Origin: Methylomagnum ishizawai
Lineage (GTDB): Bacteria; Pseudomonadota; Gammaproteobacteria; Methylococcales; Methylococcaceae
Assembly (NCBI RefSeq): GCF_019670005.1
Contig: NZ_AP019784.1
Coordinates: 62,001 to 126,000, forward strand
Length of the DNA stretch: 64,000 bases
Direction: 5' to 3'
Part shown: positions 1-64,000 of the stretch, piece by piece
Layout: the number at the start of each line of letters is the position of its first letter
How positions within the stretch are numbered: position 1 is the stretch's first letter
Translations under genes and position numbers: made by a program
The notes under the pieces: model-generated
What the model was told of the DNA's origin: nothing
The model's database searches: none
Seen by the model: only the letters and a program-made list of their open reading frames with translations

Positions 1-1935
1 TTCGTCCTTGCGCCTATCGCCCTCGCGCAGGGCGTCCTCCATGCGGCGGCGCTCGGTCATATCGGTGACCAGGGTCATGAGATGGGGCGCTTCCTGGGCC
101 GGGCCGCGCAGGAGCGACACGAACTTGCGTACCCAGACCGGTTCGCCGTCCTGGCGCAGATAGCGGTTCTCGACCTCGAAATGCGGCAGTTCCCCGGCCA
201 GGAGGCGTTGGATTCCGAGCAGGTTGTCGGCGCGGTCCTCGGGATGCACCAGTTCCAGGAACACCCGGTGGGCCAGTTCGACCTGGGTATGGCCCAGCAG
301 GGCGCAATAGGCGGGATTGCAGCGGATCAAGCGGCCTTCCACGTCGATGATGGCGATACCGATGGCGGCGTATTCGAAGATCGCCCGGAACCGCTCCTCG
401 CTGGCGGCGAGCGCCCGTTCGGCCCGCTTGCGCTCGGTGATGTCCTCTGTCACGGCCACGCCGCCGATGACCCGGCCCGCCGGGTCGCGCAACGGCGCGC
501 CCGAGGCCCGCGCGAACCAGCGCTTGCCGCTCGGGAGCCACACTTCCAATTCCATGGGCGGGATTGCGCGGTTTTCCGCCACCGCCCGCTGCAAGGGCAG
601 TTCCGTGGGCAGGACCGGCCTGCCGTCCTGGAAGAAGCGGACTTGGCGGCCCGGCACCGTGGCGTCCGGGGCGGAAGCGGACAGGTTGTCGGTGGCGGCG
701 GCCTCGAATTGCGCCAGCACCGCCGGATTGCCGGTGATGTGTTGGCAGGAGGGATCGTCGGAAAAACTGACGCCGACCGGCAGGGCCTTCATCAGGGCTT
801 GCAGGCGGCGGTGGGCGGTTTGCCGGGCCGGGTCGCCACGCTGGTCGGCCAGGGGCAGGATAGCCGCGAATTGCTGGGCCACGAGGTCGAGGAACTGGCG
901 GTAATCCCGGTCCAGACGCCGGTGGGGGTTGAGTCCCGCGATCAAGACGGCGCCGGCCCGGGCCGCTCCCGGCGGGACCACCGGCAGGCATAGGGCCTGG
1001 TCCGGCGGGCGTTGCCACGCGCCCGTGGGCAGTCCGGGGAACAAGGCCGGCAGTGGTTCGATCAGCCGCCCCCCGGTCGGCAGCCATCCATCCAGGGGCC
1101 AGCCCTTCGCGCCGTCCAGGGGAAGCTCCCAAGGGCTGGCGGGACCGCCCGGCGCGATACCGGCGCTGCCCGCCAAGCGCAAGGTCTTGTGTTCCGGGTC
1201 GGATAGATAGAACAGGGCGAACGGCAAATCGTAAGGGTTGGCGGCGAGTACGGCGGCCACGGCCCCGCAGGCGTCGGCCCCGGACCCGCTCCAGCCCAGC
1301 GCCCCCAGATCGCGCAGCGTCCGCAAACGGCGCGCGCCGACCACCTTGGCGGTGGTCTCGATCACCGGGCAGAACACCCCGGCGATTTCGCCGCCCTCGT
1401 CGTGGATGGGGCTGTAGGAAAAGCTGAAGTACCCCTCTTCTGGATAGCCATCGCGCTCCACCAGCAGCAACAAATCGTCCGCCGGGCCGGCCTCGCCGCG
1501 CAGCAAAGCCTGTTCCAACATCGGCCCGATGCTGTCCCAAATTCCGGCCCCCCATTGCCGGCCCGGCTGGCCCACCGCGCCGGGGTGCCGGATACCGAGG
1601 ATGGGCCGGTAGGCGTCGTTGTAGAACATCACCAATTCCGGCCCCCACCCAATCAGGATGGGGAACGGGCAATGCAGGCAAGTGCTGACCGAGGTGCGCA
1701 GGCTTGGTGGCCAGGACTCGACCGGCCCCAAGGGGGTCCGGGACCAATCCAGGGCGCGGATCAGCCGGCCGGTTTCGCCGCCGCCCGCCAGGAAATCGAA
1801 GCCGGGCCGGGCGGAATAGGGAAGGGGTGGGGCTTGGCTTAAAGCTTGGCTGGACAAAGGTGTATTTCCGATTTCGTGTATATCAGACGCGGGACGTGCA
1901 TGACCCGCTTTCCGCTTTTCCTTGTGGTTCGACAT
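1..1935 (-). CDS. PAS/GAF multi-domain sensor protein, 3' end beyond the window
   Basis: The frame is open from an ATG at 1933-1935 to the left edge, so 645 codons are visible and the C-terminus is missing. The N-terminal part (about residues 65-120) holds the SRTPLGPVESWPPSLRT and MFYNDAYRPILG motifs typical of the first PAS-like domain of many soluble sensor kinases. A GAF-like segment follows (about 170-330), then two PAS domains (about 385-490 and 500-620), the last two joined by a TEDITERKRAE linker. The last visible residues, ALREGDRRKDE, are the kind of helix that directly precedes the phospho-acceptor histidine box in hybrid kinases, so a kinase module probably lies just outside. A GGDEF output is the alternative. 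No transmembrane segment is visible, so a cytoplasmic sensor is likely. Its ligand is unknown. In-frame upstream codons offer no other start before a stop near 2030. Confidence 0.85.
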   Translation of the reverse strand, partial: MSNHKEKRKAGHARPASDIHEIGNTPLSSQALSQAPPLPYSARPGFDFLAGGGETGRLIRALDWSRTPLGPVESWPPSLRTSVSTCLHCPFPILIGWGPELVMFYNDAYRPILGIRHPGAVGQPGRQWGAGIWDSIGPMLEQALLRGEAGPADDLLLLVERDGYPEEGYFSFSYSPIHDEGGEIAGVFCPVIETTAKVVGARRLRTLRDLGALGWSGSGADACGAVAAVLAANPYDLPFALFYLSDPEHKTLRLAGSAGIAPGGPASPWELPLDGAKGWPLDGWLPTGGRLIEPLPALFPGLPTGAWQRPPDQALCLPVVPPGAARAGAVLIAGLNPHRRLDRDYRQFLDLVAQQFAAILPLADQRGDPARQTAHRRLQALMKALPVGVSFSDDPSCQHITGNPAVLAQFEAAATDNLSASAPDATVPGRQVRFFQDGRPVLPTELPLQRAVAENRAIPPMELEVWLPSGKRWFARASGAPLRDPAGRVIGGVAVTEDITERKRAERALAASEERFRAIFEYAAIGIAIIDVEGRLIRCNPAYCALLGHTQVELAHRVFLELVHPEDRADNLLGIQRLLAGELPHFEVENRYLRQDGEPVWVRKFVSLLRGPAQEAPHLMTLVTDMTERRRMEDALREGDRRKDE

Positions 1936-2432
1936 AGGTATTAATTCATAGGGGCTGTGGGCTTGGCAAATCCTTAACCGCGAGCGACCGGCCCGGATAT
2001 CGCCGTGGCTATCCCGCCATGGATTCTATTCAGCAGACCGGCCCGGATCGCCAAGCGACGACCGACGGCTTGGGCTTGGAACGCCCGGTATACCATTGGC
2101 TTTTGAATAGCACCATATTACCCTTTTTAATAGCCGATGGATATTGGGTTTTCTACGAGAACGGCAGCCCCTCTCCAACCTGGATGGCGTCTCCGGCGGG
2201 CTTGGAATATCGCGGGATGGCCATTTTAAGCCACAGGATATATATGGAATTCCCGGAGCCATCGGCCCGTCCGACCCGGTCCGATCGGCTTGGGTCTGGA
2301 CCAGGCCCGGCATGGAACCATCGCGGACGGAGCCAGTCTACCGATTCAAGAAACTTGGGGAGCGAAAACCGGATGGATCCGCCGTCGGCGGGGGTTTATA
2401 AGGATATTTACCGATGTTGATATGGAGAGTCG
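1936..2432. other. Intergenic region without a supported gene
   Basis: This 497-base stretch separates the divergent sensor gene and sugar operon, so it should hold both promoters. It is AT-richer than its surroundings, especially 2090-2250. A 133-codon open frame starting at 2019 has low-complexity composition, no domain signature and no clear ribosome site, and is not called. Confidence 0.6.
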
Positions 2433-5135
2433 ATGATGAAAAGGACGCCCGCCCTGATTGTATTTTCCCATCTACGCTGGAACTGGGTTTGGCAACGCCC
2501 GCAACACTTATTGTCCCGTTTGTCTAAAAGCTTTCCCGTGGTTTATGTCGAGGAGCCGATATTCGACCCGGACGCCTTGGAACCCCGCTGGGAATTGGCC
2601 CGGCCCCAGCCTGGGGTCAGGGTCGCCACCCCCGTGACCGCCATCGCCGAGCCCGGCTTCAACGACCGCCAATGCGCCGCGCTGGAACCCTTGTTGGCGC
2701 GGTTGGTCGAGCAGGAAAACCTGGGCAACCGCCTGGTCTGGCTCTATACCCCGATGGCCCTGCCCCTGGCCCGTGGACTCAAGCCCCTGGGCCTGATCTA
2801 CGATGTCATGGACGAATTATCCGCCTTCAAGGGCGCTCCGCCCGGCCTTTTGGAACGCGAGGCCGAAGCCTACCGCACGGTCGATCTGGTATTCACCGGC
2901 GGTCCCAGCCTGCACCGGGCCAAACGGGACCGCCATCCCAATGTACATTGCTTCCCCAGCAGCGTCGATCTGGCCCATTTCGGCCAGGCCCGCCAGCCCG
3001 GCCTGGACCATGCCGGGCAGGCCGGCAAGCCCCGGCCCCGGCTGGGGTTTTTCGGGGTGATCGACGAGCGGCTGGACCTCCCTTTGCTGGATGCGCTGGC
3101 CCGCGCCCGGCCCGGTTGGCAGCTGATGATGGTGGGGCCCGTCGCCAAGATCAGCCCGGAGGATTTGCCCCAGGCACCGAACCTGCACTATTTCGGTCAG
3201 CGGCCCTATGCCGAGTTGCCTGCCTTCCTGGCGGGTTGGGATGTCTGCCTGCTGCCGTTCGCGCTCAACGCATCGACGCGCTACATCAGCCCCACCAAGA
3301 CCCTGGAATACATGGCCGCCGAAAAGCCCATCGTTTCGACGCCGATCACCGATGTGGCCGAACCCTATGGCGCTATCGTGCATCTGGGCGAGGGCATCGA
3401 TGCCTTCGTCGCCGCCTGCGACCGGGCCTTGGCCGCGCCGGAGGCCGAAACCGCCGGACGGGTCGGGGCCATGCGCAAGGTGTTGCTGAATACCTCCTGG
3501 GATGCCACCGCCCGCGCCATGGCCCGCGAAATCGCCAAGGTGCTGCATGGGCGCGACCGGGTGCCGCGCTCCGCTTCCCGCGACCGCGAGGGTTATCACA
3601 GCGCCGTCGTGGTCGGGGCCGGTCCCACCGGCCTGAGCGCGGCCTATCACCTGCCGGAAGCCTTGTTGCTGGAGGCCGGGGACAGCGTCGGCGGGTGGTG
3701 CCGCTCCATCGAGGAGAACGGCTTCACCTTCGATTACGCCGGGCACATCATGTTTTCCAACGACGATTATGTGCAGGCGCTGTACCGCGAATTATTAGGC
3801 GACAACCTGCATTGGCAGGACCGCGAGGCTTGGATTTACAGCAAGCAGGTCTATACCCGCTATCCGTTCCAGGGCGGGCTGTATGGCTTGCCGCCCGAGA
3901 CCATCCAGGAATGCCTGGTCGGGGCTATCGAAGCGCGGTTCGGGCCGCTCAACGGGACCGAACCCGCGGGGGGACAGGGTGCCGTCCGGGCCGGATGCCC
4001 GAGCGGCGATGTGAAGGATTGCTGCGCCGACGGCATCCTGGAAAGCACCGCCAAGCTGGGCGGCATCCCGGCGGCGCGGGGGAACGGTACGGGGGGCTAT
4101 GCCCATTTCGAGGATTTCATCCACCGGGTGTGGGGCGCGGGGATCGCCCGGCATTTCGCCCTGCCCTACAACCGCAAGCTGTGGGCGGTGGACCTGAAGG
4201 AGATGGAAACCTCCTGGCTGGGCGGGCGGGTGCCCTTGCCCGACCTGGAAGAGATGATCGAAGGCGCGTTGAGGCCGGTGCCGAAACCCATGGGGCCGAA
4301 CGCCCGCTTCGGTTATCCCTTGCGGGGCGGGTTCCAGGCGCTGATGGACGGTTTCATCCCCCATGTCCGCGACCGGCTGCGGCTGAACGCCCCGGTGGTG
4401 GCGGTGTCGCCGCGCCGCCATCGCCTGCAATTGGCCGATGGGAGCGCGGTGGACTACGGCCAGCTCATCAGCACCATGCCCTTGCCGGTGTTGGTGCGTT
4501 GCCTGGGCGGGGAAGCCCCGCCCGCCGTCCGCCGCGCCGCCCAAGCCCTGCGCCACGTCTCGGTGCGTTGCGTCAACCTGGGCATCGGCCGGCCCGGCCT
4601 GACCGAGAAGCACTGGATTTATTACCCCGAGGACACGGTGTTCCATCGCATCTTCGTCCAGGGCAACGCCAGCCCCCATTGCAATCCACCCGGCGGTTTC
4701 GGGCTGATCTGCGAAATCACCTATTCCCCCGACAAGCCCTTGCCCTGCGAGGGCCGCGAGTTGATCGAGCTATGTCTCCGCGATTGCCACCGGGTCGGCC
4801 TGTTCCGGCCGGAAGACCCGATCTGGGCCGCGCATCAGGTGGATATGCCCCATGCCTACGTGATCTACGACCATCGCCGGGCCGAGAACGTGAAGCTGAT
4901 CCGGGCGTGGTTGGAACAGCGGGATATCCTCCTGGCCGGGCGCTATAGCGAATGGGAGTATTACAACTCGGACCACGCCTTCCTGGCCGGGAAACGCGCC
5001 GCCGAGGCCGTCCGGCAACGCGCCACGGAACGGGCCGCCGCCCAACCCGGCAAAGCCGCGGGGCCGGTCCGTACCGTGGCCCTGGCGGCGGCGGAGCCGG
5101 TGGCGATCCGCGCCGGACTGCCCACCAAAACCTAA
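2433..5135 (+). CDS. Glycosyltransferase fused to a UDP-galactopyranose-mutase-like FAD oxidoreductase
   Basis: A 900-residue two-domain protein. Residues 1 to about 375 are a GT-B-type glycosyltransferase (group 1/GT4-like), beginning with LIVFSHLRWNWVWQRPQHL and carrying a donor-site-like region SPTKTLEYMAAEKPIVSTP near residue 290. From about residue 390 an FAD domain begins with VVVGAGPTGLSAAYHL, continues with GGWCRS and FDYAGHIMFS, and resembles UDP-galactopyranose mutase and protoporphyrinogen-oxidase-like flavoproteins. The FAD domain contains a Gly/Ala/Cys-rich insert at about 506-556. The start is supported by GGAG at 2424-2427. No signal peptide or membrane helix is seen, so it is cytoplasmic. 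It leads an operon with GH2, galT, galK and a second glycosidase, which suggests a galactose-containing glycan. The exact donor, and whether the flavoprotein half is a mutase, are inferences. Confidence 0.8.
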   Translation: MMKRTPALIVFSHLRWNWVWQRPQHLLSRLSKSFPVVYVEEPIFDPDALEPRWELARPQPGVRVATPVTAIAEPGFNDRQCAALEPLLARLVEQENLGNRLVWLYTPMALPLARGLKPLGLIYDVMDELSAFKGAPPGLLEREAEAYRTVDLVFTGGPSLHRAKRDRHPNVHCFPSSVDLAHFGQARQPGLDHAGQAGKPRPRLGFFGVIDERLDLPLLDALARARPGWQLMMVGPVAKISPEDLPQAPNLHYFGQRPYAELPAFLAGWDVCLLPFALNASTRYISPTKTLEYMAAEKPIVSTPITDVAEPYGAIVHLGEGIDAFVAACDRALAAPEAETAGRVGAMRKVLLNTSWDATARAMAREIAKVLHGRDRVPRSASRDREGYHSAVVVGAGPTGLSAAYHLPEALLLEAGDSVGGWCRSIEENGFTFDYAGHIMFSNDDYVQALYRELLGDNLHWQDREAWIYSKQVYTRYPFQGGLYGLPPETIQECLVGAIEARFGPLNGTEPAGGQGAVRAGCPSGDVKDCCADGILESTAKLGGIPAARGNGTGGYAHFEDFIHRVWGAGIARHFALPYNRKLWAVDLKEMETSWLGGRVPLPDLEEMIEGALRPVPKPMGPNARFGYPLRGGFQALMDGFIPHVRDRLRLNAPVVAVSPRRHRLQLADGSAVDYGQLISTMPLPVLVRCLGGEAPPAVRRAAQALRHVSVRCVNLGIGRPGLTEKHWIYYPEDTVFHRIFVQGNASPHCNPPGGFGLICEITYSPDKPLPCEGRELIELCLRDCHRVGLFRPEDPIWAAHQVDMPHAYVIYDHRRAENVKLIRAWLEQRDILLAGRYSEWEYYNSDHAFLAGKRAAEAVRQRATERAAAQPGKAAGPVRTVALAAAEPVAIRAGLPTKT

Positions 5136-5146
5136 GGGGTGGCGCG

Positions 5147-6940
5147 ATGGCGGAACAGATCGATCCCCGCTATCCCCGGCCCCAGTTGCGGCGCGGGGAT
5201 TGGATGCTGCTGAACGGTCCCTGGCGGTTCCGGTTCGACGACGAACTCGGGTTCCACCTGCCGGAAGACGTACCGGATTGGCCCTTGACCATCGAAGTGC
5301 CGTTCGCCCCGGAAAGCCGCCGCAGCGGTATCGGCGACACCGGCTTCCACCGGGCCTGCTGGTATCAGCGCGATTTCAACCTGCCCGCCCACCGCGCCCC
5401 CGGCGCGCGGGTGATCCTGCATTGCGGGGCGGTGGATTGGCAGGCGCGGGTGTGGGTCAACGGGGCCAAGGTGGCGGAGCATGAGGGCGGACATACGCCG
5501 TTCGGCGCCGATATCACCTTCGCCCTGGCGGTTGGCGAGCGCCAAACCCTCACGGTCTGGGCCGAGGACGACCCCCACGACCTGGAAAAACCCCGCGGCA
5601 AACAGGATTGGCGGCTGGAACCGCATAGCATCTGGTATCCGCGCACCACCGGCATCTGGCAGAGCGTGTGGCTGGAAATCGTGGCCGAGAGCCATATCCG
5701 CGCCCTGCGCTGGTCCCCCGACCTGGACCATTGGAAGATCGGTTTGGATTTGGAGATCGGTGGCCCGCCGGTCGAGGATGCCTATGTCGGGGTACGGTTG
5801 CGTTGCGGGCGGCGCGTGCTGGCCGACGATACCTACCATGTCATCGGCGGCGAGGTCCACCACCATATCGGCCTGTCCGATCCCGGCATCGACGATTACC
5901 GCAACGAACTGTTGTGGTCGCCGGAGCGGCCCACCCTGATCGACGCCGAACTCAGGCTCTACCGTGGACAAACCGTGGTGGACGAGGTGCGCTCCTATAC
6001 CGCGCTGCGCTCGATCCGGGTGCAGCGCGAGCGCATCCTGTTGAATGGCCGGCCCTATGGGCTGCGCTTGGTGCTGGACCAGGGCTATTGGCCGGATTCC
6101 CTGATGACCGCCCCCGACGACGACGCCCTCAGGCGCGATGTGGAACTGGCCAAGGCCATGGGTTTCAACGGGGTGCGCAAGCATCAGAAGATCGAAGACC
6201 CGCGCTATCTGTACTGGGCTGATACGTTGGGTTTGGCGGTGTTCAGCGAAATGCCCAGCGCCTACCGCTTCACCGGCAAGGCGGTCAATCGGTTGCTGCG
6301 GGAATGGACCGAGGTCATCGAGCGGGATATCAGCCATCCCTGCATCCTGATCTGGGTGCCGTTCAACGAATCCTGGGGCGTGCCCGACCTGTCCACGCTC
6401 CCGGCCGCCCGCGACGCGGTGCAATCCTTCTACCACCTCACCCGCGCCCTGGACCCATACCGCTTGGTGATCGGCAACGACGGTTGGGAAAGCTCGGCCA
6501 CCGATATCATCGGCATCCATGATTACGATGGCGATCCCGCCCATATCCGCGCCCGCTACGGTCCCGAGGTCCAGGTGCAGGAAGTGGTGGACCGGCGCTG
6601 GGCCGGGGGGCGCATCCTGACCCTGGACGGCCATCCGCACCGGGGCCAGCCGGTGTTGCTGTCGGAATTCGGCGGGGTGGCCTATGTGCGGCCCGAGGAT
6701 GGGGAGCGGCGCGGGGCTTGGGGTTATCAGCGGGTGGACGACCCGGAGGAATACCGGCGGCGGGTGCTGGCCCTGATCGAGGCGGCGCGGTGTACCGCGA
6801 TGTTCAGCGGCTTTTGCTATACCCAATTCGCCGACACCTTCCAGGAAGCCAACGGCCTCCTGTTCGACGACCGCACGCCGAAGCTGCCCTTGGCCGAAAT
6901 CGCCCACGCGGTCCACGGGGATTTCTATGTACATCCGTGA
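5147..6940 (+). CDS. Glycoside hydrolase family 2 protein (beta-galactosidase/glucuronidase type)
   Basis: 597 residues with the GH2 order: N-terminal sugar-binding jelly roll (about 15-185, with LNGPWRFRFDD and WQARVWVNG), an immunoglobulin-like middle domain, then a TIM barrel from about 290. The catalytic acid/base is visible as E408 in WVPFNESWG and the nucleophile as E507 in LLSEFGGVAY. There is no signal peptide, so it acts in the cytoplasm. The start at 5147 lies just behind an AAGGGG ribosome site; in-frame codons upstream to 4952 overlap the previous gene. The gene begins 11 bases after that gene's stop, and its end overlaps galT by 14 bases, indicating translational coupling. Substrate cannot be read from sequence; with galT and galK next to it, a beta-galactoside is the likely choice. 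Confidence 0.88.
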   Translation: MAEQIDPRYPRPQLRRGDWMLLNGPWRFRFDDELGFHLPEDVPDWPLTIEVPFAPESRRSGIGDTGFHRACWYQRDFNLPAHRAPGARVILHCGAVDWQARVWVNGAKVAEHEGGHTPFGADITFALAVGERQTLTVWAEDDPHDLEKPRGKQDWRLEPHSIWYPRTTGIWQSVWLEIVAESHIRALRWSPDLDHWKIGLDLEIGGPPVEDAYVGVRLRCGRRVLADDTYHVIGGEVHHHIGLSDPGIDDYRNELLWSPERPTLIDAELRLYRGQTVVDEVRSYTALRSIRVQRERILLNGRPYGLRLVLDQGYWPDSLMTAPDDDALRRDVELAKAMGFNGVRKHQKIEDPRYLYWADTLGLAVFSEMPSAYRFTGKAVNRLLREWTEVIERDISHPCILIWVPFNESWGVPDLSTLPAARDAVQSFYHLTRALDPYRLVIGNDGWESSATDIIGIHDYDGDPAHIRARYGPEVQVQEVVDRRWAGGRILTLDGHPHRGQPVLLSEFGGVAYVRPEDGERRGAWGYQRVDDPEEYRRRVLALIEAARCTAMFSGFCYTQFADTFQEANGLLFDDRTPKLPLAEIAHAVHGDFYVHP

Positions 6941-8006
6941 ATTCGCCAAGCGCGATGGCCGGCATTTGAGCCTTTACAGCCGCAGGCCCATCGCCGACAC
7001 CATCGGGCCTTCGCTGTTGGAAGCCCCGGCGGATGTGAATCCGCATTTGCGCTGGCATCCTTTGCGCGGCGAATGGGTGGCCTATGCCGCCTACCGCCAG
7101 ACCCGCACTTTCCATCCACCGCCGGAATACAACCCGTTCGCGCCTTCGGACCACCCTGGGCATCCGACCGAACTGCCGCCCGGCGATTACGATATCGCCG
7201 TATTCGACAACCGTTTCCCGGCCCTGACCGCCCTGGCCCACGATCCCCCGGCCTGTTGGGTCGAAACCCGGCCCGCCCAGGGGCAATGCGAGGTCGTGGT
7301 GTTCAGCCAAGACCCGCAAGGGGCCTTGGGCCGCTTGCCGCTGGACCATATCGAACTGTTGCTGGAAGTCTGGGCGCGGCGCAGCGAACGGCTGGCGGCG
7401 CGGGGCGATATCCGCTATGTGCTGGCGTTCGAGAACCGGGGGGCGGAGGTGGGCGTCACCCTGCACCATCCCCATGGCCAGATTTACGCCTATCCCTTCG
7501 TGCCGCCCGTCCCGGCGCGGTCGCTGGCGAACGAGGCGGACTATTTCGGGCGGACGGGCCGGGTGTTGTTGTGCGACTTGGCGGCGGCGGAGGCCGACAG
7601 CGGCCAGCGCGTGCTGTACCGGGGACCGGAAGCCATCGCCTTCGTGCCGGCCTGGGCGCGTTACCCCTATGAAGCCTGGGTGGTCCCGACCGCCCCGGTC
7701 GCTGCGTTCGCCGCCCTGGACGGGGCGCAACGCGCCGACCTCGCCCGCGCCTTGAAAACCGTCCTGCTCAAGTACGACGGCCTGTGGCAACGGCCCTTCC
7801 CCTATCTGATGGCGTGGTACCAAGCCCCGCTGGACGGCCAGGCCCATCCCGGCTGCCAGCTCCATGCCGAGTTCTATCCCCCCTACCGTAGCGCCGACCG
7901 CCTGAAATACCTGGCCGGGACCGAATTGGCCGCCGGGATGTTCGCCAACGACGCCCTGCCGGAAGACAAGGCCAGGGAATTGCAGGCGGTGGACGCCATT
8001 TTTTGA
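6927..8006 (+). CDS. galT: Galactose-1-phosphate uridylyltransferase
   Basis: 359 residues, the normal length for class I GalT. The HIT-superfamily active-site motif [10 protein letters not shown] is at residues 180-189, with H183 the nucleophilic histidine that carries UMP. A typical N-terminus ([14 protein letters not shown]) and C-terminal [10 protein letters not shown] segment are present. The enzyme exchanges UDP between UDP-glucose and galactose-1-phosphate (Leloir pathway, cytoplasm). It overlaps the glycosidase upstream by 14 bases and is followed 10 bases later by galK, so galactose freed by the hydrolases would be phosphorylated and converted to UDP-galactose. No galE or galM is in the window. 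Confidence 0.95.
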
Positions 8007-8016
8007 GGAAGCACCC

Positions 8017-9075
8017 ATGCCGGAATTTGCCGATTTGTTCGGTGGCCCGCCCGCCTTGGAAGCCAGTGCGCCGGGCCGGGTCAACCTGTTGGGCGAACAC
8101 ACCGACTATAACGATGGCTTCGTGTTGCCCACCGCGATCCCCCAGCGCACGCGGGTGCAGTTGGGCCGTAGCCTGGACGGCTGGAACCGCTTCTATTCGG
8201 TCCATTTCGATGGGCTGGCGAGCTACCGGGCAGGCGAGGCCGTGCCGCCGGGCTACGTGGGCTATGTGGCCGGTTGCCTGGAAATGTTGCGGGACAACTG
8301 GCCGGTGCTGGGTCCGGTCAATCTTTTGATCCGCTCGGAAGTGCCGATAGGCGCCGGCCTGTCCAGCAGCGCGGCCTTGGAGGTGGCGGTGTTGCGCGGA
8401 CTCCGCGCCCTGTTCGGCCTGTCCTTGGACGATGTGGCCATCGCCCAACTGGCCCAGCAGGCCGAAATCCGGTATGCCGGGGTCCGTTGCGGCATCATGG
8501 ATCAAATGGCGGCGAGCCTGGCCGACACCGGGCATATGTTATTCCTCGATACCCGCAGCCTGGAGCGGCGGCTCTTGCCTTTGCCCGAAGGCAGCGAATT
8601 GATCGTGCTGGACAGCGGCGTGCCGCGCCGCCTGGCCGGGAGCGCCTACAACCGCCGCCGCGAGGAATGCGAGGAAGCCTCCCGGCGGCTGGGCGTCGCT
8701 TCCCTGCGCGAGGTCGGGGACGAGGGCCGGGCCGGGGCTTTGCCCGAACCTTTGCGCCGCCGGGTCCGCCATGTGGTCGGCGAGAACCGGCGGGTGTTGC
8801 GGGCGGTGGCGACCGCTTCGGCGGAGGAGTTCGGCGCTTTGATGAACGCCTCGCATGCCAGCCTGCGCGATGATTTCGAGGTCTCGGTGCCGGAACTGGA
8901 TACGCTGGTGGGGCTGTTGCAACGGCATCCGGCGGTCTATGGGGCGCGCCTGACCGGGGCCGGTTTCGGCGGTGCCTGCGTGGCGCTGGCGCGGGCCGGA
9001 CTGGGGCAGGAGGTGAAAACCGCGGTCCTGACCGCCTACGCCGCCCAAGGCCACCAGGGCCGGGCGCTGGTGTGA
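8017..9075 (+). CDS. galK: Galactokinase
   Basis: 352-residue GHMP kinase. The galactokinase signature [15 protein letters not shown] is at residues 20-34, the ATP-binding loop [13 protein letters not shown] near residue 110, and the C-terminal GHMP motif [14 protein letters not shown] near 310. It phosphorylates galactose at C1 in the cytoplasm, supplying GalT directly upstream. An AGGAAG ribosome site precedes the ATG. Close packing with neighbours on both sides supports a single operon. The specific signature makes another GHMP kinase unlikely, although activity on other hexoses is possible. Confidence 0.94.
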
Positions 9076-9095
9076 CCCGACCCAGGAGCAGCGCC

Positions 9096-10262
9096 ATGAC
9101 CCCATCCCATTCCACCCCCGCCTTGTTCAAATCGTTCTGGATGGCCGGCTTCGAGGGGGCCAGCCATATCAATTCCTCGGGCAAGCGCCTGGACATGGTC
9201 CAGGCCACCCAGCACGACCGGCTGGTGGAGGCGGACTATGCCATGCTGCGCGAGGCCCATATCCGGGTGGTGCGGGAAAGCGTGCGCTGGCATTTGATCG
9301 AGCGCCATGGGCGGTTCGATTTTTCCACCCTCGCGCCCATGCTGCGGGCGGCCAACGCCCAGGGGGTGCAGGTGTTGTGGACCCTGTGCCATTACGGCTG
9401 GCCGGAGGATTTGGAACTGTTCTCGCCGGAATTTCCGGGGCGGTTCGCCCGGTTCTGCGCCGCCGTGGCGGGCTATATCGCCGACCACAGCAATGCCGAG
9501 CCGTTCTATTCGCCGATCAACGAGATTTCGTTCATCTGCTGGGCCGTGTGCCATAGCGATTTGATGTCTCCCTATTCGGTGGGCAGCCATGGCCGCGACG
9601 ACGAACTCAAGCGCCAATTGGTGCGGGCCAGCATCGAGTCGATCGAGGCGGTGTGGGCGGTGGACCCCCGCGCCCGTATCGTCCATGTCGATCCCATCAT
9701 CCATGTGATCGCCCCGCCGGGACGGCCCGATTTGGCGGAGGCGGCGCGGCGGCAGCGCGATTCCATGTTCGAGGCCTGGGATATGCTGCGGGGCTCGCGC
9801 GATGGCGATCTGGGCGGCGCGCCCAAATACCTCGATATCATCGGTGTCAACTATTACCACTCCAACCAATGGGAATACCTGACCAACGACCGTTTGTTCT
9901 GGCACCTGGGCGACCCCCGGCGGGTTCCCCTGCGGGATTTGCTGCGCGAGGTCCACGAACGCTACCGGGTACCGATCATCGTCGGCGAGACCAGCCATGT
10001 CGGCGGCGGGCGGGCGCAGTGGGTCCGGGAAATCGCCGACGAGGTCTGCGCGGCGCGGCGGATGGGGGTGCCCTTGGAAGGCGTCTGCCTCTATCCCATC
10101 GTGGACCGCACCGATTGGGAAAACGACCAGCACTGGCATAACAGCGGCCTGTGGAACGTGGAACCGGACGGGCAGGGCGGGTTGCGGCGGGTGGCCGACG
10201 CGCCGTACCTGGCCGAACTGCTGGCCGCGCAGCGCCGCCTCGCGCAAGAAGGCTGCGTTTGA
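9096..10262 (+). CDS. TIM-barrel glycosidase (clan GH-A, beta-glucosidase-like)
   Basis: 388 residues resembling clan GH-A beta-glycosidases. The predicted acid/base is E143 in YSPINEISF and the nucleophile is E298 in IIVGETSHVGGG. ESVRWHLIERHGRFDF and IIGVNYYHSNQWEY are further barrel-strand motifs typical of GH1-like proteins. The length is shorter than classical GH1 enzymes (about 450), so it may belong to an uncharacterised subfamily. The ATG at 9096 is chosen because AGGAGC stands about 8 bases before it; a GTG at 9072 overlaps the galK stop. There is no signal peptide. It is the last gene of the galactose operon, and a terminal galactosyl or glucosyl substrate is inferred from context. 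Confidence 0.8.
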   Translation: MTPSHSTPALFKSFWMAGFEGASHINSSGKRLDMVQATQHDRLVEADYAMLREAHIRVVRESVRWHLIERHGRFDFSTLAPMLRAANAQGVQVLWTLCHYGWPEDLELFSPEFPGRFARFCAAVAGYIADHSNAEPFYSPINEISFICWAVCHSDLMSPYSVGSHGRDDELKRQLVRASIESIEAVWAVDPRARIVHVDPIIHVIAPPGRPDLAEAARRQRDSMFEAWDMLRGSRDGDLGGAPKYLDIIGVNYYHSNQWEYLTNDRLFWHLGDPRRVPLRDLLREVHERYRVPIIVGETSHVGGGRAQWVREIADEVCAARRMGVPLEGVCLYPIVDRTDWENDQHWHNSGLWNVEPDGQGGLRRVADAPYLAELLAAQRRLAQEGCV

Positions 10263-10320
10263 AGCGGGACTTTCCGGCACCCTTGGAAACCGCGCGATGC
10301 CGGGGCCGGCCCGGTTCCGA

Positions 10321-12207
10321 TCAGATTTCCACCCTCACGTTGATCTCGATGACCTGCTCCGCCGGGATTTGGAAGAAATCCGGGGCGTGGGCGGCGTTCC
10401 GCAGCATGAAGGCGAACAGCTTTTCCCGCCACAGGGCCATGCCGGGGGCGGGCGTGGGCAAAGGCCGCAGGCGGCTGACGAAATAGGACGTGTCCCCAGG
10501 GCCGGAATCCAGCAAGCCGCGCCGCCGGCATTCCTCCAATATCCGGGGGACCGCGGGCAGCTCCATGAAGCCGAACCGGGCGGTCACCTGGAAAAACCCC
10601 AATCCCAAATCCTGGACCGAATAGCGGTCTGCCTCGGGCTCCCTGGGCTGTTCCGTGAACAGGACGACCAGCACGACGACCTCCTCGTGCAGGATTTTGT
10701 TATGCCTGACATTCATCAACAGCGCGTTGGGAATCCCCTCGCCCGGCGCGGCGAGGAAAACGCCCGTCCCGCGCACCCGGCCCGGCATGCCGGGCACCGT
10801 GTCGGCCATGAACCGCTCCATCGACGCCTTCTGCGGATAGAGGCGCTGGAACAAGAGGCTCCGGCCCCTGCGCCAAGTGGACATCACGACGAAAGCCGCC
10901 AGCCCGATGGCCAAAGGCAGCCAGCCCCCTTCAACGACCTTGAGCAGGTTGGCCCCGAAGAACGCTCCGTCGATCACCAGGAAGATACCCACCAGCGGCA
11001 GCAGCAAGGCCCGGTTCCAACCCCAGGCCTGCCGGGCGACCACGTAGAACAGGACGCTGGTCATCAGCATGGTGCCGGTCACGGCGATGCCGTAGGCGGC
11101 AGCCAAGCGGCTGGAACTCTGGAAACCCAGCACCAACACCAGGATGCCGATCAACAGCCAGGCATTGAGGCCGGGCAGGAAGATTTGCCCCCGTTCCGTC
11201 TCGGAGGTGTGGAGGATATGCATCCGGGGCAGGTAGCCCAGTTGGAACGCCTGCTGGGTCAACGAATAGGTGCCGGAGATCACCGCCTGGGAAGCGATCA
11301 CCGTCGCCGCCGTCGCCAGTAGCGCCATCGGCACCTGGGCGGCCTCGGGGAACATCAGGAAGAACGGGTTGCGGGCCGCGCCGGGAACCGCCAGCACGGT
11401 CGCGCCCTGCCCGAAATAGTTGAGCGCCAGCGCGGGCAGGACCAGGCAGAACCAGGCGGCCCGGATCGGCCGCGCGCCGAAATGCCCCATGTCGGCGTAC
11501 AGGGCCTCGGCCCCGGTCACCGCCAGCACCACCGCGCCCAACACCAGCAGCGCCGCGTGCCCGTGCGCCGCCAGGAATTCCACGGCATGCCAAGGGTTCA
11601 GGGCGCGCAGCACCCCAGGATGCTCGGCGATCCTGAACAATCCCATGCCGCCGAGGGCCAGGAACCAAACCAGCATGACCGGCCCGAAGTAGCGCCCCAC
11701 CCCGGCGGTGCCATGGCGTTGGACCGCGAACAGCCCGACCAGCACCGCCAGGGTGGTCGGGATGACGTAGGGCTGGAACAGGGGCGTGGCGACCTCCAAG
11801 CCCTCGACCGCGCTCAGCACCGAAATGGCCGGGGTGATCATCCCGTCGCCGTAGAACAGGGCCGCGCCGGACAAACCGGCCATCACCAGCAGCCAGCGCC
11901 GCCAAGGCGGCCCTTGCAAGGACCGTTGGGCCAGGGCCAGCAAGGCCATGATCCCGCCCTCACCCTGGTTGTCGGCGCGCATGACGAAGGCGACATACTT
12001 GAGGGCGACCACGGACAGGAGGGTCCAGAAGAGCATCGACAGCACGCCGAGGATCACGGGTTCGACCGGGGCGGTCCCGGCGGCGTTCAAGCATTCCCTG
12101 AGGGTATACAGCGGGCTGGTTCCAATATCGCCGAAAACCACACCGAGGGCGGGTAGCGCGAGATGCCTGATCCAGTGGCGATCCGAAGCCGGGGAGTTGT
12201 TTTTCAT
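10321..12207 (-). CDS. kup: Low-affinity potassium uptake protein Kup
   Basis: 628 residues, close to the usual Kup length (about 620). The N-terminus carries the diagnostic GVVFGDIGTSPLYTLRE and the YVAFVMRADNQGEGG loop. About 12 hydrophobic segments fill residues 20-460, followed by a soluble C-terminal domain. It is a KUP/HAK/KT secondary transporter in the inner membrane, taking up K+ probably with H+. It stands alone, convergent with the galactose operon. No trkA or kdp gene is nearby. Confidence 0.95.
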   Translation of the reverse strand: MKNNSPASDRHWIRHLALPALGVVFGDIGTSPLYTLRECLNAAGTAPVEPVILGVLSMLFWTLLSVVALKYVAFVMRADNQGEGGIMALLALAQRSLQGPPWRRWLLVMAGLSGAALFYGDGMITPAISVLSAVEGLEVATPLFQPYVIPTTLAVLVGLFAVQRHGTAGVGRYFGPVMLVWFLALGGMGLFRIAEHPGVLRALNPWHAVEFLAAHGHAALLVLGAVVLAVTGAEALYADMGHFGARPIRAAWFCLVLPALALNYFGQGATVLAVPGAARNPFFLMFPEAAQVPMALLATAATVIASQAVISGTYSLTQQAFQLGYLPRMHILHTSETERGQIFLPGLNAWLLIGILVLVLGFQSSSRLAAAYGIAVTGTMLMTSVLFYVVARQAWGWNRALLLPLVGIFLVIDGAFFGANLLKVVEGGWLPLAIGLAAFVVMSTWRRGRSLLFQRLYPQKASMERFMADTVPGMPGRVRGTGVFLAAPGEGIPNALLMNVRHNKILHEEVVVLVVLFTEQPREPEADRYSVQDLGLGFFQVTARFGFMELPAVPRILEECRRRGLLDSGPGDTSYFVSRLRPLPTPAPGMALWREKLFAFMLRNAAHAPDFFQIPAEQVIEINVRVEI

Positions 12208-12697
12208 GATCCGCTCTTATTGAAATTGAGTATCGCGCGATGGCCGCGGCCCTGGCCGGACCGTGCCCGTACCGGGCGGCATCCCATACCGCCGGGAAGC
12301 GCTCGACCGCCAAGCAGTCGCATCTTTTTCCTGGCCCGGACCAACGCCCTTCCAGCCATTCGCAATCCCGCACCCTGGCCCAGAAGTCCTCCGCCAGGCC
12401 GGACGGCCCCGGAACCAGGAAACCCAGGGGGATGTCCCGTTCCCGCTCGACCCTCTCCCCGGTCGCCAGGGGTGCCCAGCGCATGGGGAGCATATCGCAG
12501 GCCGGGGCCGGGGTGAACCGGCGCTAATCCCCGGTCGGCCTGCCGAACGCGCCCCACAGTCCCGGCGTTTCCTTAACCCAGCGCCCCATCAAGCGCCAGA
12601 TAGCGCGATTGCCTTGGCTAGCGGCGGGCCGTTCCCTGGAACGCGGGACGATGTCTGCTAGAATGCCCGGCCCCCGCTGTTCCGATACCCCGTCGCG
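12208..12697. other. Intergenic region, one doubtful minus-strand frame
   Basis: This separates the divergent kup and ygjP-like genes. A minus-strand frame from an ATG at 12491-12493 has GC-rich, coding-like codons as far as about 12230 (for example DFWARVRDCEWLEGRW), but its stop lies 248 bases inside kup and codon quality collapses at the kup start. It may be a gene remnant. No recognised RNA or repeat was seen. Confidence 0.4.
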
Positions 12698-13213
12698 ATG
12701 AAACCGAACGCACCTTCCAAGTATCTTGCCGGTTATCCGCTGGCCCTGGTGGAGCAAGTCCAGCGCCTGATCGACCAGGACCAGCTGGCCGGGGTGTTGC
12801 TGCGCAAGTACCCGGCCCCCCATGGAGTACGCACCGACAAGGCGCTGTACGCGTATGTCTCGGAGATCAAAAACACCCATCTGCGGAATGCCGGGCCGTT
12901 GAGCAAGGTGATGTTCGACGGCAAGCTCCAGATCATCCAGCATGCCCTGGGCATGCACACCACCATCGCGCGGGTGCAGGGCGCCAAGCTGCAAGCCAAG
13001 CGCGAGGTCCGGGTCGCGTCGGTCTTCAAGGACATGCCCGAAGCGTTCCTGCGGATGATCGTGGTCCACGAACTCGCGCACTTCAAGGCGCGGGACCATG
13101 ACAAAGCCTTCTATCAGCTCTGCCTGCGCATGGAACCCGCCTACCACCAGTTGGAGTTCGATGTCCGGGCCTACCTCAGCCACCTGGATGCCACCGGCCA
13201 GCCACTTTGGTAG
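12698..13213 (+). CDS. YgjP/DUF45-type metal-dependent hydrolase-like protein
   Basis: 171 residues. The zinc-metallopeptidase signature HELAH is at residues 124-128 in [19 protein letters not shown], with a further histidine at 134 that could complete the metal site, as in YgjP/WLM (DUF45) proteins. No signal peptide, so cytoplasmic. The protein is somewhat shorter than E. coli YgjP. The gene is followed 20 bases later by the DUF188 gene and probably shares its transcript. The substrate of this family is not established. Confidence 0.85.
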
Positions 13214-13232
13214 TTCCCCCCACTTTGCACCC

Positions 13233-13688
13233 ATGGACCGAACAATGATGATCTGGGTCGATGCCGACGCCTGTCCCGCCGCCGTCAAGAGCATCCTGTT
13301 CCGGGCCGCCGACCGGACCCAGGTGACCGTCACCCTGGTCGCCAATCAAACCATTCCCATCCCACCGTCCCCATACATCAGGTCCATGCGGGTCCAGAAG
13401 GGATTCGACGTGGCCGACAACGAGATCGTCGCGCGCTTCGCGCCCGGCGACCTCGTGGTCACCGGCGATATTCCCCTGGCGGCCGAAGTGTTGAGGAAGG
13501 GCGGCCAGGCGCTCTCGCCGCGCGGCGAAGCCTTCTCGGCGGACACCATCGGCGCGCGCCTGAACATGCGCGACTTCCTCGATACCCTCCGGGCCAGCGG
13601 CATCCAGTCCGGGGGGCCGGGCGCGCTCAAGCCCAAGGATATTCAAGCATTCGCCAACGCGCTGGATAAGTTTTTGGCGCGGCGGTGA
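13233..13688 (+). CDS. YaiI/YqxD family protein (DUF188)
   Basis: About 151 residues. It shows the family pattern [13 protein letters not shown] at the N-terminus, [12 protein letters not shown]-like ([15 protein letters not shown]) and [16 protein letters not shown] in the middle, and [10 protein letters not shown] near the end, a PIN/NYN-like nuclease-related fold of unknown function. Three in-frame ATGs (13233, 13245, 13248) are possible starts; ribosome sites are weak for all. The [10 protein letters not shown] start at 13248 would match many family members better. It probably forms an operon with the YgjP-like gene. Confidence 0.88.
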
Positions 13689-13907
13689 GCCGACAAGATC
13701 GGATATATGCCCGCCGAGCGGCACGGGACATCGAAAAGCCGCGAGCCCTACCTGCCTCCTTCAATCGATTCCCGATAAACCGGCGTATTCCGCTCCCCAG
13801 GGCAACTCGGGGTCCGCCCGGAGGAAGTTCCATCTCCACGGTTTGGCGGTTTTCCCGGTTTGAACAAAGCCGGACCTATCCATGGGTCGGCGCGCGCCGA
13901 CCGGATA

Positions 13908-14375
13908 TCATCCCGGCAGCGGCAAGGCGGTACGGTCGACCACCCGCCGCAGCACGAAACTGGTATGTACCCCGGCCACCCCGGCGATGCGGGTGATCCG
14001 GTTCAAGAGGAGTTCCTGGTACGCCTCCATGTCCCGGACGACCACCTTCAGCTGGTAGTCGGCCTGCTGGCCGGCGATGAGCAGGCATTCCAGCACCTCG
14101 GGGATATCGGCGATGCCGGCCTCGAAATTGGCGAAGCGCTCCGGGGTGTGCTGGTCCATGGAAATGCCGATCAGGGCCATCAGCGTCAGCCCCAGCTTCT
14201 TGGCCTCCAGGTGGGCGCGGTAGCCGACGATCAGCCCGTCCGCCTCCAAGGCCCGCACCCGGCGCAGGCAAGGCGAAGGCGACAGCCCGATGCGCTCGGC
14301 CAGGTCCTGGTTGTTGATGCGTCCGTCGGCTTGCAGCGCTTCCAAGATCATGCGGTCGTAGCGGTCGAGTGCCAT
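13908..14375 (-). CDS. Lrp/AsnC family transcriptional regulator
   Basis: 155 residues. An N-terminal winged helix-turn-helix (LDRYDRMILEALQADGRINN, then LAERIGLSPSPCLRRVRALE at about 28-47) is followed by the RAM ligand-binding domain (about 70-145, with DYQLKVVVRDMEAYQ). Lrp-type proteins form octamers that respond to amino acids. The ATG at 14375 is chosen because GGAGGG lies about 6 bases before it; a TTG five codons upstream overlaps that site. It is divergent from the methyltransferase gene. A 7-bp inverted repeat just upstream could be its own operator. Confidence 0.92.
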   Translation of the reverse strand: MALDRYDRMILEALQADGRINNQDLAERIGLSPSPCLRRVRALEADGLIVGYRAHLEAKKLGLTLMALIGISMDQHTPERFANFEAGIADIPEVLECLLIAGQQADYQLKVVVRDMEAYQELLLNRITRIAGVAGVHTSFVLRRVVDRTALPLPG

Positions 14376-14393
14376 GGATTTTCCCTCCAATTT

Positions 14394-14417
14394 TAATCGG
14401 CAATATTAATCCGATTA
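14394..14417. promoter_or_regulatory. Inverted repeat upstream of the Lrp/AsnC gene
   Basis: TAATCGG (14394-14400) and CCGATTA (14411-14417) form a perfect 7-bp inverted repeat with a 10-base AT-rich spacer, ending 19 bases before the regulator's start codon. Position and symmetry suit an autoregulatory operator. Not confirmed. Confidence 0.4.
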
Positions 14418-14702
14418 GTGCCAAATAGGCGCAATTTGATTGCCGAACCAGCGCATTTTGCATGCAAGAACGCAAGCGCCTGCGGGCTGGAATCGCCTAA
14501 CATGGCTCCGTCATCCCCGTGTCCAGAAGTACCCACCTGCTTACCGGGGAAGGCAACGGCCCCCTCGACGCCAACCCCGTCACCGCCCCGCCCAAGGCCA
14601 TCGTCGGCGGCCTCAACCGGCGCGGAATAACGTGCCAATCCGGGGGCACCATACCCCGCCGTTTAAATCGGCGGTTCCCGTCCACCTTCCATGGAGTTGC
14701 CT

Positions 14703-15464
14703 ATGCCATCATCGAATACCCAACACTGGAACCCGGCGCAATACCGCGAGCATGCCCGGTTCGTCTCCGACCTCGGCATGCCCGTGGTGGATTGGCTGGA
14801 CCCCCGGCCGGGCGAGCGGATCCTCGACCTCGGCTGCGGGGATGGCGCGTTGTCCCTCAAACTGGTGGATAGGGGCTGCGAGGTCGTCGGCGTCGATGCG
14901 AGCGCGGACATGATCGCGGCGGCCCAAGGCCTCGGGCTGGACGCCCGGGTGTTGGATGGACAATCCCTGGCCTTCGACGATGAATTCGACGCCGTTTTCT
15001 CCAACGCGGCATTGCACTGGATGAAAGCGCCGGAGCGGGTGATCGCCGGGGTATGGCGCGCCTTGAAACCGGGCGGGCGCTTCGTCGGCGAATTCGGCGG
15101 CCATGGCAACGTGGCCGTTATCGTCGCGGCGCTCGGATCGGCCCTGGCCGCGCGGGGCATGGCGGTCCCGAACCCGTGGTATTTCCCCCGCCCGGAGGAA
15201 TACCAAAAGCGCCTGGAATCCCACGGCTTCGAGGTGGCACGCCTCGACCTGATTCCCCGCCCCACCCTGTTGCCGGGCGATGTGGGCGGCTGGTTGGAGA
15301 CGTTCGCCCAACCCTACACCGCCGCCTTGCCGCGGGCGGAGCGGCGGGATTTCATCGCCGGGCTGGTCGAGGCCTTGCGCGGCCCCTTGTGCGACGCCAA
15401 CGGCGATTGGTGGGCGGACTATGTGCGCCTACGGTTCTCGGCCACGAAACCGGATGCCGCATGA
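14703..15464 (+). CDS. Class I SAM-dependent methyltransferase
   Basis: 253 residues. Motif I, RILDLGCGDG, is at about 39-48, followed by the acidic ribose-binding loop VVGVDASADMI and a post-motif segment DAVFSNAALHWM typical of small-molecule methyltransferases (Methyltransf_11/25 type, trans-aconitate methyltransferase-like). Soluble, no signal peptide. The ATG at 14703 is preferred because GGAG stands 6 bases upstream; an ATG at 14691 overlaps that site. The substrate cannot be deduced. It is divergent from the Lrp-type regulator, which could control it. Confidence 0.88.
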   Translation: MPSSNTQHWNPAQYREHARFVSDLGMPVVDWLDPRPGERILDLGCGDGALSLKLVDRGCEVVGVDASADMIAAAQGLGLDARVLDGQSLAFDDEFDAVFSNAALHWMKAPERVIAGVWRALKPGGRFVGEFGGHGNVAVIVAALGSALAARGMAVPNPWYFPRPEEYQKRLESHGFEVARLDLIPRPTLLPGDVGGWLETFAQPYTAALPRAERRDFIAGLVEALRGPLCDANGDWWADYVRLRFSATKPDAA

Positions 15465-15662
15465 CCCGGCGGTTTGAACGGCGGGTTTGATAGCGGTTTC
15501 CAGCGCGGCCATCGGGGACCGGCCATCCATACGCCGCCGAACCGCGTCCCCAGCGGAAATCCGGCGGCATCCCTCCCGGCCAAACCCATCCTGTAACCCT
15601 CCGTTCCCGCACCGGCCCGGTCTGCCATAATGATGGCGATCACCATGGGAGCCGGACCGGGA

Positions 15663-16664
15663 ATGAAACACGCCAAAAGCTTGATATGGACAGCCTTGGG
15701 CTTGGCCACTTCCATCGCCGTCGGTGGCGATTGGCTGGACCGCCGCCAGGATCGGGGGAAGGACGACATCGTCCTCTACGGCAACGTCGATATCCGGGAA
15801 GTGGAACTGGCCTTCCGCCAAGCCGGACGGCTGGCGACCCTGGCCGTCGAGGAGGGCGACGCGGTGGAACCCGGCCAAGGGCTGGCCGAACTCGACGCCC
15901 AGCCGTTCCGGGACGCCCTCGCCGCCGCCGAGGCCGGGGAGCGGCAGGCACGGGCCGAATTGGAAAAGCTGCGCCGGGGCTACCGCCCGCAGGAAATCGC
16001 CGAGGCCGAACAAGCCGTCCGCCAAGCCGAGGCCGCGCTGGAATACGCGGCGGGCGAACTCGGGCGGCAGGGCGCGGTGGTCGGTTCCGGGGCCACCACC
16101 CGGCATAGCTACGACCTGGCCCGTTCGGCGCGGGACCAGGCCGCCGCCCAGTGGGCGGCGGCGCGGGCGGTGTGGTCCCTGCGCAAGGAAGGCTACCGCC
16201 GCGAGGATATCGCCATCGCCGAGGCCAAGCTGGCCGGGGCCGAAGCGGCGGTGGCCCAGGCCAGGACGGCCCTGGCCGACACCCGTTTGACCGCGCCCGC
16301 CCCGGCCATCGTCCTCGCCCGCGTCCGCGAGGCCGGGAGCATGGTCAATGCCAGCGCCCCGGTGTATACCCTGTCCCTGCGCGATCCGGTCTATGTCCGC
16401 GCCTATGTGGACGAACCCCATCTCGGACGGGTCGTACCCGGCGCGGAAGTCAGCCTCCAATCGGATTCTTCGGGCAAAATCTACCGGGGCCGGATCGGCT
16501 TCGTTTCGCCCCGCGCCGAATTCACGCCCAAATCGGTGGAAACCACCGAACTCCGTACCGATCTGGTCTACCGCCTGCGCATCGTGGTCGCCAACGCCGA
16601 CCCGGGCTTGCGCCAGGGGATGCCGGTGACGGTCCGGGTCGGCGGCGGCGCGGCGGGCCGTTGA
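15663..16664 (+). CDS. HlyD/YbhG-type membrane fusion protein
   Basis: 333 residues. A short hydrophobic N-terminal anchor or signal (about 7-20) is followed by a biotinyl-lipoyl-like half (VDIREVELAFRQAGRLATLAVEEGDAVEPGQ), a long Ala/Glu-rich coiled-coil hairpin (about 85-205) and the second lipoyl half with a beta-barrel (TRLTAPAPAIVLARVREAGSM). It would act in the periplasm, bridging the inner-membrane transporter and outer-membrane channel. Its stop lies one base before the ATPase gene. Gene order (fusion protein, double ATPase, two ABC-2 permeases, outer-membrane factor) matches ybhGFSR-type multidrug exporters. ATG 15663 is chosen; 15630 and 15645 are alternatives. Confidence 0.9.
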   Translation: MKHAKSLIWTALGLATSIAVGGDWLDRRQDRGKDDIVLYGNVDIREVELAFRQAGRLATLAVEEGDAVEPGQGLAELDAQPFRDALAAAEAGERQARAELEKLRRGYRPQEIAEAEQAVRQAEAALEYAAGELGRQGAVVGSGATTRHSYDLARSARDQAAAQWAAARAVWSLRKEGYRREDIAIAEAKLAGAEAAVAQARTALADTRLTAPAPAIVLARVREAGSMVNASAPVYTLSLRDPVYVRAYVDEPHLGRVVPGAEVSLQSDSSGKIYRGRIGFVSPRAEFTPKSVETTELRTDLVYRLRIVVANADPGLRQGMPVTVRVGGGAAGR

Positions 16665-16665
16665 A

Positions 16666-18414
16666 ATGGAGACGGCACCGCCCCCCGCCGTCGCCGGCAC
16701 CGGCTTGACCAAGTATTTCGGCAAGACCGAAGCCTTGCGCGGCTTGACCCTGGCAATCCACCCCGGCCGCCTGACCGGCTTGGTCGGCCCGGACGGGGCC
16801 GGCAAAACCACCCTGATGCGGCTCATGGCGGGCCTGATGCGGCCCAGCGGTGGCAGCCTCAAGGTCTTGGGCCTGGACGTGGCGCGGGACGCGGCCCGCA
16901 TCCCCGAACTCACCGGCTATATGCCCCAACGCTTCGGCCTCTACGAAGACCTGTCGGTCCTGGAGAACCTGCGGCTTTACGCCCGGCTGCGCGGCCTGGA
17001 GGCGCGGTCGCTCCGGGAACATTTCGACCGCCTGCTGGGCTTCACGCGGCTCGCGCCGTTCACCGAACGGCTGGCCGGGCGCTTGTCGGGCGGCATGAAA
17101 CAAAAGCTGGGCTTGGCCTGCGCCTTGATCGCCAGCCCCCGGCTGTTGCTGTTGGACGAACCGGGGGTCGGGGTCGATCCGGTCAGCCGCCAGGATCTAT
17201 GGCGCATGGTCCATGCCCTGACCGCCGAAGGCGTGGCGGTGGTCTGGGCCACGGCCTATCTCGACGAGGCCGAGCGCTGCGATAGCGTCGTCCTGCTCAA
17301 CGAGGGCAAGATCGAGTTCGACGGCCCACCCGCCGCCTTGACCGCCCGGCTGGCCGAGCGCAGCCTCTGTCTCGCCGCGCCCCGGCAGGACCGCCGCCTG
17401 GTGTTGGCGCGGGCCTTGGACCTGGCCTCGGTCTGCGATGGCACGATCCAGGGCGATTCGGTGCGGGTGGTGTTGCGGCGGGACGCGGGACGCGCCGAAA
17501 TCCAAACCCTGGCGGACGCGGTGGAGGCCGAACTGGTCCCGGTGGCCCCACGGTTCGAGGACGGCTTCATCGATCTCCTGGGCGGCGGACCGGGCGGCAC
17601 CTCGGCCCTGGCCGAACGCTTCGGTCCGGTCGCGCTGGAATCCGGGTTCGCGGTGGAATGCCGGGCGCTCACCCGCCGCTTCGGCGCGTTCCTCGCCGCC
17701 GACCGGGTGGATTTCCAGGTGCGCCAGGGCGAGATTTTCGGCTTGCTCGGTCCCAACGGCGCGGGCAAATCCACCACCTTCAAGATGCTGTGCGGCTTGC
17801 TCAAGCCGAGTTCCGGCGAAGCCCTGGTGGCGGGTTTGAACCTCCGCACCTCGACCAGCGCGGCCAAGAGCCGCCTCGGCTACATGGCCCAGAAATTCTC
17901 GCTGTACGGGCTGTTGTCGGTGCGGCAGAACCTGGAATTCTCGGCGGGCGTCTACGGCCTCGCCGGGGCGGCGAAACGCGACCGGGTCGCGGAGATGATC
18001 GAAATCTTCCACCTCGAAAGCTACCTCAAAGCCTCCCCGGACCAGTTGCCGCTGGGTTATAAGCAGCGCTTGGCCCTGGCCTGCGCGGTGATGCACGCAC
18101 CGCCGGTGCTGTTCTTGGACGAACCCACCTCGGGCGTCGATCCCATCACCCGGCGCGAATTCTGGACCCATATCAACGGCTTGGTGCGCAAGGGCGTGAC
18201 CGTGCTGGTGACCACGCATTTCATGGACGAGGCCGAATATTGCGACCGGGTGGCCCTGATGTACCAGGCCCAGGTGATCGCGCTCGACACGCCCACCGCG
18301 CTGGAACGGCAAGCCGCCCGGCCCGGCCTGGAGCAGCCATCCATGGAGCAGGCGTTCATCCACCTGATCGAAGCCGTGGACGCCGCCGCGGACACCCCAC
18401 GGGGGGCGGCATGA
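16666..18414 (+). CDS. Double ABC-transporter ATPase (YbhF-like)
   Basis: 582 residues with two fused nucleotide-binding domains. Half 1 (about 5-300) has Walker A GPDGAGKTT at about 41-49, signature LSGGMKQK and Walker B LLLLDEPGVGVD. Half 2 (about 325-575) has Walker A GPNGAGKSTT near residue 362, a degenerate signature LPLGYKQR and Walker B LFLDEPTSGVD. The altered second signature is usual for YbhF-type proteins. It powers export through the two permeases downstream. Its stop overlaps the first permease start as ATGA, showing translational coupling. Confidence 0.93.
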   Translation: METAPPPAVAGTGLTKYFGKTEALRGLTLAIHPGRLTGLVGPDGAGKTTLMRLMAGLMRPSGGSLKVLGLDVARDAARIPELTGYMPQRFGLYEDLSVLENLRLYARLRGLEARSLREHFDRLLGFTRLAPFTERLAGRLSGGMKQKLGLACALIASPRLLLLDEPGVGVDPVSRQDLWRMVHALTAEGVAVVWATAYLDEAERCDSVVLLNEGKIEFDGPPAALTARLAERSLCLAAPRQDRRLVLARALDLASVCDGTIQGDSVRVVLRRDAGRAEIQTLADAVEAELVPVAPRFEDGFIDLLGGGPGGTSALAERFGPVALESGFAVECRALTRRFGAFLAADRVDFQVRQGEIFGLLGPNGAGKSTTFKMLCGLLKPSSGEALVAGLNLRTSTSAAKSRLGYMAQKFSLYGLLSVRQNLEFSAGVYGLAGAAKRDRVAEMIEIFHLESYLKASPDQLPLGYKQRLALACAVMHAPPVLFLDEPTSGVDPITRREFWTHINGLVRKGVTVLVTTHFMDEAEYCDRVALMYQAQVIALDTPTALERQAARPGLEQPSMEQAFIHLIEAVDAAADTPRGAA

Positions 18415-19541
18415 AGCGGTGGCCGGGACCGGACCCGCGCCGGGTGTGGGCGCTGGCCTGGAAGGAAGCGCTGCAAATCGTGCGCGATCCTTCGGTCATC
18501 CTGGTCGCCTTCGTGTTGCCCGCCGTGATGCTGTTCCTGTTCGCCTACGCCGTGTCCCTGGATATTAAAACCGTGCCCATCGGCGTGGTCCTGGAATCCG
18601 ACGGCGGCGAGGCGCAATCCTTGGCGGCGGCGTTCGCCTCGACCCGTTATTTCGTGGCGGTGCCGGCCCGGGACCGGCGGGCGGTGGCCGCAGACCTCGT
18701 GGGCGGACGCCTGCGCGGTTTCGTGGTGATCCCCCAGGATTTCGAGCGCAGGCTACAAGGCGGGACGCCCGGCCCTTGGGTCCAGGTGGTGACCGATGGT
18801 TCGCAGCCCAATACCGCCAGTTTCGTCGCCAGCTATGCCCAGGGCGTGGTGAACGCTTGGCGGGCGTCGCGGCGGACCGGGCCGGCCGGCGGCGGCATCG
18901 ACCTGGAACCCCGGTTCTGGTTCAACCCGGAGATCGAGAGCCGCCGCTTCCTGGTTCCGGGGGCCATCGCCGTGGTCATGACCATCATCGGCACCTTGTT
19001 GACCGCCCTGGTGGTGGCGCGGGAATGGGAACGCGGCACCATGGAGGCGATCCTGTCCACGCCGGCCTCGGTGGGCGAGATCATCGCCGGGAAGCTGTTG
19101 CCCTATCTGGCGCTGGGCCTCGGGGCCACGTTCCTGTCAGCGGCGATGGCGGTGACGGTGTTCGGCGTGCCCTTGCGCGGCTCCTGGCTGGCTTTGCTGG
19201 CCTTGTCCCTGGCCTTCATGTTCCCGGCGCTGGGCCAGGGCTTGCTGATTTCGACCCTGGCGCGGAACCAGTTCATCGCCTCCCAGTTGGCCTTGTTCTC
19301 GGGCTTCCTGCCCGCCTTCCTGCTGTCGGGATTTTTATTCGAGATCGATTCCATGCCCGCCCCGGTCCGCGCCCTGACCTATATCGTCGCGGCCCGCTAT
19401 TTCGTGTCGTCCTTGCAGACCGTGTTCCTGGCCGGGGATGTATGGGCCTTGCTGCTGCCCAATATCGCGGCCCTGCTCGCCATCGGACTGGCCTTGTTCG
19501 CCCTGGTCCGCCTGAAGACCCGCAAATCCCTGGATGTATGA
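18411..19541 (+). CDS. ABC-2 type permease, first subunit (YbhS-like)
   Basis: 376 residues of the ABC-2 membrane family: one N-terminal helix (about 28-50, LVAFVLPAVMLFLFAYAVSL), a large periplasmic loop (about 55-185), then five hydrophobic segments with the family motif EWERGTMEAILSTPAS. It sits in the inner membrane and pairs with the next gene's permease. The ATG at 18411 overlaps the ATPase stop. Substrate unknown; homologous systems export drugs, dyes or cations. Confidence 0.9.
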   Translation: MKRWPGPDPRRVWALAWKEALQIVRDPSVILVAFVLPAVMLFLFAYAVSLDIKTVPIGVVLESDGGEAQSLAAAFASTRYFVAVPARDRRAVAADLVGGRLRGFVVIPQDFERRLQGGTPGPWVQVVTDGSQPNTASFVASYAQGVVNAWRASRRTGPAGGGIDLEPRFWFNPEIESRRFLVPGAIAVVMTIIGTLLTALVVAREWERGTMEAILSTPASVGEIIAGKLLPYLALGLGATFLSAAMAVTVFGVPLRGSWLALLALSLAFMFPALGQGLLISTLARNQFIASQLALFSGFLPAFLLSGFLFEIDSMPAPVRALTYIVAARYFVSSLQTVFLAGDVWALLLPNIAALLAIGLALFALVRLKTRKSLDV

Positions 19542-19544
19542 GCC

Positions 19545-20645
19545 ATGGCCCTGTTATCGCCGCGCCTCCAGGCGCAAATCGTCAAGGAATTGCTCAGCGT
19601 GCTGCGCGACCCCAAGAGCCGCGCCGTGTTGACCATCCCGCCGCTGTTTCAATTGCTGATCTTCTCGTTCGCCGCCACCCTGGAACTCAAGCACGTCGAT
19701 ATCGCCATCCACAACCGCGACGCCGGGCGCTGGGGCTATGAATTGACGGCGCGGGTGGGCGCAGCGGGCTTCGTGCGCGCTGTGCGCCCGGTCCATGGCC
19801 TGGACCAAATCCAGGATGTGATCGACCGGCGCGAAGTCATCGCCGCCCTCGATATCCCGGAAGACTTTTCCAGGAACATCGCCGCGCGGCATCCGGCACG
19901 GGTCCAGGTGATCCTCGATGGCCGCCGGGCCAACGCCGCCCAAATCCTGCTCGGCTACCTCAACGCCATCGTGACCGGGCTGGACGCCGGGTCCAGCCTC
20001 GACACCGGCCATGTGGCCGTCCGCCATGGCTTCAATCCCAACCTCATCTACCGCTGGTTCATCGTGCCCAGCCTGGGCGGCGTCCTGGTGATGTTCGTGA
20101 CCTTGCTGGTGACGGCGCTGTCCATCGCCCGCGAGCGCGAATTGGGCACCTTCGACCAGTTGTTGGTGTCGCCCTGCACGCCCGCCGAAATCATCGTGGC
20201 CAAGATCGTCCCCGCCTTGCTCATCGGCACGCTGCTGGGCCTGTTCATGGCCGCGGCGGGCGTCTTCGGCTTCGGCATCCCCTTCACCGGCTCGTTTCCG
20301 CTGCTGTTCGCCAGCCTGTTGCTGTTCATCGTCTCCATCGTCGGCATCGGCCTGATGATCTCCTCGATCTGCGACACCCAACAACAGGCCATCCTCGGCA
20401 CTTTCGCCGTCGGGGTGCCGGCGGTCTTGGTGTCGGGCTTCGCCACCCCGGTGGAGAACATGCCGGAAGTCTTGCAATGGCTGGCCGAGGCCATCCCCTT
20501 GAAACACTATCTCATCATCCTGCAAGGCAGTTTCCTCAAGGCGCTGCCGCCCGCCGAGGTGTTCGCCCACGCCTGGCCGATGGCGGTCATCGCCGTCGCC
20601 ACCCTGTCCACCGCCACGCTGTTCGTGCGCGGCAAGCTGCAATGA
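19545..20645 (+). CDS. ABC-2 type permease, second subunit (YbhR-like)
   Basis: 366 residues with the same plan as the preceding permease: N-terminal helix (about 27-45), long external loop, five C-terminal helices and the motif ERELGTFDQLLVSPCTPAEI. The ATG lies 3 bases after the previous stop. The two permeases are diverged paralogues and probably form the heterodimeric channel of the exporter. Confidence 0.9.
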   Translation: MALLSPRLQAQIVKELLSVLRDPKSRAVLTIPPLFQLLIFSFAATLELKHVDIAIHNRDAGRWGYELTARVGAAGFVRAVRPVHGLDQIQDVIDRREVIAALDIPEDFSRNIAARHPARVQVILDGRRANAAQILLGYLNAIVTGLDAGSSLDTGHVAVRHGFNPNLIYRWFIVPSLGGVLVMFVTLLVTALSIARERELGTFDQLLVSPCTPAEIIVAKIVPALLIGTLLGLFMAAAGVFGFGIPFTGSFPLLFASLLLFIVSIVGIGLMISSICDTQQQAILGTFAVGVPAVLVSGFATPVENMPEVLQWLAEAIPLKHYLIILQGSFLKALPPAEVFAHAWPMAVIAVATLSTATLFVRGKLQ

Positions 20646-20656
20646 GGGGGAAAGGC

Positions 20657-22126
20657 ATGGCCGCGAAACTTAGCTGCGCCCACCCCGCCCCAAGCGCGGT
20701 CCTCGCGTTATGCGCCCTGTTGCCGGGCTGCGCGGTGGGACCGGACTACCATCCACCCCGGCCCATCCTGCCGGCCCATTGGCAGGCCGCCCGCGATCCC
20801 GCCGCCGCCCTGGAACCGGCCACGGACGCCGGCTTGCAAACATGGTGGCGCAGCTTCCACGATCCCGTGCTGGACCGGCTCATGGCGGCGGCCCGTACCG
20901 GCAATCTCGACCTGAAAATAGCCCTGGCCCGCGTCGGGCAAGCCCGCGCCGAGCGCCACGCCAGCCGGGCCGGGCTGTTCCCGCAGGTTTCCGCCAACGC
21001 CGTCGGCGCCCGCCTGGACAACCTGTTCCCGGTGAGCCAGCCGGGCGGGTCCAAGCCGCTGGATTTCTTCCTGGCCGGGTTCGACGCGGTTTGGGAAATC
21101 GATGTGTTCGGGCGCCTGGGCCGCAAACTGGAAGCCGCCACGGCGGAGGCCGAGGCCGCAACGGAGGACTATCGCCAGACCTGGGTGATCCTCTGCGCCG
21201 AACTGGCCCGCGATTACACCGAATACCGCAACCTCCGCCGCCAGTTGGATATTGTCCAGGCCCATCTCGCCGCCCAGCGCCATACCCTGGAGCTGACCGG
21301 GCAACTGTACCGGGAAGGCTTGGCCACCGGCGATGTGGTGGCGCGGGCCGAAGCCCAGGCCGGGGACACGGCGGCCCGCGTCCCGGCCCTGGAAGCCCAG
21401 TTGACCGAAGCCCAACACCGGCTGGAAATCCTGGTCGGGGCCAAGCCCGGAGCCTTGGCGTCCCGGTTGGCGGGACCGGGCGGGGTGCCGGGTTCGGACG
21501 CCCGCACCCTGCTGACCACGCCCGCCGAAACCTTGCGCCGCCGCCCGGATGTGCGCGGCGCGGAACGCGCCCTGGCGGCGGCGACCGCCCTGCAAGGCGC
21601 GGCTTTCGCCGAGTTGTTCCCGAAAATCTCGGTCGCCGCCTTCGCGGGATTGCATAACTCCGATTTGGAAAGCTTGTTCCGCTCGTCGGCCTTCGCCTGG
21701 GCCGGTGGCGCTTCCCTAGCCCAGCCGATCTTCAATTTCGGGCGCATCCGGGCGGGCATGGACCTCGCCGACGCCCGGCAGCAAGCGGCCTATTTCAACT
21801 ACGAACGCACGGTGCTGTCGGCCCTGCACGAAACCGAAACGGCGCTGGCCCGGTTCCTCAAGGAAGAACGGCGGCGGGAACAACTGGCCGTTTCCGTCGG
21901 CCAGTTGCAGGAGGCGCTGCGGCAGGTGGATGCGCGTTACCGGGCGGGGCTGGCGACCTATTTGGAAGTATTGGACGCCCAACGGGCCAGCCTCTCGGAA
22001 GAATCGGCCCTGGCGGATTCCCAGGCGCGGACCACGGCCTATCTGATCGCGCTCTACAAGGCGCTGGGCGGGGCCGGGCAAGGGGAAGCCGAACCGGCGG
22101 AAGAACCCATCCGCCCTTGGGGATAG
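20657..22126 (+). CDS. Outer-membrane efflux lipoprotein (NodT/TolC-like)
   Basis: 489 residues. The signal peptide ends in a lipobox LLPGC with lipidated C25, followed by the family start AVGPDYHPP. Two OEP repeats with long coiled helices follow (for example TAEAEAATEDYRQTWVILCAEL and LRRRPDVRGAERALAAATA). It would form the trimeric outer-membrane channel for the exporter encoded upstream. The start at 20657 is supported by GAGGGGG at 20644-20650, overlapping the permease stop. Its 3' end faces the convergent ABC exporter gene only 5 bases away. Confidence 0.92.
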   Translation: MAAKLSCAHPAPSAVLALCALLPGCAVGPDYHPPRPILPAHWQAARDPAAALEPATDAGLQTWWRSFHDPVLDRLMAAARTGNLDLKIALARVGQARAERHASRAGLFPQVSANAVGARLDNLFPVSQPGGSKPLDFFLAGFDAVWEIDVFGRLGRKLEAATAEAEAATEDYRQTWVILCAELARDYTEYRNLRRQLDIVQAHLAAQRHTLELTGQLYREGLATGDVVARAEAQAGDTAARVPALEAQLTEAQHRLEILVGAKPGALASRLAGPGGVPGSDARTLLTTPAETLRRRPDVRGAERALAAATALQGAAFAELFPKISVAAFAGLHNSDLESLFRSSAFAWAGGASLAQPIFNFGRIRAGMDLADARQQAAYFNYERTVLSALHETETALARFLKEERRREQLAVSVGQLQEALRQVDARYRAGLATYLEVLDAQRASLSEESALADSQARTTAYLIALYKALGGAGQGEAEPAEEPIRPWG

Positions 22127-22131
22127 GCGGT

Positions 22132-23742
22132 CTACCCGGTATGGGCTTCCCGGATTTCCCCGAGGTCCAGCTTGAGCACCCGGTCGGCGACATGGAAATA
22201 ATGTTCGTCGTGGGTGATGGCCACCACGGTCTTGCCCGCCGCCTTCAGCCTGGGCAATAGCTCGGTATAGAAGAAACGCCGGAACCCAGGGTCTTGGTCC
22301 GCCGCCCATTCGTCCAACACCAGGATGGGCCGTTCCTCCAACAGGGCCAGCAACAGGGCCAGCCGCTTGCGCTGGCCTTGGGACAGGCGGGTGTCGTCCA
22401 AGCGTCCCCCGTCGATGGCGACCTTGTCGGCCAGGGCCAGGGTTTCCAACCAGGACCGGGCATCCGCCGCGTCGGCCTCAAACCCGTCCGGTCCCAGCAA
22501 ACGCTGGAACAAATGGAAATCGGCGAACACCGCGGCGAACAAGCGCCGGAACCCGGCGCGGCGGGTTTCGCCGATGGGCACGCCGTCCAGCCGGATTTCG
22601 CCGCCGTGCGGACGGTATAACCCGGTCAGCAAGCGGGCGAAGGTGGATTTGCCGCTGCCGTTGCCGCCAATCAGGAACACCGTTTCCCCCCGCCGCAAAC
22701 TCAGGTGCAAAGGACCGACGCCGAAGCCGTCCTCGCCGGGATAGCGGTAGGTGACGGCGTCCAATTCCAACCGGGCCCAGGTGGCGGGGGGCTGCCACCC
22801 CCGGACCTTGAACGCCGGGGAATATTCGGGGAGTTCCAGGGATTTCAGCTTGGCCAAGGCCACGCTCCCCCCGATCAGGCCGGGAACCGCCGTCACCAAA
22901 CCGGCCAACGGGGTGCGCAGGAACAGGAGGGTCAGCGCATAGGTGGTAGCCACGCCGGCATCGGCCCAGCCCGCGCCCTGGGCTAGGAAGAAGCACAGCC
23001 CGATCACCCCCAGGATCATGCTGTTGGCCCAGTTCTCGTTCAACCCGTTGTAAAGATCGGCGCGGGTTTCCTCGTTCCTGCCCGCGATGGCGTCCCGCTC
23101 GAAATCCTCCTCGTACAGCCGCCGCGCCCGTTCCCGGTTCAGCGCCAGTTCCTTGCGCCCCTCGATCACCGCTTGGTAATCCGCATACAACCGGTCCTCG
23201 ACCTCCCGCGCCCGCGCCACCCGCGCGTGGGTCCGCCGGAGCAGCATCCAGGCCACGGCCACGGTCAGGGCCATCCAGGCCAGGGTGGCCTGGAACAGCG
23301 GTGGCGATAGCCAAGCCAGATAGGCGAACCCCCCCACATTGAGGACCACGCCATAGAGCGCGGTGGGCAGGCCGATGAAGGCCGAGGTCAAGTGGCCGGT
23401 ATCGCTGCCCAGGCTGGCGAGGATACGGGCCGGTCCCAGGGTTTCCAGGCGTTCCAGGTCGGTGTCCAGCACCCGCTTGACCAAGGTGCGGCGCAACTCA
23501 TAAACCAGCCGGTGGCCCAGGGTGGTCATCCAGGTTTGCGCCAGGGTGGCGACCAGGAATTGCGCGGCGAGCAAGCCCGCGAAATAGGGCAGGGCCGTCT
23601 CCAAATCGATCCGGCCCTGGACCATGCCTTCGTTGACGAAGGCCATGACCCGCACCGCCAAACCCGCGCTCGCCACGCTGAGCAGCAATACCCCCAGCAA
23701 ACCCAGGCGGAAGCGCCGGAACATCAAACCGATCAAGTTCAT
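22132..23742 (-). CDS. Cyclic-peptide/siderophore-type ABC exporter (PvdE/YojI/SyrD-like)
   Basis: 536 residues, a fused permease and ATPase half-transporter. Six hydrophobic segments lie in about 10-310 and the nucleotide-binding domain in 325-530, with Walker A LIGGNGSGKST and Walker B PILVLDEWAADQDP. The signature, TRLSQGQRKRLALL, and the DEWAADQDPGFR box are characteristic of the PvdE/SyrD/YojI family, which exports peptide siderophore precursors or cyclic peptides. GGGGGAG precedes the ATG. It diverges from a TonB siderophore receptor across a Fur-like box, which supports an iron role. No NRPS genes are in the window, so its cargo is unknown. Confidence 0.9.
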   Translation of the reverse strand: MNLIGLMFRRFRLGLLGVLLLSVASAGLAVRVMAFVNEGMVQGRIDLETALPYFAGLLAAQFLVATLAQTWMTTLGHRLVYELRRTLVKRVLDTDLERLETLGPARILASLGSDTGHLTSAFIGLPTALYGVVLNVGGFAYLAWLSPPLFQATLAWMALTVAVAWMLLRRTHARVARAREVEDRLYADYQAVIEGRKELALNRERARRLYEEDFERDAIAGRNEETRADLYNGLNENWANSMILGVIGLCFFLAQGAGWADAGVATTYALTLLFLRTPLAGLVTAVPGLIGGSVALAKLKSLELPEYSPAFKVRGWQPPATWARLELDAVTYRYPGEDGFGVGPLHLSLRRGETVFLIGGNGSGKSTFARLLTGLYRPHGGEIRLDGVPIGETRRAGFRRLFAAVFADFHLFQRLLGPDGFEADAADARSWLETLALADKVAIDGGRLDDTRLSQGQRKRLALLLALLEERPILVLDEWAADQDPGFRRFFYTELLPRLKAAGKTVVAITHDEHYFHVADRVLKLDLGEIREAHTG

Positions 23743-23807
23743 TGCCCGGCTCCCCCTTCGGAAAAAGCGCGGTCCGCCCGCATATGCGACACAGTATTCA
23801 TATAAAC

Positions 23808-23826
23808 GATTGTGATTCTCATTTGC
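23808..23826. promoter_or_regulatory. Candidate Fur box between exporter and TonB receptor
   Basis: GATTGTGATTCTCATTTGC matches the 19-bp Fur consensus at 13 positions by eye, including the central TGAT..TCAT core. It lies 66 bases from the exporter start and 72 from the receptor start, in a locally AT-rich divergent promoter, so it could control both genes by iron. Confidence 0.6.
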
Positions 23827-23898
23827 TTTAAGCTACCACAATCCTCTATGCTCGCGCCATGCCGTGTGATCCGGCACACGAATTTCCTGGAGGACGAG

Positions 23899-26130
23899 AT
23901 GAAACGACGATGGCGTGACGATGGTGCGGACAGGGCCGGGGCGGCGGTGGTCCGGGCGATGGTGTTGATGTTGGGCGGCGTGGTGGCGGGCCGGGCGGTG
24001 GCGGAAACCCCGGAATCCGGGACGGACGGGCCGGTGTCACTGGAAGCGGTCACGGTGACGGGGGAAGCCACGGAATCCACCGAAACCGCCTGGGGTCCGG
24101 TGCGGGGCTATGTGGCGAAGCGCAGCGCCTCGGGTTCCAAGACCGACACCCCATTGATCGAGACGCCGCAGACCATCAACGTCGTGGCCCGCGACGAAAT
24201 CGCGGCGCGGGCCGCGCAGAACCTCAGCCAAGCCACCGCGTACACCCCAGGGCTGCTCACCGAGATGTTCGGTCCCAGCACCCGCGACGATTATTTCAAC
24301 CTGCGCGGCTTCGACGTGCCGCAATACCTCAATGGCCTGCGGCTCCTGGGCATCGGCTACGCCAACATCCGCACCGAACCCTACGGGCTGGAACGGGTGG
24401 AAATCCTGCGCGGGCCGTCCTCGGTGCTGTACGGCCAGAACCCGCCCGGCGGCTTGGTCAACCTGGTGAGCAAGCGGCCCACCCTCGAACCCTTGCACCA
24501 GGTCGAACTCCTCGGCGGCAGTTTCGGCAGGGTGCAAGGTGCCTTGGACCTGGGCGGACCGCTCGACGACAGCGGCCAGTTCCTCTACCGCCTGACCGCG
24601 CTGGGCCGTGGCAGCGACACCCAGGTGGACCATGCCAAGGACGACCGCTATTTCGTCGCGCCCAGCTTCACCTGGCGGCCCGACGCCGATACCTCGTTCA
24701 CCCTGCTCACCCATTACCAGAAGGACGAAGCGGGCAATTCGATGCAATTCCTGCCGCCGCAAGGCTCGCTCCAACCCAATCCCAATGGCCGGATACCCAC
24801 CAACCGCTTCCTCGGCGAACCGGATTACGACCGTTTCGACCGCGAGCAATACACCGTCGGCTATGCCTTCGAGCATCGCTTCAACCCAATCTTCCAAGTG
24901 CGGCAAAACCTCCGCTACGCCCACGTCGAGACCGATTATCCGGTGATCTTCGTCGATGGCTTCGTCACCGGGGCCAACGGCTTGCCGGTCGATTACCGCA
25001 CCGTCACCCGTTCCGCCGGGCTGTACCAAGCGCACGCGGGCGTGTTCACCCTGGACACCCAGGCCCAGGCCGATTTCGACACCGGCCCGGTGCGGCATAC
25101 CCTGTTGTTCGGGGCCGATTACCGCAACCTGGGCGGCGACAACAATAGCGGCATCGGTTCGGCCCCGAATATCGACATGTACAGCCCGGTCTATGGCCAG
25201 CCTTTCGACCGCCCGGCCATCGACCTCAAGCGGCATCAGGATTTGGACCAGTTCGGCCTCTACCTCCAGGACCAGATCAAATACGATCGTTTCGGCCTGA
25301 CCCTGAGCGGCCGCCACGACTGGGCCGAGTCGTTCACCCACGAGAACGACCTGCTGTATTCCACCCTCACCGACACCCACCAGGACGATTCCGCCTTCAC
25401 CTACCGGATCGGCCTGAACTATCTGTTCGACAACGGTTTCGCGCCCTACGCCAGTTATTCGGATTCGTTCGAGCCGGTGCCCGGCACCGACTTCTCCGGC
25501 ACGCCGTTCCAGCCGACCACCGGCCAGCAATGGGAAGTCGGCATCAAATACCAGCCGCCCGGCTATAACGCCTTCCTCACCTTGTCGGCCTTCCACCTCA
25601 CCCAGCAGAACATCGTGACCGCCGATCCCGATCCGGCCCACCAGGGCTATAGCATCCAGACCGGGGAGGCGCGGGTCATGGGCATCGAATTGGAAGGCAA
25701 GGCCAGCCTGGCCGAAGGTCTGGACCTGACGGCGGGCTATTCCATCTACGATTCCGAAACCACCAAAACCACCGAGGCCGACCAGCTCGGCAAGCGTCTG
25801 CCCTACACGCCCGGCCAACAAGCCTCGACCTGGCTGGACTACACCGTGCCGGTCGGTCCGGCGGCGGGTTTCGGGCTGGGAGGTGGTTTCCGCTATGTGG
25901 GGTCCAATTACGGGGATTTGACCAACAGCCTGCGGGCACCGTCCTACACCTTGATCGACGCGGTGGTGCATTACGATCTCGGCAAGCTGGACAGCAGCCT
26001 CAAGGGGGCGCGGCTGGCGGTGAACCTGAGCAACCTGTTCGACCGCGAGTATGTCGCCACCTGCGGCGATGGCTTCTGCTATTACGGCAACCGGCGCTCG
26101 GTGCTGGCCAGCCTGCGCTACGACTTCTAG
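23899..26130 (+). CDS. TonB-dependent siderophore receptor
   Basis: 743 residues. A signal peptide (to about 40) is followed by a TonB-box-like stretch and a plug domain (TPLIETPQTINVVARDEI, then LRGFDVPQYLNGLRL, then VEILRGPSSVLYGQNPPGG), the arrangement of ferric-siderophore receptors. The 22-strand barrel fills the rest and ends in the terminal phenylalanine (LRYDF). The start at 23899 is backed by GGAGG 5 bases upstream. It imports a ferric siderophore across the outer membrane using TonB energy. It is followed 11 bases later by a PepSY membrane protein, probably in one operon under the Fur-like box. Confidence 0.93.
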   Translation: MKRRWRDDGADRAGAAVVRAMVLMLGGVVAGRAVAETPESGTDGPVSLEAVTVTGEATESTETAWGPVRGYVAKRSASGSKTDTPLIETPQTINVVARDEIAARAAQNLSQATAYTPGLLTEMFGPSTRDDYFNLRGFDVPQYLNGLRLLGIGYANIRTEPYGLERVEILRGPSSVLYGQNPPGGLVNLVSKRPTLEPLHQVELLGGSFGRVQGALDLGGPLDDSGQFLYRLTALGRGSDTQVDHAKDDRYFVAPSFTWRPDADTSFTLLTHYQKDEAGNSMQFLPPQGSLQPNPNGRIPTNRFLGEPDYDRFDREQYTVGYAFEHRFNPIFQVRQNLRYAHVETDYPVIFVDGFVTGANGLPVDYRTVTRSAGLYQAHAGVFTLDTQAQADFDTGPVRHTLLFGADYRNLGGDNNSGIGSAPNIDMYSPVYGQPFDRPAIDLKRHQDLDQFGLYLQDQIKYDRFGLTLSGRHDWAESFTHENDLLYSTLTDTHQDDSAFTYRIGLNYLFDNGFAPYASYSDSFEPVPGTDFSGTPFQPTTGQQWEVGIKYQPPGYNAFLTLSAFHLTQQNIVTADPDPAHQGYSIQTGEARVMGIELEGKASLAEGLDLTAGYSIYDSETTKTTEADQLGKRLPYTPGQQASTWLDYTVPVGPAAGFGLGGGFRYVGSNYGDLTNSLRAPSYTLIDAVVHYDLGKLDSSLKGARLAVNLSNLFDREYVATCGDGFCYYGNRRSVLASLRYDF

Positions 26131-26141
26131 CGGGGCGGGGC

Positions 26142-27332
26142 ATGAGGGGATTGTGTGTCCGCCTGCACCGCTATGTGGGCTTGGCGCTGGCGGGCTTCCT
26201 GGTTTTCTCCGGCCTGAGCGGCGCGGTATTGGTGTTCCAAGCCGAACTGGACGCCTGGCTCAACCCGGAGTTGTTCCGCGCCGCGCCGGGTGGCCCGGCC
26301 TTGCCGCCCACCGCACTCGTGGCCGGGGTGGAACGCGCCGACCCGCGTTTGGCCGTCGCCGCCCTGCCCCTACGCATCGAATCCGGGGCAACGGCCCGCC
26401 TAGGGGTCGGACCCCGCCTCGACCCCGCCACCGGCCAGCCGTTCGCGCTGGATTTCGACGAGGTATTCGCCGACCCGGCCAGCGGCGCGATATTAGGGCG
26501 GCGGCTGTGGGGGGAATGCCACTGGCGGCGCGACGCCTTGGTGCCCTGTTTGTACGTGCTGCACTACAGCCTGCAAGCGCCGGGCGAAACCGGCCTATGG
26601 ATCATGGGCGGGATGGCGCTGGCCTGGATATGCGCCGCGCTGCTGGGCGTCTATCTGAGCTTCCCGGCCAAGTGGAGGAGCGCTGGAAACCGCTCCTGGC
26701 GGGAGCGCTGGGGCGTGGCCTGGAAGATCAAGCGCGGGGCGCGGGGCCCGCGTTTGCATCTGGATTGGCACCGGGCCGGTGGCCTGTGGCTGTTCCCCGC
26801 CCTGCTGATCCTGGCCGTCAGCGGGATATCCTTCAACCTGCGGGAGGCGGTGTTCGAGCCGGTGGTGGGCTTGTTCTCGCCCTTGACGCCTTCGCCCTTC
26901 GACCAGCGCGTGGAAAAACCGGACGGCGCGCCACCGGAACCCCGGCAATCCTTCGCCACCATCCTAGCGCGGGCCGAGCCGGAAGCGGCCCGGCGCGGCT
27001 GGACCGAACCCGCGGCCGACTTGTTCTACAATCCAGGCTATGGCATCTACGGGGTCGGATTCGGCGCGGCGCGGGCGGCGGGGCTCGGGCCTTCCTACCT
27101 CTATTTCGACGGCGACGACGGGCGTTTATTGGGCGATTACCGGCCCGGCGCGGGCACGGCGGGGGATGTGTTCGAATCCCTGCAACTGCCTTTGCACAGC
27201 GGACGGATCGCGGGCTGGCCGGGCCGGATCGCGGTCGCCGCGACCGGACTCGCCGTGGCCGGGCTATCGCTCACCGGGGTGCTGATCTGGCTGGACAAGC
27301 GCCGGGCGCGGGGAAAAAGGCTTGAAGCTTGA
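26142..27332 (+). CDS. PepSY-associated transmembrane protein (iron-regulated, PiuB-like)
   Basis: 396 residues with four hydrophobic segments (about 10-32, 148-172, 205-228, 360-385) and PepSY-type periplasmic regions between them. The start RLHRYVGLALAGFLVFSGLSGAVLVF is the family signature. Conserved histidines such as the one in LHYSLQAP and HSGRIAGWPGR are kept. Such proteins commonly follow siderophore receptors and are thought to act as inner-membrane reductases or in iron release, though direct evidence is thin. It is co-transcribed with the receptor upstream. Confidence 0.88.
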   Translation: MRGLCVRLHRYVGLALAGFLVFSGLSGAVLVFQAELDAWLNPELFRAAPGGPALPPTALVAGVERADPRLAVAALPLRIESGATARLGVGPRLDPATGQPFALDFDEVFADPASGAILGRRLWGECHWRRDALVPCLYVLHYSLQAPGETGLWIMGGMALAWICAALLGVYLSFPAKWRSAGNRSWRERWGVAWKIKRGARGPRLHLDWHRAGGLWLFPALLILAVSGISFNLREAVFEPVVGLFSPLTPSPFDQRVEKPDGAPPEPRQSFATILARAEPEAARRGWTEPAADLFYNPGYGIYGVGFGAARAAGLGPSYLYFDGDDGRLLGDYRPGAGTAGDVFESLQLPLHSGRIAGWPGRIAVAATGLAVAGLSLTGVLIWLDKRRARGKRLEA

Positions 27333-27713
27333 GCCCCAAGCCCCAAGGCTGGCGGGCCTCCGCAACCGGGCCCGGCCTTTCCACCGAACCCCCCTACGAC
27401 GACCGCCGGTGCGCCTGGCCCCCTCGGGGAAATCCGGGAAGCGGAGTCCGATGAAGCTTGGAACATACCGCGTGATAAGGCGCATCTACACCCGCCAAAT
27501 ACCCACACAGCGCTAGCCCGACAATCCGCGCCGGGCATGGGTTCCACCCAAGCGGGCCGGAAACCGCCCTCCTTTTGGAGGGCTGCCGCGACCTCGGGCA
27601 TCGGATTTGCTAGATAGCGGTCGGAGGGCTCCGGGCGGCAATCGTCGGACCGCGTTCGCGGATGGCTACCGGACCCTGGATTTTGGCCGTTTTTGATTTT
27701 CCGGGAGGTCGGT
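27333..27713. other. Intergenic region with a short hairpin
   Basis: No gene is supported. A perfect 7-bp hairpin, GCCCTCC-TTTT-GGAGGGC, lies at 27566-27583 without a following T-run. I looked for cobalamin or nickel/cobalt riboswitch motifs because nickel genes follow, and recognised none on either strand. The stretch probably holds the promoter of the lipoprotein-nikR unit. Confidence 0.45.
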
Positions 27714-27893
27714 TTGTTCAAGAAATATCTGTTCGGGTTCGTGTCGGCGCAGCTCGCGCTGTTCCTCATCGGTTGTGGCAACGAAGGGCCGCTGGGGAAT
27801 ACCCCGCCCCAAGGCCGGCCGGAATGGATGAAGAAAAAGGAAACCGCCCCCTCCGAACCCGCCCCGGCGGAAGCCCCGCAAAAACAGCCTTAG
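27714..27893 (+). CDS. Small lipoprotein upstream of nikR
   Basis: 59 residues beginning with a TTG codon. GGGAGG stands 5 bases before it, deciding this start over a TTG at 27693. The signal peptide KKYLFGFVSAQLALFLIGC ends in a lipobox with the cysteine at residue 21, so the mature part (about 39 residues, Pro/Glu/Lys rich) is membrane-anchored. It ends 13 bases before nikR and is probably co-transcribed. The family is not recognised. Its place between iron and nickel genes suggests a metal-related envelope role, but nothing in its short tail shows metal ligands. Confidence 0.65.
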   Translation: MFKKYLFGFVSAQLALFLIGCGNEGPLGNTPPQGRPEWMKKKETAPSEPAPAEAPQKQP

Positions 27894-27906
27894 CCGCCCG
27901 TCCCCC

Positions 27907-28353
27907 ATGGAACGTTTCACGATTTCGCTGGACGATCTGCTCGCCCAGCGTTTCGACGCGCTGATCCAGGCCCGCGGCTACGCCAACCGCTCCGAAGCCG
28001 TGCGCGATATGTTGCGCCGGGAATTGGAGGCGGAACGCCAGGTTTCGGGCCAATCCCTCCATTGCGTGGCCAGCCTGTCCTATGTCTACAACCACCACGA
28101 GCGCCGCTTGGCGGAACGCCTCACCGAAATGCAGCACCACGCCCACGACCTCGTGCTGTCCGCCATGCATGTCCATCTCGACCACGAGCATTGCCTGGAG
28201 GTGCTGTTCCTGCGCGGTTCGACCCAGGCGGTGCGTGGTTTCGCCGATAGGCTGGCGGCGGAATGCGGGGTGCGGCACAGCGCCTTGAATTTGATCACCG
28301 TGGATACCGGACCGGCCGACCCCACACATCGGCACAGCCACCCGCACGACTGA
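27907..28353 (+). CDS. nikR: Nickel-responsive regulator NikR
   Basis: 148 residues. The N-terminal ribbon-helix-helix (MERFTISLDDLLAQRFD, YANRSEAVRDMLRREL) is followed by the ACT-like metal domain. The high-affinity nickel ligands of E. coli NikR (H76, H87, H89, C95) are matched by H77, H88, H90 and C96 in HHAHDL and MHVHLDHEHC. A His-rich tail (HRHSHPHD) may bind extra metal. It represses nickel uptake when Ni2+ is plentiful. A TonB receptor starts 152 bases downstream after a terminator and is the likely target. Confidence 0.95.
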   Translation: MERFTISLDDLLAQRFDALIQARGYANRSEAVRDMLRRELEAERQVSGQSLHCVASLSYVYNHHERRLAERLTEMQHHAHDLVLSAMHVHLDHEHCLEVLFLRGSTQAVRGFADRLAAECGVRHSALNLITVDTGPADPTHRHSHPHD

Positions 28354-28369
28354 GCGCGGTCCCCAGGAC

Positions 28370-28406
28370 CGCCGCCCTGTTCCGCCCTGGCGGCGCGGGG
28401 TTTTTT
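28370..28406 (+). terminator. Rho-independent terminator after nikR
   Basis: CGCCGCC (28370-28376) pairs with GGCGGCG (28389-28395), followed by CGGGG and a run of six T at 28401-28406. It lies 17 bases after the nikR stop and separates it from the TonB receptor gene. Confidence 0.8.
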
Positions 28407-28415
28407 GCGCCGGCT

Positions 28416-28444
28416 GTGTAAGAATATTTTTATAAAGTTCATAC
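28416..28444. promoter_or_regulatory. AT-rich promoter with possible NikR half-site
   Basis: A sharply AT-rich stretch before the TonB receptor ends in TTCATAC (28438-28444), which contains the NikR half-site TCATAC. The opposite half-site is poor (GTGTAA at 28416-28421 against GTATGA). It is a plausible but weak NikR operator. Confidence 0.35.
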
Positions 28445-28505
28445 ATCCGTCGGGGCCGTCCGGCCCGTAGAGATAACGGTGTTTCCCCATACCGAGGTAC
28501 TCCCC

Positions 28506-30599
28506 ATGCAACGATTCAAAACCCGGCTCCCGCTCGTCCCATGCCTGGGCGCGGCCTTGCATTTGCTGGCCGGTCCCGCCTCCGCCCATCCCCAGCCCGC
28601 CGAGGAACAGGAACCGGAATCGGTCGGCCTGGAAGCGGTCGAGGTCGAGGGCCGCGCCGCCGATTTGCTCGGCGTCGCCGATTCGGCCTCGCAAGGCCAG
28701 GTGGGCCAGCCCGAATTCAAATACCGGCCCTTGTCGCGGGTGGGCGAGCTGGTGGAAGTGGTGCCCGGCGCGGTCGCCACCCAGCACAGCGGCTCGGGCA
28801 AGGCCAACCAGTTCTTCCTGCGCGGCTTCAACCTGGACCACGGCACCGATTTCAACGCCACCCTGGACGGCGTGCCGATGAACCTGCGCACCCACGCCCA
28901 CGGCCAGGGCTACCTGGACCTCAACAGCATCATCCCGGAATTGGTGGACAAGGTGGATTACGGCAAGGGGCCGTATTACGCCGAACAGGGCGATTTCGCC
29001 TCGGCGGGCTATGCCCAGTTCCACACCTTCCACCGCCTGGCGGAGGGCATCGCCAAGTTCACCGGCGGCGAATACGACTATTACCGGGGCGTCCTGGCCA
29101 ATTCCAACCGGATCGGGAACGGGGATTTGCTCTACGCCGGGGAGGTGGCGTTCTTCGAAGGACCGTGGAAACAGCCGGAGGAATCCGGCAAATACAACGG
29201 CATGATCCGCTACACCATCGACGAGGAGGATTTCGGCCTGTCGGTCAACGGCAAGGCCTACCGCTCCAACTGGACCGCCACCAACCAGATTCCCAAGCGC
29301 GATGTGCAGGCCGGGCTCCTGGACCTGTACGGCACCATGGACCCCACCGACGGCGGCAAGACCGACCGCTACAGCCTGTCCGGCAACCTGTGGAGCAAGG
29401 GCGACGGCTATAAGAACCAACTCAACCTCTACGCCCTGTACTACGACCTGGACCTGTATTCCAATTTCACCGGCTATCTCGACGATCCCGTCAACGGCGA
29501 CCAGCTCAACCAGCACGAGCGCCGGGTGGTGGCGGGCGGCAGCGGGGAACAGACCTGGTTCAACCGGGTGCTGGGCTTCGACATGGACAACAGCGTCGGC
29601 TTCCAAGTGCGCTACGACAATATCTCCAACCTGACCCTGAACCACACCGTGAACCGCCGGTTCCTCGCCTCGATCAGCGTGGACGATGTGGACGAGACCA
29701 GCCTGTCGTTCTATTTCAAGAACCAGACCCATTGGCTGTCCTGGTTCCGCAGCATCGCCGGGCTGAGGAGCGACACCTTCTTCTTCGACGTGACCGACAA
29801 GCTCCATCCCCAGGATTCGGGTAGCCAGACCTCGTCCATGGTCAGCCCCAAGCTGTCCCTGGTGTTCGGTCCCTGGGCCGAGACCGAATTCTTCCTCAAC
29901 TTCGGCTATGGCTTCCACTCCAACGACGCCCGCGGCGTCACCAACCATTACGACCCGCTCGATCCCACGATGCCGGTCAAGGGCGCTCCCGGCCTCGCCA
30001 AGCAACGCGGGGCCGAGGGCGGGCTGCGGACCCAATATATCCCCGGCCTGGTCAGCACTTTGGCGGTGTGGTACCTGCATTCGGATTCGGAGCTGGTGTT
30101 CCTGGGCGATGCCGGCACCACCGAGCCCACCGGCCAGAGCGAGCGCTACGGCGTGGAATGGACCAACTATTACAAGCCCAACGACTGGCTGACCCTGGAC
30201 GCCGATTTCGCCTTCACCTCGGCCCATTACCAGGACGTGCCCCACAGCGAGAGCGACATCCCCAACTCGGTGGGGCAGGTGATCGGGGCCGGGGTGGTGG
30301 CCTTGTTGCCCTACGACTTCTTCGCGACGGCCAGGGTGCGCTATTTCGGCCACGTCCCCTTGAACGAGACCGGGACCGCCTATATGGGCGACACCACCCT
30401 GGTCAACCTGGGCGCGGGCTACCAGTACCAGAAGCTGAAATTCGAGGTGGACGTGTTCAACCTGTTCGACTCCAAGGCCAACGACATCGCCTATTACTAC
30501 GAATCGCGCTATCCGCAGAACGCCGCCGCCGAGGAGGGGATCATGATCCATCCGGTGATGCCCCGGCAGGTGCGGGCCACGGTCACGCTGAATTTTTGA
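28506..30599 (+). CDS. TonB-dependent receptor, probably for nickel or another metal complex
   Basis: 697 residues. A signal peptide (cleaved after about PASA, residue 27) is followed by a plug domain (EVVPGAVATQHSGSGKANQFFLRGFNLDHGTDF, with DGVPMNLRTHAHGQGYLDLN) and a beta-barrel ending in phenylalanine (VTLNF). The plug has histidines in THAHGQGY, unlike the iron receptor at 23899. The gene follows nikR and a terminator, so nickel import is the best inference. Cobalamin or other chelates remain possible. The ATG at 28506 precedes a good signal peptide; an ATG-like start at 28479 would add nine residues. Confidence 0.88.
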   Translation: MQRFKTRLPLVPCLGAALHLLAGPASAHPQPAEEQEPESVGLEAVEVEGRAADLLGVADSASQGQVGQPEFKYRPLSRVGELVEVVPGAVATQHSGSGKANQFFLRGFNLDHGTDFNATLDGVPMNLRTHAHGQGYLDLNSIIPELVDKVDYGKGPYYAEQGDFASAGYAQFHTFHRLAEGIAKFTGGEYDYYRGVLANSNRIGNGDLLYAGEVAFFEGPWKQPEESGKYNGMIRYTIDEEDFGLSVNGKAYRSNWTATNQIPKRDVQAGLLDLYGTMDPTDGGKTDRYSLSGNLWSKGDGYKNQLNLYALYYDLDLYSNFTGYLDDPVNGDQLNQHERRVVAGGSGEQTWFNRVLGFDMDNSVGFQVRYDNISNLTLNHTVNRRFLASISVDDVDETSLSFYFKNQTHWLSWFRSIAGLRSDTFFFDVTDKLHPQDSGSQTSSMVSPKLSLVFGPWAETEFFLNFGYGFHSNDARGVTNHYDPLDPTMPVKGAPGLAKQRGAEGGLRTQYIPGLVSTLAVWYLHSDSELVFLGDAGTTEPTGQSERYGVEWTNYYKPNDWLTLDADFAFTSAHYQDVPHSESDIPNSVGQVIGAGVVALLPYDFFATARVRYFGHVPLNETGTAYMGDTTLVNLGAGYQYQKLKFEVDVFNLFDSKANDIAYYYESRYPQNAAAEEGIMIHPVMPRQVRATVTLNF

Positions 30600-30610
30600 G
30601 GGGGGAATGC

Positions 30611-30634
30611 GCCGGGAATCCATGGATTCCCGGC
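30611..30634. repeat. 24-bp perfect palindrome
   Basis: The arm GCCGGGAATCC is followed by AT and then its exact reverse complement, giving full symmetry over 24 bases. It starts 11 bases after the TonB receptor stop. There is no T-run, so it is not a typical intrinsic terminator. It shares the GGAATCC/GGATTCC arms with the hairpin at 31315. Confidence 0.7.
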
Positions 30635-30718
30635 CATTGCTTGTCGGGTGGCATGGACTGGACGCCATCGGCCACGATGGCGGGGAAGGCGGGCGGCCTT
30701 CCCCGGCGGGGGCCGACC

Positions 30719-31072
30719 TTAGATCAAGGTAGCTTGGGGATTGAAGGTGAAGAAGGCCAGGATGCCGTAGCACGCCACCGCCAGCCCGGCATGGGCGATC
30801 AGGACGGCCTTGGGGATTTTCTTCCCCTTCTTGGAGGCCAGGGCCATGACCAAGCCCAGCGCGATGATGACCACGGCCAGGCCGATGTTCAGATACAGCC
30901 GCTCGTCCCCGCCGACCGCGTCGGCGATCACCAAGCCCGAGCCGATCAATGCCGCCAGGGCGTGCAGCCTGGGGTAGTACGGATCGGGTGGCAGGCCGCG
31001 GGCCATGCTCAAGACCATCATCACGCCCATGAGGGCGACCAGGGTGAAGGTGGCGAGTGCGCCCATCAACAT
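30719..31072 (-). CDS. Small four-helix membrane protein of unknown function
   Basis: 117 residues with about four hydrophobic segments (residues 3-22, 35-50, 60-77, 90-110) and a basic loop ASKKGKKIPK. TTAGGAG stands 9 bases before the ATG at 31072; longer in-frame starts lack this. It sits in the inner membrane. It lies 273 bases downstream of the ZnuA-like gene on the same strand, after a hairpin, so it may be a separate transcript. I do not recognise the family. Confidence 0.75.
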   Translation of the reverse strand: MLMGALATFTLVALMGVMMVLSMARGLPPDPYYPRLHALAALIGSGLVIADAVGGDERLYLNIGLAVVIIALGLVMALASKKGKKIPKAVLIAHAGLAVACYGILAFFTFNPQATLI

Positions 31073-31314
31073 AAAGCTATCTCCTAATTGTATATGTGTG
31101 GATTGGACAAGACTGGAGAACCAGTCCAGGCGGCTATTGCAGGGTCCGGGCCAACGGTGGCCTTGGCCGCGAAGCCGCGCCCGGCAAGGGCCGCAGGGCG
31201 GGACCGGCGGCGTGGGCGCGGCGCGGCGCGGTGAAATCACCAGGGTTTCCTACGGTTTTTCCCCTATAGACGCGCCCCGAAACCAATCCCCGGCGCGGGC
31301 CGGGGATGGGGGAC

Positions 31315-31338
31315 GGAATCCGGGGTTGCCCGGATTCC
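31315..31338 (-). terminator. Strong hairpin after the ZnuA-like gene
   Basis: GGAATCCGGG (31315-31324) and CCCGGATTCC (31329-31338) form a perfect 10-bp stem with a 4-base loop, 7 bases after the stop of the minus-strand gene. It lacks a T-run. A terminator or transcript-stabilising hairpin is likely from its position. Confidence 0.55.
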
Positions 31339-31345
31339 AGGGGTG

Positions 31346-32257
31346 TCAGCGCAACACCGCCTTCAGGTTCTCCACGTTCGCGCGCATCACCGTCAGGAAA
31401 TCGCCTTCCCGTGGACGGTTGCCGCAGGGATCGAACACCACGCTTGCCACCCCCATCGCCTCGAGCTTGGCGGCGACCTCGGCCAAGGGCGCGGCCTCCC
31501 ACAGCATCCATTTGGCCGGATGTCCCGCCAAGGTGTGCTTGAGCGCCTCCCATTCCTGCGGCGGCGGCATCTCGTCCGTATCCCAATGCACGCTGGCGAT
31601 ATCGAAACCATAGCGCCGCCCCAAATAATCGTAGATCGGATGGAAGGCCAGCCAGGGTTTGTTGGGCTGGGCGGCGGCGGCGCTTCGCAAATCGGCGTCC
31701 AGGGCCAGGAGGTCGGCCTTGAGCCCCGCGAGGTTTTCCATCACCAGGCTTTTCCATTCCGGGCGCTTCTTGGCGATGGCCTCGGCCACGGCCTGGGCCT
31801 GGAGCGCCGCCTGCTCGAAGTCCAGCCAGGTGGTATAGACGGTTCCGGCGTGGGCATGCGTCCCGCCGGGGCCGTGGCTGTGGACGACGACGCCCTCGGT
31901 ATGGATATAGCGGTCCTTGAAGGCGGCGGAAGTGTTGACCTGCTTGAGCTTGGACAGGCTGACGCGGGGCAGCCATTTTTCGTAGTCGGCCCCGTTGAGC
32001 AGGATCAAATCGGCCTTTTGCAGCGCGGCCACGCCCTTGGCCTTGGGTTCCCAGTACGCCGGATCGGTGTCGGCGGCGGGCACGGGGAACTCCACCGCGG
32101 CGCGGTCGCCGACCAGGCGCCCGGCGAAATAGGCCAGGGGATAATTGGTGGCGACGATCTTCAAGCGGCCCGTGTCGGCCCGCGCCAGGGCCGCGCAGAG
32201 GAACCACAGGCATAGCGCGAAGCCATACCGCGCCAGGAGCGGGAAGGGAAGGGACAT
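31346..32257 (-). CDS. ZnuA-like (cluster A-I) metal-binding protein, divergent
   Basis: 303 residues. Signal peptide to about residue 27, then the two-lobed periplasmic binding fold of ZnuA/TroA proteins (LKIVATNYPLAYFAGRLVGD, ALQKADLILLNGADYEKWL, WLAFHPIYDYLGRRYGF). A His-rich loop lies at about 126-136 (HSHGPGGTHAH). Two of the usual metal-binding histidines are replaced: the position in TDPAYWEP is A67, and that in TVYTTWLD is T142. H206 is kept. Zinc binding by the classical site is therefore doubtful, and the His loop may take over. Unusually, its partners upstream are an FtsX-like permease and a LolD-like ATPase rather than ZnuB and ZnuC. GGAG precedes the ATG. Confidence 0.85.
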   Translation of the reverse strand: MSLPFPLLARYGFALCLWFLCAALARADTGRLKIVATNYPLAYFAGRLVGDRAAVEFPVPAADTDPAYWEPKAKGVAALQKADLILLNGADYEKWLPRVSLSKLKQVNTSAAFKDRYIHTEGVVVHSHGPGGTHAHAGTVYTTWLDFEQAALQAQAVAEAIAKKRPEWKSLVMENLAGLKADLLALDADLRSAAAAQPNKPWLAFHPIYDYLGRRYGFDIASVHWDTDEMPPPQEWEALKHTLAGHPAKWMLWEAAPLAEVAAKLEAMGVASVVFDPCGNRPREGDFLTVMRANVENLKAVLR

Positions 32258-32274
32258 GGTTGTTTCTCCGGGTT

Positions 32275-33444
32275 TCAGGAAATGAAGAACCGGCGCATCA
32301 AATCGCCGGCATGACGGTGGAGGACTTCCAACCCGAGCAGGCAGACCGAGCCGCTGGCGAGCAGGAGCAGGACGATCTCGGCGGCGAGCAGGCGCAGCAC
32401 CGTCAGCCGTCCGCAGCCGAGCAGGAAGATGGTATGCAGTTCGCCCCGGCGGAGGCGCAGCGACAGGGCGAACACTAGTCCCAGGGCCAACAGCGTCGCC
32501 GCGCCCACCAGCAGCGACACCGCGTCGAACAGGGCACCCACCCGGAAGATGTTCTGCAACAAGCCCTGGGTGATCTTGGGCGGCTGGACGATCTGCGCGG
32601 TGTCGTCCGGGGCGAGGTAGCGCCCGCGCAGCAGGGTGGCCGAGCGGGCGTCGTGGGCCACGGCGATGACCGCGCTGACGGGATAGTCCGCCGGGTCGCC
32701 ATGGAAATGGAAGGAATCCAGGTTGTCCGGGGTGATTTCGGTATAGGTGACCAGCTTGGCCTGGGCGCGGGCCTCGGCCTCCGCGAACGGTCCCGCGCCC
32801 GCCGGGCTGGGTGGCTGCCCGGCGTGGCCATGGCCCAGCCCCTCGATCACCCAGGCGGTCTGCAAATCCACGAACACGGCCTGGTCGTCGGGGCCGTGGC
32901 TCTTGCCCAGCACGCCCACCACATGCAGTTTCAAGGGATAGATGCCGGCCAGGTCGAACAGGTTGTCGGGCGTGGTCAGCAGGGTGTCGCCGGGACCGAG
33001 CTTCAGCGCCGCCGCCGCGTCCGCGCCCAGCACGCAATCGCCCAGCAGCGCCAGCATCGCGCCGCGTTCCGGGACCAGGCCCCGGTAATCGAAATAATCC
33101 AGTTCCACGCCGACCAGGGGTTGGCCGCGCACCTTGAAGCGGGCGTAGACCGGCAAGGGATCGGCCCAGCCGGTGGCGGCGATCCGTTCCACTTCGCGCA
33201 TGGCGATGGGCGTGGCGGCGGCGGTGAAATACAGCGCGTTCAAGGTCAGGTCCACCGCGCTGCCCTGGGCCCCGACCAGGAGCGGCGTGGATTCGGCGCG
33301 GGCGGTCATGCGCTTTTCGCCCTCGTCCAGCAGCCGGTGCAGGCCCAGCGGCAAGCCCATCAGCAGGCTGAGGCAGGCGGTCAGGATCAGGCTGCGGACC
33401 TTGTGGTGGCGCAGGTAGCGCCAGGCGAGATAGACATCGTGCAT
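32275..33444 (-). CDS. FtsX/MacB-like ABC permease
   Basis: 389 residues. One N-terminal helix (about 17-37, SLILTACLSLLMGLPLGL), a large periplasmic domain (about 45-270), and three C-terminal helices (about 285-310, 325-345, 355-378) give the four-helix layout of MacB/LolC/FtsX permeases, which move lipoproteins or transmit mechanical signals instead of carrying ions. His-rich segments (GLGHGHAGQ, HFHGD) in the external domain may touch metal. It ends 18 bases before the binding protein and pairs with the ATPase encoded upstream. Confidence 0.85.
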   Translation of the reverse strand: MHDVYLAWRYLRHHKVRSLILTACLSLLMGLPLGLHRLLDEGEKRMTARAESTPLLVGAQGSAVDLTLNALYFTAAATPIAMREVERIAATGWADPLPVYARFKVRGQPLVGVELDYFDYRGLVPERGAMLALLGDCVLGADAAAALKLGPGDTLLTTPDNLFDLAGIYPLKLHVVGVLGKSHGPDDQAVFVDLQTAWVIEGLGHGHAGQPPSPAGAGPFAEAEARAQAKLVTYTEITPDNLDSFHFHGDPADYPVSAVIAVAHDARSATLLRGRYLAPDDTAQIVQPPKITQGLLQNIFRVGALFDAVSLLVGAATLLALGLVFALSLRLRRGELHTIFLLGCGRLTVLRLLAAEIVLLLLASGSVCLLGLEVLHRHAGDLMRRFFIS

Positions 33445-33514
33445 AGGGTGGCGGCAGGTGGATGGAACGGGGTGGAACCGCGGGGGTGGGCTGGCGGCGC
33501 GGACCCGCCACGCC

Positions 33515-34174
33515 TCATCCGCCCCCCGCCGTCAACCGGGTGAAATCGACCACGCGGTCGAAGCGCGGCAATAATTCGTGGTCGTGGGTCACGGCCAGGA
33601 GGCTCGCGCCGCGGCGGTCGGCGGCGCGGAACAACAGGTCGAGGATGCGGACCTTGTTGGCCGGGTCGAGGTTGCCGGTGGCCTCGTCGGCCAGGATCAG
33701 GCCCGGCTCCGGCAGCAAGGCCCGGCACACGGCGGCGCGTTGGCGCTCGCCCTGCGAGAGTTCGTGCGGCATCCGTCCGAGCTTCGCGCCCAGGCCGACC
33801 TCCTCCGCCAGGGCGCGGGCGCGTCCACGCACCGTCCGGTCCAGCCTGAGCGAGGGATTGACCCGGTAGGCGTGGACGATGTTGTCGAACAGGTCGAGGT
33901 AATCCAGCAATTCCAATTCCTGGAACACGAAACCGACCCGCCGCGCCCGGAAATCGCGCCGCGCCCCTTCGCCCAGCGCCCGCAAATCCGCGCCATCGAC
34001 CCGGAGCCGGCCGGATTCGGCCCGCACGATGCCGGCGATCAGCTTGAGCAGGGTGGTCTTGCCCGCGCCGCTGGGACCGATGATGGCGAGCTTCTCGCCC
34101 GATCCGACCCGGAATTCCGGGATACGCAGCGCGAAGCCGGGATAGCCGAAACGCAAATCCAAGGCTTCGATCAT
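33515..34174 (-). CDS. LolD/MacB-like ABC ATPase
   Basis: 219 residues, a single nucleotide-binding domain: Walker A IIGPSGAGKTTLLK at about 30-43, Q-loop VGFVFQELELLDYLDLFDNI, signature LSQGERQRAAVCRAL, Walker B LILADEATGNLDP. The ADEATGNLD box is typical of the LolD/FtsE/MacB group, matching the FtsX-like permease downstream. The ATG overlaps the stop of the upstream gene as ATGA, so the two are translationally coupled. Confidence 0.9.
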   Translation of the reverse strand: MIEALDLRFGYPGFALRIPEFRVGSGEKLAIIGPSGAGKTTLLKLIAGIVRAESGRLRVDGADLRALGEGARRDFRARRVGFVFQELELLDYLDLFDNIVHAYRVNPSLRLDRTVRGRARALAEEVGLGAKLGRMPHELSQGERQRAAVCRALLPEPGLILADEATGNLDPANKVRILDLLFRAADRRGASLLAVTHDHELLPRFDRVVDFTRLTAGGG

Positions 34175-35667
34175 GAACCCGCCCCCGCGTCCAAGCGTTG
34201 CCCGCCCTGGAAATCCATGGCGGTGATCTTCCAGCCGCCGTCCGCGCCGGGACTCAGGCTCAACCGGGCCGCGTAGAGGTTGTGGCGCTCGTGGCCGTGG
34301 CCCCAGTGCGAAACCGTGCCATGGGCTATCCAGCGGGCGTCGACCACGTAGCCACCGCCGGGCGCGGCCTGGATGTCGCTTTGCAAGAGTTCGATACGGT
34401 CCACCCGGCCCTCGCCGCCCAGGCCATCGGTCTGCCGCAGCAGGGCGCGGCGTTGTTGCAGGTAGATATCCGCCAGCAATTCGCCGTCCAGGCTCTTGGC
34501 GAGACGGTCGTAGGCGGCTTCCTCGCCGCGCAGGGCGAAGGCGCGGTAGGCGTTGTGCAGCAAGGCCGCGAGGGTTTCCGCCGCGGGGGCTTGGTCGGCC
34601 CGTCCCGCCGGGGCGGGTTCGGTGTCGGTGGACGGGGTGGGTTCCAGGGCGTCGGCGCGGGACCATTCAAACCGCGGTTGCCCTGGGGTCAGTTCGCCGT
34701 CGAAGCTTTCGCGGCCCTGGATGGCGCTGACCGGGCGGCGTTGCAACCCCGGACCGAACAAATCCCAATCCAGGGCGATTTGCTGCGCCGGGCGCTCGGT
34801 GAGGTAGGACAGCATCGCGCCGACCAGGGCGGTGGCGGGGTCGAGGCCGGTGCCTTCCGCCACCGGCTGCACGCCCTGGCGGGTGTAGTGTACGAATTCC
34901 ACCCGGTCGATTTGCGGGGCGATTACCGCGCCGTCGATCCGTAATGGGTTATGCGCGGTGAGCAACGCGCCGATCTTTTGTTTCAAGCCGGGCAGGGCGG
35001 CGGCCGGTGCGGCCGCGCCGGGTCCGAGTCCCAAGGGACCGGCCAAATCGGCCAACCGCAATAGCAGTTCGTGGCGGACCTCGTAAGGCTCGACGTAGAG
35101 ATAGGAACGCGGCTCGGCGTGGCAGCGGGCGAACCCGGTGTTGTCGAAGCGGGAGCGCCAGGGATCGACCGGGTCCAGCCGCAAGGTCTCGGTTTGGGCC
35201 AAGGGAGCCAGATCGTTGACCGGCACGCCGCGGTGCAGGGCGATGATGCCCAGGTCGTGGTCCGCCGCTCCCGCGATGGGCGCGAGGCCCAGCGCCCGCG
35301 TGGCCGGGGGCAGCGGGTAGTCCAAGCCCATTTCGTGGAAGGCGGGGATGCCGTTCTCCGCCGGGTGGGCGGTGGGCGTGCCGGTGGGCTGTGCCGCCAG
35401 GGTGTGGCCTGAAGGGTCCTTGAGCGTCAGCAGGGCCGGGGCGACCCGCTCCCAGGATGGCACGGTTTCCTGGGAAGCCGCGAGCTGGGCCAGGCGGGGC
35501 AGGGCGCTGTCCAAGACCCGCAGGTCCAGGTGGATGCGGTCGGCTTCGATGTTGATTTCGGCCACCGCGCCATAACGGGAAAATCCGGCCCAATCGGCGG
35601 CGGCGGGATATGGGGCGAGCGACAGGCAAAATCCAAGGAGGGGGCGCAGTTGGAAGAAAGCCATCAT
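34171..35667 (-). CDS. Secreted protein of unknown function, first gene of the hybrid ABC operon
   Basis: 498 residues with a signal peptide (MMAFFQLRPLLGFCLSLAPYPAAA). The mature part shows no family I recognise. It has a beta-rich N-terminal half (WAGFSRYGAVAEINIEADRIHLDLRV), a histidine in GAADHDLGIIALHRG, a Thr/Pro/Ala-rich linker near 350-375, and a C-terminal region ending with VDARWIAHGTVSHWGHGHERHNLY, whose five clustered histidines could bind metal. Overlap with the ATPase gene ties it to the ABC system. A periplasmic accessory or client of the transporter is an inference. The start at 35667 fits the signal peptide; an ATG at 35730 would add 21 residues. Confidence 0.75.
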   Translation of the reverse strand: MMAFFQLRPLLGFCLSLAPYPAAADWAGFSRYGAVAEINIEADRIHLDLRVLDSALPRLAQLAASQETVPSWERVAPALLTLKDPSGHTLAAQPTGTPTAHPAENGIPAFHEMGLDYPLPPATRALGLAPIAGAADHDLGIIALHRGVPVNDLAPLAQTETLRLDPVDPWRSRFDNTGFARCHAEPRSYLYVEPYEVRHELLLRLADLAGPLGLGPGAAAPAAALPGLKQKIGALLTAHNPLRIDGAVIAPQIDRVEFVHYTRQGVQPVAEGTGLDPATALVGAMLSYLTERPAQQIALDWDLFGPGLQRRPVSAIQGRESFDGELTPGQPRFEWSRADALEPTPSTDTEPAPAGRADQAPAAETLAALLHNAYRAFALRGEEAAYDRLAKSLDGELLADIYLQQRRALLRQTDGLGGEGRVDRIELLQSDIQAAPGGGYVVDARWIAHGTVSHWGHGHERHNLYAARLSLSPGADGGWKITAMDFQGGQRLDAGAGS

Positions 35668-35832
35668 GGCGGAACGACGGGAGTGGCGCTGGGAGCGGGT
35701 AACTGGATGCAAAGCTTGGGCCAAGGGCAATGGAGGGAAACCGGTCGGAATCGGTGGGTTTTGGCTAGGGTTTCCACCCGTTTACGGGCTGCCTATCGGA
35801 TAGGCTCGCGGTCCGTGCCAGTCCCGTAGCGC

Positions 35833-35865
35833 AAAAAATAGGCGGGTGTTATCGGACGACCCGCC
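35833..35865 (-). terminator. Rho-independent terminator of the 36-residue lipoprotein gene
   Basis: GGCGGGT (35841-35847) pairs with ACCCGCC (35859-35865). On the minus strand the stem is followed by TATTTTTT (35833-35840). It lies 81 bases past the stop of the small gene. Confidence 0.7.
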
Positions 35866-35946
35866 CTAAAAGGTTGCTTGCGAGTTATATATGCTTTTCC
35901 AAGCGGGGTTCAACCCTTGACAAAAGCCGCTTTTTTGGACGCCGAC

Positions 35947-36057
35947 TTACTGGCTTTTAGCGGGGAGGCGTCCGCTATCGCCGTCGGGAGAATTTCCACA
36001 GCCTACAGCGGTCAAGGACAGGGCGGCTACAAAAAGGGCAACCAAAATTTTCTTCAT
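35947..36057 (-). CDS. 36-residue lipoprotein
   Basis: A short gene: MKKILVALFVAALSLTAVGC is a lipoprotein signal with lipobox AVGC and lipidated C20, leaving only 16 mature residues (CGNSPDGDSGRLPAKSQ from C20). CGGAGG stands 8 bases before the ATG, the upstream region is AT-rich, and an intrinsic terminator follows, so this reads as a complete monocistronic gene. Its size resembles entericidin-type or other tiny lipoproteins, but no specific similarity is seen. The Asp/Ser/Gly-rich tail offers no catalytic feature. Confidence 0.7.
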   Translation of the reverse strand: MKKILVALFVAALSLTAVGCGNSPDGDSGRLPAKSQ

Positions 36058-36263
36058 CGTGCGTACCTCCGAATTCATTTTGATAAGAATTTATTTTGAT
36101 AGACGCCATGGGGTGACGTTTGGGTATTGTACTTCCATTTCTGAAAAAGGCAATCGTGGGTTTCCCACCCAAATTTCTGGCAAGTAATTAACTTTCCAGT
36201 AAAGCCTGTATAAACCTTAACCTAGCTTCGTGTCGACCGGGTTTGTTTACGGGGTCCGTCCCG

Positions 36264-36308
36264 ATAAAAAAGCCCCGCCCGCCAAGCCTTGAAAACTTGG
36301 CGGGCGGG
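36264..36308 (-). terminator. Strong rho-independent terminator
   Basis: CCCGCCCGCCAAG (36274-36286) and CTTGGCGGGCGGG (36296-36308) form a perfect 13-bp stem. On the minus strand it is followed by GCTTTTTTAT (36263-36272). It ends the transcript of the 125-residue secreted protein. Confidence 0.92.
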
Positions 36309-36374
36309 ACGGTTCCGCTCCAACTAGGCGTTATCGGGTGGACGGCTTCAACCCTCCCGCGCCGACGCGGAACC

Positions 36375-36752
36375 TCAAAGTTTGCCTTCTTTCTTGTAGT
36401 ACTCCACTTCGGAATCCAGCTTTTCCTTACAGTGCTGCAACTCGGTGACGGCTTCAGCGGTGTTGTTGGCCTCCAGGGCGGCAATGGCCTTCTTGGTGGT
36501 CGAAGAGCCGACTTCCATCGGCATGGTGCTGATTTCCTTGTAGGAAGCGACGGCGGTCTTGCGGGCGGTCTTGGCGGATTCCAAGGCGGCGGCGGTGTCG
36601 CCTTTCTGCGCGGCTTCCAGCGCCTTGGTGCAGCTTTGCTGGACTTCGACCAAGCCTACCGGCGGATTCGCGTAACGCCCGCCCGCGAAACCCACGCTCG
36701 CGATGGAACCCAGCAACAACACCGAAGCGGCCTGAACAATAATGCCTCTCAT
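36375..36752 (-). CDS. Small secreted helical protein (SmbP-like layout)
   Basis: 125 residues. The signal peptide ends near VGFAGG (residue 25). The mature part is almost entirely helical with Ala/Glu/Lys heptads (SCTKALEAAQKGDTAAALES, ALEANNTAEAVTELQHCKEKL), a small helical-bundle layout like the periplasmic metal-binding SmbP of nitrifiers. It lacks SmbP's many histidines, having one His, plus two cysteines (C40 and C107) that could form a disulfide. GAGG stands about 9 bases before the ATG and a strong terminator follows, so it is expressed alone. The function is unknown. Confidence 0.75.
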   Translation of the reverse strand: MRGIIVQAASVLLLGSIASVGFAGGRYANPPVGLVEVQQSCTKALEAAQKGDTAAALESAKTARKTAVASYKEISTMPMEVGSSTTKKAIAALEANNTAEAVTELQHCKEKLDSEVEYYKKEGKL

Positions 36753-37224
36753 GGGGCGTATCCTCGTTTGATATTTTCATGACTATGGTGGATGGGGAAC
36801 CCTGGTAAATCCGGTATTCCCGCTCATTGGGCGACCGCGTTCTCTTTTTTCCTTTCGCTGGGCGTCACGGTACTGAAATCCGCCGGGGTGGCTTCGATAC
36901 CACGGTTGGTGCCATGGATCGGAAAATCCATGGCGCGGGTCGATCCAGGTGGATGGATATTCGCCGATACCTTGGACCGGCACACGCCATGAGGCCAGCA
37001 GGCCAAACAGAGAGGCTGTCCGTCCATATTTTGCAGTTTCCATGCCATGTATGGATATAGCAGGAATAACGCGGGATTTGACGGATTAAATCAGAATGCT
37101 ACTGGGGTTATTGTGCGATATACCGCAATGGTATTCGTGATAGGGCGTATTCCGGGATATTCAACAGCGTGGCGAACCAGCGGATAGTTATTTCCTGGAA
37201 TCGTCGACGGGCTGTGGAAGACGC
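36753..37224. other. Intergenic region with one inverted repeat
   Basis: No gene is supported in these 472 bases. GCCATGGAT (36911-36919) and ATCCATGGC (36926-36934) form a perfect 9-bp inverted repeat with a 6-base spacer and no T-run. The part near 36780-36752 should hold the promoter of the helical-protein gene. Confidence 0.5.
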
Positions 37225-37258
37225 AAAAAAACCCGCCCACCGATTGGATGGACGGGTT
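37225..37258 (-). terminator. Rho-independent terminator of the CopC operon
   Basis: AACCCGCCCA (37230-37239) pairs with TGGACGGGTT (37249-37258), one mismatch. On the minus strand it leads into a T-rich run over 37225-37231. It lies 43 bases after the last gene of the trio. Confidence 0.8.
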
Positions 37259-37300
37259 CTCCATTCAAGGGCTGGTTTCCGGCCTGCCCCGTATTGAAAT

Positions 37301-37996
37301 TCAGCCGGTCTTGGCCTGGGTCGTCCCGCCTTCGGGCGGGACCGCCGCCGGGCGCGATTTCGGCCAATATTTCTGCCAGGTGCGGAAGCCGATGATGCCC
37401 ATCACCCCGAAAAACAGGATGACCACCGCCCCGGTGAAGCGGCCCGCGAATTTGTTGTAGTCGGTGGGCGGCGGCAGGCCCACGCTGAACGGGATGCGCA
37501 AACGGTCGTCCTCGGTGATGGGACCGTCGCCGATGGTGGCGATCAGGGCGTAGTGGCCGGGATGGGTGATTTCGATGTGGGTGTCGGCGGTGCCGCTCCG
37601 GTAGATTTTGGCCGGGGCCTCGGCCAGGGTGCTTTTGGTTTCGGGGGGACGGCCGCCGTTCGGGTCCACGTCCTCCTCCACCACGCTGAGCGCGATGGGC
37701 GTGGACCGGGTGTCGCGGTCCAGCAGGTCGATGCTGAGGTAGACCTTGCCGAGGTTCGGCACTTCCTGGCAGTACTTGGCGAAATCGGTGCTTTCGCCCT
37801 TGTTGCGCCCTTCTTGCAGGGCCGAGAAATGCACGGCGTAGAAATCGTTGGCGACCAGGCAATCCATGTTGGAGCCGGAATAGGACTGGCGGCCGTTGAA
37901 CGGGTCGCGGGGCGTGGTGGCGGCTTCCGCCGGGGTGTGCAACGCCAGCGCGGCCAAGAGGGCCGGAAAGCCGGCCAAGCGGGTTTTATCGGACAT
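37301..37996 (-). CDS. Membrane-anchored periplasmic protein of the CopC operon
   Basis: 231 residues: signal peptide to about residue 25, a periplasmic beta-rich domain with two cysteines (C46 in SNMDCLV, C76 in KYCQEV) and histidines in TADTHIEITHPGHYAL, one transmembrane helix at about 187-205, and a basic Pro-rich cytoplasmic tail. GAGGAGG stands 7-8 bases before the ATG. It follows copC by 13 bases and is the last gene before a terminator. The one-helix anchored layout recalls other methanotroph copper-operon proteins, but I cannot assign a family. A role in periplasmic copper handling is inferred from context. Confidence 0.7.
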   Translation of the reverse strand: MSDKTRLAGFPALLAALALHTPAEAATTPRDPFNGRQSYSGSNMDCLVANDFYAVHFSALQEGRNKGESTDFAKYCQEVPNLGKVYLSIDLLDRDTRSTPIALSVVEEDVDPNGGRPPETKSTLAEAPAKIYRSGTADTHIEITHPGHYALIATIGDGPITEDDRLRIPFSVGLPPPTDYNKFAGRFTGAVVILFFGVMGIIGFRTWQKYWPKSRPAAVPPEGGTTQAKTG

Positions 37997-38009
37997 CTGC
38001 GCTACCTCC

Positions 38010-38369
38010 TCAGGGGGTTTTGATTTGGAAGGAGTACTTGCCGCTGACCACATGGCCGTCGGCGGAAAGCACCCGGTATCTCACGACGTATTGGCCGGGC
38101 GGAAGCGGTTCCACCGAGGCGCGGAGATGGGAATGGTCGGTGAAGTCCAACCGGGCGTCGTGCTTGTCCACCCGCTTGCCGGCCGCGTCGATGACCGCGA
38201 GGGCCAGGAATTCCTCGCCCACGGCGTCGTTGAAGGTCAACAGCACTTCCGCCGGTGGCAGGGCGAGGACCGCCTCTTTTTCGGGTTGGGCTTTCACCAG
38301 GATGGCGTGGGCGTGGGCGGTGGGGAACAGGCCCAGGAGTGCCAGCACCAGAAGGATTCGTTTGAGCAT
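38010..38369 (-). CDS. copC: CopC-type periplasmic copper-binding protein
   Basis: 119 residues. Signal peptidase cleavage after AHA would leave H21 as the mature N-terminus (HAILVKAQPE), and D104-G-H106 near the C-terminus completes the known Cu(II) site of CopC (N-terminal His, Asp and His). PAEVLLTFNDAVGEEF is the family's second strand signature. The methionine-rich Cu(I) site of some CopC proteins is absent, so it is a Cu(II)-only type. It lies between an Asp-box protein and a membrane-anchored protein in a three-gene operon. No copD is adjacent. Confidence 0.92.
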   Translation of the reverse strand: MLKRILLVLALLGLFPTAHAHAILVKAQPEKEAVLALPPAEVLLTFNDAVGEEFLALAVIDAAGKRVDKHDARLDFTDHSHLRASVEPLPPGQYVVRYRVLSADGHVVSGKYSFQIKTP

Positions 38370-38380
38370 CGTCGCGTCCG

Positions 38381-39676
38381 TCAGGTTGGGAAATCGGCCA
38401 GCGCCCAGGTTTTGCCGCCGCCGGGCCGGGCTTCGGTCCAGAACACCCGGAAGCCGGATTCGGTCGCGACCACCCTGGGATGGTCGGCCTCGGTGCCGGG
38501 CGGGGTCAGGACCAGGGGTTCGGACCAATGGCGGCCCCCGTCGCGGGAGCGCATGGCGTAGACCGGGCTGCCCCGGTCGGTGCGCTTGATGAAGGCCAGT
38601 GCCAGTTTGCTGGCCGTGAGCGCCGCGATATCGCCACCGTGGCTGTCGCCGTCGCCCACCCGCAAGGGCGCGGACCAGGTTTTCCCGGCGTTGGTCGAAT
38701 TCAGGTAATACAGGCCGGGCGCGGCTTCCCGCCCCGTCCAAACCAAACCGTGCAGCGTGGTTCCCTGATGGGTCCGGGTCGCCGCCAAGCCCCCGCCGCA
38801 ATGGGGGCAGCCGGTGAAATGCCAGGAGAAGTCGCCCACCGCCGCGCCGTCCGTCCGCCAGCGGGCGGATTCGGGTGGGCGCAGGGCCAAGCGCATGTCG
38901 TGCGGCTCGGTGTCGCGGTACAGCACCGCCACGGCTCGGTCCGGTAAGACCTGTAGCCGGTTCCAGCAGCAAGTACAGACCTTCGGGTCCAGGGTGGTTT
39001 CCGGCTGCCAATGCTGCCCGCCATCGTTGGATTGCGTGTAGCGTAGGCCTTGGGCATCGCCTTGCTCATCGCGGTCGTCCAGCCAAGCCAGATGCGCCCG
39101 GCCCGCTGTGTCCAAAGCCAGGGCGGGATAGCTTTGGTTGCCCGTGCTGTCGCCGCTGGCTGGGTTCGTACCGGATCGCCAAGTCTTGCCGCCGTCCATG
39201 GATAGGGCGGCATGCAAGGGGCCGGTGCCGGGCAATTCACCCTGGGCCTGCCAAACCGCGACCATCCTTCGCCCCCGTACCGCCAGGCGGGCGTCGTTGC
39301 CGCGCCGGGCGAGGACCGGAGCCGCGTCCTGGCCGGTCACGAACACCGGGGACCGCCAACTCTTGCCGCCATTGTGGGAAACCACGTAGGCCAGGGTATC
39401 GGCCGGTCTTTGGGAGAACCGGCCCGCCAACAGCGCGTGGATCGCTCCGCCTTCGGTCACGACATCGAGGCTGCGGACCTTGAGCAGACCGTCGATGGCC
39501 GGATAGTTCACCGGCCCGGTCGCCCCCGCCGGGATGGAACCGGCCAAGGCGATAGCCGTCCACAACAAGGTTCCGGTCCGGCGGGGGCGACCGGGCTTGG
39601 GTTTCCGCCGTGGCTCTGCGGAACGGGCGGTTGGGTTTGGACCGCCGCCATGGTGGCGGTGGGAATTGGATTTCAT
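38381..39676 (-). CDS. Secreted Asp-box (BNR/sialidase-like) beta-propeller with Cys motifs
   Basis: 431 residues. A long basic N-region precedes a hydrophobic signal (TLLWTAIALAGSIPAGA). At least five Asp-box repeats (S-x-D/N-G/A-G-K-x-W type: SHNGGKSW, SMDGGKTW, SNDGGQHW, STNAGKTW, SRDGGRHW) mark a six-bladed propeller as in sialidases, but the sialidase FRIP motif and arginine triad are not evident. Two cysteine clusters, C234-T-C236-C237-W and C290-P-H-C293, plus nearby histidines could bind a metal. It is the first gene of the operon with CopC. The start is uncertain: no good ribosome site precedes 39676 or 39715. Confidence 0.78.
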   Translation of the reverse strand: MKSNSHRHHGGGPNPTARSAEPRRKPKPGRPRRTGTLLWTAIALAGSIPAGATGPVNYPAIDGLLKVRSLDVVTEGGAIHALLAGRFSQRPADTLAYVVSHNGGKSWRSPVFVTGQDAAPVLARRGNDARLAVRGRRMVAVWQAQGELPGTGPLHAALSMDGGKTWRSGTNPASGDSTGNQSYPALALDTAGRAHLAWLDDRDEQGDAQGLRYTQSNDGGQHWQPETTLDPKVCTCCWNRLQVLPDRAVAVLYRDTEPHDMRLALRPPESARWRTDGAAVGDFSWHFTGCPHCGGGLAATRTHQGTTLHGLVWTGREAAPGLYYLNSTNAGKTWSAPLRVGDGDSHGGDIAALTASKLALAFIKRTDRGSPVYAMRSRDGGRHWSEPLVLTPPGTEADHPRVVATESGFRVFWTEARPGGGKTWALADFPT

Positions 39677-40199
39677 GGGTGGAGGTCGGGCCGGTGGATG
39701 GGCAAGACCCATCACAAAACCCGTGCCAGCCGGAACCCGCTTGTTTAAACAACGACTTGGAAGGATGGTCCGGTCGATGCTGCGGGCATTGGCGGTAGCT
39801 TATGCCGCGATATGGCGGAGTGTGCGAAATGACCGGCGGAATGTTTATGGAGTGCGTGGCGTGGCGCATTCCGGGGGTTTGGGCTTGGCCGAGTGGTCCG
39901 GCCATAGGCTGTTTGGAAGCCAGGCACTCTGTGGCTGGCTTCGCCGCCGACCTGCGATTTTCCTGGGCGGTCCGTCCTTGGATGGGGGATAACCCGGCTG
40001 GATCGGGCTGGCGTATCGTTGGCCGCTTGGTGGGGGACGTTCCCGCTGGTCCCGCGTGTTGTTCTTGCGCAACAGTCCGGGGTTTCTCCTGGCCGGAAGG
40101 TTAAGAAGAAGGATAAAAGAAGAATAAAGAAGAATAGGCGCGGATTTTTTGTTTTTTTTATCTTTTAAATCAATAGCTTACGAGCGTTTTTCGGCGCGA
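39677..40199. other. Intergenic region flanking the replication origin
   Basis: No gene is supported. A 12-bp palindrome TTGTTTAAACAA lies at 39741-39752. From about 40100 to 40190 the sequence becomes very AT-rich: a purine tract with AAGAAGAA repeats (40103-40136) followed by a T-rich run (40145-40165). This would suit the DNA-unwinding element of the adjacent origin. Confidence 0.55.
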
Positions 40200-40200
40200 C

Positions 40201-40360
40201 CCGTCAGCTATAACTACCAGCGACCCCCCTCCAAAAACCCTGCCGTCACCTATAACTACCGCGACCCGTCAGCTATAACTACCGGAAAATGGCCCGATCC
40301 GTCAGCTATAACTACCGCTTTTTGCCCGGAACGTCGAAGTTATCCACAGACTTATCCACA
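40201..40360. other. Iteron-type replication origin with DnaA boxes
   Basis: Four direct repeats of CCGTCAGCTATAACTACC lie at 40201-40218, 40243-40260 (G to C at position 7), 40266-40283 and 40299-40316. Start-to-start spacings are 42, 23 and 33 bases. Two perfect DnaA boxes TTATCCACA follow at 40340-40348 and 40352-40360, in the same orientation, inside the 3' end of the initiator gene. With the AT-rich tract at 40100-40190 and the rep gene alongside, this has all the parts of an iteron-regulated theta origin. Confidence 0.88.
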
Positions 40361-41532
40361 GTTTCGGCGGGCGGTTCCAGGGCCAAGGCCTGCCGTTTGT
40401 TGGCCGCCTTGGTCTGGGCCACGAAGTCGCGGGAGGCCGTCAGGGTGTAGACCACATCCTCCAGCCGGCCGCGGGTGCCGGTCATGGGTTGCTTCTTGAA
40501 ATCCATCAGCACCCCCCCGGCCTTGAGTTCCTCCAGGGCCGCGTCCAGGGCGGCCACCGCCTGGCGCTGTTGCTGGTAGCCCTCCAGCAGGGCGCTGTCG
40601 CGCTTGACGGTGCCGTAGCGTATTTCGAAGGTGGTGACCATGCTGGCGAAGGTGAACTTGAGCGAGAGCTGCTTGTGCAGCCAACGCGCCAGTTGCGTGG
40701 TGTAGGCCATCATCTGGGCGTAGTTGAATTGGCGGTAGTCGAGGGCGTCCATGGCCTGGGTGATGAGCGGATGGAACTGGACGATCCATTTGGCTTCCGG
40801 GTCCTCCGACAGCTTGCTGCGCGACACCGCCGACAACCCCGAGAAATAGGGGCTGACCGTGAAGCCTTCCCCGCCCTTGGCGTCCACGGCGCGGATCTCG
40901 ATATTGCTGCGGGCCAGGATGTTGAGGCTGAGGACGATCTGCTGGTAGGAGCGGGCGTGGCCGCGCTTCCTGAGTTCCTCGCGCAGCATGTGCAGGGTGA
41001 ACACCACGCCGCTGCGGTAGTTGGGCCGGTCGAAGAAGGCGTTGCGCTGCTCGGTGGCGATCTTGCGCAGGGCGTCCTCGATGAGTTCCTCGTTGGCGCT
41101 GGGGTAGTAGTCGGTCTCGGTGCGGGTCTTCTCGTCGAAGATGCGGGCGGCCTGGATGCGGACCTCGAAGGGGCGGCCGCGGTATTGGAAGGTGATCTGT
41201 TGCAGGCCCAGGAAGCCCTTTTCCTTGCGGATCTTGGTCATCTGCTGGCGCGACACGGCGTAGCGCGGCAGGCTGTCCCACAGGTCGAAGGTGTTGGAGA
41301 GCCGCTCCCGTTCGTCGGGACCGTTGCAGAGGAAGAAGCGGAACAGGTCGATCTGGCGGCTCCCGAAATCCGCCTCCGTGGGCGGCAGCACGGGCGGGTG
41401 GGCGTCATGGGCGGCGGGTGTCGCGTCCGGTTCGGTACCGGGTTTGGCGGCGGGCCGTTTGGGGGCGGTTTTGGGGCTTTTCATGCGGGTTCGGCGTGGG
41501 GTTGGTGGAGACGGTGCTGAGGGCATTTTCAT
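40312..41532 (-). CDS. Plasmid-type replication initiator protein
   Basis: About 406 residues. After a Pro/Lys/Ala-rich disordered N-terminus (about 1-65) comes a core with DLFRFFLCNGPDERERLSNT, YAVSRQQMTKIRKEKG, HMLREELRKRGHARSYQQIV and FNYAQMMAYTTQLARWLHKQL, compatible with tandem winged-helix domains of Rep/TrfA-type initiators. I cannot name the incompatibility group. The assignment rests mainly on the four iterons and two DnaA boxes at its 3' end; iteron 4 overlaps the stop codon. Starts at 41544, 41532 and 41484 are possible; 41532 has a weak AGG before it. No parAB, toxin-antitoxin or transfer genes are nearby. Confidence 0.8.
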   Translation of the reverse strand: MKMPSAPSPPTPRRTRMKSPKTAPKRPAAKPGTEPDATPAAHDAHPPVLPPTEADFGSRQIDLFRFFLCNGPDERERLSNTFDLWDSLPRYAVSRQQMTKIRKEKGFLGLQQITFQYRGRPFEVRIQAARIFDEKTRTETDYYPSANEELIEDALRKIATEQRNAFFDRPNYRSGVVFTLHMLREELRKRGHARSYQQIVLSLNILARSNIEIRAVDAKGGEGFTVSPYFSGLSAVSRSKLSEDPEAKWIVQFHPLITQAMDALDYRQFNYAQMMAYTTQLARWLHKQLSLKFTFASMVTTFEIRYGTVKRDSALLEGYQQQRQAVAALDAALEELKAGGVLMDFKKQPMTGTRGRLEDVVYTLTASRDFVAQTKAANKRQALALEPPAETVDKSVDNFDVPGKKR

Positions 41533-42103
41533 ATTTGCCTGCATGGCGTGGCCAGCGCCCCGCAGGTAACGGGGCGGCGGCTTTCCCAAGCCGCCTAGGC
41601 CGTCCGCTTCCTGGACTCGCGGAGCAGGGTCTTCGGTTGGGACAGCGCCGCGCGATGGGAATGGGGTTGTGGGGGCGAGCGGGTCGGGTCGTCGAAGCGC
41701 TTGCCGCGCGATTCGCATCCGTAGCGCCGTAGGTGCCGGTCCGGGCGGGGGCAAGCCCTGCCCTTTTGCCGGCGGGGTTGATGGAGGGTCCCATAGCAGG
41801 GCGTTTCGTCGGCCAAGCGCTTGATTGATATGGGGGATGTGCGCATTTCGGCATCTTAGCAAAAGACCCCGGAATCCATATAGAGCCCTCCGTATTTTCC
41901 AGCGGCAGCGTTCTCCGGCGGGATCGCCACCTTCCCGGCGGCGGGGAAAACCGGAAGGCCGGGTGATATCTTCCAAACCGCTCCATGCCTATCGATTCCT
42001 TCGATAACGCCATGAATAAAGGCCATTTCACCCGTGGCGACCGGGAGCGCTACCGTTGGCCCTGCCGATGACAGCTTTCAGTCCACCCCACGGGAGTCCC
42101 TCC
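41533..42103. other. Intergenic region upstream of the initiator gene
   Basis: No gene is supported in these 571 bases. AAGCGCTTG occurs twice, at about 41695-41703 and 41815-41823, and might be an operator for rep. No further copies of the 18-bp iteron are present here, so rep autoregulation through iterons at its own promoter is not evident. Confidence 0.45.
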
Positions 42104-43204
42104 ATGCGTATCCTCGAATCGTCCCTATGCAGCGCCTTCGCGCTGGCCTTGGCCCTCGCCGCCCATGCCGAGCCTTCCAACTATGAAATCCATGCCCGGC
42201 TCGACCAGGGTCCGGGCAATGTGACCGTGACCGGAACCGGCCGGGTCATCTTCAGCCAACATCCCTTCTATGGCCCCGCCGATTCGGTGGTGGAACTCAA
42301 AGGCGGGGGTGGGCCCACGCCCTTCCCCAACGCGGCATTGAACGACCGCGGCGGCCCCTCGGCGCTCAAGCTCGATTCGGTGCTGGGCCTCCGCGCCGCC
42401 GCCGATGGCGTGGTGTGGATGCTCGACAACGGGATGCGCGGCGGCATGACGCCCAAGCTGGTGGGTTGGGATACGGTCTCGGACCGGCTGCAACGGGTGA
42501 TCTACCTGGGGTCCGAAGCCGCGCCCAAGGACCAGTTCGTCAACGATTTCGCGGTGGATTTGGCGCATAAGCGCATCTTCATCAGCGACCCGGCGGGCGG
42601 GGCGGACGCGGGGATCATCGTGGTGGATTTGGAGACCGGCGCGGCGCGGCGGGTGTTGCAGGGCCATCCCTCCGTGTTGCCGGAGAACGTCGATTTGGTG
42701 ATCGACGGGCGGCCCGTGGAGATGAAGGACGCCCAGGGCAACCGGGTCCGGCCCCATATCGGCGTCAATCCCATCACCGAGGATGTGCGCAACGAATGGG
42801 TTTATTTCGGCCCCATGCACGGCCACGGCCTGTACCGGGTCAAGGCCGCCGACCTGGCCGACGACCAATTGCCGCCCGCGGCCCTGGCCCAGCGGGTCGA
42901 GCGCTATGCCGACAAGCCGATTTCCGACGGCATCAGCATCGACCGCGACGGCAACATCTATCTGGGGGAATTGGCGGAGAACGCCATCGGGGTCATCACC
43001 CCGGACCGGAAATATAAGCGGCTGGCCCAATGCCCGAACCTGTCCTGGGTGGATTCGCTGAGTTTCGGCCCGGACGGCAAGCTCTACGCCGTGGTCAACC
43101 GGCTGCACCAATCGGCGGTGTTGAACGCGGGGGAGAACGCCTCGAAGCCGCCGTATTTCCTGCTGAAGGTGGATGCCTTGGCACCGGGGCTGGCGGGCCG
43201 GTAG
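42104..43204 (+). CDS. Secreted Yellow/major-royal-jelly-like beta-propeller protein
   Basis: 366 residues. Signal peptide MRILESSLCSAFALALALA to AHA (about 22), then a propeller with the family landmarks LDSVLGLRAAADGVVWMLDNG, VNDFAVDLAHKRIFISDP, ADAGIIVVDLETG and GVNPITEDVRNEWVYFGPM, as in bacterial MRJP/Yellow proteins, some of which bind or oxidise small molecules. The ATG at 42104 is supported by GGGAG 7 bases upstream. It stands between the replication origin and the LysR gene, convergent with the latter. The function is unknown. Confidence 0.85.
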   Translation: MRILESSLCSAFALALALAAHAEPSNYEIHARLDQGPGNVTVTGTGRVIFSQHPFYGPADSVVELKGGGGPTPFPNAALNDRGGPSALKLDSVLGLRAAADGVVWMLDNGMRGGMTPKLVGWDTVSDRLQRVIYLGSEAAPKDQFVNDFAVDLAHKRIFISDPAGGADAGIIVVDLETGAARRVLQGHPSVLPENVDLVIDGRPVEMKDAQGNRVRPHIGVNPITEDVRNEWVYFGPMHGHGLYRVKAADLADDQLPPAALAQRVERYADKPISDGISIDRDGNIYLGELAENAIGVITPDRKYKRLAQCPNLSWVDSLSFGPDGKLYAVVNRLHQSAVLNAGENASKPPYFLLKVDALAPGLAGR

Positions 43205-43235
43205 CCATCGCCGACGTGTTCGCGCCGGGGGGCGG

Positions 43236-44168
43236 CTACACCGCTTCTTCCGCGCACAACTCGGCGCAAACCTCCAGGATTTGCCGCCTGAGCCAGGCAT
43301 GGGCCGGTTCCTTGTCGTTGAGGGGATGCCAGACCATGACCAGGTTGTAGGGCGGCAGGTCGATCGGCACGGGCACGGTCTTCAAACGCGCCAGCCGGGC
43401 GAACTGCTCGGCGATACGCTTGGGGAAGGACAGCACCATGTCGGTCCCCGGCAGGACCAGGGGCGCCGACAGGAAGTGCGACACCACCAGGGCGATGCGC
43501 CGCTCCCGCCCATGTTCCGCCAGCCAATCGTCGATCAGGCCGGTGGCGACGCCGGTACGCGAGATCAGCATATGCGGCAGGGCCAGATATTCCTCCAGGC
43601 CGAGGGAGTCGCCCACTTTCGGGTGCCCTTCCCGCACCACGCAGACCATCCGGTCGTCGAACAGCTTTTCACAGCGGAACTGGGCGGGCGGTTTCAACAC
43701 CGCCTCGAAGCCCAACACCACGTCCATCTCCCCATCCTCCAAACTCCCGGTCGGGAACGCCGCCTCGGTGCGCTTGAAGTGGATATCGATCCCCGGCGCG
43801 GCGGCCCCGAGCCGCGTCATCAGGGGCGGCAATAACAACACCTCGATGTAATCCGTGGCGTGGATGACGAAGCGGTGGCGGCTGTTGGCCGGGTCGAACT
43901 CGGCGGGCGGGCGGATCACCTGTTCCACTTCCCGGAGGATGGCCCGCACCGGCTCGACCAGGGCCAAGGCCCGCTCGCTGGGCCGCATCCCGGCGTTGGT
44001 GCGCACCAACACCGGATCGTTCAACTGCTGCCGCAGCCGTTGCAGGATGTGGCTCATGGTCGATTGGGTGACGAACATTTTCTCCGCCGCGCGGGAGACG
44101 TTCAGCTCCCGCATCAGCACATCGAAGGCCACCAACAGGTTCAAGTCGAATTGACGTAGATCGGACAT
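43236..44168 (-). CDS. LysR family regulator, divergent from pxmABC
   Basis: 310 residues. The N-terminal winged helix (LRQFDLNLLVAFDVLMRELN, VSRAAEKMFVTQSTMSHILQRLR) is of the NodD/NahR-like subgroup, followed by a LysR substrate-binding domain (HATDYIEVLLLPPLMTRL). The start MSDLRQFD at 44168 is the usual LysR start; the frame upstream is not coding-like. The gene diverges from pxmABC with 213 bases between start codons, the classic layout for a LysR protein controlling its neighbour. Regulation of pxm by it is an inference. Confidence 0.92.
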   Translation of the reverse strand: MSDLRQFDLNLLVAFDVLMRELNVSRAAEKMFVTQSTMSHILQRLRQQLNDPVLVRTNAGMRPSERALALVEPVRAILREVEQVIRPPAEFDPANSRHRFVIHATDYIEVLLLPPLMTRLGAAAPGIDIHFKRTEAAFPTGSLEDGEMDVVLGFEAVLKPPAQFRCEKLFDDRMVCVVREGHPKVGDSLGLEEYLALPHMLISRTGVATGLIDDWLAEHGRERRIALVVSHFLSAPLVLPGTDMVLSFPKRIAEQFARLARLKTVPVPIDLPPYNLVMVWHPLNDKEPAHAWLRRQILEVCAELCAEEAV

Positions 44169-44381
44169 GGTCGCTTGGCCTATTAATTTCCCCCATACCG
44201 CCATGAAAACTAAGCATTTCACGGGCTTGGGCCGGTTCCCTAAAGTTTCGCCATCGTAGCGCATGGCCCGGTCCGGCCCCAAATCCCCCCGTTCCGGAAG
44301 CGGACGGGCCGTGCGCTACGAAACCCAAGAGGCGATCCCGAATCCCGGCGCGACCGGGACGATTCCAAGGAGAAAACCATT
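44169..44381. promoter_or_regulatory. Divergent promoter region between lysR and pxmABC
   Basis: 213 bases between two divergent start codons, AT-rich at 44175-44220 (TATTAATTT, GAAAACTAAGCATTTCA), then GC-rich toward pxmA. It must hold both promoters and the likely LysR-binding site. No single operator could be fixed by eye. Confidence 0.5.
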
Positions 44382-45134
44382 ATGGCAGCCCATCTGCTCG
44401 ATCTTCCGCCCCAGCCCTATACCGGGGAAAAGGCCAGGCTCAGCCGCGCCTTCGACTACATCATCCTGGTATTGGCCCTGTTCCTGTTCATCGGTTCCTT
44501 CCACCTGCACGTCGCCCTGACCGTGGGCGATTGGGATTTCTGGCAGGATTGGAAGGACCGGCAATGGTGGCCCCTGGTCACGCCGTTGATGATGATCACC
44601 TTCCCCGCCGCCGTGCAAGCGGTGATGTGGGAGCGCTTCCGCCTGCCGCTGGGGGCGACGCTGTGTATTGCCTGTTTGCTGATCGGCACCTGGATCACCC
44701 GCGTCTTCGCCTACCACTACTGGAATTATTTCCCGGTCAACATGGTGCTGCCCGCCACCCTGCTGCCCAGCGCCCTGGTGTTGGACGCCATCCTGATGCT
44801 GAGCAACAGCCTGACCTTCACCGCCATCTTCGGGGCTTCGGCCTTCGCCCTGCTGTTCTATCCCAGCAATTGGCCGATCTTCGCCGGGTTCCATCTGCCG
44901 GTGGAGTATGGCCACGCCCAGGTCACCGTCGCCGATTTGTTCGGCTTCCAATACATCCGCGCCGGGATGCCCGAATACCTGCGCATCATCGAACGCGGCA
45001 CCCTGCGCACCTACGGCCAGTATGCCGCGCCCTTGGCGGCGTTCTGCTCGGCCCTGTTGTGTTCGCTGATGTACGTCATCTGGTGGTACCTGGGCAAGTG
45101 GTTCGCCACCGTGCGCTTCTTGAAAAAAATCTGA
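44382..45134 (+). CDS. pxmA: Particulate monooxygenase-type subunit A (PxmA)
   Basis: 250 residues, the PmoA/AmoA length. The family signature VGDWDFWQDWKDRQWWPLVTP is at about 47-67, WERFRLPLGAT follows, and LFYPSNWPIFAGFHLPVEYG and GTLRTYGQYAAP mark the later conserved loops. About seven hydrophobic segments place it in the (intracytoplasmic) membrane. It is clearly divergent from canonical methanotroph PmoA at many positions (LVTPLMMITFPAAVQAVMWE), and the gene precedes B and C, the order of pxmABC operons. AAGGAG stands 9 bases before the ATG. Substrate is unproven for this family; roles in methane oxidation under low oxygen or denitrifying conditions have been proposed. Confidence 0.93.
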   Translation: MAAHLLDLPPQPYTGEKARLSRAFDYIILVLALFLFIGSFHLHVALTVGDWDFWQDWKDRQWWPLVTPLMMITFPAAVQAVMWERFRLPLGATLCIACLLIGTWITRVFAYHYWNYFPVNMVLPATLLPSALVLDAILMLSNSLTFTAIFGASAFALLFYPSNWPIFAGFHLPVEYGHAQVTVADLFGFQYIRAGMPEYLRIIERGTLRTYGQYAAPLAAFCSALLCSLMYVIWWYLGKWFATVRFLKKI

Positions 45135-45149
45135 AGGGAGGAATCGACG

Positions 45150-46367
45150 ATGCTCAAGACATTGGCAAAACGCTTGTGCGTGCCGGGGCTGTTGCTGGCC
45201 GGAATTTCGACCGCCTGCGCCCATGGCGAGAAGGCCCTGGAACCCTTCATCCGTACCCGCACCATCCAATGGTACGACGTGGCCTGGTCGGACCCGAAGG
45301 TCAAGGTCAACGACGAAGTGACCGTGACCGGGCGCTTCCATGTGGCGGAGGACTGGCCGGTCGGGGTGCCCAAGCCGGAGGCGGCGTTCCTCAACATGTC
45401 CGCGCCGGGGCCGGTGTTCATCCGCACCGAACGCAGCCTGAACGGCCAGCCCTGGATCAATTCGGTGGCGCTCAAACCGGGCGGCGATTACGAATTCAAA
45501 GTGGTGCTGAAGGCCCGGATGCCGGGGCGCTACCACCTCCATCCGTTCTTCAACCTGCGCGACGCCGGCCCTGTGACCGGGCCGGGGCAATGGATCGAGG
45601 TCGGCGGCGCGGCGGCGGATTTCAGCAACCGGGTCACCACCCTGACCGGCGAGACCATCGACATGGAAAGCTTCGGCCTCGCCAACGGCGTGCTCTGGCA
45701 TGGCTTCTGGATGGCGGCGGGTTTGGCTTGGCTGTTGTGGTGGGTGCGGCGGCCTTTGTTCCTGCCGCGCTATAAGCAGGTGGAAGCGGGCCGGGAAGAA
45801 GGCTTGGTGACCCCGCTGGACCGCAATTTGGCCAAGGCCATCCTGGTGGCGGTGCCGGTGGTGGTGCTGGGGGCCAACGCCCTGGCCCAGAGCCGCTATC
45901 CCAGCGCGATTCCCTTGCAGGCGGCCCTGGATCGGATCGAGCCTTTGCCGCCGCAAGTGAATACCGGCGCGGTCGAGGTCAAGCTGCGCAAAGGGGAATA
46001 CCGCATCGCCCGGCGCGAAATGGTCCTCAGCGCCGAAATCCACAACCGCGGCACCCAGCCCGTCCGGGTCGGCGAATTCACGACCGCCAATCTGCGCTTC
46101 CTCGATCCCCAGGTCGTCGGCGCGGTGGATGCCGACAGCCTCACGGCCCCGCACGGCCTGAGCGTGGACCTACCCGCGCCGATCCAGCCCGGCGAAACCC
46201 GGCAACTGCGGATCACGGCCAGCGACGCCGGCTGGGAAACCGAAAAGCTCGATGGACTGATCCGCGATGCCGATAGCCGTCTGGGCGGCCTGTTGTTCCT
46301 CTACGCGGAGGACGGCCAGCGCCATGTCGCCAGCGTGTCGGCGGCGGTGATCCCGCGTTTCGATTGA
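45150..46367 (+). CDS. pxmB: Particulate monooxygenase-type subunit B (PxmB)
   Basis: 405 residues: cleavable signal peptide ending TACA-24, N-terminal cupredoxin domain, two membrane helices (about 182-202 and 229-248) and a C-terminal cupredoxin domain, as in PmoB. The CuB ligands of Methylococcus PmoB (H33, H137, H139) are matched by H25, the first mature residue in HGEKALEPFIRTRTIQWYD, and by H129 and H131 in GRYHLHPFFN. The copper site therefore looks intact. GGGAGG precedes the start, 15 bases after pxmA. The protein faces the periplasm or intracytoplasmic lumen. Confidence 0.94.
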   Translation: MLKTLAKRLCVPGLLLAGISTACAHGEKALEPFIRTRTIQWYDVAWSDPKVKVNDEVTVTGRFHVAEDWPVGVPKPEAAFLNMSAPGPVFIRTERSLNGQPWINSVALKPGGDYEFKVVLKARMPGRYHLHPFFNLRDAGPVTGPGQWIEVGGAAADFSNRVTTLTGETIDMESFGLANGVLWHGFWMAAGLAWLLWWVRRPLFLPRYKQVEAGREEGLVTPLDRNLAKAILVAVPVVVLGANALAQSRYPSAIPLQAALDRIEPLPPQVNTGAVEVKLRKGEYRIARREMVLSAEIHNRGTQPVRVGEFTTANLRFLDPQVVGAVDADSLTAPHGLSVDLPAPIQPGETRQLRITASDAGWETEKLDGLIRDADSRLGGLLFLYAEDGQRHVASVSAAVIPRFD

Positions 46368-46407
46368 AGCCGTTCCCCAAACCCACCCAACCCCATCAGG
46401 CAAACCC

Positions 46408-47193
46408 ATGGCTATCAGTACCTCCAGTACCTCCGAAATCCTTCCGGCCCGCCCGGCAACCCCAACCCGGCTGCCCTGGTATCTACTCGACCTCTATAAA
46501 TACCTGGGGGCTTTCGCCTTCCTGACCACGGTTTACACCGGCCTGCGCCTCTATCAAGGGGCCCATGCCGTCGCCACCGGACTGGATTCCACCTTGCCCG
46601 AATACGATATTTACTGGATGCGGCTGTTCTATGTGGAGGTCGTGGCGCTCTTGGCCGCCGCCGCCGGGCTGTGGGGCCATCTTTGGCTCACCCGCGACCG
46701 GAACCTCGAAGCCTTGCCCCCCAAGGATGAACTGCGCCGTTGGTTCGCCCTGACCATGTGGATCAGCATCTACACCTTCGCCGTCTACTGGGCCGGGAGC
46801 TATTTCGCCGAGCAGGACAATTCCTGGCACCAGGTGGTGCTGCGCGACACCCCGTTCACGGCCAACCACATCGTGGTGTTTTATTTTTGCTTCCCCATGT
46901 ACATCATGCTGGGTGGCGCGGCTTGGCTGTATGCCCGGACCCGCCTGCCGCAGTATGCGCGGGAAGTGTCCTTGCCGCTGACCCTGGCGGTGTTCGGCCC
47001 CTTCATGATCCTGGTCAGCGTGGGCTTCAACGAATGGGGCCATACCTTCTGGTTCCGCGAGGAGTTCTTCGCCGCGCCCATCCATTATGGCTTCGTGGTC
47101 GGCGTGTGGTTCGCGCTGGGGGTGGGCGGCATCCTGTTGCAAGCCTGCGCCCGCATGACCGCCTTGCTGGATGCCATCGAAGATGCGCCGTAG
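46408..47193 (+). CDS. pxmC: Particulate monooxygenase-type subunit C (PxmC)
   Basis: 261 residues, about six transmembrane helices. The metal-binding pattern of PmoC, Asp-X3-His-X12-His (D156, H160, H173 in M. capsulatus), is present as D137, H141 and H154 in EQDNSWHQVVLRDTPFTANH. Other conserved parts are LWLTRDRNLEALPPKDELRRWF and NEWGHTFWFREEFFAAPIHYGFV. Its position as last gene, rather than first as in pmoCAB, identifies the pxm arrangement. The next gene (MFS) overlaps its end, so the operon may extend further. Confidence 0.94.
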   Translation: MAISTSSTSEILPARPATPTRLPWYLLDLYKYLGAFAFLTTVYTGLRLYQGAHAVATGLDSTLPEYDIYWMRLFYVEVVALLAAAAGLWGHLWLTRDRNLEALPPKDELRRWFALTMWISIYTFAVYWAGSYFAEQDNSWHQVVLRDTPFTANHIVVFYFCFPMYIMLGGAAWLYARTRLPQYAREVSLPLTLAVFGPFMILVSVGFNEWGHTFWFREEFFAAPIHYGFVVGVWFALGVGGILLQACARMTALLDAIEDAP

Positions 47194-48469
47194 CCGTGGA
47201 CGCAAGCGGGGAACGCCCCCGCTGCCCCTGCGCAAGCCGGGCAACACGGGGCCGCACCATGCCTGGACCATCCTGGCGGTGTGCTTCGTGGTCCTGTTGA
47301 TGGCGGCGGTGGCCCGTTCGGTGCCGGGTATCGTCCTGGTGTCGCTGGAACGCGAGTTCGGCTGGAGCCGCGAATCCATCACCCTGGCGGTGTCGGTCAA
47401 TATGCTGTTGTTCGGCTTGGCCGGTCCCTTCCTGGGGCGGTGGATGGATCTGTACGGGCCGCGCCGCATCGCCCTGTGGACCTTGGGTTTGCTCGCCCTG
47501 GGCACCGCCGGAACCTTGTGGATGCGCGAGCCTTGGCACATGTTGCTGCTGTGGGGCGGCGTGGTCGGGCTGGGTTCGGGCGGGCCTTCGATGATCCTGG
47601 GGGCGGCGGTGGCGAACCGCTGGTTCGTGGCCCGGCGCGGCTTGGCCTTGGGGATACTGGGCGCGGCCATGTCGGCGGGGCAGTTGGTCTTCACCCCGTT
47701 CCTGATGCGCTTGACCCTGGAGCAAGGCTGGCGGGCGGCGGCGCTGTTCGTGGCCGTGGCCTTGGGAGCGGTGGTGTGGCCCTTGGCCTGGGCTTTCCTG
47801 CGCGACGATCCGGGAGCGCTAGGACTCAGGCCCTACGGTGCCGACGGTCCCGCCACCGCGCCCCAACGCCCCGATCCCAGACCGATGCGGGCGGCCTTGC
47901 GTAGCCCGCTGTTCTGGCTGCTGGCCCTGAGCTTCGGCATTTGTGGCCTGACCACCTCGGGGCTGTTCCAAACCCATTTGATCGCCCATGGCGTCGAACA
48001 TGGCTTCCCCGAGATGACCCTGGCCGCCTCGCTGGGCGTGATGGGCGCGGCGGATATGGTCGGCACGGTCGCCTCGGGCTGGATTTGCGACCGCTTCGGG
48101 GCGCGCTTGCCCTTGGCCGGTTATTACCTGCTGCGCGGGGCGTCTTTGCTGGCCCTGCCCTGGGTGGATTCCACCGGGGAATTGCTGGCGTTCTCGGTGG
48201 TGTACGGGCTGAACTGGCTGTCCACCGTGCCCGCGACCTCGGCCCTGGCGGCGGATGGCTTCGGGCGGCGCAACGTCGGCGTGGTGTTCGGCTGGATCTT
48301 CTTCGCGCACCAGGCCGGGGCCGCCCTCGCCGCCTATGGCGCGAGTTATCTGCGGGCGCAGTTCGGCGATTATCTCCCGGTGTTCGCCTTGGCCGGGGTG
48401 CTGGCCTGGCTCGGCACGGGGTTGATCCTCTGCCTCAGGCCGGACGGGGCGGCCCCGGTCCGCGCTTGA
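47183..48469 (+). CDS. Major facilitator superfamily transporter (OFA/monocarboxylate-like)
   Basis: About 428 residues with 12 hydrophobic segments. After a basic N-terminus comes WTILAVCFVVLLMAAVARSVPGIVLVSLEREFGWSRESITLAVS, the typical start of OFA/monocarboxylate-porter-like MFS proteins, then the loop GRWMDLYGPRR, a form of the MFS motif A. It overlaps pxmC by 11 bases (ATG at 47183; an ATG at 47171 is also possible), so it is probably translated from the pxm transcript. A transported small acid is inferred from the subfamily only. The link to pxm may be regulatory or chance. Confidence 0.88.
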   Translation: MRRSRGRKRGTPPLPLRKPGNTGPHHAWTILAVCFVVLLMAAVARSVPGIVLVSLEREFGWSRESITLAVSVNMLLFGLAGPFLGRWMDLYGPRRIALWTLGLLALGTAGTLWMREPWHMLLLWGGVVGLGSGGPSMILGAAVANRWFVARRGLALGILGAAMSAGQLVFTPFLMRLTLEQGWRAAALFVAVALGAVVWPLAWAFLRDDPGALGLRPYGADGPATAPQRPDPRPMRAALRSPLFWLLALSFGICGLTTSGLFQTHLIAHGVEHGFPEMTLAASLGVMGAADMVGTVASGWICDRFGARLPLAGYYLLRGASLLALPWVDSTGELLAFSVVYGLNWLSTVPATSALAADGFGRRNVGVVFGWIFFAHQAGAALAAYGASYLRAQFGDYLPVFALAGVLAWLGTGLILCLRPDGAAPVRA

Positions 48470-48553
48470 ATTTCCCCGCCAAGATTCCCATCGGCCGCCG
48501 GATGGTTTACCTTTCCGCCCGTTGGCCTGGACCCGATCACGAGGAATACCGCC

Positions 48554-49204
48554 ATGTCCCTGGAATTCTATTACCTGTCCGGTTCGCCCTTCGCCTGGAA
48601 AGTCTGGCTGGCGCTGGAGCACAAGCGCATTCCCTACACGCTCCGCCTGATGAGCGTCGATGCGGGCGACCTGAAAACGCCCGCCTACCGGGCCATCAAC
48701 CCCCACGGCAAGGTGCCCGCCATCGTCCATGACGGCTTCGTGCTGTACGAATCCTCCGCCATCGTGGAGTACCTGGAAGAGGCGTTCCCGCAGTCCGGCC
48801 CGCCGCTCTGGCCCGCCGATCCGCAATTGCGGGCCGTCGGGCGGCGGCTGGCGGCGGAGGCCGAAGGTTTCCTCTATCCGCCGATCCGCCAGGTGTTCGA
48901 GCAACTGGTGCTGCGCCAGGACGGCCCGCCCGACGAGGCGGTGCTGGCCAAGGCCCGCGCCATCGCGGGCAAGAAGATGGCGCTGCTGGCGGAATCGCTG
49001 CGGGGGCCGTTTTTCCTGGGCGACCTGCCGACCCTCGCCGACTACGCGGTGTATCCCTTGACCGCCCTGCTGGTCCGGCTGGGGACCCGCCGCCCGGACC
49101 TGGACTTGGCGGGGGCGATTCCCCCGGGGTTGGCGGACTGGCGGACGCGGATGGAAGCCCTGCCCTATCTCGACGCCACCTGGCCGCCCCATTGGCGCGG
49201 ATGA
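48554..49204 (+). CDS. Glutathione S-transferase family protein
   Basis: 216 residues. N-terminal thioredoxin-like domain (LEFYYLSGSPFAWKVWLALEHKRIPYTLRLM, NPHGKVPAIVHDGFVLYESSAIVEYLEE; the ESSAI motif is the glutathione gamma-glutamyl site), then an all-helical C-terminal domain (GDLPTLADYAVYPL). The serine in GSPFAWKV is the likely thiolate-stabilising residue. Cytoplasmic. GAGGAATACCGCC precedes the ATG. Substrate unknown. Confidence 0.9.
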   Translation: MSLEFYYLSGSPFAWKVWLALEHKRIPYTLRLMSVDAGDLKTPAYRAINPHGKVPAIVHDGFVLYESSAIVEYLEEAFPQSGPPLWPADPQLRAVGRRLAAEAEGFLYPPIRQVFEQLVLRQDGPPDEAVLAKARAIAGKKMALLAESLRGPFFLGDLPTLADYAVYPLTALLVRLGTRRPDLDLAGAIPPGLADWRTRMEALPYLDATWPPHWRG

Positions 49205-49558
49205 GGACCGTGCCCTTGGTGGGGGTTCCACCCGATCCCGGGCTTGCAAGGACGAACGCTGATTGGACACAAAGCGGCCGCGCATCCTCGTGACCGCGTC
49301 CCTGCCTGCATAAATTCGCGAACGGCCACTCCCCGGCCTTTGCGGTCATGGTTCGGCTCCCGAAAGCCGCCGTTCGAGGATGACCGTTTTCCCCAGATCG
49401 TTTGCCAAATCCCGCCAGGGCTTGCCGGGTGCGGCCCCCCGTTTCCCTGGGGTGGTCGCCTGCTTCGACCGAATTGATTGCCGACCGGCCCGCTACCGTG
49501 CTGGAATGGGCGAGGCCCACGCCATCAACACAACGCCTCGACACCCTTTGGAGAAACA
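49205..49558. other. Intergenic region, nothing recognised
   Basis: 354 bases between the GST and SulP genes. No credible frame, RNA or repeat was found. It should hold the SulP promoter. Confidence 0.5.
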
Positions 49559-51187
49559 ATGACAAACCCTTCAGCACGGAATTCCGTCCGGCATACGGGC
49601 CTGGATGGACTCAAGGCCCACTGGCGCCAGGATATCGCCGCCGGTTTCCTGGTCTTCCTCATCGCCTTGCCGCTCTGCCTGGGGGTGGCCGTGGCCTCCG
49701 GATTCCCGCCCATGGCGGGCATCCTGTCCGCCATCATCGGCGGCTTGCTGGTGTCCCGCATCAACGGCTCCCATGTCACCATCACCGGCCCCGCCGCCGG
49801 CTTGATCGTGGTGATCCTCGCGGCGGTGCAATCCCTGGGGCAAGGCGACGCCCTGGCCGGATACCGCCATACCCTGGCGGTCATCGTGGTGTCCGGCGTG
49901 CTGCAAGCGCTGTTGGGCTATTTCAGGGCGGGACGTTGGGCGGCGGTTTTTCCCGCCTCGGTGGTACACGGCATGTTGGCGGCCATCGGCGTCATCATCA
50001 TGGTCAAGCAGATTCCGGTGATGGTGGGTGTGAAGATCGCCGGGGGCGGGGTGTTATCCAATATCGCCCAGCTTCCCCACGCCTTGGCTTTCTTAGTGCC
50101 GCAAGCCGCCCTCGTCTCGCTGGCGGCCTGGGCGATCCTGATCGGCTGGCCCCTGCTGCGGAACTCCCCGTTCAATAAAATCCCGGCCCCGCTCCTGGTC
50201 GTCGTTTCCGGTATGGTCCTGGGCCGGATGTCCGGTTTGGACCACCTGGTGCCGGGGGGGGATTTCATCGCGCCCAAGGATGTGATCCTCGGCCCGGATT
50301 TCCTGGTGTCGATTCCCGCCAGCCTTTCGGCCAGCCTGTATTTTCCCGATTTCTCCAAGATTTCCACCCCCGCCTTTTGGGAAAGCGTGGTGGCCATCAC
50401 CCTGGTGGGCAGCTTGGAAACCCTGCTCAGCGCGGCGGCGGTGGACAAACTCGATCCCGAAAAGCGCTCTTCCAACCTGAACCGGGATTTGTTGGCGGTG
50501 GGGGTCGGGAACACGCTGGCGGGGTGGATCGGCGGCTTGCCGATGATCGCCGAAATCGTCCGCAGTTCCGCCAATATCGACCACGGTGCCCGGACCGGCT
50601 GGTCCAATTTCTTCCACGGCGCGTTTTTGCTGCTGTTCGTGGTGGCCCTGCCCGGCCTGATCGGCACCATTCCCCTGGCTTCCCTGGCCACGCTCTTGGT
50701 CTACACCGGGTTCCGGCTGGCCTCGCCCGCCGGTTTCGCCAGGACCCTCGATTTGGGCCGGGAACAATTGGCTTTGTTCGTCATCACCCTCGTGGGCGTG
50801 CTCGCCACCAATCTATTGGCGGGGGTCGTGATCGGCATCGCCGCCAAGCTGCTGTTCCATATCGGGCGGGGCGTGCCGCTGCGCAACCTGCTGGCGATCT
50901 CCTACCGGGTGGAACATCCGGCCCCCGGCACCTGTGTCATCCGGGTGGCGGGGTCGGCGATTTTTTCCAACTTCCTCTCCCTCAAGAGCGAGTTGGCGGA
51001 CCTGCCGCACGGCAAGACGGTGATCTTCGACTTGTCCGACGCCTACCTGATCGACCATACGGTGATGGAGTTCATCGACCGCTTCCGCGCCGACCGCCTG
51101 GCGCACGGTGGCTATTGTGAAATCCATGGTTTGGCCGACCACGTGGCCTATGGCGAACACGCGCTGTCGGCCCGCATCAATCCGTAA
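49559..51187 (+). CDS. SulP family anion transporter
   Basis: 542 residues: a membrane domain of about 10-14 helices (DIAAGFLVFLIALPLCLGVAVASGFPP is the family start, NGSHVTITGPAAGLIVVILA the substrate-site region) and a C-terminal STAS domain (about 440-535, KTVIFDLSDAYLIDHTVMEFIDRF). GGAG stands 5 bases before the ATG. SulP members carry sulfate, bicarbonate or other anions. The N-terminal sequence resembles the bicarbonate/unknown-anion type more than classical sulfate permeases, but this is a judgement by eye. It is followed by a repeat protein and a one-helix protein on the same strand. Confidence 0.9.
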   Translation: MTNPSARNSVRHTGLDGLKAHWRQDIAAGFLVFLIALPLCLGVAVASGFPPMAGILSAIIGGLLVSRINGSHVTITGPAAGLIVVILAAVQSLGQGDALAGYRHTLAVIVVSGVLQALLGYFRAGRWAAVFPASVVHGMLAAIGVIIMVKQIPVMVGVKIAGGGVLSNIAQLPHALAFLVPQAALVSLAAWAILIGWPLLRNSPFNKIPAPLLVVVSGMVLGRMSGLDHLVPGGDFIAPKDVILGPDFLVSIPASLSASLYFPDFSKISTPAFWESVVAITLVGSLETLLSAAAVDKLDPEKRSSNLNRDLLAVGVGNTLAGWIGGLPMIAEIVRSSANIDHGARTGWSNFFHGAFLLLFVVALPGLIGTIPLASLATLLVYTGFRLASPAGFARTLDLGREQLALFVITLVGVLATNLLAGVVIGIAAKLLFHIGRGVPLRNLLAISYRVEHPAPGTCVIRVAGSAIFSNFLSLKSELADLPHGKTVIFDLSDAYLIDHTVMEFIDRFRADRLAHGGYCEIHGLADHVAYGEHALSARINP

Positions 51188-51525
51188 TGGGGGCATCGCC
51201 AGGGGCGGAGCTATCGGCGGCGCGGTATCCGGGTGGGCCGTTCCCTGGCCGGTCAAACCGCCGCTAGGGCGGTTCCCGGAAGGACTGGGACAACCGCCGG
51301 GCGATCTGGTCGACCATCGATCCCGTCCGCTCTTCCCGTAGCGGATCCGCGTGGATTCGCACGGTCTCGATCCGGTGGAAACCCACTGCCGGGACTGCCG
51401 GGGCCGGGAGCGGCGGGTTTTCGCCCGGTCCGGCCTGTCCATCGCGCGGTGATTCTGGACGTGTCCATCTGGATGCCGCACAATCCCCCCGCCTTTTCAC
51501 AACTACCGAGAGAGGAACCCCCATA
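51188..51525. other. Intergenic region with a possible 40-codon minus-strand frame
   Basis: 338 bases. A minus-strand frame ending at 51264 reads GFHRIETVRIHADPLREERT and then MVDQIARRLSQSFREPP with coding-like codons, beginning at a GTG near 51383, but it has no ribosome site. It may be a gene remnant. Nothing else was recognised. Confidence 0.35.
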
Positions 51526-51915
51526 ATGAGCGGATTACTGCACAGGCTTTTCAACGCCACCCCCCCGGCCCAGAAGAATCCGGCCCTCCAAGCAGCGCCG
51601 GCTCCCGCCCCCGCCTTCCAGGCCACCCCCGGCCTGACCAAGGTCGAGGCCTATTTGGAGCGGTTGGCGGCGGAACCGGCCCCGGCCACCGGTGTGGCGA
51701 AGTACCTGGTCAAGGTGGAACGGGACGATTTCAACCGCCGCAACCGGCCCCAGCCGCCGACCGGGGTGGACCGCTACCTGTCTTCCCAGCGGCAAGTGGC
51801 CCGCCCCGCTCCCCGCCAGGGTCCGACCGGCGTCCAACAATACCTGGACACGCTGGCCGCTTCGATCAAGAAGCCGACCGGCGTCCAGAGATACCTGGAC
51901 GCGCTGGCCGCCTAA
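51526..51915 (+). CDS. T-G-V-x-x-Y-L repeat protein of unknown function
   Basis: 129 residues, no signal peptide or membrane helix. Five copies of a seven-residue motif are spaced through a Pro/Ala/Arg-rich, probably disordered chain: TKVEAYL (38-44), TGVAKYL (55-61), TGVDRYL (79-85), TGVQQYL (101-107) and TGVQRYL (118-124), three followed by an ERLAA/DTLAA/DALAA helix end. Repeated short linear motifs in a disordered chain usually dock several copies of one partner. GAGAGAGGAACCC precedes the ATG. The neighbours are a SulP transporter upstream and a small membrane protein downstream. I do not recognise the family. Confidence 0.8.
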   Translation: MSGLLHRLFNATPPAQKNPALQAAPAPAPAFQATPGLTKVEAYLERLAAEPAPATGVAKYLVKVERDDFNRRNRPQPPTGVDRYLSSQRQVARPAPRQGPTGVQQYLDTLAASIKKPTGVQRYLDALAA

Positions 51916-52140
51916 TTCCCGCGGGACGGGCCGGGGCCGGGATAAATCCCGGCCGTCCGCCGTCTATGGATCATGGCCCGTCCGGATGGGCGCGGCTCCG
52001 GGGTTTCCGTCCGGGGCCGCCGCGTCCGGGGCCGGTGCCATCCACTCGGCCGCAAAGGCCGGCCGCCTGTTCCCCGGCGGGGGAACGCCATCGCGATGGA
52101 CCGCGCCGGGCGCTATGCCCGGAACCCCAGGAGAGGGAAG

Positions 52141-52344
52141 ATGCCACAGAATACCACCCAGAATCCCCACGATTCCGCCACCGCCTTTCCCTGGCTCTGG
52201 AACCGGCTACGGGAAAAAAGCACCTGGAGCGGCCTGAGCCTGGTGGTGATTTGCCTGCTGGTCCTGTTCGGCCTGCCCATCGTCAAGATGTTGGCCTGGC
52301 TGGGACTGGCCTACGGCGTCTACACCATGTTCACCGCCGGTTAG
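52141..52344 (+). CDS. Small membrane protein
   Basis: 67 residues with a polar N-terminus (about 1-28, ending RLREKSTW) and one or two hydrophobic segments at 30-63 (SLVVICLLVLFGLPIVKMLAWLGLAYGVYTMF). The start is decided by GGAGAGGGAAG directly upstream. It lies 226 bases after the repeat protein on the same strand and may belong with it and SulP. Function unknown. Confidence 0.65.
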   Translation: MPQNTTQNPHDSATAFPWLWNRLREKSTWSGLSLVVICLLVLFGLPIVKMLAWLGLAYGVYTMFTAG

Positions 52345-52350
52345 CGGGCG

Positions 52351-52863
52351 CTATTCCAGGGCCGGATCGCTGAAGTCCAGGTCGCCGGCGCGGGTTTCCA
52401 GGGCCTCGGCGACCCAGCGGCGGACATCCGCCATGAAGGCGTTGCCGGGGGGTTCGTCATACAGTTCCCAAATCCGGTTGCGGTGCGCCCGCCGCAATTG
52501 GTGGCGGCGCGATTCGATGGCCCGGCGCAGCCAGGGCGGCAGGTTGGCCCGGATCAAGGGGATGGAGAGCAAGGGCGCGCCCTCGTATTCGTCGTCCTTG
52601 AGCAGGTAGACGGGGGCCGGCCCGAGTTCGCCCGCGAGATAGGCCATGGGGGTCCGCGTCAGGAAATATTTATCGGGCCAGACGAAGGGCAACCGGGGCG
52701 TGGTGGGTTGCCAGAGGAATCCGATCCAGTAGCTGAGTTGCCCGTCCATGGGCGCGTCCTGCCGACCGGGAGCCGGCGCGGTGACGCGGATCAAGGCCGC
52801 GCACCAACTGCGCGGGGTCCAGGATGCCACGGTGTTGAGGGGGAGGTCTGGAGTGTGGGTCAT
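52351..52863 (-). CDS. Hypothetical cytoplasmic protein
   Basis: 170 residues, no signal or membrane helix. It is Trp- and Arg-rich with stretches such as LSYWIGFLWQPTTPRLPFVWPDKYFL, VYLLKDDEYEGAPLLSIPLI and RRHQLRRAHRNRIWELYDEPPGNAFM. I recognise no family. It is convergent with the small membrane protein, 6 bases away. Codon use matches its neighbours, supporting a real gene. Confidence 0.65.
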   Translation of the reverse strand: MTHTPDLPLNTVASWTPRSWCAALIRVTAPAPGRQDAPMDGQLSYWIGFLWQPTTPRLPFVWPDKYFLTRTPMAYLAGELGPAPVYLLKDDEYEGAPLLSIPLIRANLPPWLRRAIESRRHQLRRAHRNRIWELYDEPPGNAFMADVRRWVAEALETRAGDLDFSDPALE

Positions 52864-52967
52864 GGGGGTTTTCCGGCGGATGGATGGGATGGGTTTCCTT
52901 GAAGTGTAGCGCCCCATCCGCCCATGGGTCCGGTGGACCGCGAATCCCGCCGGACGGGATGGAAAAA

Positions 52968-53486
52968 TCAGTGGATATGCATTTCCCGGTTGCCCGCCTT
53001 GTCGCTCCTTTGCAGGAGATATTGATCCTGGTCGCCCGGCAGGGGGCCGCCGTCGGTGGCCAGATAGCGCAGGGTGGATTCGTTCTGGATGGCGAGCCGC
53101 CGCTGGGGGGCGTCCTTGTTGGGGGTCAGCACGACGATGCCCTTGCCTTCGTCCCATTCGTACTTCCCTTTTTCGAAGGATTCCCGGTTCAGTAGCTTGG
53201 CGGGTTGGGTGACCAGGAGATAATTATTCTTGGGATTCAGGGACAGCGTCATTTTCAGGCCGTTGCAGTCTTCCTCCTGGCAGGGCAAATAGCCATAGAA
53301 CACCCCCCGGAATTTGCCCGCCGTCGGCGCGGAACCGGTGTGGGCCGAATGGTCCATGGTGCCGGCCCGGTTCATTTCGCGGGCTTTGAGCGCTTTTTCT
53401 TGGATTTGCATGTCGGATTCCGCCCTGGCGGGGCCGGGCAGGTTCAATAATAGGCCGAGGATAATGAGGAATACCTTATTGCTCAT
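52968..53486 (-). CDS. NlpE-like periplasmic protein
   Basis: 172 residues. Signal peptide ending ARA (about 22) without a lipobox cysteine, then a His/Met stretch (GTMDHSAHTG) and an NlpE N-terminal-type domain: FRGVFYGYLPCQEEDCNGLKMTLSLNPKNNYLLV with the C-x4-C motif, then YEWDEGKGIVVLTPN. In E. coli the homologous domain sits in a lipoprotein that senses surface attachment and copper stress. Here the protein is probably soluble in the periplasm. It ends in HIH. A copper link would fit the pxm and copC genes in this window but is not shown. Confidence 0.75.
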   Translation of the reverse strand: MSNKVFLIILGLLLNLPGPARAESDMQIQEKALKAREMNRAGTMDHSAHTGSAPTAGKFRGVFYGYLPCQEEDCNGLKMTLSLNPKNNYLLVTQPAKLLNRESFEKGKYEWDEGKGIVVLTPNKDAPQRRLAIQNESTLRYLATDGGPLPGDQDQYLLQRSDKAGNREMHIH

Positions 53487-53853
53487 GGTTGCCATTCATT
53501 TCGATGTGACTGCCGTATGGCATGTGGATGGGGTCGCCGGGATGGATCCACCGGCGGGTCCGGCACGTTAGCCTTAAGCTCCGGGCCGGATTATGCCGCC
53601 CACCGGCCCGCTCCGTCCATGGGGACATCCTTCCGCTAGCGCCGCTATCCGCTACCCGTGAAAGCCTATAAGACCTAGGGTTTTCCGGCATATTCACGCC
53701 GTCAACGACCGTGCGGGCGCATCCGTCCGACCGGACTCCGGCGCGCGTTGCGGGAGCGGCATGGCGCGGAGCATTCCGCGCCCGGCGCGGCGGAGGGCCG
53801 GGGAGTTTGTGGATGACCGCCTTGCTCGCCTTCGCTTGCGCGGCCCGCCCCAC
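53487..53853. other. Intergenic region, nothing recognised
   Basis: 367 bases between two minus-strand genes. No credible gene, repeat or RNA was found. It should contain the promoter of the NlpE-like gene. Confidence 0.45.
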
Positions 53854-56010
53854 CTAGAACCGGGTGAATTCCCCCTGGAACACGGCGTCGTCCACTTCCA
53901 GCCTGCGGGCGACCGGCCGGGCCTTGGCCCGCCGGACCGGCTCCTTGCGGGGCGGCGGCACCCCATCTTCGCCATCCCCCACCGTGAAGAAGCGCAGGGC
54001 CGCTTGCAGCGCCATGGCCTGGCTGTGCATCTCCTCGGAAGTGGCGGAAAGTTCCTCCGAGGCCGAGGCGTTCTGCTGGGTGATCTTGCTGAACTGGTTC
54101 ATGGCCTGGGCGATCTGCTGGGCGCCGAGCGCCTGTTCCTCGGAACTGGCGGTGATATCCTGGACCAGGGTGGCGGTCTTCTGGATCGAGGGCACGATCT
54201 GGTCGAGCAATTGGCCGGCCCGTTCCGCCAGTTCGACGCTGGACTCGGCCAGCCTGCCGATTTCCTGGGCCGCGATCTGGGAACGCTCGGCCAGCTTCCT
54301 CACCTCCGCCGCCACCACCGCGAAGCCCTTGCCATGCTCGCCCGCCCGCGCCGCCTCGATGGCCGCGTTGAGCGCCAGCAGGTTGGTCTGGTAGGCGATA
54401 TCGTCGATGATGCCGATCTTCCCGGCGATTTCCTTCATGGCCTGGACGGTGCGGCCCACCGCCTGGCCGCCCTGGGTGGCTTCGCTGGCGGTCTTTTCGG
54501 CGATGGCGTCGGTGATCTTGGCATTGTCCTTGTTCTGGTTGATGGACGAGGCCATTTGCTCCATCGAGGACGAGGTTTCCTCCACGCTGGCGGCTTGCTC
54601 GGAAGAAGCCGTCGCCAGGGATTGCGAGGTGGCGCTGACCTGTTCCGACGCCGTGGCCATGGCGGTCGCCACCTTGTCCACATCGGCCAGGGTCGCCGAA
54701 AGCTTGTGGAGGGTGTCGTTGATGGCGTCCTGCAATTCCTTGAACGTGCCTTGGTAATCGCCTTCGACCGCGGCGGTCAGGTCGCCCTCGGCCACGCTGG
54801 CCATGCTCCGGCAGATATTCTCCACCGGCCCGGCCACGGCCCTGAGGGTGCGGTTCATGCCCTCGACGATGCGCCGGTAGTCGCCCTGGTGGCGGGCGGG
54901 ATCGACTTTGGTGTCGAGCCGGCCCTCGATGGCCGCCGTGGACAGCAGGTTGGCGTCCTCGATCAAGGCTTTGATATTGGTCCGCACCTGCTCGATGGCT
55001 TCGTTGATGAACCGCTGCTTGCCGGGCAGGATTTCGATCCGGGCGTCCATATCGCCCTCGCCGAAGGATTTGAAGCAGGCGATGGCTTTCTTCTTCACTG
55101 CGATATGGCCGAACACCATGGCGTTGACCCCCTCGGCCATGGTCCGGTACGCGCCCTGGAAGCGGGCCTCCTCCAACCGGGCGTCGATCTCGCCCGCGTT
55201 ATGCTCGGCGGACATCCGGTTCATGTCCTGGATGATCCGCTGGATGGTCTCGGACATGCGGCGCATGGCGGCCAGCAGGCTGGTGGTGTCGCCGGGGCGC
55301 AGGACGATATCGGTGGACAGGTCGCCCTCGGCGATGCGGCTGGCGACGCCGGTCGCCAGCACCGGTTCCCCGCCCAGGACCCGCAGGAGGTTGCGGGTCA
55401 GGCCCGCGCCCACCAGGACCGCCAGGGCCATGGTCAATATTCCCATCCAGGACACCCCGAAAATCGCCGAATCATAGGCCGCCTCGGCTTGTTCGCGGGC
55501 CTTGGCGGCTTCCGCGACCTCGTACTTGTCGAAGGCGGCCAGGGTGTCCAGCCATTGCCGGTGCGAGACCCGCGCCGATTTGAGCTGGGGCCAGAGTTGT
55601 TCCGGCGAACTGCGCAGGCCGGTCGCCAACAAGTCGTCGTTGAGGTCGCGCGAGGTTTTGCGCAGGCCCATCGCCTGGGTCAATAGCTCCTTGCCGCGTT
55701 CGGTCACCACTTCCCGCTGTAGGTATTGCTCGTCCTGGTCGTACTGGGCGCGGAAGCCCTCGATCCGCTGCTTCATCTCCTGGTCGAAGGCCGGGTCGGG
55801 CGAAATCACCAGGTTGCGCAGGGCGATGGCCTCTTCCTGGGAGGCGGTCAACATCCGGTTGATGGCCTCGATCTTGGGCATCTTGTTCATGGTGATATGG
55901 TCCAGGCGGCCCTGTATCTGATTCATCCTGGCCAGGCCGAACCCCAGGCTGCCCGCCATGAGCAAGGCGATGATGGAAAACCCCCCGATGAATTGCTGGC
56001 TGACTTTCAT
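53854..56010 (-). CDS. Methyl-accepting chemotaxis protein
   Basis: 718 residues. Transmembrane helices at about 8-28 and 190-212 bracket a periplasmic four-helix-bundle sensor (about 30-188). HAMP-like segments follow, at least three in tandem by eye (for example [48 protein letters not shown] and [24 protein letters not shown]), then the signalling hairpin with the conserved tip [21 protein letters not shown] and VRKLAERS. No CheR-docking NWETF pentapeptide is at the C-terminus (ends GEFTRF). It directs taxis through CheA/CheW encoded elsewhere. Its gene is 26 bases downstream of the porin gene, same strand. Confidence 0.93.
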
Positions 56011-56036
56011 GGCGTGATTACCTATGGTTCCGGGTT

Positions 56037-57473
56037 TCAAAAATCGAAGCGGGTCGAAAATTGCACACGGCTTAAATCTCCGTTCTGGCCGTCGATCAAG
56101 TTCCGCGTGGCGTAGATGTATTCCAGTCCTAGCGTGGTTTGCAGGGTGGGACTCCATAGCAGGTTGACGTGGACCGACTGGGCTTGGCGGGTCATGGACC
56201 CGGCCACGAACACCGGCTGTTCCGCTTGCTCGAAACCATAGGCCACATTGGTGCGCCAAGCCGGGTTCCACCAATGCTGGTAGGCCGCCATACCGCTATA
56301 GACGGCGACGAGGCGCAGTTGTCCGGTGGCGTCGACGGCGGCGTCCTCGAAGGTGTTGATCGAGGCGTAGCGGCCCAGCGCGTCGCCGTAGTTCAACATG
56401 AAGCGGAGGTTGTCGAGATCGTAGGTCTGGACCTTCCCGGCCAGGCTGACCGCCCCGCCCCAGGCCTGCTGGACATGCCCGCCCGGCAGGCTGGCGCTGC
56501 GGATTTGGCGGGCCATGGCCGACAGCGAGAAATTGCCCCAGGCCGGCACGAAATTGAGGCGGGCGATCATATCGGGATAGCGGTCGTCGTCGGGCTGGAC
56601 GAAGCCGTAGCCATCCGCCGCGGCCTGGTTCTGCGGGGCTTCCCACAGGCGGCTGCGCGGCGATTCGGCGGCGATCTGGAGATTCAAGGGCGTCCCGGCC
56701 AGGGTGAAGGGCTGGGTCCAACGCAACATGGGCTGGCGCAGATAGAAAATGCTGCCCACCGGCCCGCCCAAATCGAGGGTGTCGGGAATCACCTGGACAT
56801 TCAGGAAGGTGGTCCAGGTCTGTCCGGCCAGGAAATGGCCCAGCGTGCCATAGGCATGGCGCAGCCGCGGCGTATAGGTGTAGGTGTCGGCGGAGCCGTA
56901 GAAATCGACTTCCAGGAAGGTGTTGATATCGCCCCAGGCGCTGGGGGTGAAGGATTTCACCCATAAACGGGTTTCCTTGGGGTTGAACAGGAATTGGCTG
57001 TTCTTGTTGGCGCGGGCCGAACCGCTGGGGATTTGCGAGGGCACCAGGAGTTGGTTGCCCAGTTTGTTGGTGCCGTCGCTCACGCTGTTGTAGATCGCGT
57101 CCAGCTTGATGAAGCCGCCGATGCCGATGGAGGTGTCGGTGCCGGGCACTTTGAAGGTCCCCTTGGCGTCGCCCACCGTGACCGGGGGTTTGGGACTGTC
57201 CGGCTTGGCGGGCGGCGGGGTTTGGGCCGTCGCGGCGACCGGCGCGACCAGGGCGGGAACCGTGGCGGGATTGGCCGGCGCTTGGTGTTTGGCCTGGGCC
57301 AGCTGCTTCTCCAGATCGGCGATGCGGGCGTTGGATTGCTCGGCCTGCCGCTTCAGTTCGGACATCTGGGTCCTTAGGCCCTCGACCAAGGCCCGCAAGT
57401 CCTCCTCCGCCCATGCCGGGACCCACCATCCGCCCAGTGCCCAGGCCAGGACCAGGGCAAACGCTTTAGCCAT
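56037..57473 (-). CDS. DcaP-like outer-membrane porin
   Basis: 478 residues. Signal peptide to VPAWA (about 22), a coiled coil (about 24-60, [22 protein letters not shown]), a Pro/Ala linker, then a beta-barrel that starts [15 protein letters not shown] and ends in RFDF. This is the layout of DcaP-type trimeric porins for anionic aromatics or peptides. The ATG overlaps the stop of the upstream cytochrome gene by 8 bases, so they are translationally coupled. Substrate unknown. Confidence 0.85.
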
Positions 57474-57957
57474 GGCGACCCCCCCGGCCCAACTGGCGGA
57501 ACAAGCCATGGCAAGCCGTGCAGGTGGCGCTGATCTGGGCCAACTGGCCGGACAGGTCCTCCAAGCGGCGGTCGGCCGCGAGCTGGCGCAATTGGCCGGC
57601 TTGGTTGCGCAGCTTGTCGGCCAGGGCGCGGAAGGTGGCCTGTTCGCTCTCGTTCAAATCCAGCGCGGGCAACCGGGCATAGAGTCCGTCGATGCTCCGG
57701 CCCAGGTCGGCGGCGGTGCGGGCGATTTCGTCCGTTTCCTTCAGGGTTTCGCGGTCGCGCTCGGGTTCGGTGACGAAGCGCTCGAAGATCAGGCCATTCA
57801 TCCGGTTCATCAACTCGCGCAGACGGGTATCGCTGACGGCGTGCAAAGCCGGCTGGCCGGTATCGAACAAGCCGGAAGGATGGCGCGAGGGGGGCGGCTG
57901 GGTGCAAGCGGCCAGCGCCAGCAAGAGGGCTGCGATGAGGTGGGAGGTTCTGCACAT
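57466..57957 (-). CDS. c-type cytochrome lipoprotein
   Basis: 163 residues. Lipoprotein signal with lipobox LAAC (C18), a four-helix-type middle region rich in Arg/Glu/Leu, and a single haem-binding motif C146-T-A-C149-H150 near the C-terminus, the position found in cytochrome c' / c556 proteins. AAGGAAG precedes the ATG. The haem protein would be lipid-anchored in the periplasm. The 8-base overlap with the porin gene and the chemoreceptor behind it form a three-gene unit. A role in gas (NO/CO) binding or electron transfer is possible from the fold, not shown. Confidence 0.82.
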   Translation of the reverse strand: MCRTSHLIAALLLALAACTQPPPSRHPSGLFDTGQPALHAVSDTRLRELMNRMNGLIFERFVTEPERDRETLKETDEIARTAADLGRSIDGLYARLPALDLNESEQATFRALADKLRNQAGQLRQLAADRRLEDLSGQLAQISATCTACHGLFRQLGRGGRHG

Positions 57958-58617
57958 GATAGCTTCCTTAATAGTTTTTCGTATTTGAGAGAGAAAGAGC
58001 ATCGAACGGGGGCATTGCTTAACTGTAGCGCCAACCCAAAGTGGAATCCGTCCTGCATGGAGAACGGATTCCACAAAGACAGTATTTTAAAAATTACATG
58101 GCACGCGCTTATATCGAAAGTATCGGATTAGCGCCTTCCGATAGGCATAGTTGAATTGTGGGATTTTGCAATGGCGGGGCGTGGGAGGCATGGCGGGCCC
58201 TTGTCCGCGTTGCTTGACGGTGATGGACGATGGCAGGCCGCCGCCCGAGCATTTTCAGCGGCGAGTGTATAGACGCCGGTTCCCCGACCCCGCTTGGGAA
58301 GCGGCGAGGGTGGGGACTTTGGAAGCTGTTTGGAAATCCTGGGCGCTGGCGCTAAGGTCTGGATTTTCCGCGGTCAACGGTCCGTGGCATCCTCAAAAAA
58401 ACCGAAAAAGCGTTATCCGGGCTGAGCGAGGGGGCATGGAACCACTTGAGGTTCGGCGGGTGGCCGGAGTCGGCGGGGATAGCGTGTGGTGGCGTGGGAT
58501 TGGGGCACCGTGGCCGGGCGGAGCTTCCTGGGGCGGCGCGCGCGGGCGCCCAATCCCCTGGAAAACCCGGACCCGGTGCGGTGTGCGGCGGTTTCCGCGA
58601 TTCGTGAAAAAAACCCT
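57958..58617. other. Long intergenic region with one operator-like repeat
   Basis: 660 bases between two minus-strand genes. Apart from the inverted repeat at 58041-58074 and the AT-rich promoter-like stretch 58075-58165, no credible gene or RNA was found. Open frames around 58151-58717 have non-coding composition. Confidence 0.5.
58041..58074. promoter_or_regulatory. Perfect 11-bp inverted repeat upstream of the cytochrome/porin unit
   Basis: GTGGAATCCGT (58041-58051) and ACGGATTCCAC (58064-58074) are exact inverted repeats with a 12-base spacer, 84-117 bases before the cytochrome start. No T-run follows on either strand. Size and place fit a dimeric regulator's operator. Confidence 0.5.
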
Positions 58618-61600
58618 TCAAAATGGCTTGTTCTGGGCGATTTCAAGGCCCTCGGCAAGCTGGCAAGATTTTGATTTGAATGAGTTTCTTATGGTATTCG
58701 CCATGTCGTCGAGGTAGCTGTAAACCGCCGGGATCACCAACAGGCTCAACACGGTCGAGGTCGCCAGGCCGCCGATCACGGCGATGGCCATGGGACTGCG
58801 GAACGAGGGGTCCGCCGCCCCGGCCCCCAAGGCCGCCGGCAACATCCCGGCCCCCATGGCGATGGTGGTCATGACCACCGGGCGGGCGCGTTTATGGCAG
58901 GCGTCCATCAGCGCCTCGAACCGCCCGAGGCCCAGTTCCCGGCGGGCGACGATGGCGTATTCCACCAACAGGATGGAATTCTTGGTGGCGATGCCCATCA
59001 GCATCACCAGCCCGATCAAGGAAGGCATGGAAAAAGCCTTGTCCGCCAGCAGCAAGGCCACGAAGCCGCCGCCGAAGGCCAACGGCAAGGCCGCGAGGAT
59101 GGTCACGGGTTGCAGGAAATCCCGGAACAACAGGACCAGCACCACGAAGATGCACAACACCCCGGTCAGCATGGCGAGGCCGAAGCTGCCGAACAATTCG
59201 GCCATCATCTCGGCGTCGCCGATATTGATCTGGCGCACGCCATGGGGCAGGTTCCTGAGGCTGGGCAATTCCGCCACCGCCGCCGCCACCTCGCCCAGGG
59301 GCAGGCCGGACAACTCGACCTGGAGGCTGATATTGCGCGAACGGTCGTAGCGCTGGATCAAGGCGGGACCGCCCGAGAGCTCCAACCGCGCCACCTGCCC
59401 CACCCTGGCCGACCCCACGCCCGGCTTGGACGAGGGCACGGCCAGTTGTTCCAGCAGGGCCAAATCCTTGCGGCCATCGGCGCTCAGCCGCACCACCACC
59501 GGGATTTGGCGCTGGGCCAGGTTGAGCTTGGGCAGGGACCAGTCGTAATCGCCCACGGTGGCGATGCGCAGGGTCTCGGCGATGGCGCTGGACGTGACGC
59601 CGAGGTCGGCGGCCTTGGCGAAATCGGGCCGCACGGCGATTTCCGGCCTGACCAGGGCGGCGCTGGAAGCGATATTGCCCAGGCCGGGGAGGGTCCTGAG
59701 GTCGCGCTCCACGGCTTGGGCGGCGCGGGCCAGCGCCGCCGGATCGTCGCCGCTCAGGACCAGGACGTATTTCTCGCCGGAACCGCCCAGGCCGACCTTG
59801 GTGCGGACCCCCGGCAGGCGTTCCAGGGCCGTGCGGATTCGGGCCTCGATGATTTGTTTCCGCACCGGGCGCTCGCCGCGCTTGGCCAGGGTGAGGGTCA
59901 AGGTGGCTTTGCGGACCTCGCCGTCGGCCTGGATCGCCATCGGGTCGCTGCCGGCGGAACCGCCGCCGATGGTGGTGTAGACGCTGAGCACATAGGGCAC
60001 GGCGGCGACCAACTGGCGGGCCGTTTCCGCCGAGGCGCGGGTTTGCTCCAGGGTCGCGCCGGGGGCCAATTCCACGAACACCTGGGTTTGGGGATAGTCG
60101 TCCGCCGGGATGAAGCCGGTGGGCAGGAGCGGGATCAGCAGCAAGGAACCGACGAAAAACGCCATCGCCCCGGCCAGGGTGAGGAAACGATGGCGCAGGC
60201 AAAAGGCGGCGAGCTTCATGTACAGCGCCATCAAGCGGCCATCCCCGCTCCCGCCGCCGCCCGCGTCCCTGAGCAGATAGGCCGCCATCATCGGCGTCAG
60301 CATCCGCGCCACCACCAGGGAAGCGAACACCGCCAGGGCGGCGGTCCAACCGAATTGCTTGAAGAACTTGCCCACCACCCCGCTCATGAAGGCCGTGGGC
60401 AGGAACACCGCGATCAGGGCGAAGGTGGTGGCGATGACCGCCATGCCGATTTCGTCCGCCGCCTCCATCGCCGCTTGGTAGGGCGTCTTGCCCTGCCGCA
60501 GATGGCGCACGATGTTCTCCACCTCGACGATGGCGTCGTCCACCAGGATGCCCACCACCAGGGACAAGGCCAGCAGGGACACCCCGTTGAGGCTGAAACC
60601 GAAGGCGTACATGCCGATGAAGGTCGGGATCGCCGACAAGGGCAAGGCCACGGCGGACACGAAGGTCGCCCGCCAGTCCTTCAAGAACAGCCAGACCACC
60701 AGCACCGCCAGCGCCGCCCCCTCGTACAGCAAGGCCATGGAACCGTGGAATTCCTCCTCCACCGGGGTCACGAAGTTGAAGGCTTCGGTGAATTCCAGGT
60801 CGGGATGGGCCAGGGCCAGTTCGTCCAGCGCCTCGCGCACGCCCGCGCCCACCTCGACCTCGCCCGCCCCCCGGCTGCGGGTGACCTCGAAACCCACCAC
60901 CGGCTTGCCGTCGAGCAAGGCCAGGGCGCGGGGTTCGGCCACGGTATCCAGCACCGTGGCGATCTGGTCCAGGCGGATGCGCCGCCCATCGGGCAGGGCC
61001 AGGGGCAGGGAACGCAGTTCGTCCGCCGTGGCGACATTGCCCAGGGTGCGCACCGGCTGTTCGCCGCCGCCGAGGTCGGTGCGGCCGCCCGCGCTTTCGC
61101 GCTGCACCTCGCGCAATTGCCGCGATACGTCGGCGGCGGTCGCGCCCAGGGCTTGCAGCTTGACCGGATCGAGGGCCACCGAGATTTCCCGGCTGGCCCC
61201 GCCCACCCGGTTGACCGCGCCCACGCCGGGAATGGCCAGCAGGCGCTTGGCCACGGTATCGTCCACGAACCAGGACAGGGCTTCGTCGTCGCGGCGGCGC
61301 GAGGCCACGGTGTAGGCCAGGATGGGGGATTGCGCCAAATCCAATTTGGTCACCACCGGGTCGCGCAGTTCGCCGGGCAGATCGGCGCGGACCTTGGACA
61401 CCGCCGAACGGGTGTCGTCCAGCGCCTCCTCCACCGGCTTTTCCATGCGGAATTCCAGGGTCAGGCTGACGCTGCCATCCTGGATTTTGGTGCTGATGTG
61501 CTTGAGTCCTTGCAGGGTGGCGACGGCGTTCTCCAACTTGCGGGCCACCTCGGTTTCCAATTGCGGCGGGGCCGCGCCGGGCAGGCTGGCGTTGACGATC

Positions 61601-61734
61601 ACGGTGGGGAGGTCGAGGTCGGGGAAGTTCTGCACCGACATCGCCTTGAAGCCGAGCAGGCCGCCGAAGGTCAGCAGCACGAACAGCATGAGGGCGGGCA
61701 ACGGATTGCGGATGCAGGCGGCGGAAATGTTCAT
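58618..61734 (-). CDS. RND efflux pump inner-membrane subunit
   Basis: 1038 residues, the usual length for AcrB/MdtB-type pumps. The N-terminus (NISAACIRNPLPALMLFVLLTFGGLLGF) is the first helix, QNFPDLDLPTVIVNASLPGAAP the first porter loop, and LVVGILVDDAIVEVENIVRH carries the paired proton-relay aspartates of helix 4. The second half repeats the plan (PLAFGGGFVALLLADKAFSMPSLIGLVMLMGIATKNSILLVEYAI). It is a hydrophobe/amphiphile-type proton antiporter. No membrane fusion protein or outer-membrane factor flanks it. The ATG at 61734 lacks a clear ribosome site; frames further upstream are not coding-like. Confidence 0.93.
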   Translation of the reverse strand: MNISAACIRNPLPALMLFVLLTFGGLLGFKAMSVQNFPDLDLPTVIVNASLPGAAPPQLETEVARKLENAVATLQGLKHISTKIQDGSVSLTLEFRMEKPVEEALDDTRSAVSKVRADLPGELRDPVVTKLDLAQSPILAYTVASRRRDDEALSWFVDDTVAKRLLAIPGVGAVNRVGGASREISVALDPVKLQALGATAADVSRQLREVQRESAGGRTDLGGGEQPVRTLGNVATADELRSLPLALPDGRRIRLDQIATVLDTVAEPRALALLDGKPVVGFEVTRSRGAGEVEVGAGVREALDELALAHPDLEFTEAFNFVTPVEEEFHGSMALLYEGAALAVLVVWLFLKDWRATFVSAVALPLSAIPTFIGMYAFGFSLNGVSLLALSLVVGILVDDAIVEVENIVRHLRQGKTPYQAAMEAADEIGMAVIATTFALIAVFLPTAFMSGVVGKFFKQFGWTAALAVFASLVVARMLTPMMAAYLLRDAGGGGSGDGRLMALYMKLAAFCLRHRFLTLAGAMAFFVGSLLLIPLLPTGFIPADDYPQTQVFVELAPGATLEQTRASAETARQLVAAVPYVLSVYTTIGGGSAGSDPMAIQADGEVRKATLTLTLAKRGERPVRKQIIEARIRTALERLPGVRTKVGLGGSGEKYVLVLSGDDPAALARAAQAVERDLRTLPGLGNIASSAALVRPEIAVRPDFAKAADLGVTSSAIAETLRIATVGDYDWSLPKLNLAQRQIPVVVRLSADGRKDLALLEQLAVPSSKPGVGSARVGQVARLELSGGPALIQRYDRSRNISLQVELSGLPLGEVAAAVAELPSLRNLPHGVRQINIGDAEMMAELFGSFGLAMLTGVLCIFVVLVLLFRDFLQPVTILAALPLAFGGGFVALLLADKAFSMPSLIGLVMLMGIATKNSILLVEYAIVARRELGLGRFEALMDACHKRARPVVMTTIAMGAGMLPAALGAGAADPSFRSPMAIAVIGGLATSTVLSLLVIPAVYSYLDDMANTIRNSFKSKSCQLAEGLEIAQNKPF

Positions 61735-61943
61735 CTTGGAATGGAGGCTGGCTGGGGGGCGCGGGATTCTAGTGCATTTTCGGTCCGCGGAGGCGGCCGG
61801 GTGGACGGCGGCGGTTCCGTCCGCGCCTTGGCCGGGCCGGAGCATCGGCTATTTCCCTAGGAAAATCACGGATTCCGCGGGTTTCCTGGGCCAGGGATAA
61901 TCGGACGCTTTAAACTAAGATGGCGATGACCGGGGGGAGAACC

Positions 61944-62183
61944 ATGTGGAATGCGACGATGGCTATGGACGGAAAATTCGATATTGGAACACCGGTGGTT
62001 TTCGCGCCGGACAATCCCGCGAAACATCCGCGCTTCATCGGCAAGGAAGCGGTGGTGGTCGATTATTCCGAGGATGATGGCGGGAATTTCGATGTGTTTA
62101 TCGCGGTCGATTGGCGGATCGTGCTGCTGGTGAAGGAATCCGACCTCAAGGCCCGGCCCCGCCCGATTGCTTGGGCCAGTTGA
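61944..62183 (+). CDS. Small hypothetical protein
   Basis: 79 residues, cytoplasmic by composition. It is beta-rich (FDIGTPVVFAPDNPAKHPRFIGKEAVVVDY, FDVFIAVDWRIVLLVKESDL), possibly an SH3-like barrel. GGGGGGAGAACC precedes the ATG at 61944; earlier ATGs at 61920 and 61926 lack a site. AT-richer, slightly different codon use from its neighbours. I do not recognise the family. Confidence 0.6.
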   Translation: MWNATMAMDGKFDIGTPVVFAPDNPAKHPRFIGKEAVVVDYSEDDGGNFDVFIAVDWRIVLLVKESDLKARPRPIAWAS

Positions 62184-62401
62184 ATCGGTAGGCTGGCAGG
62201 GCGGTGTCACCCACCGCCCATGAATTTGGCGACGGGTGCGGCCACCGCCCCCTAGCCGACCCGCCGTCCCCGCGGTATCTTCATTCCAGGGCGCAGCCCA
62301 CCAAAGCGCCCCGCCCAAACACCAAACCTAGCACAACCCGGCTCCCGGCCCGCGCTGGACGCGGCGAACAGGGAGCCATGGTATTTCCCACCCCCACCCC
62401 T

Positions 62402-63154
62402 ATGCAATACCTCTTCATACTCGGCTGCCCGCGCAGCGGAACCACGGTCACGGCCAGGATCTTGGGCAGCCATCCCGCCATCGTCCTGGGGATAGAGCGT
62501 TACGCCAAACTGTTCTTCAAGCACGGGCTGGAACCCGCCCTGTTCGATAAGGACCGCTTTTTCGATATCCGGCCCGGCGACGCCATCTATCAGGATTTTT
62601 CATTCAAGGCCTATACCGCCGACGCGGCCACCCTGCGCCAACGCTACGACCATGCCCGCTATATCGGCGATAAGATTCCCGGACTCTACCGCAAACCGGA
62701 AGCGCTGGCCGGGTTTCCCAAGGCGGAAACCCTGGTGATCGCCACGCTGCGCAATATCTGGGATGTGTGCCTGTCGTACCAGGCAAGGTTTTATTCCACC
62801 GGCAAAAATAAATGGGATAAGACGGCGCTGCAAGGCGTGCGGGATTGGAATCTGTCGTTGCGGGGTATCGCGGCGATCCAGCAAGCGGGGTATCCGCTCA
62901 TCATCGCCGACTATGACCGGCTCTACACCCCCTTGCAAAGCGAAGAGGAATATCGCGGCAACCTCGGTGCCCTGCTGCAAAAGCTCGGCCTGGCCTGGCA
63001 TGGACAGGCTGAAAACCAAGCCGCCACCGAAAGGCGCAAGGTATCCGACCTGGAGGCCGCCCGCCAGCAGGCCAGCCTACCCCTGGAAGTGCGCCTCGCC
63101 ATTTGCCGGGACGCTGATTTCGAGGCGTATCGCCGCCTTCTCAAGAGCGCTTGA
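62402..63154 (+). CDS. Sulfotransferase family protein
   Basis: 250 residues. The PAPS 5'-phosphosulfate loop LFILGCPRSGTTVTARILGSHP is at residues 4-25 and the 3'-phosphate-binding region is suggested by LVIATLRNIWDVCLSY near 107-122. It resembles bacterial carbohydrate or lipid sulfotransferases of the Sulfotransfer_3 type. The start at 62402 places the loop at the N-terminus; an ATG at 62378 with GGGAG only 2 bases before it is the alternative. Acceptor unknown, presumably a surface glycan or lipid. AT-richer codons than its neighbours hint at separate origin. Confidence 0.82.
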   Translation: MQYLFILGCPRSGTTVTARILGSHPAIVLGIERYAKLFFKHGLEPALFDKDRFFDIRPGDAIYQDFSFKAYTADAATLRQRYDHARYIGDKIPGLYRKPEALAGFPKAETLVIATLRNIWDVCLSYQARFYSTGKNKWDKTALQGVRDWNLSLRGIAAIQQAGYPLIIADYDRLYTPLQSEEEYRGNLGALLQKLGLAWHGQAENQAATERRKVSDLEAARQQASLPLEVRLAICRDADFEAYRRLLKSA

Positions 63155-63222
63155 TGGCCGGGCGGGGATCGGAAAAAGTGTGGAAAAATTCCACACTTCT
63201 GCCCAAGCGCCACCGCCGCCCC

Positions 63223-64000
63223 TCACGCCTCCGCCAGCATCCGCAACCACAGGCATATCCGCGTGCCCTGCCCCGGCTCGCTGTTGATTTCCACGCTGCC
63301 CAGATGCACATCCATGATTTCCTTGACGATGCACATGCCCAGCCCGGAGCCCGGCACCTTGCCCGAGGTATCGGCCCGGTAGAAGCGCTCGAACACATGG
63401 CCGATCTGCTCCGCGTCCATGCCCATGCCTTGATCCGCCACTTCCACGCCCACCTCCCGGCCTTCCGCCCCCTCGCGGAAGCGCACGCCGATGGCGATGG
63501 GCGTGTCCTCCGGCGAATAAGTGCGGGCGTTGTCCAGCACCTTGACCAGGGCCAGCTTGAACTTGGCGGCATCGACCGGGATATCCAACCCATCCAGGGC
63601 TTCGGCCCCGCCGAACCCGCCGCTCCGGCCTTGCAGGGCGACGGCCTCGTGCAGGGCCGCGCGCACGACGGGGGCCAAGGGCTGCGGCACGATGTTGAAA
63701 TCGCGCCCGGCCCGGCTTTCCAGGCGCGACAGGTCCAGCAGGTCGCCGACGATGGCGATCAAGCGCTGCGATTGTTCGAGGATGGCGGCGGCCATGTCCT
63801 TTTGCATGGCGGGTTCGAGTTCGCAGACCGATAGCAATTCGGCATAGCCCGCGACCACGGTCAGGGGCGTGCGCAATTCGTGGGCGGCGGTGGCGAGGAA
63901 TTCGCTCTTCATGCGGTCCAGTTCGGTTTCGCGGGTCAGGTCGTGGAAATAGGCGATCAAGGCCTTGGGCGCGGCCCCGTCGCCATCGTCGCCGAACACC
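63223..64000 (-). CDS. Sensor histidine kinase, 5' end beyond the window
   Basis: The C-terminal 259 codons are visible. A PAS/PAC tail (LIAYFHDLTRETELDRMK) leads into the H-box FLATAAHELRTPLTVVAGYAELL (phospho-acceptor His in AHELRTP), then the N-box VLDNARTYSPED, G1 VADQGMGMD and G2 GSGLGMCIVKEIM of the HATPase domain. No receiver domain follows. The first residues lie outside the right edge; the frame is open to base 64000. Signal and partner regulator are unknown. Confidence 0.92.
   Translation of the reverse strand, partial: VFGDDGDGAAPKALIAYFHDLTRETELDRMKSEFLATAAHELRTPLTVVAGYAELLSVCELEPAMQKDMAAAILEQSQRLIAIVGDLLDLSRLESRAGRDFNIVPQPLAPVVRAALHEAVALQGRSGGFGGAEALDGLDIPVDAAKFKLALVKVLDNARTYSPEDTPIAIGVRFREGAEGREVGVEVADQGMGMDAEQIGHVFERFYRADTSGKVPGSGLGMCIVKEIMDVHLGSVEINSEPGQGTRICLWLRMLAEA

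Follow-up and report, generated by a model that had tools for sequence, protein, structure and literature searches.

The pxmABC copper monooxygenase operon of Methylomagnum ishizawai is the core of a conserved locus with a predicted LysR regulon

The pXMO (pxmABC) family of copper monooxygenases reportedly goes back to Tavormina et al. in 2011. The substrate of pXMO has been debated since 2011, and surveys and reviews count pxmA as a methane oxidation gene. Canonical pMMO, encoded by pmoCAB, has its fold family and its CuB, CuC, and CuD ligands in common with pXMO. Unlike pXMO, canonical pMMO has the gene order C-A-B and belongs to a different clade, and no comparable companion genes were seen beside it. 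A further point of reference is the verrucomicrobial PMO3 (pmoCAB3), likewise a divergent CuMMO in a cluster with non-methane functions. Specifically, PMO3, which resides in a catabolic cluster, oxidizes acetone and not methane (PMC8630023). PMO3 differs from pXMO in being named pmoCAB, in its other cluster genes, and in its lineage; the two are likened by setting, not by sequence, and PMO3 is a works-like precedent only. Closest to the subject of this report, pxmABC has already been published for the sister strain M. ishizawai 175 (PMC5604758).

Here, we analyze a 64,000-nucleotide stretch of M. ishizawai DNA, which we call the window, and in which the original prediction placed a catalytically competent pxmABC operon. 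ORF reading and Pfam confirm three intact open reading frames in the order A-B-C at 44382–47193, all on the plus strand: pxmA (44382–45134; 250 aa; Pfam AMO, 2e-119), pxmB (45150–46367; 405 aa; Monooxygenase_B, 3e-156), and pxmC (46408–47193; 261 aa; AmoC, 2e-88). Spacers of 15 bp and 40 bp separate pxmA from pxmB and pxmB from pxmC, respectively. Given these Pfam E-values, the pxmABC assignment is not a chance result.

Read straight from the sequence, the predicted ligands are all present, namely, H25, H129, and H131 in PxmB (CuB) and D137, H141, and H154 in PxmC (CuC). The CuD ligands of PxmC, N208, H212, and H226, which lie beyond the sites originally named, are all found as well. We take the M. 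capsulatus counterparts to be PmoB H33/H137/H139 and PmoC D156/H160/H173; in the alignment, the offsets to M. capsulatus are constant, 8 in PxmB and 19 in PxmC, and PxmB H25 falls opposite the residue with which mature PmoB begins in the solved chain 11ll. Across 52–55 pxm loci, the CuB, CuC, and CuD ligands are practically invariant, the exceptions being truncated rows. Because all copper ligands are intact, the predicted competence of PxmABC is plausible. Elsewhere, PxmB Q40 stands where M. capsulatus PmoB has H48 (the bis-His site), and every aligned pxm locus has A45 and V48 in PxmA, versus M42 and M45 in M. capsulatus PmoA. A tricopper site was once proposed at M42/M45, and in pXMO that site is without both methionines. 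The NCBIfam AmoA, AmoB, and AmoC_BACT models score above their own cut-offs for PxmA, PxmB, and PxmC, and the pMMO A model scores below its cut-off. Automatic annotation may label 44382–47193 as ammonia monooxygenase, a name that is misleading given pxm clade membership.

Phylogeny of the A subunit, a check that the original prediction called for, places the window's protein in the pXMO clade and outside canonical PmoA. The maximum-likelihood tree comprises 76 A subunits; nitrifier AmoA rows are not among them, the AMO side being represented by the NCBIfam models alone. The loci with A-B-C order all fall into a single clade (59 rows, support 100/95), within the same tree the strict PxmA clade has 54 rows (support 96/97), and the genome's own PmoA groups with canonical PmoA. 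Consistent with the original statement, the window holds no further pmo copy; the genome-wide search finds two canonical pmoCAB operons on contig C1, with which the pxm subunits share 52/46/50% identity for A/B/C. The window operon has neither the C-A-B order nor the PmoA clade placement of canonical pMMO; it has the A-B-C order, the PxmA clade placement, and the intact CuB/CuC/CuD ligands of pXMO. Order, clade, and ligands are the same in the pXMO loci of Methylomonas, Methylobacter, Methylomicrobium, and M. ishizawai 175 (78–93% PxmA identity), and compared with known gammaproteobacterial pXMO, the enzyme itself shows no difference. PxmA occurs at at least 77% identity in 59 of 311 Methylococcales genomes. 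Other Methylococcales harbor two divergent A-B-C-order CuMMO lineages (L111, L112, L116, and L115, 67–69% PxmA identity; L113 and L114, 57–59%). LysR and the dyad described below are missing beside the operon in both; in the L113/L114 lineage, a propeller gene lies immediately upstream of A. One divergent A-B-C-order copy (G184) is reported to have an internal stop in A.

Known pXMO loci differ from both Methylomagnum loci in surroundings: the latter have a plasmid-type replication gene nearby and are on a contig apart from the main chromosomal contig. This replication initiator (40312–41463, minus strand), 70% identical to one on a Methylococcus sp. EFPC2 plasmid, is about 0.6 kb from the pxm locus, and a 98% identical copy is found beside pxm in the congener G038. 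The contig that carries pxm, C2, measures 274 kb (360 kb in G038) and is possibly a plasmid. Its ends give no evidence of circularity, and PLSDB plasmids contain no pxmA above 44% identity, the relatives there being actinobacterial only. Also near the pxm locus is a gene for a CopC copper-binding protein (38013–38378, minus strand), and farther off in the window are genes for NlpE (52971–53495), an RND pump (58624–61845), and a TonB receptor (28479–30596); together, these genes could possibly constitute a metal-handling region.

As an account of a copper monooxygenase operon, the original prediction stands in identity, order, clade, and ligands; it was incomplete in that pxmABC is the core of a larger conserved locus, 42012 to 48469, comprising a gene for an MRJP/yellow-like propeller, a divergent LysR gene, pxmA-B-C, and an MFS gene. 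By tblastn of the window's neighbors, the block order MRJP-like (+), LysR (−), pxmA-B-C (+), MFS (+) recurs in nearly all loci. Among the 311 Methylococcales genomes, the propeller gene is present in 56/59 pxm+ versus 3/252 pxm− genomes (Fisher 4e-54), the LysR gene in 57/59 versus 9/252 (5e-50), and the MFS gene in 51/59 versus 6/252 (6e-43). These Fisher values ignore shared ancestry, so we also drew on within-genus comparison, a transfer to Methylocystis, moved loci, and relics. Two genera contain both states: the propeller gene occurs in 5/5 pxm+ versus 0/15 pxm− genomes of g27, and in 23/23 pxm+ versus 0/10 listed pxm− genomes of g33, where the exception is one incomplete MAG. Within 8 kb of pxm, the propeller gene is found at 53, LysR at 56, and MFS at 48 of 60 loci, many of the gaps being contig ends. 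A GST gene (48554) and a SulP gene (49553) beyond the block were rejected as locus members, their conservation being confined to the genus.

Distance correlation with pxmA is 0.90 for pxmB, 0.88 for LysR, 0.85 for the propeller, and 0.49 for MFS. LysR and the propeller are thus tied to the unit roughly as tightly as pxmB is, and MFS more loosely. LysR and the propeller gene also accompany the alphaproteobacterial pxm copies, which come from Methylocystis and from two bog MAGs under the names Methylocapsa and Methylocystaceae. These copies group as a single clade in the pxmA tree and again in the LysR (94) and propeller (96) trees. By these trees, LysR and the propeller were transferred to Methylocystis together with pxmABC. 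The MFS gene is missing in the alphaproteobacterial copies. In the literature searched, outside of which lay the original 2011 description, nothing links a LysR, a royal-jelly-type protein, or a tautomerase with pxm. The conserved regulon around pxmABC appears new to the literature, and its flanks were possibly noticed in the 2011 description. In M. tundripaludum, four consecutive genes reported as "PxmABC; genes 3483 to 3486" respond together (PMC6977074). This response would fit an operon that includes MFS; the fourth gene is unnamed.

Exceptions to co-occurrence are mostly decayed loci or contig ends. In G047, G070, and G286, pxmC stands next to MFS at a contig end. In G215, pxmA is lost, pxmB truncated, and the propeller gene frameshifted. 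In G060, other genes sit where pxmABC would be, LysR lacks its N terminus, and the MFS gene has a stop; the block (L119, 2310–6878) features a DNA-methyltransferase-like gene in place of pxmABC, by insertion or replacement. Locus fragments remain in G280, G234, G287, and G119. The sole pxm− genome with intact propeller and MFS genes is G108, where the propeller gene adjoins genes that read, by eye, as pqqB, C, and E (L122, 6456–11747); the propeller may have some connection with PQQ. Inactivation in related strains, which had been put forward as grounds against the original prediction, is thus found in a few other genera (G215, G060), and the operon is intact in the sister G038, the only congener of the source genome in the 311-genome set. 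The decayed loci indicate that the pxm locus is dispensable; they say nothing of breakage in the window's copy.

The divergent gene (43236–44168, minus strand) specifies a LysR-type regulator with HTH_1 and LysR_substrate domains, for which we propose the name PxmR. Its nearest solved relatives are DntR and PcpR, with similarity over the full length (E 3e-51 to DntR); DntR and PcpR respond to aromatic compounds. The gene is upstream of and divergent from pxmA in 55 of the 56 pxm loci that have LysR within 8 kb (60 loci in all). The LysR–pxmA intergenic region contains an operator-like dyad, ATGAAAACTAAGCATTTCAC (44203–44222, plus strand), of the T-N11-A type, a form typical of LysR-type regulator sites. 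The 10 core bases recur with at most two mismatches in 61/61 distinct intergenic regions and with at most one in 55, versus 2% in shuffles. Scanning the window with a pattern derived from LysR–pxmA intergenic regions alone surfaced a second dyad, ATGAATAAAGGCCATTTCAC (42012–42031, plus strand), which precedes the ATG of the propeller gene by 73 bp and perfectly matches ATGAAWNNNNNNCATTTMAC. The consensus at both sites is ATGAAW-N6-CATTTMAC. Among relatives, ATGAAWNNNNNNCATTTMAC is matched with at most two mismatches upstream of the propeller gene in 43/48 cases versus about 0.7% in shuffles; at the same threshold, there is no dyad upstream of MFS, pxmB, or pxmC. Domains, divergent orientation, and a T-N11-A dyad at the predicted target promoter are all features of a LysR-type system.

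Genome-wide, perfect dyad matches number exactly two in 5.2 Mb, one before pxmA and one before the propeller gene. The two sites with a single mismatch, at 2777683 and 2784679 on C1, belong to a prophage-like region and were discounted as chance occurrences. In a scan of 27 genomes, in which enrichment arises partly by construction, 35/50 perfect matches in 21 pxm+ genomes are at the two promoter positions, and six pxm− genomes yield one perfect match in total. Rearranged loci are instructive. LysR and the propeller gene lie on a different contig in L045 and L134, which seem to come from one species or from two very close ones, on the downstream side in L081, and at a distance of 5.5 kb in L089; in these loci, the dyad remains with pxmA and with the propeller gene, and LysR has none. 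The divergent A-B-C operons of G144 and G179 have neither an adjacent LysR nor a dyad at the operon. A sigma-70 scan of 44100–47300 found nothing. Taken together, these patterns make it very likely that a LysR–dyad regulon spans the pxmABC and propeller promoters.

The remaining members hint at what the locus could do. The propeller gene (42104–43204, plus strand; 366 aa) encodes a predicted secreted six-bladed propeller of the MRJP/yellow family, with an N-terminal signal-like helix, a Pfam MRJP match (PF03022, 2e-14), and an AF2 model (pLDDT 89.7) with the propeller fold. The nearest solved folds are 2qe8, dopachrome conversion enzyme 9w1k, and MRJP1 5yyl. A putative hydrolase of Anabaena, 2qe8 is a six-bladed propeller with 51% identity and offers no function by itself; likeness to dopachrome conversion enzyme is one of fold, at 14–16% identity. 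We know of no activity for bacterial MRJP/yellow members. Contexts outside methanotrophs gave no clue to function, because an MRJP search of 369 genomes drawn evenly from the phylum returned a single distant relative. Downstream, a monocarboxylate-type MFS transporter (47171–48469, plus strand; MFS_1, 6e-50) has the L-lactate transporter SfMCT (6g9x) as its only solved relative. Its listed start overlaps pxmC, and the true start is probably a little downstream. The MFS gene is co-oriented with and immediately downstream of pxm in 48/60 loci. Several Methylomonas and Methylobacter loci have a tautomerase gene (PF14552/PF01361) after MFS, and L073 has one between the propeller gene and LysR; six alphaproteobacterial copies have a tautomerase after pxmC and then an enolase-superfamily enzyme. 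In Methylocystis copies (L041, 10970–12456), a tautomerase gene and a talarate/galactarate-dehydratase-like enolase-superfamily gene replace MFS downstream of pxmC. The tautomerase is patchy among relatives, and none is present in the window.

Jointly, LysR, MFS, the propeller, and the tautomerase and enolase-superfamily companions are more suggestive of an inducible route for an organic compound than of a methane oxygenase in reserve. The notion is that LysR would bind the dyad and, with its ligand, switch on the pxmA and propeller promoters; pxmABC-MFS would be a single transcript; the oxygenase would act on a specific substrate; and the propeller would deal with the product in the periplasm, where the monocarboxylate-type carrier would then provide for its transport. 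Overall, we consider it probable that a competent pXMO is at the core of a self-regulated locus and is an inducible enzyme with a specific substrate, perhaps an organic one. That this substrate is something other than methane strikes us as nearly evenly balanced. We propose tentatively, as possible rather than probable, the fuller reading that pXMO, instead of being a methane monooxygenase, opens a pathway that is devoted to an organic compound and induced by a ligand, working with the propeller, the carrier, in many species a tautomerase, and, in the alphaproteobacterial copies, an enolase-superfamily enzyme. Weighing against the regulon and the organic pathway, LysR–dyad control is a prediction from sequence. 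Also counting against the pathway are the looser MFS association (51/59 genomes, correlation 0.49) and its absence from alphaproteobacterial copies, the patchiness of the tautomerase, and the intact propeller and MFS genes of G108 without pxm.

The possible, if doubtful, alternative is that pXMO simply stands in as a methane (or ammonia) monooxygenase when oxygen is low and nitrite is present; its neighbors would then be accessory to expression or stability and no sign of another substrate. The field regards pXMO as an alternative methane/ammonia oxygenase (PMC7285482, PMC11195481), and the copper sites of pXMO equal those of pMMO. In M. album BG8, pxmA transcripts rise with nitrite and hypoxia, about 20-fold at 72 h; however, the induced transcripts are still three orders of magnitude under those of pmoA (PMC4594100). 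By domain and by eye, the source genome has nirS-like, nirF-like, and norCB genes; no match above the cut-off was obtained there for a copper nitrite reductase. The nitrite/hypoxia expression of pxmA and these genes also fit a denitrification-linked role. Yet a dedicated LysR related to DntR/PcpR, a monocarboxylate-type carrier, and a tautomerase are unexpected for a spare methane oxygenase, and direct pXMO activity is not reported in the literature searched.

It is improbable that the dyad is the site of another, global regulator, responding, for example, to oxygen, nitric oxide, or copper, with LysR acting elsewhere. Relocated LysR genes (L134, L089, L081) have no dyad at their own promoters, so the dyad need not be a LysR autoregulatory site, an observation that would suit another regulator. 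A global regulator, however, would have many sites; this genome has two perfect ones, both at the pxm locus, and pxm− genomes are nearly without them. The T-N11-A form, moreover, fits LysR-type regulators. Still less credible, and already disfavored, is the idea that the neighbors have no functional link and merely hitch-hike, preserved by vertical descent and the inertia of gene order: most relatives do come from one order, and descent alone can conserve gene order, but GST and SulP are kept only in the genus, the propeller tracks pxm inside g27 and g33 and was co-transferred to Methylocystis, the dyad is common to two separate promoters and unmoved when genes relocate, and relic loci decay together.

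Returning to pXMO as an inducible oxygenase, the two-site regulon makes the substrate question testable, in that the LysR ligand would be a strong lead to the substrate. Should the substrate not be methane, pxmABC could no longer be counted as a methane monooxygenase, and the gene surveys and models that do so would need correction. If the organic-pathway reading is true, pXMO would be the second methanotroph CuMMO, beside verrucomicrobial PMO3, to serve a non-methane pathway, and such a pathway would exist in about one fifth of Methylococcales.
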